Shown: positions 1-64,000 of the stretch, in pieces
Layout of the letters: every line of letters begins with the position of its first letter
How positions within the stretch are numbered: the stretch's first letter is position 1
NCBI GenBank assembly: GCA_022071945.1
Contig: JAJVIN010000006.1
Location: 62,001-126,000, forward strand
Length of the DNA stretch: 64,000 nucleotides
Reading direction: 5' to 3'
Origin: Thermoanaerobaculia bacterium
GTDB lineage: Bacteria > Acidobacteriota > Thermoanaerobaculia > UBA5066
Translations under genes and position numbers: made by a program
The notes under the pieces: generated by a model
What the model saw: only the letters and a program-made list of their open reading frames with translations
The model's database searches: none
Told to the model about the DNA's origin: nothing

Positions 1-1131
1 CGCCGTCCCGATCGCGGTGCCGATCGAGACCACGGCCACGAGGGCCGCCAGCCCGAGCAGAGCCGATGTCACGGGATGCTTCTTCGCCTTCCTTCTGAGC
101 CTGTCGAGAACGCTCGACCGCTGCGCCGCGAGGGGCTCACCCGCAAGAAACCGGTCCAGATCCGCCGCGAGCGCCCGGGCGGACTCGTACCGCGCCTCGG
201 GGTTTTTCTCGAGGCACTTCATCACGATCGTCTCGAGATCGGCGGGAACGCCCGGCTGCAGCCTTCTGACAGGCACGGGATCCTCGTTGACGACCTTCGT
301 CATCACCTCGAACGAGCTCGTTCCCGAAAACGGGGGGACGAGGGTCAGCATCTCGTACAAGGTCGCGCCAAGGCCGTAGACATCCGTCCTGCGGTCCATG
401 CGGGTCGAGTCCCCCTCGGCTTGCTCCGGAGCCATGTAGGCCGGGCTCCCGAGCGCCTCGCCCATCCGTGTCAGTCCCGGCTCCTCCATGTCGCGAGCCA
501 GGCCGAAGTCCGTGATGAAGGGCTGCAGCGACCCGTCCTCCGCCTCGGCGACGAGGATGTTCCCGGGCTTGATGTCGCGGTGGATGAGCCCCGCGGTGTG
601 GGCGGCCTGCAGGGCCAGAGCGACGTCCTTGCAGAGGCGTGCCTTCTGTTCGACAGTCAGCTTGCGGCCCGCTTCCCGGCACGTCGGGCCGTCGATGAAC
701 TGCATCGAGATGTAGGGACCGGCGTCGAGCTCGCCCGCCTCGTGAACTTCGCAAATGTTCGGGTGTCTGACACGCGCCTGGGCCCGCGCCTCGCGCAGGA
801 ACCGCTGCGCGTCGCCGGGGGCGACGCCTCCGCGCAGGAATTTCAGCGCGACGTTCCGGTTCAGCTGCGTGTCGAAGGCGCGGTAGACGACACCCATTCC
901 GCCTTCGCCGATGAGGCGATCGAGGCGGTAGCGTGCCGACGGGAACCTGGGGAACTCCTCGACGGGCTCCGCCTCGTCAGAGGCTCCTGGCTTGCTCGGG
1001 AACCGGAAGGTCTCCCCCGAGTCAGGCCGGGAAGCCGGACCCCGCCGCGGCGTTCTTTCGGCCGACGCGATCGTCTTCTCGACATCGCCGTTCGCAACGC
1101 CCGGTTTCTCGTCGTCTGACGTCATCGACAT
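1..1131 (-). CDS. Ser/Thr protein kinase, Pkn type (3' end outside window)
   Basis: Reading the minus strand from ATG at 1131 gives 377 codons open to the window edge. An acidic, Pro/Ser-rich N-terminal stretch (about 1-65) precedes a full Hanks-type kinase domain. Visible elements are the glycine loop GEGGMGVVY, the ATP-binding lysine in VALKFL, the catalytic loop HRDIKPGN, the DFG in ITDFGLA, and SPAYMAPEQ in the activation segment. After the kinase domain comes a basic stretch and a hydrophobic membrane segment at about 355-377, so the missing part is probably an extracytoplasmic sensor domain (TPR or propeller in related proteins). A second in-frame ATG at 1125 is an alternative start; neither has a clear Shine-Dalgarno. 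The substrate is unknown. Confidence 0.9.
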   Translation of the reverse strand, partial: MSMTSDDEKPGVANGDVEKTIASAERTPRRGPASRPDSGETFRFPSKPGASDEAEPVEEFPRFPSARYRLDRLIGEGGMGVVYRAFDTQLNRNVALKFLRGGVAPGDAQRFLREARAQARVRHPNICEVHEAGELDAGPYISMQFIDGPTCREAGRKLTVEQKARLCKDVALALQAAHTAGLIHRDIKPGNILVAEAEDGSLQPFITDFGLARDMEEPGLTRMGEALGSPAYMAPEQAEGDSTRMDRRTDVYGLGATLYEMLTLVPPFSGTSSFEVMTKVVNEDPVPVRRLQPGVPADLETIVMKCLEKNPEARYESARALAADLDRFLAGEPLAAQRSSVLDRLRRKAKKHPVTSALLGLAALVAVVSIGTAIGTA

Positions 1132-1212
1132 CCGGCGTGCGTCAGAAGAAGCTCGATGGACTCCCCGGCCCCGCCACGTCCGTCATGCCTGGACAACCCC
1201 GGACTGCCCGCC

Positions 1213-1563
1213 CTACTTGGCCTGCTTGGCGATCACCTTGTCCGCGATCTTCTTGTACACGTTCTCGGGCAGGATCTTCTTCTTCGTCAGATCGGTCTTC
1301 GCCTTGTAGGGGCGCCCCTCGATGATCTTCTTGGAATAGGCCTCGCCGATCCCCTCGAGGGTCATCAGCTGCTCTTTCGTGGCCGTGTTCAGATCGAGGA
1401 GCTCGGCCGGTGCTTCCTTCTTGGCGGCGGCAGCCGGCTCCGCTTTTTTCTCGGGAACCGTGGACTTCTGGGCATCCGCCGCCAGGAGCGGTCCGGCCGC
1501 CAGGGAGAGCGTGAGGAGGCTGGCCGAGGCCAACACGAAAAGACGCCTTGCAAACAGGTTCAT
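1213..1563 (-). CDS. Exported ComEA-like helix-hairpin-helix protein
   Basis: The 116-residue product has a clear signal peptide (basic MNLFARR, hydrophobic core, cleavage near PLLAAD). An Ala/Lys/Glu-rich linker follows, then one helix-hairpin-helix domain starting [12 protein letters not shown] with [11 protein letters not shown] as the hairpin. This matches ComEA-family proteins, which bind DNA in the periplasm. Here only one short HhH unit is present and no other competence gene is nearby, so a role in DNA uptake is inference. A strong GGGAGG lies just upstream of the ATG. The gene is in the same orientation as the kinase and purU. Confidence 0.75.
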
Positions 1564-1614
1564 TCCTGACCTCCCAACTGGAGTTTTGTGAACTCTAGCA
1601 CTCCAGCCGGACCG

Positions 1615-2451
1615 TCAGTCGAACGTAATGGTCCTGTTCCGGTGCAAGAACACACGCTCCGAAAGAACCAGCCTGAGCGCCTTTGCCAGGACGAGCTTCT
1701 CGACGTCGCGCCCCGCCTGCGCCATGTCCGCCGCCGTGAACGTGTGATCCACCGGCAGGACCCCCTGGGAGATGATCGGCCCCTCGTCGAGCTCTTCCGT
1801 CACGAAGTGGGCGGTCGCCCCGATGATCTTGACGCCCCGATCGAAGGCCTGCCGGTAGGGATTCGCCCCCGCGAAGGCCGGGAGGAACGAGTGGTGGATG
1901 TTCAAGAGCCGGCTCGGCCATTCCCGGATGAACTCGGGCGAGAGGATCCGCATGTACTTGGCCAGAACCACGTATTCGGGCGCGTAGGAAGCCAGAACGC
2001 TCTGGATCCGGCTCTCGTGCCCGGCGCGGTCGATCCCTTCGTGCGGGACGTGGTGAAACGGGATGCCGAACCTCTCCGCCAGCGGCCGAAGCGTGTCGTG
2101 GTTTCCCACGACGGCCCGGATTTCCCCGGGAAGGTCGCCGTACTCGTGCCGGAGCAACAGATCACCCAGACAGTGCGGCTCCTTGGTCACCATCAACACG
2201 ATGGGGCGCCGACCCGCGACGGCCAGGCGGATGGAGGCGCTCGAAGGCAGGATCTGCCTGAGGTACTCGATCGTCGGCTCCGGGCTGGACTCCCCCTCGA
2301 ACGCAGTTCGCATGAAGAAGTGCGCGCTCGACGAGTCGACGAATTCCTGGTTCGACGTGATGTTGAACCCGGCGTGAAAGAGGACGCCCGTGATGCGGTG
2401 GACGAGACCCTTCTCGTCCGGACAATCGATCAGAAGAAGGTGCTGAGTCAC
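1615..2451 (-). CDS. purU: Formyltetrahydrofolate deformylase
   Basis: The 278-residue product has the usual PurU length and order. An N-terminal ACT domain (about 1-80, beginning LLLIDCPDEKGLVHRITG) precedes a formyltransferase-fold domain (about 85-278). Catalytic-site motifs are visible: GNHD, NIHHSFLPAF with the conserved histidine, and LDEGPIISQG with the conserved aspartate. PurU hydrolyses 10-formyl-THF to formate and THF, balancing one-carbon pools and feeding formate to PurT where present. The cytoplasmic enzyme is encoded 73 bp downstream of the SNF2 helicase gene on the same strand. No riboswitch-like structure was noticed. Confidence 0.95.
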   Translation of the reverse strand: MTQHLLLIDCPDEKGLVHRITGVLFHAGFNITSNQEFVDSSSAHFFMRTAFEGESSPEPTIEYLRQILPSSASIRLAVAGRRPIVLMVTKEPHCLGDLLLRHEYGDLPGEIRAVVGNHDTLRPLAERFGIPFHHVPHEGIDRAGHESRIQSVLASYAPEYVVLAKYMRILSPEFIREWPSRLLNIHHSFLPAFAGANPYRQAFDRGVKIIGATAHFVTEELDEGPIISQGVLPVDHTFTAADMAQAGRDVEKLVLAKALRLVLSERVFLHRNRTITFD

Positions 2452-2524
2452 TTCGAATCTCTCGTAAGGCCTCCTGAGAGGAGGGCCGGCGAGGATACCG
2501 CACGAGCGGCCGCCCCCAGAACGG

Positions 2525-5500
2525 TCAGGTCCTCATCAGGTCGATCAGGTCCTCCTCCGTCATTCGCGCCGCGACGTCCGCCCCGCTCAGGATCTCGTTG
2601 GCAAGCTCGCGCTTGCCTTTGTGCAGGCGCACGATCTTCTCCTCGATGGTGTTTTCCGAGACGAGGCGGTAGATCGTCACGGGACGGGTCTGGCCAATCC
2701 GGTGCGCCCGGTCGGCCGCCTGATCCTCCACGGCGGGATTCCACCAGGGATCGAGGTGGAAGACGTAGTCCGCCGCCGTCAGGTTGAGCCCCGTTCCCCC
2801 CGCCTTGAGGCTGATGAGAAAGAGATCCCCTTCCCCGGACTGGAACGCCCGGACCCGCCGTTCCCGATCCGGGCCCGGCGTCTGTCCATCGAGGTACTGG
2901 TACGCGACACCTACCTTCTCGAGTTCCTGCCTGACGAGCGCGAGGTAAGAAACGAACTGGCTGAAGACGAGCGCGCGGTGGTTGCTCTTCTTCAGTTCGA
3001 GGGCGAGCTCGAGAAACGCCGCGAGCTTGGCGCTCGGAAGGGCCACCTCGGGCACCACGAGCCGGGGATGGCAGCACGCGCGCCGCAGACGCGTGAGCTC
3101 CGCGAAGATGTGGATCTTCCGCTGTCCGGGCGCGGTCTCGTCCATCCCCTCGAGCTTCTCCAGGGCCTCCTTCCGGAGCGCCTCGTAAAAGGCCCGCTCG
3201 GGTCCCGGAAGCTCGATTGCGATCGTCTTCTCGATCCGTTCTGGCAGCTCGGCGAGGACGGCGTTCTTCGTCCGGCGAAGGAGAAAGGGACGGATCAGGA
3301 GCTTCAACGTCTGCCGCGCCTCTCCATCGCCGGCCGCGATTCGAGCCACGAATCTCTTCTGGAAGGCTTCTCTCGAACCCAGGAGCCCCGGATTGACGAA
3401 GTTGAAGAGGCTCCAGAGGTCCTCGAGGTAGTTCTCGACGGGCGTCCCGCTGAGGGCCAGGCGGAATCCCGCTCTCAACTTCAGGCTCGCCTGAGCACGG
3501 CGGGTCTCCGCGTTCTTGATGGCCTGCGCCTCATCCAGGATCGCCATGCTCCAGTCTTTCCCCGAGAGGATCCCCGACTCGAGGTGCAGGAGCGTGTAGC
3601 TGACGATGAGAACCGACATCGGACCGAGGGCCTCGACGAGCCCGGAGCGATCCTCCGCCGACCGCAGCCGGTGGACCTCCAGGGCAGGAGCGAACTTCTC
3701 GATCTCGTCCTCCCAGTTGTGGCAGACCGAGGTCGGCGCGATGACGAGACAGGGCCCTTCCTTCGCTCTTTCCACCATCAGCGCGATCGCCTGGACGGTC
3801 TTTCCCAGGCCCATGTCGTCCGCGAGGCAGGCACCCGCTCCCAGCCGGGCGAGCCGGGCCATCCAGCGATAGCCCTCGACCTGATAGTCCCGCAGCTCTC
3901 CCTCGAAGAGCTTCGGGACCGTGGGAATCCACGCAAGGGCCTCCCGGATTCCGTTCCGGACCTTGTCCCAGGCCGCATCCGCCTCGACGTGCCCCGCCTC
4001 CTCGAAGAGGTCCTCGATGGCCCCGGCCGAATAGTGGTGGAGCCGCGGCGCCCCGTTCCGGTCATGGGAGAGCGACTGGAGCCTCTCGAGCTGCCGCTTC
4101 AGGTTCGCGGAAAGGGCCAGGAACTTCCCATCCCCGAGCGGGACGAAACGGCCGCGCGCCTCGGGGAGCTTCTTCAGAAGCGCCGCGAAGTCGAGGAAGA
4201 GATCCTCGTCGAGTGAGACCTTGCCTTCGACGGAGAACCAGTCCTCCTTCGTCGAGATCTTGAGCTTCAGGCTCTTCGGGGTGATGGCTCCCTCCAGAGA
4301 GAGGGGCTGCCCAGCCGGCCACTCGGTAGAAACCGGGCCCGTGTAGGCCTGAACCTCTTCCAACAACGCGAGGCTCTCCTCGAGATCCAGGAATTCGAAC
4401 TCGTACGAGCCGTCGAACCGCGATTCCAGGGACGGACAGGCCGCCACAAGAGCACCCGCCTCTCCCTTCTCGCGGTCGAGGTTCCGGGCGGCGCGCCTCT
4501 GGCGGCCCCCGATCGTCGCGATGACGTACGACCCGCCCTCTGCCGGTCTGTTGACCGGACCCTCGGTTCCGAAGGGCCGGACGACGATTCGGGCCGAGAG
4601 GATGCCCCCTTTCGGCACGAGCTGAAGGACAGGGCGGCTCTGAGCCTCCGCGGCCTCCGGGGCCAGGCCCTGCACCTCGGCTCGAATTGCAACCGGACCG
4701 GCGGACTGCTGAAGCAGGGAGAGGACTTCCGCACGGCCCTCGGCCGGAACGAGGATCCCCTCGGCCGTCAGGAGTTCCTCTAAGGGACGGGTCTTTTCCG
4801 AGAAGAAAACCACGCGAACACGCGACGGAGGCTCTTCTTCGAGAGCCACCCGGTACGGAAGAGCGAAGTGAGAGAGCTTGATCCTGAACGACCCTTCTTC
4901 TTCCCTCACGATCAGCTCCGGTTCGGCGGACAGGAGGTCCACCGGCTCTGACGGCCGGGACTGGAGGTAAACACACGATGACCCAACCAGGGCTCTCATG
5001 GCTTTGTTGAACTCGAACTGGTAAACCTGATGCCCTCGCCAGTCCCTGAACGAGGAGATCGCGGTGGCCACCCGACGGTCGGTATCGGTCAGAAAGTCGA
5101 GCCTGGGGTCGAGGCTGGCGAGGCGGGAGAGGCTCACGTCTCGTCCGCTCGAATAGCCTGTCCCTTTCGCTGTCTGCTCGAGGACCCGGATCGTCCGGAG
5201 CCGGGGCTCGAGAAGGTACACGAGCCGCTTCGGCCGCTGCGCCAGAGGCCTCGAGACAGTCTCTTCCTTTCGCAGCAGGCCCTGCAGGGTCTGGAGTTTC
5301 CGCTGCCAGACCGCCCCGCTCGCAAACCGCGGGAGAAAACTGATCATCCCGCGCTCGTCTTGGACCTTCAGGTAGTCGCGATAGGCCGAGTCTCTCGGAG
5401 ACATGGCATCCAGGATTTCCGCATAGAGACGGCCGATCACCGGGAAGGAAGGCATCGAGGTCGAAAACGCCCGTTCCAGGTCGGATCGCACGGTCCGTGC

Positions 5501-6643
5501 GATGCCAGGCTCGATGAGCCACTCCGCCAGAGCCAGCAGGGCTTCGCCCAGCACTCCTGAGGAAGCAGAGCGATTGCGCTCGGCGGAGAGGGCCGCCTTG
5601 GCTCGATCGAGAAGACCCTTCCTGAACCAGGCGAGCGCCTCGACGGACGCGAAATGCCTCGATAATGGGTGCCTTGCCTTCGGGCCGCCCGAACAGGATC
5701 TCAGGGCTTCGTCCAGTGAGCCTGGCGACCCTTCGAGGACCAGGCAAAGACGAAAGAAGACACCGCGAGCGTCCAGCATTCTGAGCTTCGCCCTCGGCCT
5801 CTCCGCGGTTTCCTTGGCGAGCGCCTCGCGGTAGAGCCGCAACGCTCCGTCGAGGTCGCCGCGAAGGAAAGCGATCGTTGCCTGAACCGAGTGAGCCCAG
5901 GGCGACCCTGGATGGGCTTCGACCGCCTGACGGGCCTCATCCAGCCGAAACGAGAGAAGGTCGACATCCGCCAGCACGGATACCGCGGGCGCGAATTCCG
6001 GCTGGTTTCGCCTCTCCCGGAAGTACGAGGAGACTTCCCGGATGTCGGGTGGGGGGGCGGGGAGATGAACAGCCGCGGTTGCCTTCACGTGGGCGAGGAG
6101 AACCTGGGTCTCGACCCGCCGGCTCGACAGCCAGGGAATACCGAGTTCCGCCGGGCCAAAGGTGGCTACGAGGAAGAGGGAGAAGAACTGTTCCCCGAAG
6201 CGGGCCGAGAACTCCTTCATGTGGCTGACGGCATCGGTCTCCGCTGGACCGTAGAAGTCGAGCCTGAGCAGGTCCGCCGCGACCTCCTCGCCGAGGTAGA
6301 AGCCGTCGTGCCGGATCGAGGCGCGGGCCGCGGCCAGCCGTTTTTCCGCCTCTGGCCCCTGAAGCTCCGCAATCGTGAGGGGATGCAAGAAGAGCGGATG
6401 GCAGCCTTCGTACGGCAAGGCGAGGCCCCTGGAGACAACGCTGTTCCAGGCTGTCTTGACGGCCTGCGTCAGCTTCAACGGGTCGGAGGCGTCGCCCGTA
6501 CTCCTCTTGAGGTAGTCGGCGATTCGGTGGTGGCTGGCAGTTCCTCCGAGAACGGCAGAGGCCGCCAACACCCGCTTTTCGGAGTCGGGGAGCCCCTCGT
6601 ACGCTCTCAGCAGAGATTCGAGACTTTTCGTTGACAATGGCAT
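2525..6643 (-). CDS. SNF2-family helicase-like ATPase, long N-terminal region
   Basis: The 1372-residue product has a complete SWI2/SNF2 motor at about 910-1372. Motifs seen are DDMGLGKT (Walker A), DEAQAIKN (DEAQ box), LSGTPVEN (III), the helicase C part with SLKAGGTGLNLTAA, and ADRAHRIGQTRPVTIYRL (VI). The N-terminal ~900 residues look helical (short winged-helix/TPR-like stretches, about 1-400) followed by a beta-rich SNF2-associated region. It probably translocates on duplex DNA and remodels nucleoprotein or RNA polymerase complexes, as in HepA/RapA relatives; the target is unknown. It starts 7 bp after the UnbV-like gene, so the two are probably cotranscribed. Confidence 0.93.
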   Translation of the reverse strand: MPLSTKSLESLLRAYEGLPDSEKRVLAASAVLGGTASHHRIADYLKRSTGDASDPLKLTQAVKTAWNSVVSRGLALPYEGCHPLFLHPLTIAELQGPEAEKRLAAARASIRHDGFYLGEEVAADLLRLDFYGPAETDAVSHMKEFSARFGEQFFSLFLVATFGPAELGIPWLSSRRVETQVLLAHVKATAAVHLPAPPPDIREVSSYFRERRNQPEFAPAVSVLADVDLLSFRLDEARQAVEAHPGSPWAHSVQATIAFLRGDLDGALRLYREALAKETAERPRAKLRMLDARGVFFRLCLVLEGSPGSLDEALRSCSGGPKARHPLSRHFASVEALAWFRKGLLDRAKAALSAERNRSASSGVLGEALLALAEWLIEPGIARTVRSDLERAFSTSMPSFPVIGRLYAEILDAMSPRDSAYRDYLKVQDERGMISFLPRFASGAVWQRKLQTLQGLLRKEETVSRPLAQRPKRLVYLLEPRLRTIRVLEQTAKGTGYSSGRDVSLSRLASLDPRLDFLTDTDRRVATAISSFRDWRGHQVYQFEFNKAMRALVGSSCVYLQSRPSEPVDLLSAEPELIVREEEGSFRIKLSHFALPYRVALEEEPPSRVRVVFFSEKTRPLEELLTAEGILVPAEGRAEVLSLLQQSAGPVAIRAEVQGLAPEAAEAQSRPVLQLVPKGGILSARIVVRPFGTEGPVNRPAEGGSYVIATIGGRQRRAARNLDREKGEAGALVAACPSLESRFDGSYEFEFLDLEESLALLEEVQAYTGPVSTEWPAGQPLSLEGAITPKSLKLKISTKEDWFSVEGKVSLDEDLFLDFAALLKKLPEARGRFVPLGDGKFLALSANLKRQLERLQSLSHDRNGAPRLHHYSAGAIEDLFEEAGHVEADAAWDKVRNGIREALAWIPTVPKLFEGELRDYQVEGYRWMARLARLGAGACLADDMGLGKTVQAIALMVERAKEGPCLVIAPTSVCHNWEDEIEKFAPALEVHRLRSAEDRSGLVEALGPMSVLIVSYTLLHLESGILSGKDWSMAILDEAQAIKNAETRRAQASLKLRAGFRLALSGTPVENYLEDLWSLFNFVNPGLLGSREAFQKRFVARIAAGDGEARQTLKLLIRPFLLRRTKNAVLAELPERIEKTIAIELPGPERAFYEALRKEALEKLEGMDETAPGQRKIHIFAELTRLRRACCHPRLVVPEVALPSAKLAAFLELALELKKSNHRALVFSQFVSYLALVRQELEKVGVAYQYLDGQTPGPDRERRVRAFQSGEGDLFLISLKAGGTGLNLTAADYVFHLDPWWNPAVEDQAADRAHRIGQTRPVTIYRLVSENTIEEKIVRLHKGKRELANEILSGADVAARMTEEDLIDLMRT

Positions 6644-6650
6644 CGGCTTC

Positions 6651-8852
6651 TCAAGGGCCCTCGCGAGCGGCCAGGATCCCCTTCTCGGAATCCACGGTCA
6701 ACAGGCGGTCGAGGGGCTCGACCTTCCCCAGCTCCTGGACCCTTCCGGAGGGCCAGCGAACCGTCAGACTGTCGACCCGCGTCGCGGCTCCGGCGCCGAT
6801 GTGCAGGACCGGGCTCTGGGAAGCCAGAAAGCCGCTCGCATTCGACAGCTCGCGAACGAGAACCCGCCCATCCGGAAGCTTCGCGGTCACGCGCGCGCCG
6901 ATTCCCGCGGCGTTCTCTTTCCCCTTCTGCCCGGCGAACTTCAGCCTGAGGTAATGCTCCTGTTCGCGCCGGGAGCCGAGGTAGAGGGCCTCGGGGGCCT
7001 GCACGGAGCGCAGGTAGATGTCGAGGGCGCCGTCCCCGTTGGCGTCGAACGCCACGAGAGCGCGGCCGTTCGTCTTGGGATCGAAGCCGTCGAGAAAGCC
7101 GCGGTCCTCGAAGACGGCGCGGCCCTTGCCGGTCCCGCCGAGATTGCGGAAGAACCGGTCCCTCTCGAGTCCGTGGACGGCCGTCCGCTTCTGGTCGAAC
7201 GTCGTCTTGCCCGAGACGTAGTCGTCCCAGTACGCGAGCGTTTCCCACCAGAACTCGAGCTCGCGGTCGTGCTCGCGCCCATCTCCCCACATCCCGTTCG
7301 TGACGGCGAGGTCCAGCCAGCCATCGTTGTCGAGATCGGCCGTGATGGCGCTCCAGGCCCAGCCCGCCTTTCCGGCCCCACTCCCCGCCGTCACGTCCTC
7401 AAACGTAGCGTCCGGCTTCTGCAAAAGGACCGAGTTCCCCGCGCACATCTTCAGCACCCAGGGGAGCGCGATCGGCAGGAAGAGGCGTCCCGACACGCCG
7501 ATCGGGAGTGCGGGGTAGTAGTGAATGAAGCCCCACTGCGTGTAGGTGCCCGTGGTGTAGAGATCGAGTTTTCCGTCCCCGTCGAGATCGCCCCAGGCCG
7601 CCGACATGCCATAGCCGCGATCGGCGGCCTTGCGGGCGTCCGAGACGTCCTCGAAGCGCTGGCCGTTCACGTTTCTGTAGAGGTTCTTCAGGCCGAAGTC
7701 GTTCGTGATCATCAGATCGGGAAACCCGTCATCGTCGAAGTCCGAGAAGATGGCCGTGAGAGACCAGCGGGTCAGCTTCGACACACCCCATGCGGCGGAA
7801 GCGTCGATGAAGCGGCCCTTCCCGTCGTTGAGAAAGAGGAAGTTCCGCCCCGCGTCGTTGGCATCGAACGGGGGATCGGGCATTTTCTTGAAGTAGTCGC
7901 CGGTGATGCAGACCAAGAGATCGAGGTCCCCGTCCCTGTCCACATCGGCAAGCGAGGCGGAACGGGGCGGACCTTCCGTGACCACGCCCGATACTCCGGT
8001 CCAGTCCTCGAACGTGCCGTCAGCCCGGTTGCGGAAGACGCGCGTCGGCCCGAACGCGTCGGTCACGACGATCTCGGGGAAAGCGTCGCCATCCAGGTCT
8101 CCGGCAGCAAGCCCGGTCGCGCGAATCCCCTCCGTAGCGGATTTCGCGAGCCCCGCCCTCTCGGTCACGTCCGCAAAACGGCCGGTGCCATCGTTCTCGT
8201 AAAGGATCGAGCGGACGCCGTCCGCCACGAAGAGATCCTCGTCTCCATCCAGGTTGTAATCCAAGACAGCCACGCCCGAGCCGGGCCAGATCCCGTCGAT
8301 GAGCCTGTTGACGAGCTGGAGGCGCGGATCGTTCCTGGGCGCTCCGAGGCCCGCCTCGCGGGTCGCATTCCGGAATCGAGGGTGCGGCTCCGAGCGCTCC
8401 CCCAAGATCTCGAGGTCCAGGACCCTGCCTGATGGGCGACCCGGAAAGGACTCGATCCGGACTCTCGCCTGCCTTTCCACCCGCGTTCCGTCCGCGCGGA
8501 ATCCGTCGACGACGAACGTCACCGTGCCCGAGGTCTCGGGCCCCGTTCTCGGGTGCTCGGGTCTTTCGACATCGTAAGAGACGGCGTCGAGACGCTCGAG
8601 TCCCTGCCAGGCCCACTCCCTGACAGGACCGATTCCCTCCGGCTCCTGGGCTCCCGGAGACCGGCTCCCCATGGCCTTCTGGACGGTCTGGACGGTGTCC
8701 CGCCACCGTTCGAGCTTCTTCATCCAGGGGATGAACTCGGCCCTGAGACGGTTGATCGAGGCGTTCTCGAAGAGCCAGTAGCCGGCGGAGGCGAGGAGGA
8801 CGGCGGAGACCCAAATGAGCGCGCGGCGCTTCCGCGAAGGGGCTGTCGACAT
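6651..8852 (-). CDS. Membrane-anchored FG-GAP/ASPIC-UnbV repeat protein
   Basis: The 733-residue product begins with a basic N-terminus and one membrane anchor (about 10-28). A series of FG-GAP/VCBS beta-propeller repeats follows, each with calcium-binding type DxDxDGD-like loops (DYNLDGDEDLF, DVDRDGDLDLL, DLDGDGKLDLY, DANGDGALDIY). The C-terminus is an ASPIC/UnbV domain containing IGARVTAKLPDGR and TVRWPSGR. Such proteins are exported and common in Acidobacteriota and Planctomycetota; their ligand is usually unknown. The gene lies between gamma-glutamyltransferase (21 bp upstream) and the SNF2 gene (7 bp downstream), forming one minus-strand unit with no obvious functional link. Confidence 0.9.
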   Translation of the reverse strand: MSTAPSRKRRALIWVSAVLLASAGYWLFENASINRLRAEFIPWMKKLERWRDTVQTVQKAMGSRSPGAQEPEGIGPVREWAWQGLERLDAVSYDVERPEHPRTGPETSGTVTFVVDGFRADGTRVERQARVRIESFPGRPSGRVLDLEILGERSEPHPRFRNATREAGLGAPRNDPRLQLVNRLIDGIWPGSGVAVLDYNLDGDEDLFVADGVRSILYENDGTGRFADVTERAGLAKSATEGIRATGLAAGDLDGDAFPEIVVTDAFGPTRVFRNRADGTFEDWTGVSGVVTEGPPRSASLADVDRDGDLDLLVCITGDYFKKMPDPPFDANDAGRNFLFLNDGKGRFIDASAAWGVSKLTRWSLTAIFSDFDDDGFPDLMITNDFGLKNLYRNVNGQRFEDVSDARKAADRGYGMSAAWGDLDGDGKLDLYTTGTYTQWGFIHYYPALPIGVSGRLFLPIALPWVLKMCAGNSVLLQKPDATFEDVTAGSGAGKAGWAWSAITADLDNDGWLDLAVTNGMWGDGREHDRELEFWWETLAYWDDYVSGKTTFDQKRTAVHGLERDRFFRNLGGTGKGRAVFEDRGFLDGFDPKTNGRALVAFDANGDGALDIYLRSVQAPEALYLGSRREQEHYLRLKFAGQKGKENAAGIGARVTAKLPDGRVLVRELSNASGFLASQSPVLHIGAGAATRVDSLTVRWPSGRVQELGKVEPLDRLLTVDSEKGILAAREGP

Positions 8853-8873
8853 GAGCCCAGTTTTACCCCGGAA

Positions 8874-10571
8874 TCAGTATCCGGACCCGCCCCCTTCGCC
8901 CCGGGCGTCGAATGCGCCTTCCCACAGGCCATCGGCCCTTTTTCGAATCGCGTAGACCCTGGCCACCGTTTCGGCCTTCGTCTTGTGCCCCTTCTCCTCG
9001 AGGAGCCTCACGACCTCCGGATTCAGCGTCCGGTCGTGGAACACGATGTCGGGCAGGAACTGATGGTGGACCCGGGGGGCCTGGACGATCTCGTCGATGT
9101 CGAACTTCGTCGTCAGGGCCCAGAAGAGCACCTGAAAGACGGAGTTGATGATCCGGGGGCCGCCTGGCGATCCCACCAGCATGACGAGGGCACCGTCCTT
9201 CTCGACGATCGTCGGGGTCATGCTCGAGAGCGGCGTCTTGCCGGGCTCCACCTTGTTGAGAGCGCTCTGCGTCAACCCGAACATGTTCGGCTCTCCCGGA
9301 CGGGCGGTGAAGTCATCCATCTCGTTGTTCAGGTTGATGCCGAAGCGAGACGTCCAGACGCCGGACCCGTAGTTGCCGTTCAGGGTCGTGGTCGCCGACA
9401 CGGCGTTGCCGTCACGGTCCACGACGCAGTAGTGAGTCGTCTCGAGACGCTCTTCCTTGGCGGGCTGTGCCCGGAGAGCGTCGAGATCGAAGCTCTTCCA
9501 GTCCGGCTCCGTCCGGCGGTCTCTCGTGACTGTCGAGACCCACCTCGCGATGCGGGCCGGGTCGAAGATCTGGGCCGGTGTCACCGTCATGGCCCGGGGA
9601 TCCGCGATGTACTGCCTCTCGAAGAAGGCCCGGCGCATGATTTCGGCCAGGAGGTGGAACTGCGCGCCGCTCCACGGCTTCTCGTCGTGAAGCTTCAGCT
9701 TCTCGGCCATCTGGAGTTCTGAGAGAAGAAGTGTTCCTCCGCTCGAGGGCGGCGGCATCGAGTAGACCCTGTGGCCGTACACGTTGAGCTCGAGAGGATC
9801 TCGCCACAGGGTGCGGTACTCCGAGAGGTCCGCGAGTGTGAGAATCCCGCCCTCTTTCTTGACGGTCTCGACGATGTCCCTGGCGACGGGCCCCTTGTAA
9901 AAGCCGCCCGGGCCCTGTTTCTGGATCGCGCGAAGCGCGGCGGCCAGCTTCGGCTGGCGAACGGTTGTCCCGACTTCGAGCGGCTTTCCCTCCCGGGACC
10001 AGAACGTCTTCCCGCTCTGGTCGAAATCGGCGAGGGACTCCTTCAGTCTGTCGTGGATCTCACCACTGACGACGTAGCCGCTTTCCGCGAGCCGGATCGC
10101 GGGTTCGGCCAGCCGCGTCCAGGGGAGCTTCCCGAACTTCTGATGCAGATCCCACAGACCCCGCACCACACCGGGCGTCGCGACCGCCAGGCCGCCGATT
10201 TCCGAGGCCTTCTTGTTCGGGTGCGACGTGTACATGTCTGGTCTGGCGGCACTCGGTGCCCGTTCCCGGTAGTCGAGGGCGTGCACCTTTCCATTCATCC
10301 GGACGAGGAGAAAGCCGCCGCCGCCGATCGAGCCGAAGTAGGGCCGCGTGACGGCGAGAACGAGAGCGGTCGCGACCGCTGCATCCGCGGCGTTGCCACC
10401 CGAGGCGAGCACCTGCTTGCCTGCCTCTGACGCCCAGTGATCGGCGCTGACGACGAGGCCGCTTCTCCCGATCGTGGGCGCGGCCTCGACCGTTGCGGCC
10501 ATCAAGGAAAAAGCCGCCACGGTGAGGTTCAGGGCAAGAACCGAACTCGTTCTCTTGAACTCGAATCTCAA
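8874..10571 (-). CDS. ggt: Gamma-glutamyltransferase
   Basis: The product is about 565 residues from a TTG start at 10571. The TTG is preceded at ideal spacing by a GGAGGAGGAG Shine-Dalgarno and is followed by a signal peptide ending near TVEAAP. The open frame runs further upstream to 10886 but would then overlap the divergent gene, so the longer start is rejected. Family marks include the GNAADAAVA segment near the N-terminus, ETTHYCVVD with the autocatalytic threonine that separates large and small subunits, and the small-subunit loops PLSSMTPTIV and GSPGGPRI. This periplasmic Ntn-hydrolase cleaves or transfers gamma-glutamyl groups, chiefly from glutathione. Confidence 0.93.
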   Translation of the reverse strand: MRFEFKRTSSVLALNLTVAAFSLMAATVEAAPTIGRSGLVVSADHWASEAGKQVLASGGNAADAAVATALVLAVTRPYFGSIGGGGFLLVRMNGKVHALDYRERAPSAARPDMYTSHPNKKASEIGGLAVATPGVVRGLWDLHQKFGKLPWTRLAEPAIRLAESGYVVSGEIHDRLKESLADFDQSGKTFWSREGKPLEVGTTVRQPKLAAALRAIQKQGPGGFYKGPVARDIVETVKKEGGILTLADLSEYRTLWRDPLELNVYGHRVYSMPPPSSGGTLLLSELQMAEKLKLHDEKPWSGAQFHLLAEIMRRAFFERQYIADPRAMTVTPAQIFDPARIARWVSTVTRDRRTEPDWKSFDLDALRAQPAKEERLETTHYCVVDRDGNAVSATTTLNGNYGSGVWTSRFGINLNNEMDDFTARPGEPNMFGLTQSALNKVEPGKTPLSSMTPTIVEKDGALVMLVGSPGGPRIINSVFQVLFWALTTKFDIDEIVQAPRVHHQFLPDIVFHDRTLNPEVVRLLEEKGHKTKAETVARVYAIRKRADGLWEGAFDARGEGGGSGY

Positions 10572-10701
10572 CTCTCTCCTCCTCCGGATCCCAGTGACGA
10601 TCTCGCCCCGCCAGCCCCTTGCTTTCGGGTTGCGAGCCGTGCCGCGCAAGTCTATCCGCCGCCGGAACCCTCCCGGCGGAGCGGCCGTATGATGTTCCAG
10701 G
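10572..10701. promoter_or_regulatory. Divergent intergenic region between ggt and propeller/SpoIIE gene
   Basis: This 130-bp region must hold the promoters of two divergently transcribed genes. It contains the GGAGGAGGAG ribosome-binding site of ggt on the minus strand and a short run before the ATG at 10702. I could not identify a convincing -35/-10 pair or operator. Confidence 0.4.
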
Positions 10702-13700
10702 ATGCGGAAACTCGGCGTCTTCTTCCTGTGCGCCGTTCTCTCCGCGGTGAGTCTCGGCGCCCGGGCGGCTTCTCCGCTCGAGTTCGAGCGGCTGTCCTTG
10801 CGGGAGGGCCTTTCCCAGAGCACCATCGACCGGATCACGCAGGACCGGAAGGGCTTCCTGTGGTTCGTGACGGAGGACGGCCTCAACCGCTTCGACGGCT
10901 ACCGCTTCCAGGTTTTTCGGAGCCAGGCGGGAAACCCGAACAGTTTGAGTCACAACGAGCTGAAGGCCATTCACGAGGACCGGGAAGGGATCCTCTGGAT
11001 CGGGACGTTCGAGGGCGGCCTGAACCGGTACGATCCGTCAACGGCGCTCTTCACGAGGTTCCGCCACGACCCTTCCGACCCCACCAGTCTCTCGGCCAAC
11101 ATCGTCAGAGCGATTCTCGAGGACCGCACGGGCACACTCTGGGTCGGAACTCAGGGCGGGGGATTGGACGAGCTCGACCGGAAAACCGGGAAATTCCAAC
11201 ATCACCGGGCCAACCCCGCAGACGAGGGCAGCCTCCCGCACGATGACGTGAGAGCTCTTTTCGAGGATCGCTCGGGGACGCTCTGGATCGGCACGAACGG
11301 CGGTGGGATCTGCCGTCTCGATCGCGAGAAACGAGTGTTCGTGAAGGTCCCGGTCGAATCTCGCTCCCCCAATTTGCTCGCGGAGAATTCGATCGCGACG
11401 CTTCTCGAAGACCGCGCGGGCATCCTGTGGGCCGGAACCTTCGGCACCGGCCTCCTGAGGCTGGAGAGGGGTTCGGGGCGTTTCCTTCCTGCCCCCCTGC
11501 CAGGAGATCAGAACGGAGATCTGGCCCGGACTTCGATTCGGGCTCTCGTCGAGGACGACGACGGACGCTTGTGGATCGGCACGGACGGAATGGGTCTTCT
11601 CTGTCACGATCCCCGGGACGGGACCCTGACCTTTGCGCGTCACGATCCGGCCGACCCGGCCAGCCTCTCGACGGACAAGGTTCTCTCGCTCTTCCTCGAC
11701 CGCTCCAAGGTCCTGTGGGCCGGAACCTACGGCGGGGGACTCAACAAGACAGACACCGCGAGAAAGCGGTTTTTTCTGATCCGAAACGAGGTGGGCAACC
11801 CGAACTCCCTCAGTCACAACCTCGTCTGGTCGATCCTCGAGGATCCGGATGGCACGATCTGGATCGGCACCGACAGTGGGGGCCTGAACCGCTGGGACAG
11901 GAAGAAGGGGACATTCCTCCACTACCGGCACGACCCGCGAAATTCCGCTAGCCTGGCAAGCGACGCCGTGCGCGTCGTCTACCGGGACGCAGCCGGCGTG
12001 CTCTGGCTCGCCACCCACGGCGGAGGCCTCGACAGCCTCGACCCGGCGACCGGCCAGATCACCCACCGCCGCCACGATCCATCGGACCCGTTCTCGCTCT
12101 CGCACGACGAGCTTCGCGCCGTACGGGAGGACCGGAACGGGAACCTCTGGATCGGCACTCTCGGAGGAGGACTCGAGCGCCTAGACCGGAAGACGGGCCG
12201 TTTCACGCATCACCGCCACGACCCGAAGAACCCCCAGAGCATCAGCAACGACTTCGTCCGGGCCATCCTGGAGGACGCGTCCGGCACTCTCTGGATCGGC
12301 ACCCAGGGTGGAGGCCTGAACCGCCTCGATCCGAAAACGGGGGTCTTCCAGGCCTTCCGCGCCGATCCCGGAAACCCCGAGAGCCTCTCCAACGACTACG
12401 TTTTCGCCCTCCACCTGAGCCGCGGCGGAGATCTCTGGGTGGCCACGTACGGCGGAGGAGTCTGCCGGCTCGACAGCAAGACGGGCCGGTTTGCGCGCTT
12501 CACCGAGAAGGACGGGCTCGCCAACGATGCCGTCTACGGGATTCTCGAAGACGAGACGGGGCGTCTCTGGCTGAGCACGAACAAGGGACTTTCTTGCTTC
12601 GACCCGAAAAGCCGGACCTTCAGGAACTACGACGTCAGGGATGGCCTGCAGAGCAACGAGTTCAACGGGGGCAGCTACTTCAGGAGCAAGAGCGGCGAGA
12701 TGTTCTTCGGCGGGATCAACGGGCTGAACGCTTTCTACCCGTCACGAATCGCGAGCAACCAGGAGCCGCCGCCCGTCGTGATCACCGATCTCCAACTGTT
12801 CAACCGGTCCGTGGCGCCCGGCGAGACTGTCCGGGGCCGGAGAGTCCTCGAGAGACCGATCGAGTACACCGGCCGGCTGGAACTCGGATACCAGGAGAGC
12901 GTCGTGACCTTCGAGTTCGCCGCCCTCCACTACACGGCTCCCGAGAAGAACCGCTACTCCTATCGCCTCGAGGGCTTTTCTGACTCCTGGATCCTGGCTC
13001 GCGGGGATCGCCGGTCCGCCACGTTTACCGGCCTGGCTCCTGGCGACTACACGTTCCGCGTGAAGGGGGCCAACGCCGACGGCGTCTGGAACGAGACCGG
13101 CGCCGCAATCCGTCTGCGAATCCTCCCTCCCGTCTGGAGGACGTGGTGGTTCCAGCTGACCGGGATCATCCTCTTGTGGGGGGTCACGTACGCTGCTGTG
13201 AAGCGCCGTATTCAGAACGAGCGCGCCAGGGCGGCCCTCAAAGCCGCTCACGATGCGCAGATGGCGCTCCTGCCGCACGAAGCCCCAAAAGTCCCTGGTT
13301 TCGAGATCGCCGGGCTGTGCATCCCGGCCTTCGAGGTCGGCGGCGACTTCTTCGATTACATCCAGAGCGACGCGGACGATGGCTCCCTGACGATTGCCGT
13401 CGGAGACGTGGCCGGCAAGGGCACACGGGCCGCGATGGCAGCGGCGCTCTCGAACGGAATGGTGAACGCGCGGGCGGGCTCCACCGAGGGACTCGGAAGC
13501 GTCCTGACCCTTCTCAACACGACGCTCAGACGCAAGGTGCAGAGGCCGATGTTCACGGCCCTCTGCCTCGCCTCTCTCGACTCGAGAAACCGAAGCCTCG
13601 AGTTCGTCAACGCGGGGCTCTGCGAGCCGCTCCTGAAAAGGGGCCGTCACGCGGAGTTCCTCACCTGCGACGGACCGTCCTTTCCGCTCGGGACGGTGGC

Positions 13701-13965
13701 CGGCACCGAGTATTCGAGCCGCTGTCTCACCCTCGCGGCAGGGGACGTCGTCGTCTTCTACACCGATGGAGTCCCCGAGGCCCGGAAGGCGAATGGCGAA
13801 CCGTGGGGCTACGAGGCCCTCGCGAGCTTTGTCGCGGGTCTGGCGACGGAAGGTCTTGCCGCAAGGGAGATCGCGGAATCGATCGTCAAGGAAGCCGGCC
13901 GCGCCGCCAGCGGACACGACCAGAGTGACGACATCGCGCTCGTCATCGTGAAGGTCACGGGCTGA
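10702..13965 (+). CDS. Exported two-component propeller sensor with SpoIIE/PP2C phosphatase output
   Basis: The 1087-residue product has a signal peptide (cleavage near ARAASP). About 14 Reg_prop repeats follow (LWIGTxGGGLxRLD type, roughly 30-680), enough for two seven-bladed propellers. Then come a Y_Y_Y domain (about 690-800), one membrane helix (about 815-835), a short coiled coil and a SpoIIE-type serine phosphatase domain (about 850-1085). Catalytic metal-binding motifs EVGGDFFDY, VGDVAGKG, FYTDGVPEA and QSDDIALV are intact. It should sense a periplasmic ligand and dephosphorylate an anti-sigma-factor antagonist or similar partner inside the cell; no such partner gene is in the window. 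Confidence 0.93.
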   Translation: MRKLGVFFLCAVLSAVSLGARAASPLEFERLSLREGLSQSTIDRITQDRKGFLWFVTEDGLNRFDGYRFQVFRSQAGNPNSLSHNELKAIHEDREGILWIGTFEGGLNRYDPSTALFTRFRHDPSDPTSLSANIVRAILEDRTGTLWVGTQGGGLDELDRKTGKFQHHRANPADEGSLPHDDVRALFEDRSGTLWIGTNGGGICRLDREKRVFVKVPVESRSPNLLAENSIATLLEDRAGILWAGTFGTGLLRLERGSGRFLPAPLPGDQNGDLARTSIRALVEDDDGRLWIGTDGMGLLCHDPRDGTLTFARHDPADPASLSTDKVLSLFLDRSKVLWAGTYGGGLNKTDTARKRFFLIRNEVGNPNSLSHNLVWSILEDPDGTIWIGTDSGGLNRWDRKKGTFLHYRHDPRNSASLASDAVRVVYRDAAGVLWLATHGGGLDSLDPATGQITHRRHDPSDPFSLSHDELRAVREDRNGNLWIGTLGGGLERLDRKTGRFTHHRHDPKNPQSISNDFVRAILEDASGTLWIGTQGGGLNRLDPKTGVFQAFRADPGNPESLSNDYVFALHLSRGGDLWVATYGGGVCRLDSKTGRFARFTEKDGLANDAVYGILEDETGRLWLSTNKGLSCFDPKSRTFRNYDVRDGLQSNEFNGGSYFRSKSGEMFFGGINGLNAFYPSRIASNQEPPPVVITDLQLFNRSVAPGETVRGRRVLERPIEYTGRLELGYQESVVTFEFAALHYTAPEKNRYSYRLEGFSDSWILARGDRRSATFTGLAPGDYTFRVKGANADGVWNETGAAIRLRILPPVWRTWWFQLTGIILLWGVTYAAVKRRIQNERARAALKAAHDAQMALLPHEAPKVPGFEIAGLCIPAFEVGGDFFDYIQSDADDGSLTIAVGDVAGKGTRAAMAAALSNGMVNARAGSTEGLGSVLTLLNTTLRRKVQRPMFTALCLASLDSRNRSLEFVNAGLCEPLLKRGRHAEFLTCDGPSFPLGTVAGTEYSSRCLTLAAGDVVVFYTDGVPEARKANGEPWGYEALASFVAGLATEGLAAREIAESIVKEAGRAASGHDQSDDIALVIVKVTG

Positions 13966-13986
13966 CCTCTCGCTCGGTCAGCCCGT
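13957..13986. terminator. Bidirectional hairpin at a convergent gene end
   Basis: A perfect 11-bp inverted repeat (13957-13967 and 13976-13986) with an 8-nt loop spans the stop codon of the plus-strand propeller gene and that of the minus-strand ppc gene. It has no long T-tract, but its position between convergent genes and perfect pairing make a shared terminator likely. Confidence 0.6.
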
Positions 13987-16755
13987 CGTCCTCTGTCCGG
14001 CGGCGATCGCGTTCACCGTGACGAAGAGGCTCGTCAGGAGCCGCTCGCCCTCGTCAACCCGCCCCTCCGACGTGGCGCGGCGCCACTCGCCGAGAAGCTG
14101 GATCTGCTTTCTGTGCAGCATCTTCAGTCCCTCGTGCCGCAGCGCCAGCGTCCCCGCCAGACGCGGCCGGCGCTCCACGAGCGGCCCCCCGTGAACGAGC
14201 TCGAGCATCTGGCGGGTTCTTTCGAGCTCCGCCCCGATGAGGCCCATGAACCGGTTTCTCACGACCGGATTGGTCACGAGCGCGGCGTACTCGTGAATCA
14301 GCTCGGGATCGACCGTCAGCACACTCGTGCTGGCGTTGGTCAGGACGTACTGGAGGGGAGGCCAGTTCCACATCTGCGGCCGCAGGCTCTCGAAGGCCGC
14401 CGGATCGCTCTCTTGAAGGCTCCCGAGCGCCGTCCCGACGCCATACCAGCCTGAAAGATAGAAACGGGACTGGCTCCAGCTGAAGACCCAGGGGATCGCC
14501 CTGAGGTCAGCGAGGGACTTCTGACCGCTCCGGCGAGAGGGACGCGACCCGATGCGGCTCGATTCGATGACGTCGATGGGGGTTGCCTGGCGGAAGAACT
14601 CGATGAATCCGTCTTCCCGCAGCAGGGCTTCGTAAGCCTCGCGGCTCTCGCGCGCGAGGCGGTCCATCACAGGCTCCAGAGGGTGGCTGCCCTTCTGCCG
14701 CGAGCGCGCCAGCCGCGGTTGGCGCGCCAGCAGCGTCTGTCCGGCGACTCCCGCCAGAAGAAGCTCCAGGTTGTGGGCAGCGGTGATCTTGTTGGCGTAC
14801 TTCTGAGCGATGGTCTCGCCCTGATCGGTCATCCGGAGGTCCCCGTCGAGGGCGCCGTGCGGCAAGGCCGCCAGGAACCGGTGCGTCGGGCCGGCACCCC
14901 TGCTGATCGTCCCTCCCCGCCCGTGGAAAACCCGGATCCGCGTCCCGAGGTCGCGCCCGGCCTCGGCCATCGCCTCCTGGCCTCTGTAGAGGGCCCAGTG
15001 GCTGGCGAAGAGGCCGCCGTCCTTGTTGCTGTCGCTGTAGCCCACCATGACCTGCTGGACGGGCCGCCTGGAGCCCGTTCGCGCCTGTTGCGCCCGCAGG
15101 CTCCTTCGCGTCACGGGGTGCTCGAGGAAGGACCGGAGGATCTCCGGGCTCGCCTCGAGGTCCTCGATCGTCTCGAACAGGGGCACGACCGGCAGACGAC
15201 AGACGAGCCCCTCGGGCCCGGAGACAGCCAGGCCCGCCTCCCGGGCGAGCAGGTAGACGGCCAGCAGGTCCGACACGCTCCTCGTCATGCTCACGATGAG
15301 CGAGCCAAGGCCATCCGGACCATGGTTCTTGATGTGCTCGACGACGACGCGGTAGCAGCTCAGGACGGCGGCGGCCTCTGGACCGGCCTCCGTGTCCGGG
15401 TGCGTGAACGGGCGGGGGGAAGCCAGCTCGGTCGCGAGAAACGTCAGCCGCCGTTCCTCTGACCAGTCGCCGAAGTCCGCCTCGGATGCGCCCGCGGCCG
15501 CCAGCAGCTGCGAAATGGCGAGGTCGTGGAAACGGCTGTTCTGGCGGATGTCGAGGGTGGCGAGGTGAAATCCGAAGGTCTGGACGGTGGCCAGGACGGG
15601 ATGCACGTCTGCTTCCGCGAGCCGCCGGGCCCCGACCGACAGGAGCGAGTCGAAAAGGAGAAGAAGATCGCTCTCGAGCTCGGAGGCCCGGGCGTAGGCC
15701 GTGGCTCCCGCGGCGAGCCGGGAGGCCCCCGAGGCCGCGGCCTCGACCGGAAGCCTTGCGATCATGAGGTTCACGAACTGCCGCCAGGCCTCGGAGGGGT
15801 TCCGCTCCAGGGCGCGGCGCCCGGGCTCCCCCAGCCCGGCCGCCCCCTCTTGGATCCGCCGCGTCAGGGCATCGGGAGGGGCCTGCAGATGGTCCGAGAG
15901 ACTCAGCCTCATGGCGAGACCCGTCAGCTGCCGCTGCAGCACGAGAAGAGCCTCGAGTCTGAGCGTTTGAAGGGTGTCCCGGGTGACGGAGGCCGTGACG
16001 AGGGGATGCCCGTCCCGGTCGCCCCCCACCCACGTTCCGAACGAGAGCCTCGGGAAAAAGGCGGGGCCCGAAACGAGATCCCGGTCCCAGCCGGCGTCGT
16101 CCCAGGCATCGCGGAGCCTCTGCTGAAGAACGGGCAAAACATCGGGAAACACCGTCTTCAGGTAGTGGATGACATTTCGGAGCTCCGCCAAGACGCCGGG
16201 CTTTGCGAGGAAGATCTCACCCGTGCGCCAGAGCCGTTCGAGGACGGCCTTGATCTCGTCGCGGATGGCCTCTTGCTCCCGCGCCGTCCACATCTGGTTC
16301 TCGCGCTTGACGAGCAAGAGGTAGAGCTCGCGGTGGTGCCCGAGGACGGTGGCCCGCTTGGCCTCGGTCGGGTGCGCGGTCAGAACGGGCTCGACTCGGA
16401 CCTCGGCGAGGCATTCCGCCGCCTGCCGGTCCGAAACGCCCTCGGCGGCCAGCCTTCGGAGGGTGTGTCCCCAGAGGCCGGGCTCCGCCGGCAGACCGGA
16501 TGTGCTCTCCCGCCCGCGCCGCCCCTGGTTGGCGGCGTTCTCCTCGGCCATGTTGAGAAGTTGAAACGAGATCGAATACGCCTGGGCGAGCCTCTCCGGC
16601 GGCTCGTTCCCGCTCAGGGCACCCGGCTCTTTCGCCAGGGGAAGAGCGGCGGCGATCTCTCGCTCGCCCAGCTCCAGGAGAACCTCCTGGAAACAACGGA
16701 GGAGGAATCTGTAGTCGACTTCCGCCTTCTCGAGATCCGCGCTCTGGTTCTTCAT
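13978..16755 (-). CDS. ppc: Phosphoenolpyruvate carboxylase
   Basis: The 925-residue product, the normal bacterial PEPC length, starts with an ATG preceded by GGGAGG. Active-site signatures are complete: VLTAHPTEAKR with catalytic His128, GYSDSNKDGG, and the glycine-rich HGRGGTISRG loop. The C-terminus ends QRTTG, close to the family's (R/Q)NTG. It carboxylates PEP to oxaloacetate for anaplerosis in the cytoplasm. One oddity is that the stretch LLARQPRLARS, in a loop after the segment resembling AGVAGQT, is encoded by a copy of the 18-bp palindromic repeat found at the end of hypF (see 14704-14728). Confidence 0.97.
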   Translation of the reverse strand: MKNQSADLEKAEVDYRFLLRCFQEVLLELGEREIAAALPLAKEPGALSGNEPPERLAQAYSISFQLLNMAEENAANQGRRGRESTSGLPAEPGLWGHTLRRLAAEGVSDRQAAECLAEVRVEPVLTAHPTEAKRATVLGHHRELYLLLVKRENQMWTAREQEAIRDEIKAVLERLWRTGEIFLAKPGVLAELRNVIHYLKTVFPDVLPVLQQRLRDAWDDAGWDRDLVSGPAFFPRLSFGTWVGGDRDGHPLVTASVTRDTLQTLRLEALLVLQRQLTGLAMRLSLSDHLQAPPDALTRRIQEGAAGLGEPGRRALERNPSEAWRQFVNLMIARLPVEAAASGASRLAAGATAYARASELESDLLLLFDSLLSVGARRLAEADVHPVLATVQTFGFHLATLDIRQNSRFHDLAISQLLAAAGASEADFGDWSEERRLTFLATELASPRPFTHPDTEAGPEAAAVLSCYRVVVEHIKNHGPDGLGSLIVSMTRSVSDLLAVYLLAREAGLAVSGPEGLVCRLPVVPLFETIEDLEASPEILRSFLEHPVTRRSLRAQQARTGSRRPVQQVMVGYSDSNKDGGLFASHWALYRGQEAMAEAGRDLGTRIRVFHGRGGTISRGAGPTHRFLAALPHGALDGDLRMTDQGETIAQKYANKITAAHNLELLLAGVAGQTLLARQPRLARSRQKGSHPLEPVMDRLARESREAYEALLREDGFIEFFRQATPIDVIESSRIGSRPSRRSGQKSLADLRAIPWVFSWSQSRFYLSGWYGVGTALGSLQESDPAAFESLRPQMWNWPPLQYVLTNASTSVLTVDPELIHEYAALVTNPVVRNRFMGLIGAELERTRQMLELVHGGPLVERRPRLAGTLALRHEGLKMLHRKQIQLLGEWRRATSEGRVDEGERLLTSLFVTVNAIAAGQRTTG
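14704..14728 (-). repeat. In-frame copy of GGCGCGCCA-type palindromic repeat inside ppc
   Basis: On the minus strand the sequence is GGCGCGCCAACCGCGG followed by CTGGCGCGC. It is the same imperfect palindrome as the tandem units at 17782-17835, differing at the central bases. It encodes ARQPRLAR in PEPC, almost the same peptide (ARQPQLAR) as in the HypF tail, and does not break the frame. Confidence 0.7.
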
Positions 16756-16841
16756 CGTCGCCTCCCCGTGCCCGTCGAGCCTTCTGTTGCGGGAATACTG
16801 TCAAAATCGAGGGTCTTCAGGAACGGCAAGGGGAGGATCTC

Positions 16842-17777
16842 GTGAGGGAAGAGGGAACGGAAGGCATGGCGAGGGAGTCGGTCCTCGCATCGGTCGTCGA
16901 CGAGCTCTGCAAGACCGCGATGGCGGCGAGCGGACCGCGATGGGGGGGCCGCTTCGTCCTTCCGTCGCGCGCGGCGGTCCTCGACTGCGTCGAGGGCATC
17001 CGCCACGTCTTCTTCCCGGGGTACTTCGGGACGACCGATCTCCACGACAGGAGCCTCCACTATTACGTCGGGGCCGCCCTGGACAGCGTCATTCGAGGCC
17101 TCGAGGAACAGATCGGGCTCGCGATCGCATTCTCCGAGCGGCATGACTACGCCACGTGCCGGCACTGCAGCGAGGAGGCGTCCGCCGCCGCTCAGGCGCT
17201 CCTGGAGAGGCTCCCGGCCATCCGGACTCTTCTGACTTCTGACGTGGAGGCGGCCTTCGAGGGCGATCCGGCCCTGCGCATCAAGGACGAGGCGATCTTC
17301 AGCTATCCCGGGATCTACGCGATCACCGAGCAGCGCATCGCCCACGAGCTCTACCGGTGCAACGTGCCCCTGATTCCGAGGATCATCTCCGAGCACGCGC
17401 ACAGCGAGACCGGGATCGACATCCACCCGGGAGCCCGGATCGGAGAACGGTTCTTCATCGACCACGGGACCGGCGTCGTCATCGGGGAGACGACCCGGAT
17501 CGGGAATGGCGTGCGCATCTATCAGGGGGTCACCCTCGGAGCGAAGAGCTTTCCGCTCGATGAGAACGGAGTTCCCATAAAGGGAATCGACCGGCACCCG
17601 ATCATCGAGGACGACGTCGTCATCTACTCGGGCGCCACGATCCTGGGCCGGGTCACGATCGGGAAGGGCTCGACGATCGGGGGCAACGTCTGGCTGACGC
17701 ACAGCGTCCCGCCTGCAAGCCGCATCACCCAGGTCGAGGCTCGCGAGGTCCGCTTCGAGAATGGTGGGGGAATCTAG
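16842..17777 (+). CDS. cysE: Serine O-acetyltransferase (EpsC/CysE family)
   Basis: The 311-residue product starts at a GTG with a GGGAGG Shine-Dalgarno 5 bp upstream; an ATG at 16866 is possible but lacks such a site. An N-terminal helical domain (about 1-175) is followed by left-handed beta-helix hexapeptide repeats, including HPGARIGERFFIDHGTG (catalytic His), IGETTRIGNGVRI, the GAKSF loop region, and ILGRVTIGKGSTIGGN. It transfers acetyl from acetyl-CoA to serine for cysteine synthesis. The longer N-terminus is typical of the EpsC subgroup. No cysteine synthase is adjacent. It is divergent from ppc and convergent with hypF. Confidence 0.92.
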   Translation: MREEGTEGMARESVLASVVDELCKTAMAASGPRWGGRFVLPSRAAVLDCVEGIRHVFFPGYFGTTDLHDRSLHYYVGAALDSVIRGLEEQIGLAIAFSERHDYATCRHCSEEASAAAQALLERLPAIRTLLTSDVEAAFEGDPALRIKDEAIFSYPGIYAITEQRIAHELYRCNVPLIPRIISEHAHSETGIDIHPGARIGERFFIDHGTGVVIGETTRIGNGVRIYQGVTLGAKSFPLDENGVPIKGIDRHPIIEDDVVIYSGATILGRVTIGKGSTIGGNVWLTHSVPPASRITQVEAREVRFENGGGI

Positions 17778-17781
17778 AGAC

Positions 17782-17835
17782 GCGCCAACTACGGCTGGCG
17801 CGCCAACTACGGCTGGCGCGCCAACTGCGGCTGGC
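17782..17835. repeat. Three tandem 18-bp palindromic repeats at the hypF 3' end
   Basis: Three units of GCGCCAACTACGGCTGGC (third unit with TGC for TAC) occur head to tail at 17782, 17800 and 17818, followed by a partial unit to about 17840. Each junction forms an inverted repeat GGCGCGCCA/TGGCGCGCC. The hypF stop codon (17807-17809 on the minus strand) lies inside the second unit, so the repeats supply the last residues of HypF (ARQPQLARQP). Confidence 0.9.
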
Positions 17836-20125
17836 GCGCCCCCGCGACGGCCGCCTGTCCGAGGCTGATTCCGCCGTCGCCAGGAGGCACCTGCTGGTGC
17901 AGGAGAACCCTGAACCCTGCCTCAGACAGCCGTCTGACACAGAGCTCTGTCAAGAGCGCGTTCTGAAAGCACCCTCCCGAGAGAGCGACCGTCCCCTCGG
18001 CGGCCAGCCGGGCCACCGCCACGATGCCCTCCGCGAGGGACTGATGGAAGCGGGCCGCAAGGGTTTCGCGAGCCACGCCCGCCTTCAGGTCGTCGATGAG
18101 GGCCAGGAGCATGGGCCGCCAGTCGAGGATCGCGGGCTGGTCTGTCCGGACATCCAGCGGCATCGGGTAGACGCCGTCTTCTGAACCTCTCTCCGCCAGC
18201 CATTCGAGAGCCATCGCCGCCTGGCCCTCGAAGCTCGCCCGGGCCGGGAAGAGGCCCAGGAGCGCCGCGACGCCGTCGAAGAGTCGTCCCGCGCTGGTCG
18301 TGACGGGTGACTGGAAGGACGTTTCCAGCATCCGGCACAGGACCCTGAGCTCGGCATCCGTGAACATCTCTGCGGGAAGGCCGTGTCTCGCGTCCATTCC
18401 CTCCCGCCCGAGACATTCGAAGAGAAGAGCGAGTGCCGCCCGCCTCGGTTCGCGAATCGCGGCTTCTCCCCCTGGCAGACGGAAAGGCGCGAGGCGGGCG
18501 ACGCGTTGGAAAGAGGAGGCATCTCCGAGCAGGAACTCCCCTCCCCAGACCGTCCCGTCGAGCCCGTATCCGGTGCCATCCCACGTGACGCCCAGGGCCC
18601 TGCCCGCAAAGCCGTTCTCGGCCAGGCAAGAAGCCAGGTGGGCGTGATGGTGCTGTACTCCGACGGCGGGGACTCCCCTCTCCCTCGCCAGCTGGCCGGC
18701 GAAGACGGTCGAGACGTAACCCGGATGAAGGTCGTGGGCCACCGCGACGGGCTGGGCCTCGTAGAGCCTCAGGAAGTCGGCGATCACCCGCTGGAAGGCC
18801 AGCCGAGCCTCGGGGGTCTCGAGGTCGCCGATGTGCTGGCTCACGAAGACATCCTTCTCCACCGAGAGGGCGACCGTGTTCTTCAGGTGTCCCCCGACGG
18901 CGAGGATCGCCGGGAGTGCGGATGCGAGCCGGACGGGAAGCGGAGCGTACCCGCGTGCCCGGCGCAGAACACGAATCCCGCCGGCGTAGCGCCTCACGAC
19001 GCTGTCGTCGGCGTGCCGCTCGATCGGGCGGTCGTGAACCAGAAAGCCGTCGCAGAGATCACCGAGCCTCTGAAAGGCGTCCTTTTCATCGATGGCAATC
19101 GGTTCCTCGCTTCTGTTCCCGCTGGTCGCGACGAGCGGGATCCCCGCCTCCTCGAGGAGGAGGTGGTGAAGCGGGGTCGGGGGAAGCATCACCCCGAGAA
19201 GGGGATTCTCCGGGGCGACGCGCGTCGAGATGCCGGAGCCCGCCCGTGCCCGGGCCAGGAGAATCGGGGCCTCGGAGCCTGTCAGGATCCTGTCGTCCCC
19301 ATCCTCGAGGTCAACGAGCTGCGCGGCCTTCGCCGAACTTGCGACCATCAGCGCGAACGGCTTCTCGAACCTCCCCTTGCGCGCCCTGAGAACGTCCACG
19401 GATGCGTCGCTTTCGGCGTCACACATCAGGTGAAAGCCGCCGAGACCCTTGACGCCGACGATTCCGCCCGCCCGAAGGAGAGAAGCGGCACGCGAGAGCG
19501 CCGCCTCTCTCGTCGCGACCGCCTCCCCGCTCGTGTTCCAGAAGGTCAGGGAGGGACCGCACTCGGGGCACGCGATCGGCTGGGCATGAAACCGGCGGTC
19601 GAGTGGCTCCTCGTACTCCTTCTTGCAGGCCGCGCAGAGGGCAAAACCCGCCATAGTGGTCGAGGGCCGGTCGTAGGGAAGAGAGCGGACGATCGTGAAT
19701 CGAGGTCCGCACAGCGTGCAGTTGGCGAAGGGATACCGATGACGCCGGTCAGCGGGATCCCGGACCTCCCCCAGACATTCGGCACACGTGGCGAGGTCGG
19801 GCAGGACCGAGACGGACTTCTCTCCGCCCGGGTCCGAGAATCGAATCTCGAAGCTCCGCGATCCACAGGCGGCAAGCCAGCTTTCCGAAACGCTGTTCAC
19901 GCGAGAGTGCGGCGGCTTCTCGTCGAGGACGTGGCGTCTGAAATCCTCGAGCAGGAGACGCGGGCCCTCGACTTCGAGAACGACCCCGGACGTTCCGTTG
20001 AGGACCCAGCCCGAGAGGCCGAGACGGGTTGCGAGCCGGTAGACGAAAGGCCGGAATCCCACGCCCTGTACGGCGCCGCCCAGTTCCATCCGCAGACGCT
20101 CGCGGTCCTTCCCCCCCTCGACCAT
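17807..20125 (-). CDS. hypF: Carbamoyltransferase HypF (hydrogenase maturation)
   Basis: The 772-residue product runs from the ATG at 20125; an upstream in-frame TTG at 20191 is an alternative. Domain order is standard: acylphosphatase (about 10-95, with VQGVGFRPFVYRLA), two zinc fingers (about 110-180; CAECL..CTLCG and CAACK..CPECG), a YrdC-like domain (about 200-385), and a Kae1-like C-terminal domain with VQHHHAHLASC and WDGTGYG. HypF uses carbamoyl phosphate and ATP to load HypE, supplying CN ligands of the NiFe centre, so it serves the hydrogenase encoded at 30.4-32.7 kb. HypA-E are not in the window. The last ~10 residues come from a repeat element. Confidence 0.96.
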   Translation of the reverse strand: MVEGGKDRERLRMELGGAVQGVGFRPFVYRLATRLGLSGWVLNGTSGVVLEVEGPRLLLEDFRRHVLDEKPPHSRVNSVSESWLAACGSRSFEIRFSDPGGEKSVSVLPDLATCAECLGEVRDPADRRHRYPFANCTLCGPRFTIVRSLPYDRPSTTMAGFALCAACKKEYEEPLDRRFHAQPIACPECGPSLTFWNTSGEAVATREAALSRAASLLRAGGIVGVKGLGGFHLMCDAESDASVDVLRARKGRFEKPFALMVASSAKAAQLVDLEDGDDRILTGSEAPILLARARAGSGISTRVAPENPLLGVMLPPTPLHHLLLEEAGIPLVATSGNRSEEPIAIDEKDAFQRLGDLCDGFLVHDRPIERHADDSVVRRYAGGIRVLRRARGYAPLPVRLASALPAILAVGGHLKNTVALSVEKDVFVSQHIGDLETPEARLAFQRVIADFLRLYEAQPVAVAHDLHPGYVSTVFAGQLARERGVPAVGVQHHHAHLASCLAENGFAGRALGVTWDGTGYGLDGTVWGGEFLLGDASSFQRVARLAPFRLPGGEAAIREPRRAALALLFECLGREGMDARHGLPAEMFTDAELRVLCRMLETSFQSPVTTSAGRLFDGVAALLGLFPARASFEGQAAMALEWLAERGSEDGVYPMPLDVRTDQPAILDWRPMLLALIDDLKAGVARETLAARFHQSLAEGIVAVARLAAEGTVALSGGCFQNALLTELCVRRLSEAGFRVLLHQQVPPGDGGISLGQAAVAGARQPQLARQP

Positions 20126-20174
20126 CGGCCTTTCATTCAACCACAGGGCAGTTTTCTCCCCGGAAGAGACTCCC

Positions 20175-20919
20175 CTATCCGGAGGCGGCAAGGCCCTCCA
20201 GGAACTTCTTCTCCAGGACGGCGCACAGGGGGCGGGGAACCGGGCCGCCGGCGGCCAGACAGATCGTCAGGCACGTCTCATCCGGCAGGCGGACCTCGAA
20301 CCCCGTGATCACGACCTCGTCGAAGGCGATGATCACGTTCGGGGGAACCGGCCCGGCGGGACGGCCCCTTTCTCCAGCCAGCAGCGGCCACCCTGCTGCC
20401 GATGAGGGCGTAGAACGCCTCCTCGCCCAAAAGCTCGCCCTTCTCCGCGTGAACGACATGTCCCCAATTAGACCAGACGGCGCCCGTCTCGCCTCCCCGG
20501 TCGATCCGAAGCGCCCCCCAGGAAGCAGAGAGCGCATAGATCTGGACGAGATCGGGGAACATGGGAAGCGAGATTGAGCCGGAGAAACCCGTCCGGGCCG
20601 CCAGAATCCTGTCGACCACCTCGAGGAGAGCCGAGAACGAGAACGGCCTTTCGAGGTACTCGACTGAGCCACGCTTCATGACTTCGTGCCTCACCTCGGA
20701 GGTCCCGAAGGCGGCGATGATGATGACCGGGAGCGTGGGAACGCCCCGTCTCGCCGCGATCAGGAGCTCGATCCCGCGTGTGGGTCCAGCTGGCTTTCCG
20801 GGGCAGCGAACGGAAGGGCTGGTTCGGCGGAAAACACCCAGCGCGGAGCGAGCGCTTTCAACGCGAATCTTCAGTCCTCCAGCCAGTGAAGCTTCGCATT
20901 CCTTCTTGGCCGAACCCAT
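20175..20919 (-). pseudogene. Chimeric remnant of receiver/DUF4388 regulator and Roadblock-like gene
   Basis: An ATG at 20919 with a good GGGAGG site opens a frame whose first ~48 residues have no match here. From about 20782 it becomes nearly identical to the middle of the regulator at 25957-26973 (GIELLIAARR, SEVRHEVMKRGSVEYLE, ALRIDRGGETGA). The first half of the receiver, including the phosphoacceptor Asp segment, is missing. A one-base deletion near 20390, relative to the intact copy, shifts the frame. At 20347 the sequence switches to the last ~56 codons of the Roadblock-like gene 23715-24326. It is therefore a recombinant, probably non-functional copy of two genes from the neighbouring signalling cluster. 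Confidence 0.8.
20176..20347. repeat. 172-bp direct repeat, left copy
   Basis: This copy is identical to 23716-23887 except for five substitutions and no gaps; the spacing between copies is exactly 3540 bp. It corresponds to the 3' end of the Roadblock-like gene. Together the two copies bracket the glycosyltransferase islet. Confidence 0.95.
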
Positions 20920-20943
20920 GCTAACCTCCCGCTGGCGAGCGAG

Positions 20944-22767
20944 ATGCAGATCCAGCGGCCGCAGCCACACGACTTCCCCTACCCCTCTCCCTTCCTGCGA
21001 CGACCCGCCCTAGCTCTCACATTCATGCTCTTCGCTATTACGGTCCTCTTCGCGGCCCGCTTCGCCAAGGAAATGCTCACAAGCTCCCTTTGGAACGACG
21101 AGTTGTACTCTATCCTCAACTATTCCGGGCGCGGTCCGATCACGACGCTTACGGAGTACATACCCAACAACCACATCCTCTACAACCTCTTGAACTCGAT
21201 AGGTCCCGACCCCACTTCCTTCAGCCCAGCCCGAGTACGCGCCATGGCGACGGCTGCAATAGCAGTGCTGGGGCTTCTTCTCCTAGTTCATTTCGGCGTC
21301 AAAAGACAGCTTCCCGTTGGCGTCCTGTCCCTGCAGCCACTTATCGGGAACTACGAGTTCCTTGACCTCTCACTTCAAGGTCGAGGCTACGGCGTCGCCG
21401 CCTTACTAGCCGCCGCAGCTGGACTGCTTCTCATCAGCCTTCACAGGACACCAACCACAGGCCGATTGGTTTTCTTTGCATCCCTGAATGTTCTTGGCAT
21501 TCTGGCTCTGCCGACATTCGCCTTTTGGAGCATTCCCCTCTTTATCATCCTCTTCCTGAGACATCGGCACTCTCACATAGTCATCGCAGCCCTTGGCGCA
21601 GCTGCCGCGACCATTCTGCTTCACATCGGCGTACTCCCCCGCATCCTCGACAATGCTATGGGAGGATATGGGGAGGAATGGGGACGACAGTTTTCGCGAA
21701 TCACGGCTGTATATGAATCCCTTAGGATCTACTTCGTAGGCTCCCCAGAGAGGGCCTCTGACGCTCTCCTGACGTGGCTAGGACTTCTCCTCGTCCTATT
21801 GGTGGCTTACGTTGTCAGGACAACTCCTGACGCCCCCGAACTCTCGCTGCTTCTTTCCGTGTTCGTCGCTTTCGGAATCTGTCTCACGTTGGAGACACCA
21901 CTCGTCCGCACAACCTCCTTTCTCGCGCCGCCGCTCTCGATCAGTGTTTGGTCGGCCGTGGCGCGATTCATAGACACAAGGCCGTCCGTAGCTCCTAAAG
22001 GGCGAGAGTTCATACTTTACGGCCTCCTCCTTCTTTTCCTCGTCCGCGACACCAGAAAGCTATTCATTTTCCACTTCGTACCGATCGAGTCCTGGAAGAC
22101 GACCGCGGAGCTGGTCTCTTCCGTCTTTCCGGAGAATGTCTCTGTGGGGGCAACCGTTGCGCCGGACTTTCTGTCTGGATACTTGCCTTCTCGAAAAGTC
22201 AGACTATGGGAACCAAAGTCGAGCGGCTTGCCGGAGGACTGCCGTACTGTCGTTGCGGACACAGCCATGATGCCGACAGACAACCGTATCCGCCTTTCCA
22301 CGGAAGAGAAAAGGAGCACGGCGGCGGTCTTCGTTCCGCAGCGACGCGAGCGACATCAGATCGTCTACTTTCGACCGTGTACCGAAAGTATCGCAGAGGT
22401 CTCAGCTTCCGGTATTGGCTCGCCGTCAGCTGTCCGGGATTTGGACTTCCAATCATGCGGCACCATAGGCGCCGGTGGGGCCGCGATTAGGGTGACATTC
22501 GGTGGCGATGTGCGTGTCCGCAGTATCCTTGTCTCTGTGGCCAGACCGGCCACAGACATACCACGTTTTGAGGCGCGTGTAGGCACAGGGTCCGCGTTCG
22601 ATGAGCCATGCGCCGCCCCCGTCGTCTCACTAGTGGATGGGATCGTCATCATCACCACCAAGGATTGCCGATTGAAGTCCGCCGACATCACTTTCAGTCC
22701 GGAGTGGAGCGGGGCGAAGGTCTGCGAAGCATGGGCCTATCCTTCAAGATTTCCTGTCCACCGCTGA
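20944..22767 (+). CDS. Multi-membrane-spanning glycosyltransferase, GT-C/ArnT-PMT-like
   Basis: The 607-residue product has about ten hydrophobic segments up to residue ~375 and a soluble C-terminal region. The first extracytoplasmic loop carries WNDELYS, matching the Asp-Glu pair typical of GT-C (PMT/ArnT-like) lipid-linked sugar transferases. It probably moves a sugar from a polyprenyl carrier onto a surface polymer or protein; donor and acceptor are unknown. Codon use is looser and less GC-rich than in all neighbours, suggesting recent transfer. It lies inside the islet bounded by 172-bp direct repeats and has no operon partner apart from the damaged gene just downstream. Confidence 0.7.
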   Translation: MQIQRPQPHDFPYPSPFLRRPALALTFMLFAITVLFAARFAKEMLTSSLWNDELYSILNYSGRGPITTLTEYIPNNHILYNLLNSIGPDPTSFSPARVRAMATAAIAVLGLLLLVHFGVKRQLPVGVLSLQPLIGNYEFLDLSLQGRGYGVAALLAAAAGLLLISLHRTPTTGRLVFFASLNVLGILALPTFAFWSIPLFIILFLRHRHSHIVIAALGAAAATILLHIGVLPRILDNAMGGYGEEWGRQFSRITAVYESLRIYFVGSPERASDALLTWLGLLLVLLVAYVVRTTPDAPELSLLLSVFVAFGICLTLETPLVRTTSFLAPPLSISVWSAVARFIDTRPSVAPKGREFILYGLLLLFLVRDTRKLFIFHFVPIESWKTTAELVSSVFPENVSVGATVAPDFLSGYLPSRKVRLWEPKSSGLPEDCRTVVADTAMMPTDNRIRLSTEEKRSTAAVFVPQRRERHQIVYFRPCTESIAEVSASGIGSPSAVRDLDFQSCGTIGAGGAAIRVTFGGDVRVRSILVSVARPATDIPRFEARVGTGSAFDEPCAAPVVSLVDGIVIITTKDCRLKSADITFSPEWSGAKVCEAWAYPSRFPVHR

Positions 22768-22805
22768 AACCCGCGACGAATCGTGGCACCCGAAAGGTAT
22801 CGAGT

Positions 22806-23542
22806 ATGCAGAGTTGCACCGCCCCAGACGTGATCAATCAGCACGCGGCTATCAATGCCACGAGGATATACACACCCAGGAGGAGCCCGTTCACGGTGAT
22901 CGCGGCCGTGGCTCTGCTCGGATTCCCGAGCTCATCTGACGCGCAGGGGCTCCCTAACATTGCCCTGAACGCGGTCGCCACTGCATCCGCAACCCTTTCC
23001 GGCTCCTCGCCGGCACGGCTATCGGACTGCGCAGGTTCACTGAGGTCGTCCCGCCCCCTACACCTTTGGCGGACTCCCCGGGCTCCAGAAGGGACATCGT
23101 CAAGCTGATCCTGGCGGCTCGGGGGGAGTGCCCCACCGACCAGCCTCCAGTACCGGAACCTCCGTTTGCCGATGTTCCGCGGACGGACCGAGATTCATGG
23201 TGGATTGACAAGGCATTCGCGATGGGACTCACTCAGGGCTGCCAGGCCCCACCGTTGAGGCTTTTCTGTCCTGAGGACCCCCTACGTCGAGATCAGAGCG
23301 CCGCGTTTCTCACCCGCGGCATGTATCTTCCGAACCCTGTCCCTACGGCACCGAATCCTGGTTGGACTGATGTCGATCCGAACAGTCCTTACCTTGGATT
23401 CATCAACCGGCTCTGGGCGGATGGCATTACGGTCGGGTGTTCGGCATCTCCCCTGATGTACTGCCCAGAACAGCTCACGTTTCGGTCCCAGGTGAAGGCT
23501 TTCGTGAGTCGCTACTGGCCTTCATATTCCGTCCTACCGTGA
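22806..23542 (+). pseudogene. Frameshifted exported protein with S-layer-homology-like repeats
   Basis: An ATG at 22806 begins a signal-peptide-like sequence (RRSPFTVIAAVALLGFP, cleavage near SDAQG). That frame loses coding character and ends at 23108. A second frame, open at least from about 22985 and carrying a TTG at 23066, continues to 23542. It holds two SLH-like units: FADVPRTDRDSWWIDKAFAMG..GCQ and WTDVDPNSPYLGFINRLWADGI..GCS, each followed by a CPE-L-R-Q type segment. The simplest reading is one secreted SLH-like protein split by a frameshift. The alternative is a short intact gene from 23066. It shares the looser composition of the islet. Confidence 0.45.
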
Positions 23543-23714
23543 CCTGGAGGCGCGAGCCGCTCTCATCCGCCACATCCAGCCCATCTCTGTTGTGGCGAAG
23601 ACCGGCGCTATCTGGATGCTCTCGAGAGTACTCAACCAAGAAGGGAGGCCTGGCCCCGGCTCGAAGGATTCACGCGCATCACAACGATCTTTCGGAGAAA
23701 GGGCCTAACCCAAC
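23543..23714. other. Intergenic region at right end of islet
   Basis: This 172-bp stretch separates the convergent SLH-like remnant and the Roadblock-like gene. I see no gene, and no strong hairpin or terminator. Confidence 0.4.
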
Positions 23715-24326
23715 TTATCCGGAGGCGGCAAGGCCCTCCAGGAACCTCTTCTCCAGGACGGCGCACAGGGGGCGGGGAACCGGGCTGCCGGCGGCCAGGC
23801 AGATCGTCAGGCACGTCTCATCCGGCAGACGGACCTCGAACCCCGTGATCACGACCTCATCGAAGGCGATGATCACGTTCGGGGGAATTCCGCCTGGCTG
23901 CGCCATGGGACGCGCGTAGTCCAGCGACGCCATCAAGCGGGCGCCGATCGCCTCGACATCCGGCAGGGGAATCTCCCCGACCGACGCGATGAGGAGGCCG
24001 TGAGGATCCATCAGGATCGCCGCCGAGGCCCCCGAGGCCTGTCGTGCCCAGCTCAGAAGCGGCTCCCACCGGCGCCCGCCCTCGCCGAGCCTTTCCGGAA
24101 GCGGTGGCAGGGCGGCAGGGACCGAGGGAGCTTGCGCCGGGGCAACGGGGGCGGGAAGAGGCCCTGCAGAAGCGGAGACCGGCGGAGCGGGAGAGGCCGG
24201 CTGTCCGCGAAACGAGACGAATGCCGGACGGCGAACGGGAGCCGCCGGAGAGGCGCCCGTCAACCGGTGGGAGAGCTCCCTGGCTCTCTCCAGACTAGAG
24301 GAGCTGCCGCTCGGGTCGCTCTTCAA
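23715..24326 (-). CDS. Roadblock/LC7-like protein with Pro/Ala-rich N-terminus
   Basis: The 203-residue product starts at a TTG (24326) preceded by AGGAGG at good spacing and overlaps the end of parA by 32 bp. About 85 residues of Pro/Ala-rich, probably disordered sequence lead into a compact domain beginning WEPLLSWARQASGASAAIL and HGLLIASVGE, which resembles Roadblock/LC7 folds (MglB-like). The C-terminal part (VIIAFDEVVITGFEVRLPD, ending FLEGLAASG) is duplicated at 20176-20347. It is the last gene of a five-gene minus-strand cluster of receiver regulator, Roadblock proteins and ParA. A regulatory partner role for a small GTPase or for ParA is inference. Confidence 0.65.
   Translation of the reverse strand: MKSDPSGSSSSLERARELSHRLTGASPAAPVRRPAFVSFRGQPASPAPPVSASAGPLPAPVAPAQAPSVPAALPPLPERLGEGGRRWEPLLSWARQASGASAAILMDPHGLLIASVGEIPLPDVEAIGARLMASLDYARPMAQPGGIPPNVIIAFDEVVITGFEVRLPDETCLTICLAAGSPVPRPLCAVLEKRFLEGLAASG
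23716..23887. repeat. 172-bp direct repeat, right copy (within intact gene)
   Basis: This copy matches 20176-20347 with five mismatches. It is the genuine 3' end of the Roadblock-like gene 23715-24326, so it is likely the parental one. Confidence 0.95.
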
Positions 24327-25107
24327 CCTTCGCCTCCTGGGGCAAGAGCCGCTGCATCTGAAGCTCGAGCTCGGCGGCCAGAAGCTCGAACCTGCGGGAT
24401 TCGGGCGTGACCGCCCCCGAGAGGAAGCTCACCGGAAGTCCCTTCCGGCTCGCCTCCGCGTAGATATCGGCGCGCGGAATCGCGGATTCGAGGACTCCCC
24501 CGAACCCCCAGATTTCGCCCAGGACCGAGAGGGCGGCCGGCTTGGACTTCTCCACCATCGCAGGCAGGATGCCGAGCAACTGCAGGCGGGGGTTCTCGTT
24601 CGTCTTCACGTGCTCGATGACACGCAGGATCTGCGAGACCGAGCGCAGGGAGAGGCTCTCGGTCTGGAAGGGAACGAGAACGAAGTCGGAAACCGCCAGG
24701 GCCGCCCGCGTGACGAGGCCGACGCCGGAGGGCGTGTCGAGGAGGACGAGGTCGTGGTCCGTCTCCAGGCGGTCGAGGGTCCCGGAAAGGACGCCGGGAC
24801 CGAAGAGAGCCTGCTCGTAGTCACAGACCTCGGCGGGATCGAGCCTCCCGCGCGGGAGAAGCGAAAGGCCCGGAAGGCGCGTCTTGAGGATCGCCTCCTC
24901 GGGAGTCACGGTGCCCGTCATCAGGTCGGCAAGCCCGGCGAGCTCATCGTCTTCCCGGGCCAGTGAGAGGCCGATTCCTCCCTGTGGGTCGAGATCGGCG
25001 AGAAGGACACGCCGTCCTCGTTCCGCCAGCGCCACCGCCAGGTTGAGCGCGACAGTGGTCTTGCCAGTTCCGCCCTTCTGGCTCGCAATCGTCAAACGTC
25101 GTGGCAT
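24295..25107 (-). CDS. ParA/MinD-family ATPase
   Basis: The 270-residue product has the deviant Walker A SQKGGTGKTTVALNLA at the N-terminus, DLDPQGG (A') and a Walker B-like DLVLLDTPSGVG. A GAGGAGG Shine-Dalgarno precedes the ATG. Family members dimerise with ATP on membranes or DNA and position plasmids, chromosomes or protein complexes. There is no ParB or parS-like sequence nearby. The gene is embedded between two Roadblock-like genes, so a role in positioning a signalling or motility complex is more likely than DNA partition; that is inference. Confidence 0.88.
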   Translation of the reverse strand: MPRRLTIASQKGGTGKTTVALNLAVALAERGRRVLLADLDPQGGIGLSLAREDDELAGLADLMTGTVTPEEAILKTRLPGLSLLPRGRLDPAEVCDYEQALFGPGVLSGTLDRLETDHDLVLLDTPSGVGLVTRAALAVSDFVLVPFQTESLSLRSVSQILRVIEHVKTNENPRLQLLGILPAMVEKSKPAALSVLGEIWGFGGVLESAIPRADIYAEASRKGLPVSFLSGAVTPESRRFELLAAELELQMQRLLPQEAKVEERPERQLL

Positions 25108-25148
25108 CTTCTGCCTCCTCTGCTCCGGAAACAGGTTCTCTACGAGGC

Positions 25149-25517
25149 TCAGACGAGGCGGGCGATTTCCTGAGCGGCCCTCTTCATGTCGAGGAGGACC
25201 ATCCCGAGCTTCGCCTGCGACCCCGCGATGGTCTCGAGAACGGCCTCGGGTCCGGCCTGCATCAGGATGATGTAGCCGGAGCTCCCCCTCACGTAGACCT
25301 GCTCGAGCGTCCCGCGCTGCAGCTCGGCGGAGGTGCGCTCTCCGAGGGACAAGAGGGCCGCGGCCATCGCGGACACCCGGTCCTCGTCCGTCCCCTGGGG
25401 CAGGACCGAGGCCAGGATGAGGCCGTCGACGCTCACGACGGCAGCCCCCTCGACCTCGGGAGTGTTGGAGCGGAAGTTCCTGAGAACCTGCTGCATCTGT
25501 TCAGCCCGGCTTGCCAT
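25149..25517 (-). CDS. Roadblock/LC7 domain protein, MglB-like
   Basis: The 122-residue product runs from the ATG at 25517, which has GGAGG just upstream; a longer frame to 25592 lacks support. The whole protein is one Roadblock/LC7 domain: FRSNTPEVEGAAVVSVDGL, then ILASVLPQGTDEDRVSAMAAAL, LSLGERTSAEL and YVRGSSGYIIL. This is the typical form of MglB-type GTPase activators. No MglA-like Ras GTPase gene lies in the window. It sits between another Roadblock-like gene and parA on the same strand. Confidence 0.88.
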   Translation of the reverse strand: MASRAEQMQQVLRNFRSNTPEVEGAAVVSVDGLILASVLPQGTDEDRVSAMAAALLSLGERTSAELQRGTLEQVYVRGSSGYIILMQAGPEAVLETIAGSQAKLGMVLLDMKRAAQEIARLV

Positions 25518-25537
25518 TGTCAAACCTCCATCAATCT

Positions 25538-25960
25538 CTAGACGGTGGATTCCAGCCGCCGCTGCGCGGAGCGAATTTCCTTCCAGCCCCATCCCGGAGC
25601 GACGCTGGCCTCCGTCACCAGCAAGAAGAGCCGCCGGCCATCGCCGGAGACCTTCGCATACAGACCGCGGGATGCCGTCACGAGCCGAAGCTCCTGGAAG
25701 GGCTCCGACCCCGGAATCCCACCCTGATCCAGGAGCGCCGCGCGCACCCTGGCCACATCCGGGTTCCTGAGAAGGGCGAGGACTCCCTTGACGGTCTGAC
25801 TCATTTCCGAAGGGGCGATCTTCTCCCCGTGAAAACCGAGGATTCCTCCGGACTCCGTCTCGGCCACGGCAAAAGCGAGGGCGCCTTCTCCCGAGATCGC
25901 GATGTCCTTGCAGATCGCGTCCAGCTCCGCCCGTCTCGTCGACCCGCTCTCCCCGCTCAC
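25538..25960 (-). CDS. Small Roadblock-like signalling protein
   Basis: The 140-residue product starts at a GTG whose GTGA overlaps the stop of the upstream response regulator, indicating translational coupling. Its pattern (AICKDIAISGEGALAFAVAE, GGILGFHGEKIA, LRLVTASRGLYAKVSG, LFLLVTEASV) has the alternating helix-strand profile of Roadblock/longin domains but is divergent. The close coupling with the receiver/DUF4388 protein suggests they act together. Confidence 0.6.
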   Translation of the reverse strand: MSGESGSTRRAELDAICKDIAISGEGALAFAVAETESGGILGFHGEKIAPSEMSQTVKGVLALLRNPDVARVRAALLDQGGIPGSEPFQELRLVTASRGLYAKVSGDGRRLFLLVTEASVAPGWGWKEIRSAQRRLESTV

Positions 25961-26973
25961 GGCCAGAGACTCCTGACCCCGCTCTCGATCGCGCTGCGGA
26001 ATCTCGTCAGGGACGGACGCGATGAAATGTCATCCGAGGCCACGACCGCCCCGCTCTTCTCATCCCAGATCACGGCCATTCCGTTCACGGTCCCGGAGAG
26101 CTCGAGGACCGCGCGGCCCGTGACGGCCGGTATCTCGCGGGCTTGTGCCGTCACGGCCTTGACGGCCTCCGAGAGGGGGCTCGACCCATCGAGAGGAACG
26201 TCCAGCACCTGGGCTCCGTTCAGGGACTCGCGGAGGAGTCGCGAAATCACCGCCCAGTCTTGAATGGCGGGCTCTGCCGCGGGGACGTCCTTCGCCGCCG
26301 CCTCGTCCAGGCGCCGGCAGCCTTCGATCAAGAGGGTCTGCCAGGCGTCGGTGATGGTCCGGCCCGGCGGGACGGCCCCTTTCTCCAGCCAGAAGCGCCC
26401 GCCTTGCCAGCCGATGAGGGAGTAGAACGCCTCCTCGCCCAGAAGCTCGCCCTTCTCCGCGTGAACGACCTGTCCCCGATCGAACCAGATGGCACCCGTC
26501 TCGCCTCCCCGGTCGATCCGGAGCGCCCCAGAGGAAGCGGAAAGCGCATAGATCTGGACGAGATCGGGCAGCATGGGAAGCGAGATCGAGCCCGAGAAGC
26601 CCGTCCGGGCCGCGAGAATCCTGTCGACCACCTCGAGGAGGGCCGAGAACGAGAAGGGCTTCTCGAGGTACTCGACCGACCCGCGCTTCATGACCTCGTG
26701 CCTCACCTCGGAGGTGCCGAACGCCGTGATGATGATGACCGGGAGCGTGGGAACGACTCTTCGCGCCGCGATCAGGAGCTCGATCCCGTTCATCGCCGGC
26801 ATCTGGACATCCGAGATCAGGACATCGGGCGGAGCCTGCTTGATCCTCTCCAGCGCCTCGATCGGATCCAGGAATCCCTCGAAGGAGATCTCCGGCCGGG
26901 TTCTCGCCATCTGTTTCGAGGTGATCCAGACCAGATCCTCCTCGTCATCGACCATCACGACTCGGGCTGGCAT
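25957..26973 (-). CDS. Response regulator with receiver and DUF4388 (PATAN) domains
   Basis: The 338-residue product starts with a receiver domain (about 1-120) with acidic pocket DDEED, phosphoacceptor Asp55 in LISDVQMP, the T in ITAFG and K in LEKPFS. A DUF4388/PATAN domain follows (about 128-225, SGSISLPMLPDLVQIYALS, GALRIDRGGETGAIWFDRG). The C-terminus (about 240-338) looks like another Roadblock-type domain. There is no DNA-binding domain, so the output is protein-protein. It is the first gene of the cluster and lies 96 bp downstream of the histidine kinase gene, its probable cognate sensor. A damaged recombinant copy is at 20175-20919. Confidence 0.88.
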   Translation of the reverse strand: MPARVVMVDDEEDLVWITSKQMARTRPEISFEGFLDPIEALERIKQAPPDVLISDVQMPAMNGIELLIAARRVVPTLPVIIITAFGTSEVRHEVMKRGSVEYLEKPFSFSALLEVVDRILAARTGFSGSISLPMLPDLVQIYALSASSGALRIDRGGETGAIWFDRGQVVHAEKGELLGEEAFYSLIGWQGGRFWLEKGAVPPGRTITDAWQTLLIEGCRRLDEAAAKDVPAAEPAIQDWAVISRLLRESLNGAQVLDVPLDGSSPLSEAVKAVTAQAREIPAVTGRAVLELSGTVNGMAVIWDEKSGAVVASDDISSRPSLTRFRSAIESGVRSLWP

Positions 26974-27069
26974 CAGCCGACAATTTTCACACAGTCAACA
27001 CCGTTGGTACATCGGCGAGTGGGAACATCTCGAAAAGCCCCCAGTGCCTGCCGCCATCTCGCGGCGGGA

Positions 27070-29112
27070 TCACTTCCCCTCCGCCCGGCTGGCGGGCAAG
27101 AGGAGTCGCACGCAGGTGCCCGGGGCCTCTCGAGACAAGAGATGCAGGTGTCCCCGGTTTTCCTGGACCAGCCGCTGAGCGATCGAGAGACCGAGTCCGG
27201 TACCTCTCGCCTTCGTCGTGAAGAACGGATCGAAGACGTTGCGTGCAATGTCGGGGCGGATCCCGGGGCCGTCGTCGAGGAAGTCGATCTGTACGAAAGG
27301 GCCCGCCGGCCCGGCGGCTTCCGGAAACCCGGCGCGGACTTCGACTCCCGAAGGAGCCTTCGCCGCATCCAGCGCGTTTTCCAACAGAGCCACGAAGACC
27401 TCCACGATCTGATCGGGATCGGCGAGGATATCCGGCAGCCCCGCACCGAGGGTGACGACGGGCCGGCCCGCGCCTCCGAGCCGAGGTTCCAGGATCTCGA
27501 GCGCGTCCTCGATGAGGTCGCCGGGGCGGCATTCGAGGATCACCGGCAGCTTCGGGCGGGCGAAACGGAGCGAGTTCTTCACGATCTTCTCGATTCGTGA
27601 AAGAAGGGAAAGAACTCTCGTTGCGTACTCCCGCTTCTCGTCCTGCGCCGAGAGATCGACGAGGAGAAGCTCGATGAGAGATCGCATGGCGGCCAGCGGA
27701 TTGCGGATCTCGTGGGCGATGGCGGTGGCCATCTGCCCGAGAGCGGAAAGACCCTCGACTCTTCTCATCTCGATCTCGAACTGCCGCTGGACCCCCAGAT
27801 CCCGGAAGACGAAGACGTAACGGGTCCGAGGCGAGACCTCGAGGGGGCCGAGAGCGCCATCCAGGACTCGAAACTCCCCGGATATTCCCCCCAGGCGCGG
27901 CGCGCCCCCCACCACCGTCACGCTCAGCCCTATCTCCAGCCTGCGGCCCGACGGCGTCACGTACGGGAACTCCACGCGACGCTCCCCCTCCCGGGCATCC
28001 GCCATGGCCTTCTCGATCGCCCCGTCTCCGAAGATCCTCCGGACGGGAACCCCGAGACAGTCTTCGCTCTCGAGCTCGAGAAGGGCGAGGGCGGAACGGT
28101 TCGCGAGGACGACCACCCCCTCCGCGTCCGCGGCGATGACGCCCGCGGAAAGTGAGTCGAGGACGGTCTCGATGAACTGCCTTCTCGTGTCGAGACGATG
28201 TTGCGCCTCCGCGACCTCCCGCGTCCTCTTCGCAAGGAGGGCCTCGAGCTCGGCTTCCCTCGGGCTCGCCGCCGTCCCGGCACCCTGACGCGGAACCTCC
28301 GCGAGAGTTCCAATCCAGTGCGTAAGACCCCGGGACCTTGCCTTGACGGGCCAGAGGCTCAACCGGTACGGCGAGTTGTGCGCCTCGTGCGGCAGCCAGA
28401 TGGTCGCCGCGCACTCCTCTCCTTTCCACAGACTGGCCCGGACGGCATCCGCGGCCGAAACCTCGGTACGCGAACCGATCAGGAGCTCGCCTCCGAGTCC
28501 CAGGCTCGCGCCTTCTCCCGATCCCATCAGGGCTGATCCCATCAGGGCCCGAAACGCGGCGTTGGCCATCACGACGGGAAAACCGGCAACGGCCGCGTCC
28601 GCAACGAAGGTTGGAAGAGAACTGACATTTGCGGCAGCCGCGAGCAGGCGGCACCGGCTCCTCTCCTCGGCACGACGGCACAGACCCGCGATCCGCCGCC
28701 GGACCAGGGCCTCTGGCTCCGTGGCCAGGACGATGTCGTCCGGCACGAGCGCCAGGAGCGCGGGAATCGAGGACTCGCCAGATGCCTCGACCACGACGAG
28801 CGGCCCTTCTGTCCGGGCGAAGGCAGTCTCGGCACGAAGGGCCGCCGCCTGGGCAGCCGCTTCCATTCCTTCGGCGCGGGCGACGAGAACGAGATCCGAG
28901 CCCTCCCCCGACAGCAACGGCAAAACAGAGCGAGGATCCGCGTTCTCGTGGACCACGACGCCCTGCGGGAGCAGGGAGCCGAGATAGCGCCTGTCGTGAG
29001 GCGCGCGAGCAACGACCGTGGCCACGACGCGACACGGGGGCGAGTGCGCTCCGAGATCCGGTATTCGTGGATCTCCATGATCCTCACGCCTCGATGATTC
29101 GCACTCGCTCAT
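27070..29112 (-). CDS. Soluble PAS-containing sensor histidine kinase
   Basis: The 680-residue product has no signal peptide or membrane segment. The first ~150 residues resemble a degenerate receiver fold, followed by a PAS-like region (about 165-285), a coiled coil (about 290-320) and a second PAS domain (about 325-430). The dimerisation domain with phosphoacceptor His467 (IAHEIRNPLAAM) and a GHKL ATPase domain (LLENALDAA, DDGPGI, GTGLGLSIAQ) complete it. It should sense a cytoplasmic signal and phosphorylate the adjacent receiver/DUF4388 protein. It is divergent from the hydrogenase operon, so a redox or H2-related input is possible but unproven. Confidence 0.92.
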   Translation of the reverse strand: MSECESSRREDHGDPRIPDLGAHSPPCRVVATVVARAPHDRRYLGSLLPQGVVVHENADPRSVLPLLSGEGSDLVLVARAEGMEAAAQAAALRAETAFARTEGPLVVVEASGESSIPALLALVPDDIVLATEPEALVRRRIAGLCRRAEERSRCRLLAAAANVSSLPTFVADAAVAGFPVVMANAAFRALMGSALMGSGEGASLGLGGELLIGSRTEVSAADAVRASLWKGEECAATIWLPHEAHNSPYRLSLWPVKARSRGLTHWIGTLAEVPRQGAGTAASPREAELEALLAKRTREVAEAQHRLDTRRQFIETVLDSLSAGVIAADAEGVVVLANRSALALLELESEDCLGVPVRRIFGDGAIEKAMADAREGERRVEFPYVTPSGRRLEIGLSVTVVGGAPRLGGISGEFRVLDGALGPLEVSPRTRYVFVFRDLGVQRQFEIEMRRVEGLSALGQMATAIAHEIRNPLAAMRSLIELLLVDLSAQDEKREYATRVLSLLSRIEKIVKNSLRFARPKLPVILECRPGDLIEDALEILEPRLGGAGRPVVTLGAGLPDILADPDQIVEVFVALLENALDAAKAPSGVEVRAGFPEAAGPAGPFVQIDFLDDGPGIRPDIARNVFDPFFTTKARGTGLGLSIAQRLVQENRGHLHLLSREAPGTCVRLLLPASRAEGK
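28520..28549. repeat. 15-bp tandem duplication inside the histidine kinase gene
   Basis: GATCCCATCAGGGCT is repeated twice in tandem, the second copy ending in C. It adds one in-frame ALMGS unit to a loop of the first PAS-like region. Confidence 0.8.
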
Positions 29113-29217
29113 CAGGCAGCCTTCACGCCCGGCTCGACGGCTCCATCACGCTCATTCCCGAGAACTGCTGGATCTTACCTCTTCCATGGGTCCGAAGCTG
29201 CCGCAGCCGGGTTTTTG

Positions 29218-29246
29218 TGGACAGTGCACTTCTGCACCGATAACAT
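29218..29246 (+). promoter_or_regulatory. Candidate sigma-70-type promoter of the hydrogenase operon
   Basis: TGGACA (29218-29223) and TAACAT (29241-29246) are separated by 17 bp, in an AT-richer stretch about 100 bp before the first hydrogenase gene. The spacer contains the inverted repeat GTGCA-CTTC-TGCAC (29224-29237), a possible operator. The rest of the 233-bp gap between the divergent kinase and hydrogenase genes shows no ORF. Confidence 0.4.
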
Positions 29247-29345
29247 TGTTTGTTTCCCCTCCACTTGGGCCGCGCCGGGTTCTCTGCACCAACTGGCCGG
29301 TCGTCCAGGGAAGTGCTACCGTGCCGAGTGCAGAGGCAACGCGAG

Positions 29346-29876
29346 ATGCCCGAGCTTGAGCAAGCTGTTGCGGAATGGGGCATGCCAGCGGTGACGGTTG
29401 TGACCGCGGGGAATCCGTTTGTCAGCTTCGATCGTATCGGCCCGCTCGTCGCCGAGGAGCTCATGCGCCAGCTTCCCGAACAGACGGAGCTCGTGAACAT
29501 GGGGACGGACAGTCTGGCGCTGCTGGACCTGATGCGCGGGCAGGATCTGCTTCTCGTCGTCGACGCCTGCCTCGGGGGCACGGAACCGGGAACGATATCG
29601 ATCACGGAGCCCGTGTTCGCGAAGGGCCGTGTGAGCGGGACGACCCTCCACCATGTCGGACCGCAAGAGGTTCTGACGATGGCGTCGCTCCTCTACCCGG
29701 AGAAGGTCCCCAGACGCTGCAAGCTCATCCTGGTGGAAACCGGTGGTCTGTTGCCCGATGAGGTTCCGGCAGCGGCCGCGCGCGCCGCCGAGATCGTTCG
29801 GCGCGAAATCGACGAGTGTCTTTGCGCAAAGACCCGTCACAAGCCCCTGATCGAAGAGCTCGCGAGTGGGAGGTGA
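29346..29876 (+). CDS. Hydrogenase maturation protease (HyaD/HycI family)
   Basis: The 176-residue product runs from the ATG at 29346; the open frame extends upstream to 29250 but the shorter start gives the family's N-terminus. It contains TAGNPFVSFDRIGP (nickel-binding acidic residue region), a LVVDACLGG aspartate and the TLHHVGPQE histidine, the three ligands used by this endopeptidase family to sense nickel in the large subunit. Such proteases cut the large-subunit tail after the final His of DPCxxCxxH. The large subunit here has a 23-residue tail that fits. It is the first gene of the operon and its stop is just before the next ATG. Confidence 0.85.
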   Translation: MPELEQAVAEWGMPAVTVVTAGNPFVSFDRIGPLVAEELMRQLPEQTELVNMGTDSLALLDLMRGQDLLLVVDACLGGTEPGTISITEPVFAKGRVSGTTLHHVGPQEVLTMASLLYPEKVPRRCKLILVETGGLLPDEVPAAAARAAEIVRREIDECLCAKTRHKPLIEELASGR

Positions 29877-29878
29877 GC

Positions 29879-30367
29879 ATGCAGGACAGCGAAGGATGCC
29901 AGCGCGCCCAGGGAATGATGGTCTTCCTCGCTTCCGTTTCGAACGGACTCGAGGACGTTCTCGGCCGGGGTGCCGGCGGGATCACGTTCCGCGCCGGCAA
30001 AACGACGGGACTGAAGCAGAAGGTCGAGGCGACGGACACCGCCAACCTCGACCACGCGCTCGAGCTTGTCTGGAACGAGATGTGCCGGATCGGAATGCGC
30101 TGGGCTTTCGAGCCCTACAAGCTGACGGCCGAGCCGGCCCTCGTCGCCACCTCGGACGGACGGGTTCAGATGAAGCTCGTCTTCAGGAATTGCCTGGTGA
30201 GAAGCGCGCTCTTCCGTTACGGGCACCCGCAGAAGCTGTCGCTCTGCCTGATGAACCACGGCCTTTTCTGCGGGCTCTTGGAGAAGATCCACGGGGGCAA
30301 GGCGAACCTCGAGATCCTCCACGCCGGCGAGAACGCGTGTCTGAAGCTCCTGACCGTGGAGAAGTGA
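29879..30367 (+). CDS. V4R-like small cysteine-containing protein of the hydrogenase operon
   Basis: The 162-residue product starts at the ATG at 29879 with GGGAGG upstream; the frame is open to 29816 but the extra residues overlap the protease gene. Its C-terminal half (LCLMNHGLFCGLLEKIHG, then a GENACLKLL-type end) follows the V4R (4-vinyl reductase) pattern of Cys, glycine pair, then a late Cys before a terminal beta strand. V4R domains bind small hydrophobic ligands or metals in regulators and BchJ-like proteins. Its function in a hydrogenase operon is not known to me. It could be a ligand sensor or a maturation or assembly factor. Confidence 0.55.
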   Translation: MQDSEGCQRAQGMMVFLASVSNGLEDVLGRGAGGITFRAGKTTGLKQKVEATDTANLDHALELVWNEMCRIGMRWAFEPYKLTAEPALVATSDGRVQMKLVFRNCLVRSALFRYGHPQKLSLCLMNHGLFCGLLEKIHGGKANLEILHAGENACLKLLTVEK

Positions 30368-30378
30368 GGGAGGACCCG

Positions 30379-31308
30379 ATGACGGCCAAGAAGAAGGTCT
30401 CGATCGAATGGCTCTCGGGCTGCTCCGGCTGCGAGCTCGGGATCGTCGACCTGCACGAGAAGCTCCTCGCCGTTCTCGACGAGGTCGAGCTCGTGAGGGT
30501 TCCCATCCTGATGGACACGAAGGACTACGTGAAGGCCGATGTCGGCATCATCACCGGGTCGATCCGGACCGAGCACGACATCCACGCCGCGCAAGCCATG
30601 CGGAAGGCCTGCGATGCCATCGTCGCGTTCGGGACCTGTCCGGTCTACGGGGGCCCGCACAGCTCGGCGTACGCGCACACGAAAGAGGAGCTTTTAGACG
30701 GCGCCTTCCGCCGCAATCCGTCCACGAAAACGAGCGAGGCCCCGCAAGACGTCCCCAGGCTCCTCGACGGCAATCGGCCCCTCGACAGCGAGATTGCGGT
30801 CGACGTCTACATCCCGGGCTGCCCGCCCGGAGCGGCCTACATCTTCGACGGGCTCCTCTCGCTCCTGCGCGGAACGGATCCCCGCATCGGCCCGAGAAAC
30901 GTCTGCTTCAACTGCGACCGCAAGATGGTCAAGAGCCAGCAGCCGGCGCTGCGACGGTCTTTTGACGGCAGCTTCGACCCCGAAATCTGCTTCCTGTCTC
31001 AGGGGTGCATCTGCCTCGGGTCCGTGACGCTCGACCGTTGCCTGGCGCCGTGCATGAAGGCAGGGGTCCCGTGTTTTGCCTGCGGCGGCCCATCCGAGGC
31101 GATCTGTCTCGAGCCGCAGAAGGACGTCCGTTCCGAGGTTGCGCTCCGGATGGCCCAGTTGACGAAGATCCCGGCCGAGGCCGTCGTTAGGGAAATCGAA
31201 CAGCAGGCGAAGACCCACTTCGCCTACGCGATGGCCTCCCCCGTGTTCCGGCAGAAACCGACCTTCCTCTTGAAGAAATGGACCCGAACCGCCGAAGGAG
31301 GCCGCTGA
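30379..31308 (+). CDS. NiFe hydrogenase small subunit, group 3-like
   Basis: The 309-residue product starts at the ATG at 30379 after GGGAGGACCCG. Cys15 and Cys18 in LSGCSGCELG, FGTCPVYGG and GCPPGAAYIFDG supply ligands of the proximal iron-sulfur cluster. NVCFNCDRK and a Cys-rich C-terminal region (QGCICLGS, APCMKAG, CFACGG) supply further clusters. Lack of a Tat signal or membrane anchor indicates a cytoplasmic enzyme, like MvhG/FrhG or the small subunits of group 3 hydrogenases. It transfers electrons between the NiFe site and a partner, perhaps the ferredoxin encoded downstream. Its TGA overlaps the ATG of the large subunit gene (TGATG), so the two are translationally coupled. Confidence 0.92.
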   Translation: MTAKKKVSIEWLSGCSGCELGIVDLHEKLLAVLDEVELVRVPILMDTKDYVKADVGIITGSIRTEHDIHAAQAMRKACDAIVAFGTCPVYGGPHSSAYAHTKEELLDGAFRRNPSTKTSEAPQDVPRLLDGNRPLDSEIAVDVYIPGCPPGAAYIFDGLLSLLRGTDPRIGPRNVCFNCDRKMVKSQQPALRRSFDGSFDPEICFLSQGCICLGSVTLDRCLAPCMKAGVPCFACGGPSEAICLEPQKDVRSEVALRMAQLTKIPAEAVVREIEQQAKTHFAYAMASPVFRQKPTFLLKKWTRTAEGGR

Positions 31309-32708
31309 TGAAGAGAACGATCACGATCGACCCGGTCACCCGCATCGAGGGCCACGCGCGCGTGGAAGTCGATCTGGACGACGGCTCCCGCGTGACCCGC
31401 ACGCTCTTCAAGGTCATGGACTTTCGGGGCTTCGAAGTCTTCCTCAAGGGGATGCAGGTCGAGTCGATGCCCACGATCACGTCCCGTATCTGCGGCACGT
31501 GACCGCAGGCGCATCATCTGGCCTCGGCGAGGTCAGTCGACAAGGTCTTCGGAGCCGTCCCGACCAGGACGGCCACTCTCCTGCGCAACGCCCTGAACAT
31601 GGGCTCGATCCTCCACTCGCACGGAATCCACTTCTTCGTCCTGTCCGCGCCTGACTTCCTCCTCGGTCCCGAGACGGACCCTGCCGAGCGCAATGTCGTC
31701 GGTCTCCTCAAGCGGATGCCCGACGTCGCGAGGAAGGCCCTTTCGCTGCGGAGCGTCGGGCAGCGGGTGACCGAGGTCATCGGCGGCCGGGGCACCCACC
31801 CCGTTTCATGTGTCGCGGGGGGCCTCGCCGCCCCGCTCACTCCCGATCGTCTCGCCTCCCTGAAGAAACTCGCGGAGGAAGGCCGGGAGCTCTCAATCGA
31901 GCTCGTCGAGTTCTCTAGAAAGGCCCTGACCGAACGGCGGGAGCTGATGCAGCTTCTGCCCCTGCCGACCCATTACCTCGGAACCGTCAAGGACGGCGCG
32001 CTCGATCTCTACGACGGGCAGCTCAGGCTCCGTTCCCCGGAAGGGAAGGACCTGGAGTTCTCCGAAGATGATTGGATGTCCTACCTCTTCGAGGAGACGC
32101 TCCCGTCTTCGTATGCCAAGCCCGTCTTCTGCAAGACGGAAGCGGGGCCGCCGGTCCCGTTCAGAGTCGGGGCGCTGGCCCGCCTCAACTGCGCCGACCG
32201 GATCGACACTCCGCTGGCCCAGGCCGAGCTCGAGCGGTTCCGGGAGCTCTACGGGAAGATCTGCCACGAGACGGTTCTCTACCATTACGCACGCCTCATC
32301 GAGATCCTTCACGCGGCCGAGAAGCTCTCGGTCATCGCCTCGGATCCCGAGATCCTCTCGCCCGATGTCCGCTCGGTCCCGACACATGGCCCGAAAAGCG
32401 CAACGGCCCACGTCGAGGCGCCTCGCGGAGTTCTCATCCACGACTACCAGGTGAACGAGAAGGGCATCGTCGAGAGGGCGAATCTCATCGTGGCCACCCA
32501 GCAGAACATCCATGCCCTCAACGAGACGATTGGCCTGGCGGCCGAGAAGCTCGTCACGCAGTCGGACGAGGCGCTCCTGAACGGCATCGAGTTCGGGATC
32601 CGCTGCTACGACCCCTGCCTCTCCTGCGCCACGCACCGGGCCGGAGAGATGAAACTGGACGTGACGGTCCGCAGGGGCGGAGCCGTCATCCGGCGCGCGA
32701 GGAGGTGA
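31308..32708 (+). CDS. NiFe hydrogenase large subunit with in-frame TGA, predicted selenocysteine at L1
   Basis: Reading TGA at 31500-31502 as an amino acid gives 466 residues in one frame with no other stop. The N-terminal motif reads R60-I-C62-G-T-U65-P-Q-A-H69, so residue 65 takes the place of the second, bridging Cys of RxCGxCxxxH. The C-terminal motif DPCLSCATH (435-443) is canonical, with both Cys encoded by TGC, followed by a 23-residue tail for the maturation protease. VTRIEGHARVEVDL at the start is typical of the family. The coding pattern and family similarity continue unbroken on both sides of the TGA. A stem-loop resembling a bacterial SECIS begins 15 nt after it. The alternatives are a nonsense mutation or base error (TGC/TGT to TGA). 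Selenocysteine machinery genes are not in the window. Confidence 0.85.
31518..31536 (+). promoter_or_regulatory. Candidate bacterial SECIS hairpin
   Basis: Eight consecutive base pairs (31518-31525 with 31529-31536, one G-U) close a 3-nt loop GGC. The loop lies about 24 nt after the TGA, and its first two bases are G. This fits the published bacterial SECIS rules (apical loop of 3-14 nt with a G among the first two, 16-37 nt from UGA). In a GC-rich genome such a hairpin could also arise by chance. Confidence 0.55.
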
Positions 32709-32711
32709 CCG

Positions 32712-33428
32712 ATGCCTGCCGTTCGCATCATCGACAGGGGCTGCCGCGGCTGCGAGCTCTGCGTCGACTTCTGCCCCGTCAAGGTGTTCGAGCGCACGTC
32801 CGATGAAAGGGCCGCCGTCAAGAGGCAAGAGGACTGCATCGGGTGCCTCTCCTGCGTCTACCTCTGCCCGTCACGCTGCATCGAGGTCGAGGGTGTCCCC
32901 GTGCTCCGCCCCTTCCACCGGATAGAGGAGCACGCCGCCCTCATCGAGCGCTTCCTGCAGGAGAAGTCCGGCACGTCGACCCTGACGCCCGCCGACTGGG
33001 AGGAGGCGAGAAAAGACCTCGCCGCGCGGCTCCTCGCCCTGTCGGCCACCGTCGTCGAGACAATCGGCCGCGGAAGCAAGGCCATGGGCCGCCGCGCCGG
33101 GGCCCTGGCCGCGACCCACCTCCCGGAGATGTACGAAGAGGCGGGACTCGACCGGGTCCTCGCCTCGATGAAGCACCGGTTCCGGGGAGCCTTCGAGTTC
33201 GACTACTCCCTCTCGGGCGAACGGGCGGACCTCCACTTCCATCCCTGTGGCCTCTGCCAGGTCGTGGAGGAGGCGGGAGAGAAGGTCGGCGAGGCCGTCC
33301 TCTGCCAGCTCTTCCACGAGTACTGGGCCGGACTCCTGACGGCCTTCGTCGGGAGTCAGTACCGCTGCGAGGTTCCGGTGGCCGGCCGCGAGTGCCGGAT
33401 GGAGCTCAAGCCCGCCTCGGCCAGTTGA
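32712..33428 (+). CDS. Two-cluster ferredoxin fused to a V4R-like domain
   Basis: The 238-residue product starts with two [4Fe-4S] motifs: Cys11-14-17-21 and Cys42-45-48-52, each CxxCxxCxxxCP. A helical stretch (about 70-165) leads to a C-terminal domain with HFHPCGLCQVVEEAG, LCQLFHEYWAGLL and a late AGREC. This resembles a V4R fold and the protein encoded at 29879-30367. The gene begins 3 bp after the large subunit stop, so it is cotranscribed. It probably accepts or donates electrons for the hydrogenase; the fused sensor-like domain is unusual. Confidence 0.8.
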   Translation: MPAVRIIDRGCRGCELCVDFCPVKVFERTSDERAAVKRQEDCIGCLSCVYLCPSRCIEVEGVPVLRPFHRIEEHAALIERFLQEKSGTSTLTPADWEEARKDLAARLLALSATVVETIGRGSKAMGRRAGALAATHLPEMYEEAGLDRVLASMKHRFRGAFEFDYSLSGERADLHFHPCGLCQVVEEAGEKVGEAVLCQLFHEYWAGLLTAFVGSQYRCEVPVAGRECRMELKPASAS

Positions 33429-33471
33429 GTACCCCTGTTCGCAAGTTCGGTGACGTTCTCACTCAGCTGTT

Positions 33472-33496
33472 CCCTCCCCCGCCGGGCGGGGGAGGG
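33472..33496. repeat. GC-rich palindrome, probably a dispersed intergenic element
   Basis: CCCTCCCCCGCC is followed after one base by its exact complement. A related palindrome (CCCTCTCCCCGC/GCGGGGCGAGGG) occurs at 40111-40138. Elements of this look are commonly scattered between bacterial genes. Confidence 0.7.
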
Positions 33497-33532
33497 TCAG
33501 GGTGGGGGCGCCTTTTTGCCCCTCCCCGGTAG

Positions 33533-33555
33533 CCCCCTCTTTTGTAAAGAGGGGG
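33533..33555 (+). terminator. Hairpin terminator of the hydrogenase operon
   Basis: The perfect 10-bp stem CCCCCTCTTT/AAAGAGGGGG has a 3-nt loop. The following sequence is G-rich rather than T-rich, so it may be a repeat element acting as a transcription stop rather than a classical intrinsic terminator. Confidence 0.5.
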
Positions 33556-33789
33556 TGGGGGGAGTTAGAGCGTCAGGGGACACGAGGCTCTGAACCGAAG
33601 AACACCTGTTGGCTGATCCGGAAGAGGCGGTTCACAGCCGGAGCGCCCCCAGGAATTGTCTGTCCCTCTTCGTCTTCCTTTCGTCTGTGACGGCCGCCGC
33701 CGACACTGAGTTCCGCTGAGAGGTTCCGGACCTGCCGGGGCAACCCTGGACGTCTGTTCTGCGTAGAAACATCCTGTCAAGGAGACCTG

Positions 33790-35850
33790 ATGCGACGTCC
33801 GTCCGCCTCCCTTCCGACCCCCCTCTTGACCGCAGGCCTTCTGCTTGCGGCCCTCCCGTCCGGAGCGGCTCCCGCCCCGGCCCCGTCTCTGAAGCCCGTC
33901 GACCAGACGAACATGGACAAGGGAACGCCGGCCTGTTCCGACTTCTACCAGCACGCCAACGGCGCCTGGCTCAAGTCGAACCCGGTGCCCGCCGACAAGT
34001 CGCGCTGGGGCTCCTTCGAGGAGCTCGCCGACCGGAACCGGCTCGTTCTCAAGGGAATCGTCGAGGAGACCTCCGCACGGACAGACTGGCCAAAGGGCAG
34101 CATCCACCAGAAGGTGGGCGACTTCTTCGCGTCGGGAATGAACGCCGCCGCCATCGAGAAGGCCGGTCTCACCCCGCTTGCGCCCTGGTTCAAGAAGATC
34201 GACGGCCTGAAGGAGCCGAAGGAGCTCCCTGCTCTTCTCGCCGACCTGCACCGGTACCGTCTGCCCGCCGGCTTCGGCCTTTTCGTGGCCCAGGACCAGA
34301 AGACCTCGACACGCTACATTCCGATGCTGTCGCAGGGCGGCCTCGGCCTTCCGGACCGCGACTACTACCTCAAGGACGACCCGAAGTCGAAGGAGATCCG
34401 GGACAAGTACACCACCCACATCGCGAAAATGCTCGAGATGGCCGGGGAACCGACGGAGAACGCCCAGAAGAAGGCCGCGGCCATCCTCGCCTTCGAGACT
34501 CGCTTCGCGAAGGCCTCCCGCTCGCGCGTCGAGCTCCGCGATCCCGAGAAGAACTACAACAAGAAAACGCGCGACGAGCTCGTCAAGGAAGCAGCCGGGT
34601 TCGACTGGAAGACGTACCTCGACGCTCGCGGGATCCCGGCCGGCCAGGAAATGAATGTGAGGCAGCCGGAGTTCTTCAAGTTCTTCGGCGAAACCGCGGC
34701 GTCCGAGCCCGTGGAGACGTGGAAGAGCTACCTCCGCTGGCACGTTCTTCGCTCTTCCGCCGCGCTCCTCCCGGCGAAGTTCGACGAGGAGGCGTTCGGC
34801 TTCTACGGGCGGACCCTCAACGGCATCGAGGAGCAGGAAGACCGCTGGAAGCGCGTTCTGGCCGCGACGGACTCTGGAATCGGCGAGGCACTCGGCCAGC
34901 TCTACGTCGAGAAGGCCTTCAGCCCCCAGTCGAAGGAGCGGATGAAGAAGCTCGTCGAGAATCTGAGGGGCGCGCTGAAAGAGCGGATCGAGGGCCTCGC
35001 CTGGATGAGCCCCGAGACGAAAAAGCAGGCTCTGAAGAAGCTCGCGGCCTTCGGCGTCAAGATCGGCTACCCGGACAAGTGGAGGGACTACACGGCCCTT
35101 CCGATCTCGCGCGGCTCCTACTTCGAGAACGTGCTCGCCGCCCACGCGTTCGAGACAAAGCGGAACATCGACAAGCTCGGCAAGCCGATCGACCGGACGG
35201 AGTGGGGCATGACACCGTCGACCGTCAACGCCTACTACAGCCCCACCATGAACGAGATCGTTTTCCCGGCGGGGATTCTCCAGCCGCCCTTCTTCTGGGC
35301 GGATGCGGATGACGCTGTCAACTACGGCGGCATCGGCGTCGTCATCGGCCACGAAATGACCCATGGCTTCGACGATTCGGGGAGCAGGTACGACGCCGAA
35401 GGCAATCTGAAGAACTGGTGGACCGATGAGGATCGCAAGGCCTACGACGCCCGCACCGGGCTCGTGGCCCGGCAGTTCGACGGCTTCAAGCCGCTCCCCG
35501 ACAAGGCGATCAACGGAAAGCTGACGCTCGGCGAGAACGTCTCGGACCTGGGTGGACTCAAGATCTCGTACGTGGCGCTCACGAAAGCTCTCGGGAAGGA
35601 CCCGATGACGGCTCCCGCCGTTGACGGATTCACCCCGGCGCAGCGGTTCTTCCTGAGCTATGCGAACGTCTGGCGGAACAACATCCGGGACGAGGCCCTC
35701 AGCGTCCGGCTGACGACCGACCCTCACAGCCCGGGCAGGTGGCGCGTCCTTGGCCCGCTCGCCAACCTCCCGGAGTTCCACGGAGCTTTCGGGTGCCAGG
35801 CCGGCACGGGCATGTGGAGGCCCGAACCGGAGCGCCCCTCGATCTGGTAA
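33790..35850 (+). CDS. pepO: M13-family zinc metallopeptidase (neprilysin/PepO-like)
   Basis: The 686-residue product has a signal peptide (cleavage near PSGAAPAP). The zinc site is HEMTH (His521, Glu522, His525), with the third ligand Glu582 and Asp586 in GENVSDLGG. The family motif NAYYSPTMNEIVFPAG for substrate binding and the C-terminal Trp are present. It is an exported endopeptidase acting on oligopeptides in the periplasm or outside the cell. It stands alone, with its own hairpin downstream. Confidence 0.96.
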   Translation: MRRPSASLPTPLLTAGLLLAALPSGAAPAPAPSLKPVDQTNMDKGTPACSDFYQHANGAWLKSNPVPADKSRWGSFEELADRNRLVLKGIVEETSARTDWPKGSIHQKVGDFFASGMNAAAIEKAGLTPLAPWFKKIDGLKEPKELPALLADLHRYRLPAGFGLFVAQDQKTSTRYIPMLSQGGLGLPDRDYYLKDDPKSKEIRDKYTTHIAKMLEMAGEPTENAQKKAAAILAFETRFAKASRSRVELRDPEKNYNKKTRDELVKEAAGFDWKTYLDARGIPAGQEMNVRQPEFFKFFGETAASEPVETWKSYLRWHVLRSSAALLPAKFDEEAFGFYGRTLNGIEEQEDRWKRVLAATDSGIGEALGQLYVEKAFSPQSKERMKKLVENLRGALKERIEGLAWMSPETKKQALKKLAAFGVKIGYPDKWRDYTALPISRGSYFENVLAAHAFETKRNIDKLGKPIDRTEWGMTPSTVNAYYSPTMNEIVFPAGILQPPFFWADADDAVNYGGIGVVIGHEMTHGFDDSGSRYDAEGNLKNWWTDEDRKAYDARTGLVARQFDGFKPLPDKAINGKLTLGENVSDLGGLKISYVALTKALGKDPMTAPAVDGFTPAQRFFLSYANVWRNNIRDEALSVRLTTDPHSPGRWRVLGPLANLPEFHGAFGCQAGTGMWRPEPERPSIW

Positions 35851-35862
35851 CCGTCTCCCGGC

Positions 35863-35896
35863 ACCGGCCCTGCCCCCGGAGTTGGGCGGGGCCGGT
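35863..35896 (+). terminator. Hairpin after pepO
   Basis: A 13-bp stem (35863-35875 with 35884-35896, one G-U pair) with an 8-nt loop starts 12 bp after the stop codon. It lacks a T-run. The remaining sequence to 36033 shows nothing else. Confidence 0.55.
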
Positions 35897-36033
35897 CCTC
35901 ACTCCCCCCAACACGGCGGCCGCCGAACCTGGGCAAGGCCAGCCGGGTCCTTGCCCCACGCGAGGGCGAAGTTCCGGGTCCGGGAGCCGGTGGCCGGGAT
36001 CGAGAGCCGCGTGGTACGCGAAATCTGGCCGAC

Positions 36034-36897
36034 CTACCAGAGCCTCTCATCCCCCGCATGCCAGTCCCGCGTGACGTCGAGCCAGAAGGCGAGGCCGGCG
36101 AATCGGCCGAACGAGGAGTAGAACTCCTCGACCTCCCGGTCCGAAACGGCGTGCCCGCCGAATCGCAGCTCGGCAACCTTCTTTCGTGACCAGGAATCGA
36201 GGCCGAGGCGGGAGTGCCGGCCGAGAAGACGCATCAACGTGTGGGCGGCATAGGGACCGAATCCGCCGTTCTTCCTTATCTCGGCCTCGATCTCGTCGTC
36301 ATCCCTCCCTGGGTCCTCCCACGAGGCCAGATCGAGGCGGCCAGACGAAATCGCGGAGGCGAACCGGGAAAGATACGGAGCCCGGTACCCGCACTTCACC
36401 TCGGACCTCAGGAGGCTCTCCGGGAGCCTCGCCACTCTCTCTGGACCCGGGAAGGCACCATCGACGCCCGCGACGGCGATCAGGCGCGTCACCATCGTCC
36501 GGGTCAGCTCCCAGGAACAGTTCGTTGTCAAAAGGACCTTGACGGCGTCCTCGAAGAGGTCCGGAGCCCGCAGCATCCTCCCCGCTCCTCTCTCCGCGAT
36601 CCAGCCGAACCCTTCCTCTTCGCGTTCCGCGCAGTCTCGATGAAAGTCCGCGAGCGGCACTCCGAATTGCAGGATCCGAAGCCCGGCACGCTTCAGCTCG
36701 GCACGGGGAAGACCCGTCGAGGAGGCCCAGATCCCGGTCCTGGATGACGTGATTCGCAGGGGCTGACCTCGCCCATCGTGCTCGACCACGGTCTCCAGCA
36801 CCCCACGCTTGCGGTCATAGCGAAACGGTGGAAGGTCGTACCACCCGTGGCTGCGGACGATCAGGTCCAGGTCGCCCTTTCCGCAAAGGACCCTCAT
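36034..36897 (-). CDS. HhH-GPD superfamily DNA glycosylase
   Basis: The 287-residue product has an N-terminal beta region (about 1-95) and a helical HhH-GPD domain (about 100-260). LLTTNCSWELTRTMV, the hairpin NGGFGPYAAH and a downstream catalytic-type Asp in LGLDSW match AlkA/OGG1-like base-excision glycosylases. The damaged base it removes is unknown. Its ATG overlaps by 4 bp (ATGA) the stop of a short PBP remnant, and a decayed copy of its first ~12 codons lies after the real PBP gene at 40281. This indicates an ancestral PBP-glycosylase gene pair now split. Confidence 0.8.
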   Translation of the reverse strand: MRVLCGKGDLDLIVRSHGWYDLPPFRYDRKRGVLETVVEHDGRGQPLRITSSRTGIWASSTGLPRAELKRAGLRILQFGVPLADFHRDCAEREEEGFGWIAERGAGRMLRAPDLFEDAVKVLLTTNCSWELTRTMVTRLIAVAGVDGAFPGPERVARLPESLLRSEVKCGYRAPYLSRFASAISSGRLDLASWEDPGRDDDEIEAEIRKNGGFGPYAAHTLMRLLGRHSRLGLDSWSRKKVAELRFGGHAVSDREVEEFYSSFGRFAGLAFWLDVTRDWHAGDERLW

Positions 36898-36986
36898 GTC
36901 CGCTTAGGCAGGAGCCCGGGGCGAACGGCGGGGTTCACCCGGTACCCGCCATGGGCGTTGACCGCACACACCGCCGCGTTTTCCAT
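36894..36986 (-). pseudogene. Remnant of a class A penicillin-binding protein gene
   Basis: The 30-residue frame MENAAVCAVNAHGGYRVNPA + VRPGLLPKRT matches two separate parts of the PBP at 40281-42659: the transpeptidase-domain segment MEIAASYAVFANGGYRVKP, and the extreme C-terminus VRPGLLPPQT. It is thus an internally deleted copy of that gene's 3' part. Its stop overlaps the glycosylase start. Confidence 0.8.
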
Positions 36987-37103
36987 TGGTCTTGGATTGT
37001 AGCGAGGGGACCGGCATCCATGCCGATTCCATGAGAATCGAGTACGCGGGGTCCCGAGTGTCACATTCTCGGGGCCGCCCGCGCCCGTTCAAGGAGCCGG
37101 GGC
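36987..37103. other. Intergenic region upstream of the PBP remnant
   Basis: The sequence between the remnant and the hybrid kinase stop shows no gene and no clear promoter or terminator. Confidence 0.4.
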
Positions 37104-39530
37104 TCAGACGGCGGCGCGCCGGACTCGCAGCGCGCGCGCTTCGGAGACGACCTGCTCGACATCCTCGACCTCGACGGGCTTGACGAGGCAGCGGTCGCAG
37201 CCCGCGCTTCGAAAGCGCTCCAGTTCGGCGAACTCCTCGTGGGCCGTCAGCCCGGTCACGAACGCGCGCCGGCCGAGAAAGGTTTCCCGCCTGCGCAGCT
37301 CGCGGACCATCTCCGGCCCGTTCATGACCGGCATTTCCATGTCCACGATCACGAGGTCGGGCGGATTCCTCTCGGCCGCGTCGAGGCCGGCGCGCCCGTT
37401 GGCGGCCAGGCTGACGCCGGCACCGAGCGAGACCAGTGTGGCCTGAAGCATCGCGGCAGCGATCGCGTCGTCGTCGACGATGAGGGCCTCCAGCCGCCCG
37501 ATCGCTGGAGCCGCGGTGGCGACGCCGAGCTCCGGAAGGCCGCGCCGGTCCTCGGGACCGGTGTAAGGGACGCTGAGGACCTCGGGCGGCGCCGCGGGCA
37601 GCACGACCTCGAGTGTCGTGCCCTGCTCCTCCGAGGTCGTCATCGCGATCCGCCCTCCCTGGGTGGTGGCCATCAGCCGGGCGGAGTAGGTGCCGAGGCC
37701 GGTACCGCCCCGCTTGCCGCCTGTCGTGAACTTGTCGAAGAACGTGGCTCGGAGCTCCATCGGGACAGCGCCCCGGTTCCTCACCCGCACGGTCACCTCT
37801 GCCGCGTCTGAGCTCACGGCCACCGCGACGGCCTCGCCGTCCGGTGACGCCTCGACCGCGTTCTTCAAGAGGTTCGCGAACATCGAATAGCAGAGCAGCT
37901 CCTCCCCGAGGGCCCAGCAAGGCTCGCACGTCCCGCCATGGGCGTTTACGAGCTCGATGCGCAGGTTCTTCGACTGCGCGTGTCCCTCCAGATCGCCGGC
38001 GACGTGACGCAGCAGGTTCACGAGCTCCACCGGGCGCGCATTCAGGTGATAGGTGCCCCGCTCCATCTTCAGCATGTCGACCGAGAGGTTCACGAGGTCC
38101 ATGACCCGGTAGCACGAGCGCTCGACGAGGCGCATGAGCTCCACCTGCCTCACGCTGAGGCCGGGAGTGCGACGCACCTGTTTCATGAGTGCGATGGTGT
38201 TGGCGAGCGGCGTCCGCAGGTCGTGGCGGGAAACGCGTTCGACCTCCTCTTGCAGCCGGATGTTCTCGGCCAGAACCGCGTTTCTGTCCGCCAGCTCCTC
38301 GTTCGCCCGCCGCAAGCGCCGCGCGTGGGCCAGCTTCCTGGCGACCGTGTAGGCGGCGAGCGCCAGCAGGCAGAGGCTCAGCACGAGGACGCGGGTCCGC
38401 AGCGTGTTTTCACGCAGGAGCGCGCGGTTCTCCTCCTCCTTGCGTTCGGTGTCGAACTGCACGCGCAGCCGGGACGCATGCTCCTGCTTGCGGCGTTCCC
38501 CCAGGCGGCGCTCCGCGTCGAGTTGCGCGCTGCGCGCCTCGAACGCCATGCGCCAGTCACCCAGGGCGGCCGACGCCTCGGCCCTTTCTCCCTCGATCTT
38601 CAGCAGGAAGCGGTCGTCCGAATTGGCAAGGTAGTGGGCGCGCGCGGCGTCCAGTTCGCGGAGCGCCTCGAGAGGACGCCCGAGTTGACGGAGGGCCACG
38701 CCGCGCGACAGGCGCGTTGCGGCGGCCATGTTCGCGTCCCCCGCCTTCTCGAACGCCTTGAGCGCCGAGAACAGGGGAACGAGGGCCTCGCGGGCGCGAC
38801 CCAGTTTGGTGAGCACGATGGCCACCGAACGCTCGCAGTAGGCGATCTGGACGGCGTCGCCCCGCTGCCGCTCCATCTCGAGCGCCTTCTGCAGCTCGGG
38901 CAGAGCCCCCTGCGGGTCGCCCTTGGTGTCGAGCGTCGACCCTATGTTGAAGTGGTCGGTGGCCACGTCTCCGGCCAGGCCGGCTTTCTCGTTCTCGGCG
39001 AGCAGCAGCCGGTAGTACTCCAGGGCCTTGTCGTACTCTCCGACGTTGGCGTCGGCGTAGACGTTGGCGATGGCGCCGAGCGCACGGTGCTTCTTGCCGT
39101 CGCGCCGGAGTGTCAGGTCCAGCCGGTAGGCGCGCTGCAGATCGGCCAAGGCAGCGTCGAATCGGCCCCGTGAGTGGTGAAGCTCGCCGCGCAGCATGAG
39201 GGCATCGGCGGTGAGGCGGTCGTCGTGGAGCCGCTCGGCCTCGCTGACCGCGAACTCGTACTCGGCCTCGGCGGTCGCCAGACGTCCCGCGCCTTCGTTC
39301 CCGTAGCCGCGGCAGAGGCGCAGCTCGGCAACAGCCGCGGCGTTGCCCGCTCGCTGAGCCGCCGGGATCGCCGCCTCGGCGACGCGGATCGCCGCCTCAG
39401 GATCGGACGGAGCGGTGTCCCAGCAGCGCTTGATGTCATTCTCGAAGCTGGATGGGGCACCGGCCAGGGCCGGAATGAGCGCCAGGAGCAGTGCGCCCAT
39501 CGGTCCCTTTACAGCGCCTCCGCTCGACAT
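37104..39530 (-). CDS. TPR-containing hybrid sensor histidine kinase
   Basis: The product is about 808 residues from the ATG at 39530; an ATG at 39500 with AAGGGA upstream is an alternative. A hydrophobic signal segment is followed by a periplasmic TPR array (about 25-330), a coiled coil, one membrane helix (about 345-365) and a second coiled coil. The kinase core has SRHDLRTPLANT (phosphoacceptor His), NLLKNAVEAS and GGTGLGTYSARL. A C-terminal receiver domain (LEALIVDDD, Asp in LVIVDMEMPVMNG, K in CLVKPVEV) makes it a hybrid kinase. It sits between the two duplicated PBP/glycosylase fragments, so it probably arrived as an insertion. No partner regulator is adjacent except the broken FHA gene. 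Confidence 0.9.
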   Translation of the reverse strand: MSSGGAVKGPMGALLLALIPALAGAPSSFENDIKRCWDTAPSDPEAAIRVAEAAIPAAQRAGNAAAVAELRLCRGYGNEGAGRLATAEAEYEFAVSEAERLHDDRLTADALMLRGELHHSRGRFDAALADLQRAYRLDLTLRRDGKKHRALGAIANVYADANVGEYDKALEYYRLLLAENEKAGLAGDVATDHFNIGSTLDTKGDPQGALPELQKALEMERQRGDAVQIAYCERSVAIVLTKLGRAREALVPLFSALKAFEKAGDANMAAATRLSRGVALRQLGRPLEALRELDAARAHYLANSDDRFLLKIEGERAEASAALGDWRMAFEARSAQLDAERRLGERRKQEHASRLRVQFDTERKEEENRALLRENTLRTRVLVLSLCLLALAAYTVARKLAHARRLRRANEELADRNAVLAENIRLQEEVERVSRHDLRTPLANTIALMKQVRRTPGLSVRQVELMRLVERSCYRVMDLVNLSVDMLKMERGTYHLNARPVELVNLLRHVAGDLEGHAQSKNLRIELVNAHGGTCEPCWALGEELLCYSMFANLLKNAVEASPDGEAVAVAVSSDAAEVTVRVRNRGAVPMELRATFFDKFTTGGKRGGTGLGTYSARLMATTQGGRIAMTTSEEQGTTLEVVLPAAPPEVLSVPYTGPEDRRGLPELGVATAAPAIGRLEALIVDDDAIAAAMLQATLVSLGAGVSLAANGRAGLDAAERNPPDLVIVDMEMPVMNGPEMVRELRRRETFLGRRAFVTGLTAHEEFAELERFRSAGCDRCLVKPVEVEDVEQVVSEARALRVRRAAV

Positions 39531-39667
39531 GGCGGAAGCGTAGCGATCACGACCGGCTCCGTAAAGACGGGGGGGCAGGTCCCAGCGGACATCAGGGCTC
39601 GCGGCGCCCCACGCGACCTCGAAACGAGGCTCTTCATCGCCCGGCTTGCAAGGTGTCGCTCCCGCCG

Positions 39668-40102
39668 CTACTCGTACGTCGCGGTTGCGCCCGGGCAGGC
39701 GGCGCCCGGGCCGCGATAGACAAGGTGCACCGCCCCCACGCGGAACTCGTCTCCGTCGGCGAGTGGGAGGAGACCCTTCACCGCCGTCTCGCCGCGCCAC
39801 GTCCCGTTCTTGCTCCCGAGGTCCTCGATCGCGGCGCGCTCTTCCGTCACGACGATTCGAGCGTGCTCGCGCGAGACGGAGGGGTGACAGATCCAGATCC
39901 CCGCGGGAGGCTCCCTTCCGATGACGTTCGGTCCCTCGCCCAGCAGCATCTCGGTCCCGCTCCAGACGAGACGGTGCCGGTGCGAGGAAGGAGTCTTCTC
40001 CTCGACCTCGTGGACCGGGCCCTGAAAGGCGTAACCGAACCCGAAGACCGTCCGGGGGACAGACCTTCTGGGCCTTCTATTCCTGGCCCTGGAAGAGGCC
40101 CC
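39668..40102 (-). pseudogene. 5'-truncated winged-helix/FHA transcription regulator
   Basis: An FHA domain is complete (MLLGEGPNVIGREP, HPSVSREHARIVV, DLGSKNGTWRGE) from an ATG at 39949. The same frame is open upstream to 40102 without any start codon. It reads the last part of an OmpR-type winged helix, SVPRTVFGFGYAFQGP, immediately before. Homologous regulators carry a whole winged helix before the FHA domain, so the 5' half is missing. It is replaced by a palindromic repeat region from about 40105. An FHA-only protein from 39949 might still be made. Confidence 0.7.
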
Positions 40103-40110
40103 TCACCCTA

Positions 40111-40214
40111 CCCTCTCCCCGCTGCGGCGGGGCGAGGGAACGAGCGCCTGATCGGGGACCGCCTGATCGGGGACAGCCACTCTTCTCACTTGCGGCGGGG
40201 CGAGGGAACGAGCG
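40111..40214. repeat. Cluster of direct and inverted repeats
   Basis: TGCGGCGGGGCGAGGGAACG plus AGCG (24 bp) occurs exactly twice, at 40123-40146 and 40191-40214. Between them GCCTGATCGGGGAC occurs twice in tandem (40146-40159, 40161-40174). The first 24-bp copy is also half of an imperfect palindrome (40111-40138). The cluster abuts the truncated regulator gene. Confidence 0.85.
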
Positions 40215-40280
40215 TGGGACAGACATTCTTCGCCTGCTTCGCCTCTCAAGACGCCAGATCCCCATGGCCGCACGGGGCCC
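40215..40280. other. Decayed start of the glycosylase gene after the PBP gene
   Basis: Minus-strand sequence right after the PBP stop reads ATG-AGG-GCC-CCG-TGC-GGC-CAT-GGG-GAT-CTG (encoding MRAPCGHGDL). This aligns with the glycosylase start MRVLCGKGDL at 36897 and then stops. The plus-strand segments 40264-40310 and 36877-36924 agree at most positions. Confidence 0.7.
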
Positions 40281-42659
40281 TCATGTCTGCGGCGGCAGGA
40301 GTCCGGGGCGAACGTCCTCGCGTGGTTCGGGAGCGGGCCTTGCCCCATGGACCGGGCAGATCGCTGCCGGCTCGGTCCCCGCGAGATAGGTTTCATTCAG
40401 CTTCGACGGGCAGTTCTCCGAGGCCAGGAAGCCAGTCGTGGGGTCGACCGTTTCCTGAACGATTCCGGGCGGCCTCACGAAGCTCACGTTGAACTCGTGG
40501 GATGGCCGGCGCTTGGCGAACTCTGCAAAGATCGGCACGGCCGCCATCGAGCCCGATAGGCCGAGCCCGCGGTTGTCGTCGAATCCGACCCAGACGGCCA
40601 CGAGGAGCCTCGGCGAGAACCCGATGAACCAGGCGTCCCGGCCGTCGTTCGTCGTGCCCGTCTTGCCAGCGAAAGTGCCGGTTGCTCCGAGACGCCGGGC
40701 CGACGCGCCGGTCCCTCTCTCCACCGCCCCTCGCAAGATCTCGGTCACGAGGGCCGCCGAGGCCGCCTCGGCCGCGCGGTGCATCGGTTCCGCCTTCGGC
40801 CCGTCTCCCGCCAGCCGGTCCCCTCCGGGCTTGATCGCTCCAAGCAGGGCGGTGGGCTTCACCCGGTACCCGCCATTGGCGAAGACCGCATACGACGCCG
40901 CGATTTCCATGGGGCTGATCTCGAACGATCCGAGGGCGAGAGACGGATACGCCTTCATCGGCGAGCTGATTCCGGCTTCCTTCGCGAGCTCCACGATCCT
41001 CGGCAAGAGGTTGTCGCCCGAGCTCGTTTCCGAAAGCGCCACCCGGACCGTCGGGATGTTGATCGACTGTTCGAGTGTCTGCCTGACAGAGATCGGGCCG
41101 CGGAACTCGCCGTCATAGTTCTTCGGCGTCCAGATCTGCTGCTGACCGCCTCCGAACTCGATCGAGATGGGAGAGTCCTGGAGCACTGTCGACGGCGTCA
41201 TGTGCTGCCGGACCTCCGGGTCGGAGAAGGCGGCCAGAAAGACGAAGGGTTTGAAGAGGGAACCCGGCTGCCTCCTGGCCTGAACGACCCGGTTGAACTG
41301 ACTCTCCGAGTAGTCGCGCCCCCCGACGAGGGCCCGGATGGCCCCCGTGGCCGGATCGAGCGCGATCAGCGCTCCCTGCAAGGGCTCCTGGCCCGGCTTT
41401 GTCCGAAGCCTCTTGAACTTCGTCTCGAGCTGCTCGAGTCCCTTTTGCAAGGCGGCCTCGGCGGCCGTCTGCATGTCGGGATCGAGAGTCGTGAAGATCG
41501 AGACCCCTTCCTCCGAGATCTTCTCCCGGGACTGTCCGGCCTGGGTCAGGACGAAGTCGACGAAGTGCGACGCCTGGATTCCAGTGGCGGGGCGCGAGAT
41601 CGCCGTGAGCGGAGCAGCGGCGGCGTTCTCGTACTCCTCCTTCGTGATCTTCTCCAACTCGAGCATGCCCTTGAGGACGAAGGCCCGCCGAGTCCGGGCG
41701 CTCTCCTCCGAGCGGAAGGGTGAGAACCGGCCGGGAGAGGCGATCAGCCCGGCCAGCAACGCCGACTCGGGAAGGTTGAGCGCGGAGGCGGGCTTTCCGA
41801 AGTAGTACTTCGAGGCCTCCTCGACACCGGTGACCGAGATGGAGCCACGCTGGCCGAGGTAGATCTCGTTCAGGTAGGCCTCGAGGATCTGCTCCTTCTC
41901 GTACCTCACTTCCAGGATGACGGCGAGGAGAGCCTCGACCGCCTTGCGCCTGAAGGTCCGCTCATGCGTCAGAAAGAGGTTCTTGACGAGCTGCTGGGTC
42001 AGGGTCGATCCGCCCTGCACGGCGGATCCCCGCCTGAGATTCCGCAGAGCCGCCCCGAGGATCCGCCTGAGCGAGATCCCGCTGTGGGAGTAGAAGGACC
42101 GGTCTTCCGTCGTGATGATGGCGTCGACGAGCCTGGGTGAAACCTGATCGAGCCTGACGGGCGTCCGGTCCTCCATCTTCTGGTCGAAGACAGAGCCCAC
42201 GACCTCGGGCTCGAAGGTGGCGAGGGAAAGGGGGACCTTGTCGACGGCGCGCCTGAGCGTGCGGATCTTGCTCCCCTCGAACTCCATCTCGATGGGGATT
42301 CCCCCCGTCCTTCCGAACGCTGTTTCCCTGTCCTTCAGCCAGACCGCGATCCAATTGCCCGAGACCGAGTACCGGCCTGGCTCGATCTTCGTCCCCGGCT
42401 CCAACGCCGCGTAGCGGAGCCTCTGCAGACGCCTCAGGACATCCTCCGGACTCCACCCGTCGCCCTGCCTGACGACCCACACGTCCGAGTAGATCCGCGC
42501 CGGCAGGTTCCACTTGCGGCCGTCCATCCGCTTGCGAACCAGCCGGTCGTAGTAAGAAACCACCGCTCCCATCGCGACGATTCCGACGGCGAAGAAGACG
42601 CCGGCAAAGAGCAGGAGTCCCCTCGGCAGCCGCCGCTTCTTTCTCGCCATTCGCGCCAT
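40281..42659 (-). CDS. Class A penicillin-binding protein, PBP1b-like
   Basis: The product is about 792 residues from the ATG at 42659, which lies 4 bp after the upstream stop. A basic cytoplasmic N-terminus and one membrane helix (about 10-35) precede a UB2H-like region (about 55-140). A GT51 glycosyltransferase follows, with catalytic TEDRSFYSHSG, GGSTLTQQLVKN and EAYLNEIYLG. A transpeptidase domain with SLFKPF (Ser-x-x-Lys), QSINIP (SxN) and AGKTGTTND (KTG) completes it. It polymerises and crosslinks peptidoglycan at the inner membrane. A truncated copy of its 3' part is at 36894-36986. Confidence 0.95.
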   Translation of the reverse strand: MARMARKKRRLPRGLLLFAGVFFAVGIVAMGAVVSYYDRLVRKRMDGRKWNLPARIYSDVWVVRQGDGWSPEDVLRRLQRLRYAALEPGTKIEPGRYSVSGNWIAVWLKDRETAFGRTGGIPIEMEFEGSKIRTLRRAVDKVPLSLATFEPEVVGSVFDQKMEDRTPVRLDQVSPRLVDAIITTEDRSFYSHSGISLRRILGAALRNLRRGSAVQGGSTLTQQLVKNLFLTHERTFRRKAVEALLAVILEVRYEKEQILEAYLNEIYLGQRGSISVTGVEEASKYYFGKPASALNLPESALLAGLIASPGRFSPFRSEESARTRRAFVLKGMLELEKITKEEYENAAAAPLTAISRPATGIQASHFVDFVLTQAGQSREKISEEGVSIFTTLDPDMQTAAEAALQKGLEQLETKFKRLRTKPGQEPLQGALIALDPATGAIRALVGGRDYSESQFNRVVQARRQPGSLFKPFVFLAAFSDPEVRQHMTPSTVLQDSPISIEFGGGQQQIWTPKNYDGEFRGPISVRQTLEQSINIPTVRVALSETSSGDNLLPRIVELAKEAGISSPMKAYPSLALGSFEISPMEIAASYAVFANGGYRVKPTALLGAIKPGGDRLAGDGPKAEPMHRAAEAASAALVTEILRGAVERGTGASARRLGATGTFAGKTGTTNDGRDAWFIGFSPRLLVAVWVGFDDNRGLGLSGSMAAVPIFAEFAKRRPSHEFNVSFVRPPGIVQETVDPTTGFLASENCPSKLNETYLAGTEPAAICPVHGARPAPEPREDVRPGLLPPQT

Positions 42660-42663
42660 TCGA

Positions 42664-44871
42664 TCAGTACCAGTACTTCGTCTTTGCGGCCCAGTCACTC
42701 TTCGGGTACTTCTTCTTCAGGAGCTGAAACGCCGCCTTGGAGAGCCGAGACGTCGATTCGGCGGTACACCCGTATCGGGTCGCGCGAACCGCCAGATGAA
42801 GGGCCTCGGCCCCGCGGTCACCCGGGTCGAGCTTGTTCACGGCATCGATCACCGTCTGGGCGAGAAAGTCGGGGGCCGTCCCCTGTCCCTTCAGTCGTGC
42901 TGACTCCTCCCGGCCCTTCGCCAGCTCGACCGCCGGAACGAACATCCACGCTCCGGTGCTCTTCGGCGCCTCCGGCGAGACGGGCCCCCCGGCGCACCAC
43001 CAGTTGTCGCGGAAGCTGTCGATCTCCGCGAGAGCTTCTCGGCGCGGCAGACCAAACTCGACGTAGGGCCGCAGCCCCGGCTGGCGCAGGATCGCGAGGG
43101 CAGCGGCGAAGACCCTCCCGTCCCGCGACTTCGCAGCGGCGTGTTCTTCGAGGCCCGCGAGGAGCTCTGCTGGTCCATCCGAGAGGGCCTTGCGGAACTC
43201 GGCCGCCGCCTTCACGTCGTCGAGAAGCGCGGCCCGAACCCAGCCCGCCAGACTGATGCGCTTTCTCAAACCTTCGGGGATGTCCTTCGACGTCGAAGCC
43301 TCGACCCACCGCTCGAGGGGGAGCACACCGTTGAAGAGGGCGGCCCCGTCCTCGTCCAGTAGCGGCGCGATCGCTCGCTTCGGAGCATCAGGTGCTTCCT
43401 CGGAAGGAAGCTCGCGGCCATCTTCGTTGTAGCTGAACGTGGAGGGCAGGCGTCCCACGAATCGCAGGGCGTCCGTGAGGTTCGCCGAGAGTTGCAGCCT
43501 TGCCCTCTCCACCTCGTTTCGAGCGGATGGCGGGAGCCGGCTTCCGCCCACAAGGAGGGCGTCGAGCCGTTCCCGGGCCTCCCTGGGCTTCCCGGCGCCG
43601 GCTTCCAGCCGGGCCAGATGAAACGCCACCATGACGAATGCCGCCGAGCTGGGCGAGACCTTCTTCCCCGCCTCGATCAGGGCCGAGGCCTCGGGAGCGG
43701 CCGGCGTGGCCTTGGAGAGCCCCGCCACCAGCCAGGGGAGGGACTTGGTCTGGTTCCACCTGGTGAACGCCCGGGCGCGTGCCTCATCGGTCTCCGCCTG
43801 GAAGGTCAGGATCCAGTCCGTCAGCTCGTCCTTCCGCAAGGACTCCGGGACCGGCGACGGAAGCGTGTCGAGGGCGTAGGTGTAGTCGTCGAGGGAAGAC
43901 ATCAGGGCGGCCCCCGCTCCCTTCGCGAGCACTTCTTTCGACTTCTCGGCCGCGGCCGAGGCCGGATCCGACCGCAGGAGCGTGAAGGCGAGGAGCCGGC
44001 GGGAGGGCTCGTGGATCTTCTTTTTCGCGGGATCGGCCAGGATCGTCTCGAGCTCCTTTCGGGCTTTGCCCATCAGGTCTCTGTCGACACTCCCGCTCGT
44101 CACCGTGGCGCGGCGGATGATGGCCCGAACGGCGAGGTATGGAGCGAGGGAGCTCCAAGGAGACGCGGGATCGCGAGCAATCTCGCGAAAGGCGGTTTCG
44201 GCCTCCGCGTAGCTCCCCGAGTAAAAGAGGGCCGAGGCGATCTGGTAGGCGCGATCGGCCCGGGCCAGAGCCGGGGCGGAGGGAGGAAGAGGTTGCGGGA
44301 CCGTCCTCGGCCCCTCTCCTCCGCAGTTCGAGAAAACGGCGTCCTGGGCGGTGACCCAGTCTTTCAACACGGCGCTGGCCGTGCCGAGCACCTTCAGCCT
44401 CTCGTTCGCCGTCTGAGCAGCAGAGAGGAACGAGGAGGCGTTGCAGTTGAGGAACTCGAAGTAGAAGTCCGGGCCCGTCATCGTCTTGTGCCCGGAGATG
44501 TTCGGTCTGGCGCCCTTGCCCAGGATCGCGTCCCGAGCGTCGAACCACTTCTCCGAGGGAGCCGTCGTCACTTCCGAGGGGCTCGCGATTCCGAGGCGCT
44601 TGTCCCACAGGGCGATGACGGCAGCCTGTTCAGCCGCGTCGAGTCCGATCCCCGACAGATGGCGATACGCCACGGCCAGGTACGAGCGCGCGTACGAGGG
44701 CTTCGGGATCCCGAGCTTGCCCGAGGCGAAGTCCGAGAGCGGGAAATCGGGATGTGCCTGGTGAACGAAGATCGCGCTCTCGAAGAAGGGCCCGCAGGCC
44801 AGGGTCCGGAGCGGAATCGAAAACACGAGAATTCCCAGAAGGCCGAGGAGAAGTCTCGACGTCTTTTTCAT
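42664..44871 (-). CDS. Large exported protein of unknown function (CGP family)
   Basis: The product is about 735 residues from the ATG at 44871; a GTG at 44880 is an alternative. A signal peptide ends near RTLACGPFFE, where Cys may be a lipidation site or a disulfide partner. The rest is rich in Ala/Leu helices of TPR-like character (for example YQIASALFYSGSYAEAETAF) with no catalytic motif. It resembles in layout the protein encoded at 56547-58547, which also starts its mature part with a CGP motif. It is 4 bp upstream of the PBP gene and cotranscribed, so an envelope role is plausible but unproven. Confidence 0.7.
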   Translation of the reverse strand: MKKTSRLLLGLLGILVFSIPLRTLACGPFFESAIFVHQAHPDFPLSDFASGKLGIPKPSYARSYLAVAYRHLSGIGLDAAEQAAVIALWDKRLGIASPSEVTTAPSEKWFDARDAILGKGARPNISGHKTMTGPDFYFEFLNCNASSFLSAAQTANERLKVLGTASAVLKDWVTAQDAVFSNCGGEGPRTVPQPLPPSAPALARADRAYQIASALFYSGSYAEAETAFREIARDPASPWSSLAPYLAVRAIIRRATVTSGSVDRDLMGKARKELETILADPAKKKIHEPSRRLLAFTLLRSDPASAAAEKSKEVLAKGAGAALMSSLDDYTYALDTLPSPVPESLRKDELTDWILTFQAETDEARARAFTRWNQTKSLPWLVAGLSKATPAAPEASALIEAGKKVSPSSAAFVMVAFHLARLEAGAGKPREARERLDALLVGGSRLPPSARNEVERARLQLSANLTDALRFVGRLPSTFSYNEDGRELPSEEAPDAPKRAIAPLLDEDGAALFNGVLPLERWVEASTSKDIPEGLRKRISLAGWVRAALLDDVKAAAEFRKALSDGPAELLAGLEEHAAAKSRDGRVFAAALAILRQPGLRPYVEFGLPRREALAEIDSFRDNWWCAGGPVSPEAPKSTGAWMFVPAVELAKGREESARLKGQGTAPDFLAQTVIDAVNKLDPGDRGAEALHLAVRATRYGCTAESTSRLSKAAFQLLKKKYPKSDWAAKTKYWY

Positions 44872-44914
44872 GGTTCTCACTTCCGAGTATCGTCCATCAG
44901 GCCCGGAGCAGGTC

Positions 44915-46183
44915 TCAGGGCTGTGAACCGGGTGGGGCCGAGGGTTTCGGCCGCTTCTGGTAGCGGTCCCGAAGGCGCTTGTGCCGGTCTTGAAGGTCGA
45001 TCGATTCGCCCCGGTGATAGAGCGCCTCCACCCGGGAGCGCAGATCCAGCGGGTCTCCGCTCCAGACGGCGAAGCTGGCTTCCTTACCCGGATCGAGGCT
45101 CCCGATCGAGCCTTCCAGCCCGAAGATCTTGGCCGGGTTCAGAGTCACGGCCTGCAGGGCAGAAAGCCGCGGCAGCCCGCCCCCGGCGGCAGAGGCGGCA
45201 TGATGGTTGATGTTGCGGGCGGAGCTGGGGTCCGATCTGCCGGCCCCGATCGCGACCAGCACACCAGCCTTGACGAGCTCCGCCGCGGCCGTCTGGTAGA
45301 CGTCGTAGGGCTCGTCCTTGCGGACGGGAACCTCCAGTACGGACTCGAGGATCACCGGGATCTTCCTCTGGGCGAGCTTCTGGGCGACGCGCGCCGAATC
45401 TGGTCCACTCGCGAGGATCACGCGGATGCCGGTCACACCGAGCTCTTCATCGACCCACCGAAGCGCCCGGTTGATCTGCAGCAGGGACGGCGCCCGGATC
45501 AGAAGGGGGAGCCTGCCTTCCAGGACCGGGAGGAGAGCCTCGACGGCCGGGTTCCTGGCCGAAACGGGACCCGCGCTCCGGGCGGCCTGGTACGTCCTGG
45601 CCGCCTCGAAGGCGTCGTTCAGCTTTCGAATGGCCTCATCCCGTTTCTTCCGGGCCTTCTCGAGCTTTTCGAGCTCCGACGTGGAATCGAGCCGCATGTC
45701 CGGCCACTCGATGACGAGCGCAGCGGGGCACTTCAGGCAAGCATCCTCGCGCGTGTAGCCATCCAGACGGACCGCCGAGATCGCACCGGGGATCACGGAT
45801 CCCGATGGCGCGACGGCTCCGAACAGGACTCCCCCGCTGCGCGCAACCGGGATGAGCTCGGAATCGAAATTGATGGCGATCTCCGGCCTCGCCTCGGGGT
45901 TGGTGGGCCCCATTTCCCTGAAATCCAACGTCGCCCCGACGAGCTCGATCTCGACGAGACCGAGGGTGGTCAGGGGGAGGAAGAATGCCGGCGCGATCTG
46001 CTTGCCGGTCACATCGATGACCTTGGCGCCCGGAGGCACCGGCAAGGAAGCGTCCCCTGTCGCCACGATTCGGGACCCGTCCACGATCAGAGTGCCCGAT
46101 GGCATGGCCGGCCCCGAGGCGGTGTGGATCATGGCGCCCTTCAGGACGATGACCGAGGCCAGGAGGGCGTGTACGGCGGCCAT
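44915..46183 (-). CDS. Amidohydrolase-like exported protein lacking the HxH metal motif
   Basis: The product is about 422 residues from the ATG at 46183, which overlaps the TGA of the upstream amidohydrolase gene (TGATG). A signal-like N-terminus is followed by an amidohydrolase frame: GTLIVDGSRIVATG, VIDVTGKQIAPAF, and at the end NPAKIFGLEGSIGSLDPGKE. Where active enzymes have HxH after the first barrel strand there is FFLPLTTLGL. A coiled-coil insert (about 165-195) is unusual. It probably works as a partner of the larger upstream protein rather than as an enzyme on its own. Confidence 0.75.
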   Translation of the reverse strand: MAAVHALLASVIVLKGAMIHTASGPAMPSGTLIVDGSRIVATGDASLPVPPGAKVIDVTGKQIAPAFFLPLTTLGLVEIELVGATLDFREMGPTNPEARPEIAINFDSELIPVARSGGVLFGAVAPSGSVIPGAISAVRLDGYTREDACLKCPAALVIEWPDMRLDSTSELEKLEKARKKRDEAIRKLNDAFEAARTYQAARSAGPVSARNPAVEALLPVLEGRLPLLIRAPSLLQINRALRWVDEELGVTGIRVILASGPDSARVAQKLAQRKIPVILESVLEVPVRKDEPYDVYQTAAAELVKAGVLVAIGAGRSDPSSARNINHHAASAAGGGLPRLSALQAVTLNPAKIFGLEGSIGSLDPGKEASFAVWSGDPLDLRSRVEALYHRGESIDLQDRHKRLRDRYQKRPKPSAPPGSQP

Positions 46184-49100
46184 CAGTGAACCTCTCCTTC
46201 CCGTCCATCGAGACACCCGTGCCGGGGACGCTTCGGCCGATCCGGTTCCCGCGAGGCCTCACCTCGAGCCAGGGCTTTTCTGGCCAGGGTGATCAGGTCT
46301 TCCTTCTCGGCGTCCAGAAGCTCGCGGGTTCTGAGGTCCTCGGCGCGATCGAAGTACTTCTTCCCCTCGATCCAGGTCTCGAGAACAGCCGAGGCCGGGT
46401 CGAGGGGCGACCCCGACCAGAGGACGAAGTCTGCGTCCTTGCCCGCCTCGAGCGAGCCCGTGCGCGCCGCGATCCCGAGCTGCATGGCCGGGTTCGCCGT
46501 CACGAGCGCGAGGGCCTCCTCGTCGGTGAAGTTCCCGTACTTGACCGCCTTGCCCGCCTCGGGGCCCAGACGCCGTGCGAGCTCGTCCGAGTCGGAGTTG
46601 TAGGACACCGTCACGCCCCTCTGCTTCAGGATCGAGGCGTTGTAGGGGATCGCGTCATAGACCTCGAACTTGTAGGCCCACCAGTCCGAGAAGACGGACG
46701 CCCCCGCCCCGTGGGCCGCAATCTCATCGGCGACCTTGTAGGCATCGAGGGCGTGCTGGAACGTTCCGATCTTCACCCCGAACTCCTCGCAGAGCCTGAT
46801 GAGATCGAGGATCTCCTGCTTGACGTACGCGTGGGAGTGGATGCGCCGCTTGCCCTCCAGGATCTCGGCGATGGCATCGAGCTCTAGATCCGTCCGGACC
46901 GGCATGGGCGTCTGACCCGCCTTTCGGGCCGCCTCGGCCGCCTTCTGCCTTTCGCGATAGTCGAGCGCCGCCTGGAACCGCTGGCGAATGAGCGCGCTCA
47001 CGCCCATCCGGGTCTGTGGATACGAACGCGGCTCGCCCGGCGCGTTGGCGCCTTTCGGGTTCTCTCCAAGGGCGAACTTGATTCCCGCCGGCGCGTCGGC
47101 AAGAAGGAGCTTCTCGGGACCCGAGCCGTATTTCAGCTTGACCACCGTGCTCTGTCCCCCGATGGCATTTGCCGAGCCGTGAAGGGCGTGAAACGTGGTC
47201 AGGCCGCCCGCCAGCTGCCAGTAGATCGCCGGGTCGAAGGGGTCGAGCACGTCCGACGTCCGCACGTCCGCGGAGATGTTCTCCGAGTACTCGTTGACGT
47301 CGCCGTCGAGTGCCGTGTGGCTATGGCAGTCGATGAGCCCGGCAGTGAGGTGCTTGCCGGTTCCGTCGATCTCGACGGAGGAGGCCGCAACCGTCTGTGG
47401 AATCGCGAGATCTTTCCCCACGGCGGAGACCTTTCCGTCAAGGACGAGGAGATCCGCGACGGACTTCCCGGAGGGCCCAGAGGTCCAAACGGTCGCATTC
47501 CTGACGAGGACGGCCCTGGGCTCGGCAAGGGGCCGGGCGAATCGCTGGGGCAGCGGACGGACGTCAGAGGTCGAGGACTCCTCGGTTGCGTCTGCCGGCT
47601 GTGTCGATGCGTCGAGAGGTGGTTCCTTCTCCCCTCTCTTGATGACGGCTTCTCCCTTGCGGTCCGCGAGTCTCACGAGGAGCGAGAGTCCATCGAGAGT
47701 GGCCGTGCCCGAGACAGGTCCAGGAGCCATGAGGAAGAGCGCGCCGTCGGCCTCGAACTCGTAGCGGTCCTCGCGAGCCGTGAGCCCGAAGGGCTGGGCT
47801 TTCTCCCCCACGATGAGGGTGGCCGGCTTGGACCCTTGCGCCTTCTTGAACTCGAGGCGGAGCCCCTCAACGAGGAAGGTCCCCGAAGGAAGAGTCTCTT
47901 TCTGCCTCACCTCGTGACGAAAGCCGTCGATCCAGGTCTCGACAACCCTCGATCCCTTCTCGAAGAGCCTCCCCTTGACGACGACGAGGTTGGCGATTCG
48001 TCCGGGAGCGAGCTCTCCGATCCGGTTGCTCACGCCGTACATCGCCGCGGGAACCGTCGTGAAGGCCGCCAGGAGATCATCCGCCGAGAATCCGCGCGCG
48101 CGGACCTTCTGGAGGCGCGACGGCAGCTCGTCGAGATGGGTGAGACCGTGGGTGGTCAGCGCCACGTTCAATCCCATCTGACGCATCCAGTAGGGGTTGG
48201 AGGGGGCGCGATCCCAGGCCCTGAGGCCCGGAAGCGTGACGTCGAGCCAGGCATCGTCATCAGCGGGTGCGGGCACGCGGGGAAAGTCGAGGGTCAGGAT
48301 CAGATCGGGCCGGACAGCCTTGACTTCGTCGGCGAGAAGATAGGCATCCGAGGCGCCCACGTATCGCGCCTTGAGGTTGAAGTCCCGGGCAAGACCTGCC
48401 GCCCTCAACAGGGCGAGGACTCCGGGAGTCTCGAAAAAGACTGGTTCCTGGCCTGAAGCGGCATCAGCAAAGGCCGCCCAGGACTGGCGAAACTCTGGCC
48501 GCGCCTTCCCCGAGGGATTCGCGGCATAGGCCTGAGACGCTTCCTTCCACCATTTCGCATCGAGGATCGTCTGACGGATGAAGGCCACCATTCCCATCTT
48601 CGAGACGGGCGCCTCCTCGATTTCCTTTTTCGAGACGGGATCCAGGACGACGACCTGGCCGGCTCGATCCTGGATCACGGTTTTCTCGAGATCCCCGTCT
48701 CCGAGCGAGACGAGGGCGCCCTGGCCCCGAAAGACCCCTCTTTCGGGAACGGCCGCGACGACGGTGAAGCCGAGGGAGAGGAACTCCTCTCGGACGTCGC
48801 TTCTGATCTCGAGGCTCTCGACCACTTTGTGCTGAGCAAGGAGAGCCGGCGCCTTCTTCTCCGTCTGTCGCCCGGTCGGCCCGGACAGAGTCTCGCCGGT
48901 CTCTTCCTCTGGATGTTGGCCACGGGGTGACGCGCCCGAAAGCCGGTTGACCCGGACGAAGGGATCGATCAGCCCCGGGTAGATCGTTCGTCCGGAGAGG
49001 TCGACGACGACCGCATCCTTGGGCACCGGAATGCCCGATCCCACGGACTCGATGAGTCCCTGGCGCACGACGATCGTGCCTCGCTCGACGAGCTTGCCGG

Positions 49101-49215
49101 GTGCCGGAACGATGCGGGCATTCGTCAAGGCATAGACACGGGGGAGTTCGACGTCCGCGCGTGCCAGAAACCCGATCGAAAGGAGTGTGAGAAGGAGAAG
49201 CCTAGAACGGTTCAT
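46183..49215 (-). CDS. Exported double amidohydrolase-family protein
   Basis: The product is about 1010 residues with a signal peptide (MNRSRLLLLTLLSIGFLARA). The N-terminal half is an amidohydrolase-like frame without HxH (TIYPGLIDPFVRV). The C-terminal half (about 560-960) has the metal motif GLIDCHSHTAL, further His in RIHSHAY and FQHALDAY, a late Asp in SYNSDSDE, and the closing RTGSLEAGKDADFVLWSG. It should hydrolyse amide or peptide-like bonds in the periplasm; the substrate is unknown. It is coupled to the smaller paralogue downstream and lies just after an S9 peptidase gene, suggesting a peptide-degrading cluster. Confidence 0.85.
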   Translation of the reverse strand: MNRSRLLLLTLLSIGFLARADVELPRVYALTNARIVPAPGKLVERGTIVVRQGLIESVGSGIPVPKDAVVVDLSGRTIYPGLIDPFVRVNRLSGASPRGQHPEEETGETLSGPTGRQTEKKAPALLAQHKVVESLEIRSDVREEFLSLGFTVVAAVPERGVFRGQGALVSLGDGDLEKTVIQDRAGQVVVLDPVSKKEIEEAPVSKMGMVAFIRQTILDAKWWKEASQAYAANPSGKARPEFRQSWAAFADAASGQEPVFFETPGVLALLRAAGLARDFNLKARYVGASDAYLLADEVKAVRPDLILTLDFPRVPAPADDDAWLDVTLPGLRAWDRAPSNPYWMRQMGLNVALTTHGLTHLDELPSRLQKVRARGFSADDLLAAFTTVPAAMYGVSNRIGELAPGRIANLVVVKGRLFEKGSRVVETWIDGFRHEVRQKETLPSGTFLVEGLRLEFKKAQGSKPATLIVGEKAQPFGLTAREDRYEFEADGALFLMAPGPVSGTATLDGLSLLVRLADRKGEAVIKRGEKEPPLDASTQPADATEESSTSDVRPLPQRFARPLAEPRAVLVRNATVWTSGPSGKSVADLLVLDGKVSAVGKDLAIPQTVAASSVEIDGTGKHLTAGLIDCHSHTALDGDVNEYSENISADVRTSDVLDPFDPAIYWQLAGGLTTFHALHGSANAIGGQSTVVKLKYGSGPEKLLLADAPAGIKFALGENPKGANAPGEPRSYPQTRMGVSALIRQRFQAALDYRERQKAAEAARKAGQTPMPVRTDLELDAIAEILEGKRRIHSHAYVKQEILDLIRLCEEFGVKIGTFQHALDAYKVADEIAAHGAGASVFSDWWAYKFEVYDAIPYNASILKQRGVTVSYNSDSDELARRLGPEAGKAVKYGNFTDEEALALVTANPAMQLGIAARTGSLEAGKDADFVLWSGSPLDPASAVLETWIEGKKYFDRAEDLRTRELLDAEKEDLITLARKALARGEASREPDRPKRPRHGCLDGREGEVH

Positions 49216-49236
49216 CACCGAGGTGGGAGGTTACTT

Positions 49237-51198
49237 CTACTTCAGGAGGAATTCCTCGATGAACCTTATGGAGGCGAGCTCCTGGAAGTCCCGGTTCGCC
49301 TTCTTGTTGAACCCGTGGCCCTCGTCCTTGGCCATGAGGTACCAGACGGGACCGCCGTTCTTCTTGATCTCGGCGACCATCTGCTCGGCCTCGGGGAGAG
49401 GAACCCGCGGGTCGTTCTTTCCCTGGATCACGAAGAGCGGCTTCGTGATCTTCTTGGCATTGGTCAAGGGCGAGATCGCGAGCAGGAACTCACGCATCTT
49501 CGGATCGCGCTCGTCCCCGTACTCGACCCTTCGAAGGTCCCGCCGGTAGCTTTCGGTCTTCTCGAGGAACGTCACGAAGTTCGAGATCCCGACGATGTCG
49601 ATTCCGGCCCTGAGCCTGTCGTTGTAGTGGGTCATGCAGGCGAGGGTCATGTACCCGCCGTACGAGCCTCCCTGCACCATCACGCGGGAGGAATCCAGGT
49701 CTTTTCTGGTGGCGATCCAGTCGAGAAGGGCGCCGATGTCCTTGACCGAGTCCTCGCGCAAGAACCCGTTGTCCAGGGCCAGGAAGGTCTTCCCGAATCC
49801 CGCGGAGCCCCTGACGTTGGGGAGGATCAGGACGACGCCGAGCTCGTTGAGCAGGAAGTTGGCCCGGCCGAGGAAGACCGGCTGGGACTGGCCTTCCGGC
49901 CCGCCATGGATATCGATGATGACGGGCCTGGGGCCCTCGAACTTCGCGGGCGGCCGGTAGAGGAACCCGGTGATGTTGAGGCCGTCGAAGCTCTTCCACG
50001 AGATGGGCTCGGCATCGGCAAAGGCGGACGGCGGGAGTCCGCCCGTCTCGCTCTCCGTCCAGCGCACGACCTTCGATTTCGTCCCGAGGACCGTGTCGAG
50101 AGAGTAGACGTCGGACGGGGAGCGCCCGTGGGCGAACGTGAAGGCGAGGTCCCGAGAGTTGGAATGGAACTCGAACGTCCCGATCACTCCCGCGGGGAGC
50201 TTGGGAAGGGAGAGGTCCTTTTTCGTCCTCAGGTCGAGGACCTTCAGCCGTTCGACTCCGGCCTCGTTGACGACGTAGGCGAGCTTCGTGCCGTCTTCCG
50301 AGAGGTCGAAGCCCCCGACATCCCACTTCGAGTCGGTGGGCACCAGCTTCCAGGCTCGGGTTGCGAGGTCGACGTAGAAGAGGCGGCGGAATTCGGAGTC
50401 ACGGTCCGAGGTGATGTAGACGCCCTTTCCGTCCTTGCTGAACGCGGCGCGGCCATAGGCAACCTTGGCGGCCGATTCAGGCGTGAACAGCGTCTTCTTT
50501 CCGGTCGCGACGTCCACGAGGTGATAGCGGGACTCGTTTGCCGAGATGTACTCGGCGACGAGCAGCGTCTTCTCGTCTTTCGACCAGTCGACGGCTGCCC
50601 ATCCACCCCCCTCGACCGCGAGGACCAACCTCTCGGACTTGGGATCCGCCGGGTCGACGACGTAGATGTCCGTGTCCTTCTTCGTCCGCTTGGTCGACTG
50701 GTAGGCAAGCCACTTGCCCGACGGGGAAAAGACCCCGCCCTGGTTGCGAGAGGTCCCGTCCGTCCACATCTTGACGGCTCCGGTCGCGGCGTCGCGCCAG
50801 TAGCCCTGATAGAACTCGCTCCCCCCCACGTCCTTCATGAAGAAGAAGCCGTCCGCTGACTTTGGCCGCCACGTGGCTCCGGTGACTCTCTCTCGGAAGA
50901 AGGTCAGCTGCTTGCGGGCCCCCATCGGAACGGAGACCTGGTGGAGCTGGACCGTGTCGCCGAATCGCGTGGAGATCAAGATCTCCTTTTTCACCGGATG
51001 CCAGGCAGCAAACGAGGCGGCTCGTGTCTCCAGAAACGGAGCCACGCGATCCCTCAGAGATTTCGGAATCGCGGGCACCCCTTCGGACACGAGGGAATCG
51101 GGAGGCGCGACGGTGTCGTCCTGCGCAGACACCTGGAAAGGTGAAGCGATCAGGAGGGCCAGGATCGCGGAACGGAAGACCACTCGGGCGGGCTTCAT
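49237..51198 (-). CDS. Exported S9-family prolyl oligopeptidase
   Basis: The product is about 653 residues from the ATG at 51198, which is followed by a signal peptide ending near VSAQDD; the longer frame to 51267 would overlap the GreA-like gene. A beta-propeller of WD/TolB-like repeats (about 60-390) precedes an alpha/beta-hydrolase domain. The nucleophile is in VQGGSYGGYM, the acid Asp in IQGKNDPRVPLPEA and the His in KDEGHGF. It cleaves short peptides, probably after proline or alanine, in the periplasm. It is in the same orientation as the amidohydrolases, 21 bp upstream of them. Confidence 0.93.
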   Translation of the reverse strand: MKPARVVFRSAILALLIASPFQVSAQDDTVAPPDSLVSEGVPAIPKSLRDRVAPFLETRAASFAAWHPVKKEILISTRFGDTVQLHQVSVPMGARKQLTFFRERVTGATWRPKSADGFFFMKDVGGSEFYQGYWRDAATGAVKMWTDGTSRNQGGVFSPSGKWLAYQSTKRTKKDTDIYVVDPADPKSERLVLAVEGGGWAAVDWSKDEKTLLVAEYISANESRYHLVDVATGKKTLFTPESAAKVAYGRAAFSKDGKGVYITSDRDSEFRRLFYVDLATRAWKLVPTDSKWDVGGFDLSEDGTKLAYVVNEAGVERLKVLDLRTKKDLSLPKLPAGVIGTFEFHSNSRDLAFTFAHGRSPSDVYSLDTVLGTKSKVVRWTESETGGLPPSAFADAEPISWKSFDGLNITGFLYRPPAKFEGPRPVIIDIHGGPEGQSQPVFLGRANFLLNELGVVLILPNVRGSAGFGKTFLALDNGFLREDSVKDIGALLDWIATRKDLDSSRVMVQGGSYGGYMTLACMTHYNDRLRAGIDIVGISNFVTFLEKTESYRRDLRRVEYGDERDPKMREFLLAISPLTNAKKITKPLFVIQGKNDPRVPLPEAEQMVAEIKKNGGPVWYLMAKDEGHGFNKKANRDFQELASIRFIEEFLLK

Positions 51199-51205
51199 GT
51201 CGTGA

Positions 51206-53299
51206 CTACCTCCAGACCTCGATCTTCGCGATTCTGTTCTTTTGCCCCAGGACATCGACCTCGTCACCGGGTTTGCGTCCGATCAGGGCCTTGCCGAGCT
51301 CCGACTGGTAGGAGTAGATCCCCTGGTCGGGCTCGGACTCCCAGGGCCCCAGGATGGTGATGACCCGCTCGCCCTCAGAGGACTCGAAAGTCACTTTCGT
51401 CCCGACCCGAACCTCGGCGGGATCGACCGTTGCCGGATCCAGCTTGCGGGCCTGCCGGAGCTGCTGCTGAAGCTGTCCGGCGCGGGCGGAGAGCAGTTGT
51501 TGACGATCCCTCCGGGCCTTGTACTCGAAGTTCTCCGAGAGGTCTCCCTCGGCGGCGGCAAGGGCGATCCCCTTCGTGTTCTCGGGGATCTCGACCGTGA
51601 GGATGTGCTCGAGCTCCTGCCGCTTGGACAGGATCGACTCGACCGTGGCAAAGAAGGTCTCATCCTCGACTGCCTTGCGGAGCTCGGGGAACCTCATCTC
51701 CGCGGCCTTGATGAGGGCGGTCACCCGGGAGGGCTCGAGGTCGTGGTGGCGGGCCAGGACGTCGAGAAAGGCGCGGGCCTCCTCGAGCTTGGCCGACTTG
51801 ACGAGCCAGATGGCAACGAGTCCGGTCCTGTCGAACATCTCCTTCAGGCGCGAGCGAACGCCCGAGAGCTCGTTCCACGAGACGGCATCGACGAGGCGCG
51901 CGAGAACCGAGGGGGTCAGGCGGTTCCGGAAGCTCTCGTCTCCTCCGGCGCGCTGAGCAAACCAGAAGAACGCCCTGGGGCCCAGGCGGGGGTTCTTCAG
52001 GAGGCGGTCGATCGACTGTTCCCTCAGGGCGGGGTCCAGAGCCAAGAGTCTCTTGTCGATCAGGTCGAGAGTCCGGCCCTCTTCCTCCTTGAAGAACCAA
52101 TCAGCCAGGGTGCGGGCCGCCTTGTCGGGATAGCGCTCCTCGTAGATTTCCAGGGCCCGTTCCCGGGTCTGCCGATCCGCGAGCTTTGCGAAGAACGGGA
52201 GAGCGGTCTCGGGGACGAGGTCGGAAAGAGAGAATCCGAGGGCCACCTCGGGGATCTTCTCGATCAAGACGCCGATCTCGAAGGCATCCGGGGGATCGGT
52301 CTCCAAGAGACCGTGGGCTTCGCGGGCAAGAGCGAGCGCCAGCTTCGACGTCAGCTCCGGTGAGCGTTTCGCGTTCTTGCGAAAGAAATCGACCTGCTCG
52401 GAAAGGGGTGACCTCTCGAATTTCTGGAGGAGCTTCGAGTCCGCGTCCTCCACTGTTTCCATCCACTCGACCGTCGCATTCCGGCCAGTCCCATGGACGA
52501 TCACTTGCGGGTGCTTGCGGATCGCCGTCCAGAAGTTCGTCCAGCCGTCATCGTCGAGAACGCCCTGGACCGCTTCCTTCAACTCGGCGACGGTCAACCT
52601 CTTGGCGAAGGACTTCGAGATCCACTCGAAAGCGGCGACCGGGTCGGTCTTGAGCTTTCCGCCCACCACCTCGGGACTGAGGAGCTTGTCTCTGAGGAAG
52701 TGCCCCGCTGGCAGCGGGATGAGGCTCTTGACGGCGACGGTGATGGGCACGGCGACGCCCTTGGCCTTCTCGAAATCCACGCGCACCGACTCGAGGTTGA
52801 AGTTCGTGTCCGTCACGCGTCCCGCGCCCCGTCCGGCCATGGCGACGATCTCGCCAACTTCGAACGGGAGCCACTTCTCGGCCTTCTCGAGCCGCGCCAT
52901 CCCGTCGAGCGGGCTCTTTGCCTCGCGGAACTTGAAGCGACCGAGCAGCGAGTTGATGGACGCCTTGCCGGCATAGGCGCCCGAAAGCGCCTCCTCGAAG
53001 AGCCGGTGGAACCCCTCGGTCGTCGACGGGGTGGCTCCCGCCTTCACGGCCTCCTTCAAGAGCTCCCAGCGGAATCTCGCCACCGTGGGGTCCTTGGACT
53101 TGGACTTCATCGCGGCGTCCGCCTGGCTCGCCAGCGTCTGCAAACGGCTCTTCTGCCCCGCCCTCGCCAGACCCTTCAGGGCCGCAAGCAGGACTTCCGT
53201 GTTCGTGGCAGGGTCTTTCAGGGCCTCCTGCCAGGCCGCCTCGACGAGGTCAAAGTGTTTTTCCGCTATGAGGGACGACAGCTCGGTATTCGTGACCAC
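51206..53299 (-). CDS. GreA-type transcript cleavage factor with ~530-residue N-terminal extension
   Basis: The 697-residue product starts at a GTG. The C-terminal ~160 residues are a complete GreA/GreB factor: the coiled-coil with acidic tip GDLSENFEYKARRDRQQL, then the FKBP-like domain with VRVGTKVTFES, ILGPWESEPDQG and GKALIGRKPGDEV. The first ~530 residues are helical, HEAT/TPR-like, with no known catalytic motif. GreA rescues backtracked RNA polymerase by stimulating transcript cleavage. Long GreA proteins of similar size are known in Chlamydiae. The extension may tether the factor to another complex. It is 7 bp upstream of the S9 gene. Confidence 0.85.
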   Translation of the reverse strand: MVTNTELSSLIAEKHFDLVEAAWQEALKDPATNTEVLLAALKGLARAGQKSRLQTLASQADAAMKSKSKDPTVARFRWELLKEAVKAGATPSTTEGFHRLFEEALSGAYAGKASINSLLGRFKFREAKSPLDGMARLEKAEKWLPFEVGEIVAMAGRGAGRVTDTNFNLESVRVDFEKAKGVAVPITVAVKSLIPLPAGHFLRDKLLSPEVVGGKLKTDPVAAFEWISKSFAKRLTVAELKEAVQGVLDDDGWTNFWTAIRKHPQVIVHGTGRNATVEWMETVEDADSKLLQKFERSPLSEQVDFFRKNAKRSPELTSKLALALAREAHGLLETDPPDAFEIGVLIEKIPEVALGFSLSDLVPETALPFFAKLADRQTRERALEIYEERYPDKAARTLADWFFKEEEGRTLDLIDKRLLALDPALREQSIDRLLKNPRLGPRAFFWFAQRAGGDESFRNRLTPSVLARLVDAVSWNELSGVRSRLKEMFDRTGLVAIWLVKSAKLEEARAFLDVLARHHDLEPSRVTALIKAAEMRFPELRKAVEDETFFATVESILSKRQELEHILTVEIPENTKGIALAAAEGDLSENFEYKARRDRQQLLSARAGQLQQQLRQARKLDPATVDPAEVRVGTKVTFESSEGERVITILGPWESEPDQGIYSYQSELGKALIGRKPGDEVDVLGQKNRIAKIEVWR

Positions 53300-53342
53300 G
53301 ACTGGAGTGTACAGTTAGGGACCCTGTGGGTCAGCAGGGGGG

Positions 53343-54824
53343 TCACTCGAACGCCATGAGCGAGGCCCTCCGGGCCAGACGGGAGAGGTCTCCCGACGTC
53401 CACTTTCCCCGGTCGTTCACGAACGCGGCAAGATCTTCGGGGAGCGCATCGAGACCCAGCCTCGCGCCGCTGATGGCGCCCGTCATCGCGGCCGTCGTGT
53501 CCGTGTCCCCGCCCGCCTCGATGGCGAGCGAGACGGCATCGAGGTAGCTGTCAGGGTGCGTGAGGTAGCAGAAGAGACTCCACAGGACGCTCCCCGTGAC
53601 GAAACCCGGTATCCCCGAGTACTCGGCTGGCTCGTCCATCCCCGTGGCGGCCAGAAGCGGGGCGACCTCACGCGGGGGCGCACCGAGGGAAGACGGGAGC
53701 CTCCGGAGGGCCCCGGCCAGGAGCGGGTCGAGCGACTCACAGGAACGCGCCAGACTCTCGCAGAAGGCCTCGGGCGGGACAGAGGGTGAATCGAGAGCGA
53801 TCGAGACCGCCTCGGCGATGGCAACGGAGCCGGCCGCCGAACGCGGGTCCTGGTGAGTCACACGGCTCTGGATCTCGGCCGCCTCCTTCAGCCGCTTGCC
53901 TTTCCCGCGGTAGGCGAGACCGATCGGAGCCGCCCTCATTGCAGCTCCGTTCCCCGCGCTCGGTGAGGGCGTGGCCGCCTTGCTCCAGGGCACACCTTTC
54001 TGGAGCTGCGAGATCGCCTTGCGCGTGCCGGCACCGATCCCGATGATGCCGTCGCTGCGAAACAGCGTGACGAGCCGCCGGGCAAAGTCCTCCGGGTCGA
54101 TCTGGCCTCTCACGGTCAGGCTCAGCAGAAGCTCGCGAGCGAGCTGGGTGTCGTCCGTGTACTGACCGAACGGGAAGATCTTGGCGGGGAACGACTCCAG
54201 CTGAGAGGTCCGGACGACGTCCTTTACGTAGGCGCGACAGGCCTCGGGCGGCTCCCCCTCCACCGGCATGCCCAGGGCATCGCCGAGCGCCTCGCCCACG
54301 AGACAGCCAGCGAAGTGGAGCATCACCTCGACCCGCGAAAGAAACATCCCGAGAGAGCTCTCGAGAAACGGGATGCACTCCGTCAGACGGTGGGACCCCT
54401 CGACGAGGTGCAGCTCGACGCCGTGCTCGCGGGCGAACCGCACGCTGTTTTCAGGGGGAACGAGCCGGTCGCCCCAGGCGTGCACGATCTCGACATGGAG
54501 GGCCTCGGGGCGAGGACTCTGATCCGGGTATCCGGGGAGGTAGAACGCCGGCGCCAGGAGGAAGAGGCCCCGAGGCTGCAGGTTCTGCGAGGCGACCGTC
54601 GCAACGTACGCCCCCATGCTGGACCCGACGAGAAAGAGTGGCCGCGGCATCCTGCCTGCCACCTCGACGAGCTTTCGGATCCTCTCGTCCGGTTCCCGCA
54701 TCCCCTGAAAGTCGGGGCTCTCGACCTCGTACTCGGCATGCCGGGCCACGTCCGCCAGGGCTCGGATCTTCCGGCCCCACGGCCCGCTCTCCAGTCCGTG
54801 GCAGAAGACAACTGACCCCTTCAC
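53343..54824 (-). CDS. Alpha/beta-hydrolase fused to ADP-ribosylglycohydrolase (DraG) domain
   Basis: The 493-residue product starts at a GTG whose GTGA overlaps the stop of the upstream ATPase. Residues 1-160 form a small serine esterase: VVFCHGLESG, nucleophile Ser69 in GSSMGA, Asp in AWGDRLVPPEN, His in EGSHRL. Residues 165-490 are a DraG-type ADP-ribosylglycohydrolase with FAGCLVGEALGDALG, the magnesium motif YTDDTQLA, GNGAAMRAAPIGL and GGDTDTTAAMTGAI. Both active sites look intact. DraG enzymes remove ADP-ribose from proteins or other targets. A fused esterase could act on the same or a related modification; this is inference. Confidence 0.85.
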   Translation of the reverse strand: MKGSVVFCHGLESGPWGRKIRALADVARHAEYEVESPDFQGMREPDERIRKLVEVAGRMPRPLFLVGSSMGAYVATVASQNLQPRGLFLLAPAFYLPGYPDQSPRPEALHVEIVHAWGDRLVPPENSVRFAREHGVELHLVEGSHRLTECIPFLESSLGMFLSRVEVMLHFAGCLVGEALGDALGMPVEGEPPEACRAYVKDVVRTSQLESFPAKIFPFGQYTDDTQLARELLLSLTVRGQIDPEDFARRLVTLFRSDGIIGIGAGTRKAISQLQKGVPWSKAATPSPSAGNGAAMRAAPIGLAYRGKGKRLKEAAEIQSRVTHQDPRSAAGSVAIAEAVSIALDSPSVPPEAFCESLARSCESLDPLLAGALRRLPSSLGAPPREVAPLLAATGMDEPAEYSGIPGFVTGSVLWSLFCYLTHPDSYLDAVSLAIEAGGDTDTTAAMTGAISGARLGLDALPEDLAAFVNDRGKWTSGDLSRLARRASLMAFE

Positions 54825-56590
54825 GCCGCACCTCCGCTTCCGGGCTCCAGCGCCAAGAGCCCCGCCTCGCCTGCCAGGCGCTCAATCCTGTCCAAGACCA
54901 TCCTGATCTCCGCGGGCACGGCTTCCGGCCGCATGCACTCGATCAGGGAGTTGTAGTTCCGGAGCCGGAACTCGTTCGGACGTCCCAGCTGGGAGAAGAA
55001 CTCGTCGAACACCGGGTCCAGGAAGTCCTCGATCGCCCGCATTTCCTGCCACCAGGAGTGCTCCGGATGCTGGGCGTACCGGCGGGGGACCCGTTCTTCA
55101 ATCGCACGGGCCATCGCCGCGCGATGGCGCTGCTTGAGCTCGGATTCGAACAGGAGCCCCTCGCTCTCGTCGTGAGCCAGGCTTTCGGCGAGATTGCGAA
55201 CTGTCTCCAGGCTCGAGAAGTAGTTCTCGAACTTGCGCCGGGTCAGCGTGAGGATTTCCATGCCGGGCGGCGGGTTCCCGTTCACCGGGATGTCCCTGCC
55301 GGCAATCAACAGCGCCCGGAGCCTCGGCTGGGCCTGTTGCAGCGTCTGGAAGTGGTCCCAGGCACGGTCGGGCCGGTCCCCCACGTAGAAGACGAAGGGT
55401 TGCTCGAGAAGGGGCTCGACCGGGTGGGCTGTCTTGCGGGCGAAAGCCCGGATCGCGGCCAGATCGGATGGCGCGGCCACATAGACGAGCCAGCCTTTCT
55501 GTTCGGCCTGGAAATACTGGTCGAAGCCGACCGTGGTCAGGGCCCGCGCGACCTGTCCCAGCTCTCGGACGTCGATGCGGTGAGGCTTGCCGAGGAAGGC
55601 CACGACGATGTCCCGCCCCGCGGCTTCTTGCAGCAGGACTTCCGAATGCGTGGCGATGATCACCTGGCTCCCCGTCCGGCGAGTCCAGGACGACAGCTCC
55701 TCGTAGATCTGCCTCTGCCGCAGGACCTCCAGGTGGGCGTCCGGCTCGTCCAGGAGGACGATGCTGCCGGGGTTGAGAGCCAGGTAGGCGAACAGCAAGA
55801 GCGTCTGCTGGAATCCGCGTCCCGAGGTCGACAGGTCGAGCCGGGTCCGGGATGCGTTCTGGTAAGTCATCCGGATCTCGCTTCGCTCCTCGATGTACTC
55901 GGGCGGATCTAACACGACCCCGAAGAGCTTTCCGGCGCGCGCCGCCAGCTCCTCCCACTGGCCCCTCCCCTGCTCGCTCTCGTAGACGCGAAGGCAAAGG
56001 TTTCGAAGGACCTCGGCCGTCCGGCCTTGGCCGATGAGGAACTGAAGCTCACCGTGCTGCTTGCGGAACTCCCGGTCGGCGAGACCCGACATCGGCGGAA
56101 GGAAGGTCACCTTCAGGTCCGAGGCCTCCCTGGGAACCCAGAGGCGCGGGTCCGTCCCGGAGGAGAGCTTCACGGGGCGCCCGTAGAACGATTCCTCGTT
56201 GGCATAGTCGAGCTCGAAACCGCACCGCCACGCCCCCGCGGACCCGAGCCCGTCGACGAGGATCTCGATCCTGACGTTCTGGGTTTTCTTCTGGGCGTTT
56301 CCCCTTACCGTGGAACGGACGTGGAGTTCGTTCCACAGCTGCCGGGCATCGGGGACCGGCATGGTGAAGAGGTCCTTGCGGTTGATGACGACCCCGGTCC
56401 TTTCCCGCGCCTTCGACGTTCCCTCTCGCTTCTCACTCCAGTGCTGGACGGCGAGATTCCAGAGGGCAACCGCCTGCAGGACGGTCGTCTTGCCAGAGTT
56501 GTTCGGCCCGACGAGGACGGCGGGATTGCCGAGCTCGACGGTGACGTCATCGAAACGCTTGAAGTTCCGGATCCGCAGACGTGTCAGCAT
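54821..56590 (-). CDS. OLD/RecF-like SMC-type ATPase with degenerate Toprim
   Basis: The 589-residue product starts at the ATG at 56590, within the end of the upstream gene (44-bp overlap). Walker A is VGPNNSGKTTVLQA (Lys34); the ABC signature-like stretch is DLSTSGRGFQQTLLL; Walker B is SIVLLDEPDAHLE, followed by the H-loop IIATHSEVLL. The C-terminal part has the layout of an OLD-type Toprim region (WLVYVAAPSDLAAIRA, then RRKFENYF). The expected EG and DxD acidic residues are replaced (AAP, AGRD), so nuclease activity is doubtful. It is directly coupled to the esterase/DraG fusion, suggesting a two-gene functional unit. Confidence 0.85.
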   Translation of the reverse strand: MLTRLRIRNFKRFDDVTVELGNPAVLVGPNNSGKTTVLQAVALWNLAVQHWSEKREGTSKARERTGVVINRKDLFTMPVPDARQLWNELHVRSTVRGNAQKKTQNVRIEILVDGLGSAGAWRCGFELDYANEESFYGRPVKLSSGTDPRLWVPREASDLKVTFLPPMSGLADREFRKQHGELQFLIGQGRTAEVLRNLCLRVYESEQGRGQWEELAARAGKLFGVVLDPPEYIEERSEIRMTYQNASRTRLDLSTSGRGFQQTLLLFAYLALNPGSIVLLDEPDAHLEVLRQRQIYEELSSWTRRTGSQVIIATHSEVLLQEAAGRDIVVAFLGKPHRIDVRELGQVARALTTVGFDQYFQAEQKGWLVYVAAPSDLAAIRAFARKTAHPVEPLLEQPFVFYVGDRPDRAWDHFQTLQQAQPRLRALLIAGRDIPVNGNPPPGMEILTLTRRKFENYFSSLETVRNLAESLAHDESEGLLFESELKQRHRAAMARAIEERVPRRYAQHPEHSWWQEMRAIEDFLDPVFDEFFSQLGRPNEFRLRNYNSLIECMRPEAVPAEIRMVLDRIERLAGEAGLLALEPGSGGAA

Positions 56591-58547
56591 GGATTCCGGG
56601 AAAGAGTAACGCGAGCGGGGCCGCGCCGGAGGAGTTCCTTGCGATCGCGAGGAACTCCTTTTTCATTTCGCGAATCTCTTTCTCGCGCCGGAACCGGTCG
56701 AGCCGGATGCGGGCCAGGGCCGAGAGAGCCGTCGAAGCGGCCCGCCTCTTCAGCAGGGGGTCGTCCGACGTCCGGGCGACCTCGCGGCACACGAGGGCGG
56801 CCCTCCAATACTCCTCCTGGGCATCCAGGAACTCGCGATCCCTCGCGGCTGTCGCGCTCTCAGCCGCCGGAACCGGCTCTCCGTCCTCGTTCTCGGGCCC
56901 CTCGAGCACATAACGCTGCATTCCGCCCCAGAGGCGGTCATTGAAGAAAACCTGCGTCGAGTGCTTGGAGAGGAACTCGGCATAGGCCAGCTTCGCCTCG
57001 AGCCCTCCTCCGGCGGAGGAAGCCGAAGCATAGATCGCGGAGAGAGCCTCCATCCTCCGCAATCGCCGGGGACTCCCCGCCTTCTCGTAGAGCCGGGAGG
57101 CGTCGGCGTAGCGCTCGAGCCGAGCGTACCGGACGGCCAGCGAGTAGGCGACGAGGGCGCGGCCGCTGTACTTCAGCTCTCGCCAGTCGTCCCTCCCCGG
57201 ACCGAAGTGCCAGAACTCGAGCTTCTGCGACGCCCAGTTCCCGGCGAGGTAGGTTTCCAGCGCTTCCACCGGGAGCTCGACGTCGAGCGCGTAGGCGAGG
57301 TCCTTGGAATCCCTCCAGCAAAACAGAGAGAAGTCCCAGGAGTTGGTGGTCTCTGATTCCCACGACTGCCGCTCGAGAACCCAGTGGTGCAGGAGCGCGT
57401 CCAGTTTCTCGGGGTTGTTCCCGAGGAAGCCCGCGCTGACGGCCAGCCCCTGCCACCCCATCATGCGAAAGCGGGTGTCTGCCGTCTTCGTCCGGACCAG
57501 CGAACGAAAGGCCCTCGCGGCCTCCTGGTGATTCCCCTCGAGGTGGTGGGCGGCCCCCAGGAACCAGAGGAAGTCGGGACTCTCTGCGACCCGCGAGCCG
57601 CGAGCCACCCGGCGGGCATACCGGAGAACCCCCTTCTGGTCCCCGGCGAAGAGGGCGGCCCGCATCAGGGCGAGAGCGACTCGGTCCGAGGACTCGCCCT
57701 TCCCGAAGAGCTCGGGGTGGCGCTTGACGGCCTGTTCGACCTTCCTGGCGATCTCCTTCCGCTCGGAAACCGACTCTTCGAAATCCTCCCGCGGATTCGT
57801 CACGAGGGTAAGGGCGAAGAGGGCGTGCTCGGGGGTGTCGAAGAACTCCTCGAGGCGCGTGGAGAGCTGGCGGTATGTCCCGTCGTGGGGGTAGAGCATC
57901 CGCAGCGAGAGAAGAAGCGAGTCCCTCGTGTGGATGGACTCCGGCCTCAGGAGTTCGTCGAGATAGATTTTGGCCGCTCTCACGTGGTCTCCCGAGAGAT
58001 AGAGAACGCGCCCGAGCCATCCCCGGGCCTCGCTCGCCAGTGCCGGGCTCGTTTCAAGGGAGAGAACCGATTCGAGCCCCTGCCGCGACCGCGACAGGAG
58101 CTGGGTGTCGTTCCCCTGGCACTCCGCCTCCCTCAGGTCGATCTTCGCCTCGAGAAGCGTGAGCTCGGCAGCATCGAGAGCCGCCGGCTTTCCCTGGCGG
58201 GCCTGAGCAATCGCCCGCCGGGCTCTTGCGAAGGGTCCGGCGCCGCCACCGGGCGCCTCCGGATCCGGGCAGCCGTCCGCGAGGGGACGGTAGGCCGCCC
58301 GGGCTCCCTCGAGCGCGGAGTCACGGCTCTTGGGCCCGAAGCCCGCGAAGGGCTGCCCGATCGGAGCCGGGCGATCCCCCCGATCGAACAGGTCCCCCGC
58401 CCCTCGCGTGAGGGGCTGCCAGAAGTTCCTCTCGAGGTATGTCCGGATGACGGGGAGCGGACCGCAGCCGAAGGTCTCGCTCGAGAAAAAGACGAAGGCC
58501 CCCGAGGCGGCCAGCGCCAGGAGCAGGAAGGCACCTATTCGTTTCAT
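56547..58547 (-). CDS. Large exported protein of unknown function, CGP family (second copy)
   Basis: The 666-residue product has a signal peptide (FLLLALAASGAFVFF) and a mature N-terminus FGCGPLPVIRTYLER. TPR-like helices fill the rest (LGRVLYLSGDHVRAAKIYLDE, LWFLGAAHHLEGNHQEAAR-type repeats). Its ATG overlaps the stop of the DUF3142 lipoprotein gene (ATGA), so the two are coupled. It resembles the product of 42664-44871 in start motif and repeat content. No enzymatic motif is visible. Confidence 0.7.
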   Translation of the reverse strand: MKRIGAFLLLALAASGAFVFFSSETFGCGPLPVIRTYLERNFWQPLTRGAGDLFDRGDRPAPIGQPFAGFGPKSRDSALEGARAAYRPLADGCPDPEAPGGGAGPFARARRAIAQARQGKPAALDAAELTLLEAKIDLREAECQGNDTQLLSRSRQGLESVLSLETSPALASEARGWLGRVLYLSGDHVRAAKIYLDELLRPESIHTRDSLLLSLRMLYPHDGTYRQLSTRLEEFFDTPEHALFALTLVTNPREDFEESVSERKEIARKVEQAVKRHPELFGKGESSDRVALALMRAALFAGDQKGVLRYARRVARGSRVAESPDFLWFLGAAHHLEGNHQEAARAFRSLVRTKTADTRFRMMGWQGLAVSAGFLGNNPEKLDALLHHWVLERQSWESETTNSWDFSLFCWRDSKDLAYALDVELPVEALETYLAGNWASQKLEFWHFGPGRDDWRELKYSGRALVAYSLAVRYARLERYADASRLYEKAGSPRRLRRMEALSAIYASASSAGGGLEAKLAYAEFLSKHSTQVFFNDRLWGGMQRYVLEGPENEDGEPVPAAESATAARDREFLDAQEEYWRAALVCREVARTSDDPLLKRRAASTALSALARIRLDRFRREKEIREMKKEFLAIARNSSGAAPLALLFPGIHADTSADPELQAFR

Positions 58548-59878
58548 TTTTCCTCGACGGTGAGAGAGAACGTCGCCGGCTCCTTCGAGAAGGCCCGGGC
58601 GATGGGTATCACGGATTCACGGGCATCTCCCGGAACCTCGACCCGGACCCTCAGCCGGGACTCGAAGACGACCTTCAGCCGGTTCGTCGGGGACAGGTAG
58701 TCGATGGGGGCCGACGAGGAAACGATGAGGGAGACAGGCGTCAACCGGAGGCGGTCTCCGGCTCTCACGGACAGGTCGTAACAGCGGCGTCCCGGACAGT
58801 CTCCCTCCCGGACGACGAGCTCGTCGGTCCTGGCCGGGGTCCGCTCGCTGGCCGCCGCCAGCACCTCTCCCGGGGTCAGGGTGAGAGCCTCACGGCGGGA
58901 GGGCCAGCGGAAGAAGAGGACGCCCTGACAGTTCGGTCCGAATTCGCGGGCACTCCTGACGGCCTTTCGGATCGACTCTCTCGTCGGCAGGATGACATCC
59001 ACCTCATCTCCTGGCTGAAGCTCGAGCCGAGGGGATGGACGCTGAACGATGAAGTGGAGGATCCGCTCTCCAGCCGGGGACGTGAAGACTCCCGTCTGCC
59101 GCACGGGCGCCGCGAAGAGGTCGAGGGGACTCATCTCCCGGTACGCTCGCCGCTGAGGGGGGCTGCCCCTCACCCGCTCGATGCGGCCGAACGAGGCGGC
59201 TCCGATCCAGTAGGGCTTGCCCGCATCCTCGAACCGAGAGGAGAACCGGTCCGAGACCGCCTCGGCGATCCGGGGCAAGTCACCGGGCGGACGGACGTCA
59301 TAGAACTGCGGGACGAACTCATCGACCTTCTCGAGGACAGTCCGGACCTTGGTGCCTGGACGGAACCAGTCGACGAGGGCCGTGATCGAGAGCCTCGTCC
59401 CCGGGGGGAGGGCCTTTCGAAGGGCCTCCAGGAAGACGGCGTAGTCGCCGAGAGAGGTGGTGGGAACGTCGAGATCGATCTGCAGCCCCCGCAGCGGGGC
59501 GCCACTCTTCCTGAGCGAGACCGCCCAGCTCTTGTAGGCTTCCACGATCGGGCGCAAGACGGCCGGCTTGGGGACTTCCGGCTTCTGAATCCTGAGAACC
59601 GAGACGTAGCGCCGGGCCGGCGGAAGCTCAGGGGGCCACAGATCCGAAAGGCGCCCCTTCGCATCCAGTTCTCCTCCCTGTACATAGAGGGCGTCCAGTG
59701 CTGGTCCCTGGTAGGCAAACGCCTCAGGCGTCCGCCAGTACCAAAAACCGAGGCGGAACTCCCGGGGCTCAGGAGGCGAGGGTCTGGGGCCACAGGAGGC
59801 AAGAAAGGCGGCAAGAACCGCCGCCACGAGGAGTCTCCCACCGTTGCGATCCGGCCCTGGACGCGGTCGGACGGGCAT
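58544..59878 (-). CDS. DUF3142-family lipoprotein
   Basis: The 444-residue product has a lipobox AFLASCGP (Cys about 29). The body looks like the TIM-barrel of DUF3142 proteins: FGFWYWRTP-like start (LGFWYWRTPEAF), LRGLQIDLDVPTTSL, LSITALVDWF, VDEFVPQFYDV, GVLFFRWPS. These resemble glycoside-hydrolase folds but their substrate is unknown. It is the first gene of the unit that continues into the CGP-type protein and the ATPase/esterase pair. Confidence 0.8.
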   Translation of the reverse strand: MPVRPRPGPDRNGGRLLVAAVLAAFLASCGPRPSPPEPREFRLGFWYWRTPEAFAYQGPALDALYVQGGELDAKGRLSDLWPPELPPARRYVSVLRIQKPEVPKPAVLRPIVEAYKSWAVSLRKSGAPLRGLQIDLDVPTTSLGDYAVFLEALRKALPPGTRLSITALVDWFRPGTKVRTVLEKVDEFVPQFYDVRPPGDLPRIAEAVSDRFSSRFEDAGKPYWIGAASFGRIERVRGSPPQRRAYREMSPLDLFAAPVRQTGVFTSPAGERILHFIVQRPSPRLELQPGDEVDVILPTRESIRKAVRSAREFGPNCQGVLFFRWPSRREALTLTPGEVLAAASERTPARTDELVVREGDCPGRRCYDLSVRAGDRLRLTPVSLIVSSSAPIDYLSPTNRLKVVFESRLRVRVEVPGDARESVIPIARAFSKEPATFSLTVEEK

Positions 59879-59929
59879 CGATCAATGCTAGCTCCGAACT
59901 TCCCGGGGCGCCCTGCGTACCCTTGATCG

Positions 59930-60127
59930 ATGGTGAAGTTCTTGCTGTGGCTGATCCTGCTCGTCGTGTGCTGGCCTCTCGCCCTCCTGGCGATCGTCCT
60001 GTACCCCGTCGTCTGGCTCTTCCTCCTGCCCTTCCGGCTCGTGGGGATTGCCGTATCGGGGGTGCTCGAGCTCGTCAGGGCGGTCGTCTTCTTGCCGTCG
60101 AGGCTTCTGGGCGGCCGCCCCGCGTAG
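59930..60127 (+). CDS. Small membrane protein
   Basis: The 65-residue product has two hydrophobic helices (about 4-33 and 38-55) and a short basic end. It is divergent from the DUF3142 gene with a 51-bp gap. It ends one base before the convergent SDR gene's stop. I do not recognise a family. Confidence 0.55.
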   Translation: MVKFLLWLILLVVCWPLALLAIVLYPVVWLFLLPFRLVGIAVSGVLELVRAVVFLPSRLLGGRPA

Positions 60128-60128
60128 G

Positions 60129-60827
60129 TCACCAGGGGATCGAGCGGCGATCTCGAAAGAACCGGCCCGTGGGAATCACGGGCTCGGTGGCGAGCCACAC
60201 GATCGAGTCCGCCCCCACCTCCACGGTCAGGGGGGCGCCCGGCCCACCCATTTCCGTCTGGACCCAGCCCGGACAGACCGAGTTCACCGAGACTCCCGAT
60301 GGCTCGAGCTCGGAGGCCAGGATCCGGGTCACGGCATTCAGCGCGACCTTGGAAACCCGGTAGGCGGCGTACCCGCCCGACATCTCGCTCATGGCTCCGA
60401 GCCCGCTCGAGACGTTGATGACACGGGCTCCCGGGGTGCGCTTCAGAAGGGGCAGGAGCAGCTGAACGAGGTGCCAGGCACCGAGCACGTTGATCTCGAA
60501 TGTCTCCCTCACGAGGGCCGGCGGGACACCGGTTCCGCCGTAGTGCTCGTCCAGAAAGACTCCGGCGTTGTTCACGAGGACGTCGAGGGAGGTCGTCCTC
60601 TCTGAGAGCCAGGAGGCGAATGCGACCCGGCTCGCTTCGCTCGAGACGTCGAGCACACCCGTCTCGACCGGCGCTTTCAGCTTTCCGAGATCCGCGGCTG
60701 CCTTTTCCAAGCGGGAGGCATCCCGGCCGGTGAGAAAGACGCGGTACCCCTTCAGGGAAAGGGACCGGCAGACCTCGAGTCCGATCCCACGGTTTCCGCC
60801 GGTCACGACGGCGATTTTCTCCCCCAT
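60129..60827 (-). CDS. Short-chain dehydrogenase/reductase
   Basis: The 232-residue product starts at the ATG at 60827 with GGAGGG upstream. The classical SDR signature is complete: nucleotide-binding TGGNRGIG, VLVNNAG, catalytic Ser in VINVSSGLG, and Tyr-x-x-x-Lys in AYRVSK. The N-terminal RDASR after TGR suggests NADPH preference, as in carbonyl-reductase-like SDRs. The substrate is unknown and the gene appears to stand alone. Confidence 0.92.
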   Translation of the reverse strand: MGEKIAVVTGGNRGIGLEVCRSLSLKGYRVFLTGRDASRLEKAAADLGKLKAPVETGVLDVSSEASRVAFASWLSERTTSLDVLVNNAGVFLDEHYGGTGVPPALVRETFEINVLGAWHLVQLLLPLLKRTPGARVINVSSGLGAMSEMSGGYAAYRVSKVALNAVTRILASELEPSGVSVNSVCPGWVQTEMGGPGAPLTVEVGADSIVWLATEPVIPTGRFFRDRRSIPW

Positions 60828-60967
60828 CGTCCCTCCTGGCGGGCGCCTGGCGGCAGTCTGGGTTACCCGCCCATCACTCTGGGCCGAGCCTACTATGGGC
60901 GCCCGCGCCAAGACGAGTGACCGGCATCATCACCCTGGCCAAACGTCCGGCAACCCCGGCTCGTTCG

Positions 60968-62821
60968 CTACGACTTCGGGCGGGAATGTCCGGGGGGACG
61001 GCCCGCCTCTTCCAGGCTCCGCCGCAGCTGGACGAGAACCCGGGTCTCGAGTCCGCCCTTCATCTCGACCCTCAACCCGCCCTTTCGCCTGACCTTCTCG
61101 AAGGATTCCCGGGCGAGACCGACCTCGCCGACCGCGAGATAGGCGAGGCCGAGGTGGACGAGATCCGGCGAGTTCTCCCCTGCCTCGACGGCACCCCTGA
61201 GGCACTCGACAGCGTTCTCGAACTCTTTCCTCTTGTAGTGGACCCAGCCCTTGGCGGCGAGCGAGAACTGGCGGATGGCGGCAGGCGCGAGCCTCAGAGA
61301 GCTGTCCGCCGAGGCGAGCGCCTCGTCGAGGTCCTCCCCCATCTCCGCCAGGGCCGCGGCCTTTTCGCAGTACCCGATCGCACGCGCGTGCTTGGTCCTG
61401 ACGCTTGCCAGCATCTCCTCGGCCACGCGGTGCCCTTCCCGGAACTTCCCCTCGGCCCGGAGAGCTTCCAGCAGGAGGGCGTAGGCGGCCGAGGCGATGC
61501 GCTCCGGGGGTTTGCGGCTGAGGATGTGACGCGTCGCCGAGACGGTCTCGGCGGTCCGTCCCGCCGACGAGCACAGGAGTGCGTACGGAAGCAGGAGCGC
61601 CGGATTGTCCGGCTCGAGATCGAGGGCTCTCCTGAAGAACCTGAAGCTCCGCTCGGGATCGCTCGCCGCCGCTTCCTCGGCTTTTCTCGCCCACCGCGCG
61701 GCGTCGCCGGACGCCTTCGGCCAGTTCACGGCGCCCGACCTTCCCAGGAGCTTGAGGCCTGCCTTGAAGTCGATGCGGTTGGGCCGAAGCTCCAGGGCGG
61801 CGCGGAACCTCTCCGCCGCCTTGTTCGTCCAGCCCCGCTCGAGGTAGGCGATGCCGAGCAAGAAAATCGCGTCCTCGTCATCGGGAGAGAGGCGGATGGC
61901 CTCTTGAAGCGCCTCGATGGCGTCGGAGAGCCGCCCTCTCTCGAACGCGATCGTGCCCACGAGTGCGAAGGCTCTCGGGTTGGGCTCGATCTCCAGCGCC
62001 TTCTTGAGGTTGGCCTCGGCCCTCGTCAGCTCCCCGATCGCGGCCTGGATCGCGCCGAGGGCAAAGTACGGCAGGAACTCGCCGGGCTTGACGCCCACGG
62101 CCGTCTGCAGAAGCTCGATTCCCCTCGATGTGTGGCCCCGGTCGTGCTCGAGGACGCCCATGTAGACCAGGGCCTCGAAGTGGTGGGGATCGCCGGCGAG
62201 GACCTGCTTGAGAAGCCCCTGGGCTCGTTCGGTCTGACCCTCGTTGAAGGAGGTCTCGGCCAGGAAGAACGCGAGCTCCAGGTTGGCCCGGTCGAGGCGC
62301 CACGCCTCCTCGAGAACCCGGATCGCCTTCCCCGGGTCGAGGGCGTAGAACGAGAATTCCGCCTCCGAGAGGAGGGCCCGGAACCGCTCGATCCTCTCCC
62401 CCGAAAAGCCGGCCTGGATCCGTTCCCGCCGCTCCAGGAACCGCTCCCGCTTCTCCAGGGCGGCCATGTGCTGGTCGATGCGCCCTTCCCAGAGGTCGAA
62501 GAGCTCGTCCTCGAGAAAGGTCCCCTTTTTCTCGAGCAGGTCTTTCAACGACAAGAACCCGGTGTGGATGACGAACTCGTTCTTTTCCTGACGGTTCTGG
62601 GTCTCGAGAACGGACTTGAGGGTTTCGGCCGTCCGCTTGACGACTTCCTCGAGGAAGGAGACGCGCTCGAGGAGGTTCTCATCCAGCGAGATCTCGTTGT
62701 TCGGCGGAGGGGCTTCCTCGAAGTTGACGGGCGGACCGGATACGACGAGGAGGCGAGACTGACACCGCTCGCAGAGTTCGGAATCTTCCGGGTTCTTCAA
62801 CCCGCAAACCTGACAGATCAC
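60968..62821 (-). CDS. Zinc-ribbon TPR protein
   Basis: The 617-residue product starts at a GTG whose GTGA overlaps the stop of the dehydrogenase gene. A short zinc ribbon opens it (CQVCG..CERCQ, residues 3-20). A charged coiled-coil region (about 45-150) and a long TPR superhelix (about 160-600, many units ending with LxPxxxxA-type turns) follow. There is no membrane segment. It is probably a cytoplasmic scaffold; its partners are unknown. Confidence 0.85.
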
Positions 62822-63696
62822 GAGGGGATTCGGTCACCCCCGGGACCGGAGTAACGGTAGAAGCCCCGGCCAGACTTCCGGCCGAGCCAGCCGGCGTCGA
62901 CCATCTGGACGAGGAGGGGGCACGGCCGGTACTTGTCGTCCCCAAGCCCGGAGTGAAGGACCCGGAGAATCGACAGGCAGGTGTCCAGGCCGATGAAGTC
63001 CGCCAGCGTCAGCGGCCCCATCGGGTGGTTCATTCCGAGCTTCATGATGCTGTCGACGGCATCCGGGGTCGCGACCCCCTCGAAGACCGCGAAGATGGCT
63101 TCGTTCAACATCGGCATCAGGACGCGGTTGGAGACGAAACCCGGGTAATCGCGGCACTCCACCGGGGTCTTGCCCATTTCCCGGGCGAGATCGCAGACTG
63201 CCGCGACCGTCTCGCCAGAGGTCGCGATGCCCCGAATCACCTCGACGAGAACCATCACCGGAACGGGATTCATGAAGTGCATCCCGATGAACTTCTCGGG
63301 CCGGTTCGTCGCGGCGGCCAGCCTCGTGATGGAAATCGAGGAGGTGTTGGAGGCCAGGATTCCGCCCGCCGGCACGATCGTGTCCAGCTTGCCGAAGAGG
63401 TCTCTCTTTGCCGCCTCTTGTTCGACGATCGCCTCGACCACGAGCTGGCAGCCGCCGAGGAGGGTGAGGTCCGTTCCAGCCGTGATCCGTGCCCGGGCCT
63501 CCTCGCGAGCCTGGGAGGTGATCTTCCCCTTCTCCGCCTGGCGGCCGAGGTTCTTCTCGATGGTCTTCAGCCCGCGGGAGACGAGCTCGCCGGTCACGTC
63601 GACCAGGACAACGTTCTTCCCTGACAGGGCCGCGACATGCGCGATCCCGCCGCCCATCTGCCCGGCGCCAACGACGCCGATTGTTTCGATACTCAT
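62818..63696 (-). CDS. hbd: 3-hydroxybutyryl-CoA/3-hydroxyacyl-CoA dehydrogenase
   Basis: The 292-residue product is a single Rossmann plus C-terminal helical 3HCDH protein. It has [17 protein letters not shown] for NAD binding, [24 protein letters not shown], and the catalytic His in [13 protein letters not shown] paired with Glu in EVIRG. The C-terminal [16 protein letters not shown] and [16 protein letters not shown] complete the domain. It oxidises or reduces 3-hydroxyacyl-CoA in butanoate or fatty-acid metabolism. It is cotranscribed with the TPR gene downstream (4-bp overlap). Confidence 0.95.
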
Positions 63697-63768
63697 GGGA
63701 ACGCTCTCCTCGCCGGCCGCCCGGTCAGGCGCGCCGGCGCCTGAGACTAGACCCGGCCCCGGAATGGG

Positions 63769-64000
63769 TCAAATCGCGTCCAGCGGTTCGGCCGGAACGA
63801 TGAGGACCAAGACCGAAACGCCGATGCCGACGACCGAGATGAAGCCCCAGATCACGGGCCCCGCCAGCGGCAGGAGCGACACCGCGCCCAGGACAAGGAG
63901 GCCGGCCGAGAGGGCAGCCGGATCCCCGAAGAGCAAGCCTCCGCGTGGGGCCCCCCTGGTGCAGAGCCGCCCGACGAGAAGCGCCACAGCCGCCAGGCCG
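63769..64000 (-). CDS. C-terminal part of a membrane protein (5' end outside window)
   Basis: The frame is open to the window edge on the minus strand. At least 76 residues are visible, with two hydrophobic stretches (for example LSAGLLVLGAVSLLPLAG and WGFISVVGIGVSVLVLIV). The glycine/leucine-rich pattern resembles membrane-embedded tails of polymer-forming or bactofilin-associated proteins, but there is too little for a firm call. Confidence 0.5.
   Translation of the reverse strand, partial: GLAAVALLVGRLCTRGAPRGGLLFGDPAALSAGLLVLGAVSLLPLAGPVIWGFISVVGIGVSVLVLIVPAEPLDAI

Follow-up and report, generated by a model that had tools for sequence, protein, structure and literature searches.

A Roadblock-rich two-component gene cluster with an orphan ParA ATPase and its recurrence within one bacterial phylum

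In a window of 64,000 nucleotides from a Thermoanaerobaculia bacterium six co-directional genes are tightly packed on the minus strand between positions 23715 and 29112. They encode a soluble histidine kinase, a receiver-DUF4388 (PATAN) protein, a protein of 140 aa, a Roadblock protein, a ParA ATPase and a second Roadblock-type protein, termed g1. Loci across a single bacterial phylum repeat this gene set, in most cases together with the oxygen-binding diiron protein ODP. We propose that the genes specify a cytosolic redox- or oxygen-responsive two-component hub in which g1 links an orphan ParA to a scaffold of Roadblock proteins, and we rate the chances of this reading as even.

Gene content of the cluster

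The features are, in the order of transcription and followed by a duplicate at lower coordinates of the window:

27070..29112, minus strand: g6, soluble histidine kinase, 680 aa, with an N-terminal region that has no domain assigned, and PAS, HisKA and HATPase_c domains (Pfam)
25957..26973, minus strand: g5, 338 aa, receiver and DUF4388 (PATAN) domains (Pfam) ahead of a 113-residue tail whose fold is unproven
25538..25960, minus strand: g4, 140-aa protein, Roadblock-like in predicted helix/strand order only (AF2)
25149..25592, minus strand: g3, Roadblock/LC7 protein, 147 aa (Pfam Robl_LC7)
24295..25107, minus strand: g2, orphan ParA ATPase, 270 aa, C-terminus -ERQLL (Pfam AAA_31)
23715..24326, minus strand: g1, predicted ParA partner with an N-terminal short helix motif, a Pro/Ala-rich linker and a C-terminal Roadblock-type domain
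20176..20776, minus strand: decayed copy of the cluster with an internal deletion that fuses the g1 end to a portion of g5 (blastn)

The intergenic gaps from g6 to g1 are 96, -4, 20, 41 and -32 nt, i.e., the packing is as tight as the initial annotation had stated. The kinase matches HATPase_c (2.3e-18), HisKA (1.6e-12) and PAS_4 (1.1e-7), all above the cut-offs. No 19-residue stretch exceeds a Kyte-Doolittle value of 1.62, thus g6 has no obvious transmembrane helix and its earlier description as soluble holds. The receiver-DUF4388 assignment of g5 was equally correct (Response_reg 2e-20, DUF4388 1.1e-19). HisKA/HATPase kinase and receiver protein mark the cluster as a two-component system; kinase, receiver and ATPase motifs are intact. 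The duplicate matches 23716-23887 with 97.1% identity over 172 nt and 26359-26788 with 90.2% over 430 nt; the two pieces abut at 20347/20348.

The claim of three further Roadblock-like proteins beside g5 stands for g3 and g1 and remains unproven for g4. g3 belongs to the Roadblock/LC7 superfamily (Robl_LC7, E 4.6e-21, 74.8 bits against a cut-off of 23); by the family alignment its true start is probably at 25517, which yields 122 aa. Against the PDB the g3 family profile matches 7f8m (7e-36), the conservon protein CvnB5 (3leq, 1e-18) and MglB (0.008). g1 alone scores below the cut-off with the Roadblock profile (E 0.039). A profile of 12 g1-type domains has its best PDB matches in MglB (6e-4) and LAMTOR5 (2.6e-3), both Roadblock folds, and this family profile supports a Roadblock identity of the C-terminal domain. 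A direct hhalign comparison of the g1 and g3 profiles is weak (probability 3.6 with 7 sequences, 20.5 with 12), and g1 is counted as Roadblock because of the PDB profile search, not because of this alignment.

The AF2 model of g4 has a pLDDT of 43 and the order H-E-E-H-E-E-E-H. Pfam, hhalign of the single sequence against the Roadblock alignment and Foldseek gave no Roadblock match, and a six-frame HMM search detected no g4 relatives in the other module loci. The probable Roadblock tail assigned earlier to g5 could not be confirmed by the same three methods; its helix/strand order fits a Roadblock domain in an AlphaFold model of low confidence (pLDDT 54). Since both models are of low confidence and Foldseek returned nothing useful, the Roadblock-like order of g4 and the g5 tail was discarded as evidence. 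Fusions of a receiver-PATAN protein with a Roadblock domain are present in 5 of the 32 related loci described below. A scan of genome contigs with the receiver-PATAN protein yielded one good relative, in Geothrix (46% over residues 3-224), with no Roadblock, ODP or ParA matches nearby; all else were generic receiver matches.

Recurrence among relatives

Thirty-two related Roadblock loci were compared. The counts derive from six-frame HMM searches, individual gene calls from a crude caller of our own. One search returned 28 places, from which the 12 best (E < ~1e-14, window included) were taken and 16 weaker ones left out; two further loci stand outside the 32, namely L075, where an 821-aa protein has a weak Roadblock, and L076 (mglBA). 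Absences at L077, L081, L120, L126 and L188 say little because these loci end about 0.4 to 2.3 kb from the Roadblock gene on one side.

Twelve of the 32 loci, distributed over 11 genomes and 9 families, have a co-directional ParA gene no more than 5 kb away, and in each of the 12 it is accompanied by g1. Among loci which did not serve as search seeds the proportion is 7/23. About 6 strong ParA-type matches in 6.17 Mb put the probability of such a ParA neighbor at ~0.01 per locus, so that the linkage exceeds chance; the loci are related by descent and are not independent trials. The conserved gene order, which the initial annotation had proposed to inspect, supports its suggestion that these Roadblock proteins belong with ParA. 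The strict order kinase-Roadblock-ODP-receiver (PATAN)-ParA-g1 is found in L115 and L116; L073, L117, L118 and L119 possess the same genes with small changes, and L078 to L080 combine Roadblock-Roadblock2-ODP-ParA-g1 with protoglobins. The position of kinase and receiver varies between loci. ParA is not obligatory because it is missing in 20/32 loci, including 4 of 13 with ODP (L074, L077, L081, L082; the contigs that carry L077 and L081 are 3.4 and 6.7 kb long).

ODP is encoded in 13 of the 32 loci, two of them from the same genome as the window, and is absent from the window copy. It is related to solved oxygen-binding diiron proteins (PDB 6qrq 2e-88, 6qnm 5e-82; PF19583 3.4e-59), and its HQDPD motif and further His/Asp columns are invariant (13/13). 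An ODP gene from Desulforhopalus has no module around it in the 3.7 kb covered. The partner genes of the relatives, i.e., ODP, protoglobins and PAS kinases, point to oxygen or redox sensing; the polarity of a motility or secretion complex, suggested earlier as the controlled property, finds no support.

The ParA ATPase and its predicted partner

The AAA_31 match of g2 (2.8e-33) and a deviant Walker A motif, KGGTGKT, establish the ParA/MinD ATPase fold, as had been assigned at the outset. A C-terminus of the form x-L-[LFV] is shared by 12/12 module ParAs and by 0/8 other readable ParA/MinD-superfamily ORFs of the genome. This conservation may reflect coding constraints because the tail overlaps the start of g1. 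If the TTG start of g1 is correct the overlap amounts to 32 nt, which suggests that translation of both proteins is coupled.

ParA partners elsewhere combine a charged disordered N-terminus with a cargo domain (PMC10241942). Short helix, linker and Roadblock domain of g1 follow this layout, with the Roadblock domain in the cargo position, but the N-terminal charge is weak for it: over its first 30 residues g1 is only weakly basic, with a mean net charge of +1.2 and a positive charge in 8/12 sequences. A direct contact between ParA and a Roadblock protein may be envisaged.

Could the ParA segregate or position something unrelated, a replicon or other cargo, and its linkage to Roadblock be operon hitch-hiking? 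The best NCBIfam match of the ParA is indeed a partition ATPase model, yet it remains below the cut-off (98 vs 180 bits). Searches found no ParB match in g1, the constant companion of ParA, so that a ParB beside ParA, as in ParABS systems, was not seen. The linkage has been retained over 9 families and the contig of 168.9 kb is not obviously a small plasmid. We regard hitch-hiking as very unlikely.

MglA as a distant target

Roadblock proteins might also act as extra MglB-like regulators of an MglA encoded elsewhere, with ParA as a bystander. A genome search for mglA, proposed in the initial annotation, retrieved a canonical recR-mglB-mglA operon elsewhere in the genome and two further MglA-like matches; and in other systems small GTPases are regulated by heteromeric Roadblock-containing complexes (PMC9481161). 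The distant GTPase suggested earlier is thus a conceivable target. However, the genome's MglA is already paired with its own MglB, and six-frame HMM searches found no MglA-like gene in the cluster, as was stated from the beginning, nor near any of the 32 loci. MglA does not track the module: its presence in 15/16 carriers and 103/132 non-carriers of the class is not significantly different (Fisher p 0.19). No MglA match at all was obtained in 3/18 genomes with the g3-type Roadblock family, although in these three neither ParA nor ODP accompanies the Roadblock gene. Further, among Roadblock structures MglB is a more distant match of the g3 profile than 7f8m and CvnB5. An adjacent or co-conserved mglA was thus not found, and regulation of a remote MglA appears improbable.

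These data suggest that Roadblock proteins are able to work with ParA instead of a Ras-like GTPase. That ParA has replaced the GTPase as Roadblock NTPase partner, with g1, a Roadblock protein bearing a ParA-binding N-terminal helix, controlling the ParA cycle and so placing a redox-sensing hub in the cell, is a more specific and only tentative proposal, which we consider rather less probable than the hub itself.

The divergent hydrogenase operon

A NiFe-hydrogenase operon starts at 29250, divergent from the cluster end at 29112, and its hydrogenase genes are of group 3, Vhu-like. The cluster could then be an ordinary two-component regulator of this operon in which Roadblock and ParA tune expression, not localization. 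The redox-linked partners of the relatives, ODP and protoglobin, would agree with this, yet Pfam found no DNA-binding domain in the receiver protein. No hydrogenase gene was noticed among the proteins of eight relative loci, whose flanks were not systematically annotated; the hydrogenase neighborhood therefore looks particular to the window and was dropped as part of the module. We consider such a regulator unlikely, if less so than a remote MglA.

Independent of this question, the divergent NiFe-hydrogenase gene beside the cluster carries a TGA exactly at the L1-motif cysteine, as do four other genomes, which suggests a selenocysteine position; we found no description of it in the literature. 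In a SECIS search the hairpin energies downstream of the TGA (mean -12.5, n=5) did not differ from those of Cys-codon homologues (-13.8, n=18).

Proposed mechanism

To return to the two-component hub, the soluble kinase g6 would phosphorylate the receiver-PATAN protein g5, which together with the Roadblock proteins would form the scaffold. In most ParA-bearing relatives ODP would join as sensor; in the window copy sensing would have to reside in the kinase's own PAS/N-terminal region. The N-terminal helix of g1 is predicted to engage ParA, as in other ParA partner proteins, and its Roadblock domain is predicted to bind the scaffold of Roadblock proteins. The ATPase would either position the hub on the nucleoid or be the switched output itself. 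Gene content, recurrent order, domain identities and intact kinase, receiver and ATPase motifs are observed, while complex formation, coupling of ParA through g1, redox input and localization as output are inferred.

If this is true, a redox/oxygen-sensing two-component hub joins the known cargos of ParA-type ATPases. The module gives one orphan Roadblock family a specific candidate NTPase partner other than a Ras-like GTPase, and PATAN receiver proteins gain a concrete context. In the portion of the literature covered by our search we found no description of Roadblock and ParA with a PATAN receiver, response regulator or ODP.

Comparison with known systems

Among 749 MglB homologues 328 are orphans, none of which was characterized as of 2014, and genes for PATAN proteins occur in the neighborhood of MglB/MglA genes (Wuichet and Soegaard-Andersen, PMC4316618); the available text contains no occurrence of ParA. 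The module shares the Roadblock domain and the PATAN association with MglA/MglB systems and orphan MglBs, yet differs in having ParA, g1 and ODP instead of MglA.

Conservons consist of a histidine kinase, a Roadblock protein, a DUF742 protein and a GTPase. In the cluster kinase and Roadblock are present, whereas GTPase and DUF742 are without a Pfam match. For actinobacterial conservons kinase, Roadblock, a conserved protein and a GTPase are listed (PMC4316618). The joint operon of kinase and Roadblock and the CvnB5 match of g3 connect the module with them; ParA takes the place of the Ras-like GTPase and a PATAN receiver protein is added.

In the chemotaxis system of Treponema denticola the oxygen sensor is likewise an ODP family protein (PMC7666581). 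The module ODP, however, has no MCP as its partner but Roadblock, a PATAN receiver and ParA, and the window copy dispenses with it. Finally, the cargo-positioning ATPases PpfA, ParC and McdA (PMC10241942) share with the module an orphan ParA beside a signaling cargo and a partner, putative in the module, composed of N-terminal peptide and cargo domain; PomZ (PMC7993993) is a further cargo-positioning ATPase of the ParA/MinD family to which the module ParA may be likened. In contrast to all four, the partner carries a Roadblock domain, and the cargo would be a two-component/ODP hub, with no chemoreceptor.

Six-gene cluster in the window

A kinase (g6), a receiver-PATAN (DUF4388) protein (g5), a 140-aa protein (g4), a Roadblock protein (g3), a ParA ATPase (g2) and a 203-aa protein (g1) are encoded almost end to end:

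29112 to 23715, minus strand, six-gene cluster, gaps 96, -4, 20, 41 and -32 nt

The tight packing claimed in the initial annotation is borne out, and Pfam identifies its PAS-HisKA-HATPase kinase, receiver-DUF4388 protein and ParA, together with a single clear Roadblock protein. Its wider Roadblock assignment fares less well: the Pfam search gave no match for g4, and the Roadblock match of g1 stays below threshold. No obvious transmembrane segment is seen in the kinase, which carries the conserved phosphorylation motif AHEIRNP. The receiver motifs ISDVQMP and EKPF and the ATPase motif KGGTGKTT of ParA are present in the translations. Among named organisms, g5 has its best relative in Geothrix, a genus of Acidobacteriota, which makes this phylum likely for the genomes. 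Alignment to relatives suggests that g3 probably starts at 25517 rather than 25592.

Two further observations concern the surroundings. At 20176-20776 (minus strand) there is a duplicate of the cluster that is degraded and has lost its interior: 172 nt of g1 (97.1%) abut 430 nt of g5 (90.2%). About 12 kb past the end of the window an 821-aa protein contains another Roadblock domain (G000:C10:138345-138653; L075:12333-14798).

Conservation of the module in relatives

The g3 Roadblock family was found in 20 genomes when 100 relatives were searched with the single protein (E 0.001); a 9-sequence profile retrieved 16 of 396 phylum genomes at 1e-15 and 16 of 148 class genomes at 1e-20. Gene families were then mapped by six-frame HMM search in the DNA around 31 loci and the window. 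Among these 32 loci the Roadblock gene is accompanied, on the same strand and within 5 kb, by receiver-PATAN in 20, a kinase in 15, an oxygen-binding diiron protein (ODP) in 13, ParA in 12 and protoglobin in 3. g1 occurs in 12 loci, precisely those with ParA; ODP and ParA coincide in nine. The gene order is telling.

Gene order at loci with ParA; gene content for L073 and L074
Window: kinase, receiver-PATAN, g4, Roadblock, ParA, g1
L073 (window's genome, content): Roadblock with ODP, kinase, receiver, ParA and g1
L074 (window's genome, content): Roadblock with kinase, ODP and receiver; ParA absent
L115, L116: kinase, Roadblock, ODP, receiver-PATAN, ParA, g1
L117: Roadblock, ODP, receiver, ParA, g1
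L118: Roadblock, ODP, ParA, g1, receiver
L119: Roadblock, ODP, receiver, ParA, g1, kinase
L078-L080: protoglobin, receiver-PATAN, Roadblock, second Roadblock, ODP, ParA, g1
L124 (without ODP, like the window): Roadblock, ParA, g1, kinase, receiver-PATAN-Roadblock fusion
L191 (without ODP, like the window): kinase, receiver, ParA, g1, Roadblock

L073 and L074 are two additional loci of the g3 family. The 12 ParA loci represent 11 genomes and nine families (two loci of a single f1 genome, three f5 genomes, and f13, f18, f24, f36, f39, f44 and f75). The initial annotation had proposed a co-occurrence analysis of the gene order; the pairing of ParA with a g3-type Roadblock protein does recur. Leaving out the nine profile-seed loci, ParA is near in 7 of 23 and ODP in 5 of 23. 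What is shown of the module is its gene content, order and domain identity. In L078, L079 and L080 a second, divergent Roadblock-like protein and protoglobin genes stand beside ODP and ParA. L185, L186, L187, L189 and L190 have a tandem pair of g3-family Roadblock genes; ODP, ParA and MglA were not found near these.

The Ras-like GTPase MglA was found near none of the 32 loci in the six-frame search. It could nevertheless be the target of the module, the distant GTPase considered in the initial annotation: the window's genome encodes recR-mglB-mglA on C16 and has two further matches that resemble MglA. At E 1e-80, canonical MglA is present in 118 of 148 class genomes, in 15 of 16 carriers of the g3 family versus 103 of 132 non-carriers (Fisher p 0.19). 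Since both groups possess it, MglA is general in this class and does not specifically explain the module; the GTPase exists, its association with the module does not emerge.

A possible redox context

ODP matches Pfam PF19583 (3.4e-59). A profile built from its 13 sequences finds two oxygen-binding diiron proteins of solved structure (2e-88 and 5e-82), and HQDPD and other His/Asp columns are invariant in the alignment. Two flanking proteins in L079 are protoglobins. The Treponema denticola ODP is described as a chemotaxis oxygen sensor (PMC7666581). In the relatives the module therefore seems connected with the state of oxygen or redox and, by analogy, the window copy may be as well.

Neighboring hydrogenase operon

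An operon for a NiFe hydrogenase of the group 3, Vhu-like type is transcribed divergently from the kinase (VhuG-like 5.7e-54, VhuA 4.7e-101):

31278-32708, plus strand, hydrogenase large subunit, in-frame TGA at 31500-31502

A 166-aa protein without Pfam or NCBIfam match is encoded between maturation protease and small subunit (29866-30367, plus strand). In the L1 motif (RICGT-TGA-PQAHH) the TGA stands at the position of the second cysteine. The cysteines of L1 ligate nickel. Large-subunit homologues occur in 99 of 396 phylum genomes searched. Five besides the window's have a single TGA within the match, four at the same codon (G330, G344, G192, G276; L167, L168, L169, L171) and G035 elsewhere. 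Three of these four share one genus, which makes three lineages including the window; 18 other distinct sequences inspected have TGC or TGT at that codon. One and the same ligand codon is unlikely to have been struck by a nonsense mutation in each of three lineages, and the TGA is a candidate selenocysteine codon. The window's genome has a tRNA-Sec (64 bits, cut-off 47). SelB exceeds its cut-off there and in all ten tested genomes, five with and five without TGA, and therefore does not discriminate. No distinct SECIS energy was seen downstream of the TGA compared with Cys-codon homologues. No selenocysteine at L1 was found described in the literature searched; UxxC is the L2 motif.

A possible link between Roadblock proteins and ParA

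We infer each physical step of the mechanism. The kinase would phosphorylate receiver-PATAN in ordinary two-component signaling, with redox input from ODP or the kinase, and receiver-PATAN and Roadblock proteins would build a scaffold. Their physical association is supported by receiver-PATAN proteins with a fused C-terminal Roadblock domain (L084, L085, L124, L126, L127). g1 would link the scaffold to ParA; the output might be hub placement or ParA switching.

The C-terminus x-L-[LFV], preceded by residues that are mostly polar or acidic, is common to all 12 module ParAs. This tail is absent from the eight other readable ParA/MinD-superfamily ORFs of the window's genome (13 matches, of which two are unreadable, two module members and two in one ORF). 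Because its coding sequence overlaps the g1 start, the overlap could contribute to tail conservation. Should the tail serve as a docking peptide, one would first think of Roadblock dimers as its partner.

Scans of single g1 sequences from all ParA loci except L078, L080 and L124 recurrently hit Robl_LC7 or LAMTOR5, which likewise has a Roadblock fold, below threshold (E 0.039 in the window, 0.075 and 0.082 in L073, 0.067 in L116, 0.0065 in L118, 0.027 in L119, 0.019 in L191), and gave no match in L115, L117 and L079. Against the PDB the top matches of a 12-sequence profile are MglB (6e-4) and LAMTOR5 (2.6e-3). Ahead of the Roadblock-type domain g1 has a linker, often Pro/Ala-rich, and a short helical motif with the sequence SSLERARELSHRL in the window, SDLEKARQISHKL in L116 and SDIELAGKLSQKL in L115. 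In ParA partner proteins, as described in PMC10241942, a charged, disordered N-terminus binds the ATPase and the rest serves the cargo. g1 matches this layout; its N-terminal charge is weak.

Follow-up and report, generated by a model that had tools for sequence, protein, structure and literature searches.

Organisation of the locus

Within the window, by which we mean the whole stretch of 64,000 nucleotides analysed here, a gene for a HhH-GPD-type DNA glycosylase, a DNA-repair enzyme, and a gene for a class A PBP, a cell-wall synthase, lie on either side of an insert of about 3.3 kb (Table 1). The assignment of the PBP is supported by the Pfam domains Transgly (1.5e-61) and Transpeptidase (4.3e-26) as well as by an NCBIfam PBP_1a_fam match above the cut-off, while the match of the glycosylase to Pfam PF00730 (E 6e-4) remains below the gathering score. 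A previous inspection of the letters of this DNA, hereafter called the sequence-only reading, had placed a TPR hybrid kinase and a broken FHA regulator between the two junctions, and both genes are recovered by Pfam matches. No sigma-70-like promoter was found between 36.0 and 42.8 kb.

Table 1. Positions of genes, homology blocks and further features at the locus (window coordinates; strand "." where none applies)
Feature	Position	Strand	Basis
Complete gene of the HhH-GPD-type DNA glycosylase (287 aa), downstream member of the ancestral pair	36034..36897	-	
Block A, left boundary copy (PBP tail and glycosylase start)	36867-36927 = 40254-40314	-	blastn 48/61, 79%, E 3e-10, ungapped
PBP remnant, 30-codon open frame	36894..36986	-	translation and junction sequence
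Block B, left copy of internal PBP segment	36926-36992 = 40850-40916	-	blastn 56/67, 84%, E 3e-16, ungapped
Inserted segment, outer limits of sequence non-homologous to PBP/glycosylase	36993..40253	.	edges of homology blocks
Hybrid histidine kinase, TPR - transmembrane - HisKA/HATPase - receiver	37104..39530	-	Pfam TPR_12, HATPase_c, Response_reg
FHA regulator without wHTH half	39668..40054 (ORF 39668-39949; homologous coding to 40054)	-	Pfam FHA E 1.3e-15
Cluster of short dispersed repeats, ~200 bp, from broken FHA end to glycosylase stub	40055..40253	.	
Glycosylase 5' stub, ~10 codons (MRAPCGHGDL)	40254..40283	-	blastn and translation
Full class A PBP gene (PBP1A/1B family), upstream partner of the ancestral pair	40281..42698	-	

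Two copies of the PBP-glycosylase boundary

When the left junction is compared by blastn with positions 39.9-42.7 kb, two collinear plus/plus blocks result, designated A and B in Table 1. Their scores of 52.7 and 72.5 bits contrast with a best score of 32.8 bits among 500 shuffled versions of this junction in which the dinucleotides were preserved. From one block to the other the offset changes from 3387 to 3924, corresponding to an in-frame deletion of 537 bp (179 codons) in the left copy of the PBP gene. About 126 positions of the left copy are thus matched, and in the intact copy they span 663 bp. What is left of the PBP in the left copy is a frame which, on the minus strand, reads MENAAVCAVNAHGGYRVNPAVRPGLLPKRT up to a TGA stop, the latter overlapping the ATG start codon of the glycosylase as ATGA. 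An alternative alignment of the entire remnant to residues 776-802 of the PBP, which would dispense with the deletion, was discarded because it turned out to be weaker (E 0.004, the DNA block having 3e-16). The right copy consists of the whole PBP gene followed by the glycosylase stub, beyond which the sequence is unrelated.

The left junction hence has the composition given by the sequence-only reading, namely a full glycosylase gene preceded by an internally deleted PBP remnant of 30 codons. For the right junction the full PBP holds as well, while the decayed glycosylase stub comprises about 10 codons instead of the 12 originally assigned to it. Likewise, the notion of an insertion between duplicated boundaries stands with its edges corrected to 36993 and 40253. 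As the source genome is a 6.17-Mb draft of 69 contigs, one might think of an assembly artefact or, failing that, of a chance resemblance. We regard either as scarcely credible, since the E values of both blocks and the 500 shuffles, none of which comes near, speak against chance similarity, the copies differ by 16-21%, unlike an assembly duplicate, and the site is located well inside a 169-kb contig.

The gene pair in related genomes

We compared the locus with 13 relatives from the same family, all of them belonging to other genera; in 12 of these a contig spans the boundary. In all 12 the glycosylase gene directly follows that of the class A PBP with nothing in between and no kinase, which is the uninterrupted pair that the sequence-only reading had suggested looking for, and the insert is absent from the corresponding site. 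The PBPs of these genomes are about 60-65% identical to that of the window. The glycosylases following them share 53-64% identity with their counterpart in 11 of the 12, the twelfth genome providing only the start of the glycosylase before its contig ends. Stop and start codon overlap by four nucleotides as ATGA or GTGA in eight of the 12 genomes and as TGATG in a further one. In three genomes of a sister family the glycosylase is present, yet that PBP is not adjacent to it. Because the adjacency is uninterrupted in every boundary-spanning genome of the family, the pair is, by this comparison, ancestral for the family and the arrangement in the window derived, with the empty site being known only from genomes at about 60% protein identity.

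Age and decay of the remnant

Within the 67 nucleotides of block B the remnant agrees with the PBP gene of its own genome at 56 positions and with those of the same-family relatives at 37-45, whereas the genome's own PBP gene agrees with the relatives at 44-51. As the remnant matches its own PBP at 56 of 67 positions and any relative at 45 at most, the comparison assigns the duplication of the boundary to this lineage, after its split from the other genera of the family. In addition, the PBP tail "VRPGLLP" is found in the left and the right copy and is absent in the relatives. Together with the closeness of the remnant to its own PBP, this common tail bears out the derivation of both junctions from one ancestral boundary, as already put forward from the letters of the sequence. 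It also weighs against the idea that two ancient or foreign PBP-glycosylase pairs once lay nearby and each lost one gene. Although the 16-21% difference between the boundary copies might be taken to favour such an origin, we consider it very improbable: the remnant is far closer to its own PBP than to that of any relative, where descent from a separate pair would predict a remnant standing no nearer to the resident PBP than the relatives do, the tail which the copies have in common is peculiar to this genome, and the genome harbours just one glycosylase match and lacks another close PBP of the same type.

Since the own PBP gene retains 44-51 of the 67 positions in comparison to the relatives and the remnant only 37-45, most of the differences between the copies are to be attributed to the remnant. 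The latter has lost residues which are conserved in the relatives, PMEIAA having become PMENAA and FANGG having become NAHGG. The differences are distributed over codon positions 1/2/3 as 4/4/3 in block B and as 3/7/3 in block A, where the codon phases are only indicative as this block partly extends past the PBP stop, and in neither block is there an excess at the third position. Such a pattern is expected once protein constraint is lost and, by this measure, the remnant is decayed. The same decay blurs the outer limits of the duplication.

The inserted genes

All motifs expected of the hybrid kinase are in place (histidine box, N box, G box, receiver aspartate and lysine). The protein is apparently intact and, judging from its domains, most likely represents an ordinary membrane sensor which autophosphorylates and transfers the phosphate to its own receiver. 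A full-length counterpart was found neither among 30 relatives nor, subsequently, among 297 genomes of the phylum. The sequence-only reading had suggested looking for the kinase at another locus in relatives; only halves of it were found, in separate proteins. Its TPR-membrane half shares 44% identity with a TPR-GGDEF protein from a genome of the same class, and its kinase-receiver half 50% with another hybrid kinase, encoded on contig C1 of its own genome. The C1 paralogue was rejected as a counterpart, as only the core is common to both proteins and as its front part is a receiver domain where the kinase of the insert has TPRs. A wider scan for relatives of the kinase gave matches of 42-43% which are confined to the core, the best of them in Ramlibacter. 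Because the two halves match separate proteins and a full-length counterpart is missing from the genomes searched, the kinase looks like a recombined sensor, i.e. a domain chimera, and these half-matches do not point to a donor of the insert.

Only from "RTVFGFGYAF" (40054) onwards is the FHA regulator homologous to the wHTH-FHA proteins which relatives possess in intact form. None of the FHA homologues in the relatives is adjacent to such a kinase.

The adjoining repeat cluster is composed of CTGTCCC motifs and a CCTCGCCCCGCCGC/CCCTCACCCTACC palindromic unit. One 46-bp unit of the cluster recurs about two dozen times at dispersed places elsewhere in the genome; the G+C-rich palindrome concerned lies at 40098-40146 (CCCTCACCCTACCCTCTCCCCGC.. 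CCTCGCCCCGC). An owner element for the palindromic unit was not identified, and the 200-bp cluster folds no better than shuffled sequences (z -0.99). The cluster may have arrived separately from the rest of the insert. Being short, palindromic and rich in G+C, the repeats at the broken FHA end resemble those of the REP/RAYT type. The genome contains ten matches to transposases of the Y1_Tnp family, but a dense CTGTCCC cluster is present beside only one of the seven copies examined. At that place (contig C2, 39000-43500) ten close CTGTCCC motifs adjoin a Y1_Tnp-family transposase with a 326-aa frame, of which the genome has several copies; such a neighbourhood is suggestive of a REP-like array associated with this transposase.

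Origin of the arrangement

The arrangement is probably the outcome of a lineage-specific insertion accompanied by a long direct target duplication, brought about through a single crossover and followed by trimming of the remnant. In an ancestor that had already split from the other genera of the family, DNA carrying the hybrid kinase and a partial FHA regulator would have entered the boundary between the PBP and glycosylase genes, and a direct duplication of this boundary of at least 663 bp would have been made together with the insertion. Both genes would thereby have remained whole, the intact PBP gene keeping a glycosylase stub and the intact glycosylase gene a piece of the PBP end. Later, the spare PBP piece would have undergone the in-frame loss of 537 bp and further decay, ending as a frame of 30 codons whose stop still overlaps the start codon of the glycosylase. 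Such a layout would most simply arise by insertion-duplication, in which a circular or broken molecule bearing a copy of the boundary recombines with the chromosome through a single crossover. Stop and start codon of the two genes normally overlap; going by geometry alone, the PBP remnant may therefore have been kept as a means of supplying the glycosylase with ribosomes that come from the new operon upstream.

The same end layout would be reached if the whole pair had been tandemly duplicated by unequal exchange, the inner copies had been lost and the kinase and FHA genes had been inserted into, or had replaced, the middle. The in-frame deletion in the left copy indeed demonstrates that redundant DNA at this place gets deleted. 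This course of events, the main alternative, nevertheless appears less likely to us, as it needs at least three events, as no further PBP or glycosylase sequence was found in the insert apart from the two blocks and the stub, and as the combination of insert and duplication is repeated at the islet at 20-24 kb (see below), which favours linked events. Insertion of a transposon is not supported, since the target duplication is far longer than those which transposons make and since the kinase and FHA genes are the only genes recognised in the insert.

Relation to known systems

In Campbell-type integration by a single crossover, a 3'-truncated copy of the downstream gene comes to lie beside the intact upstream gene while the reverse is found on the other side. 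The locus exhibits this two-sided stub layout. In contrast to such integration, however, neither an integrase nor a plasmid or vector backbone nor a vector origin is recognisable in the insert, although these could have been lost.

With respect to its product, the proposed event corresponds to a class of rearrangement known from H. pylori as "insertion with long target duplication" (Nobusato et al. 2000, Gene 259:99; as referred to in PMC1643837 and PMC3031569). According to PMC1643837, PMC3874152 and PMC3031569, the published H. pylori cases mostly concern restriction-modification genes and were seen between closely related strains, and the target duplications are described in PMC3874152 as being of the order of 100 bp and of variable length. 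The locus described here shares with them a gene block at a site which is uninterrupted in relatives (the 12 same-family genomes), target copies in direct, identical orientation on both sides (the two plus/plus blocks), and a corresponding size of these copies, with about 126 matched positions and a span of 663 bp. It differs from the published cases in its cargo, which consists of a hybrid kinase together with a broken FHA regulator, and in the copies being old, decayed and recognised by comparison with other genera instead of close strains. We therefore regard the locus as a clear scar left by a rearrangement of a known kind and as a well-supported new example of it, not as a new system. It preserves a clean record of a regulatory gene wedged between two overlapping genes, neither of which was broken because the boundary was copied at the same time.

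A second duplication-flanked islet

A low-G+C islet at about 20777-23715 is likewise enclosed by direct duplications, 20176-20347 corresponding to 23716-23887 (97%) and 20348-20776 to 26359-26788 (90%). The duplicated sequence is a response-regulator/roadblock segment, and the whole region extends over 20176-26788. The left copy, which has suffered an internal deletion of 2.5 kb, adjoins the downstream gene (HypF) and retains the 3'-terminal part of the upstream one. The islet itself carries a 607-aa membrane-protein-like ORF without any Pfam match. At this site the ParA-roadblock pair is conserved in two relatives, in which HypF is not adjacent. The parallel with the PBP-glycosylase locus drawn by the sequence-only reading is thus upheld down to the internal deletion, which affects the left copy only at either site.

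One could go further and suppose a recurrent process of insertion by which gene blocks are placed at tight gene boundaries, with the boundary being copied and the neighbours thereby spared, while the 3' piece retained from the upstream gene is trimmed in frame to a leader ORF that keeps the downstream gene translationally coupled; we deem this generalisation improbable. Two such scars lie 13 kb apart in one window, and for this reason the genome is suited to asking how frequently such arrivals occur outside restriction-modification systems.

Self-comparison of the window yielded two further observations elsewhere. Between 10951 and 12505 there are internal repeats, 65-69% alike and offset by about 144 bp or multiples thereof. 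In addition, an inverted pair of 28-nt repeats (96%) is located at 14704-14731 and 17812-17839, its members being 3.1 kb apart.
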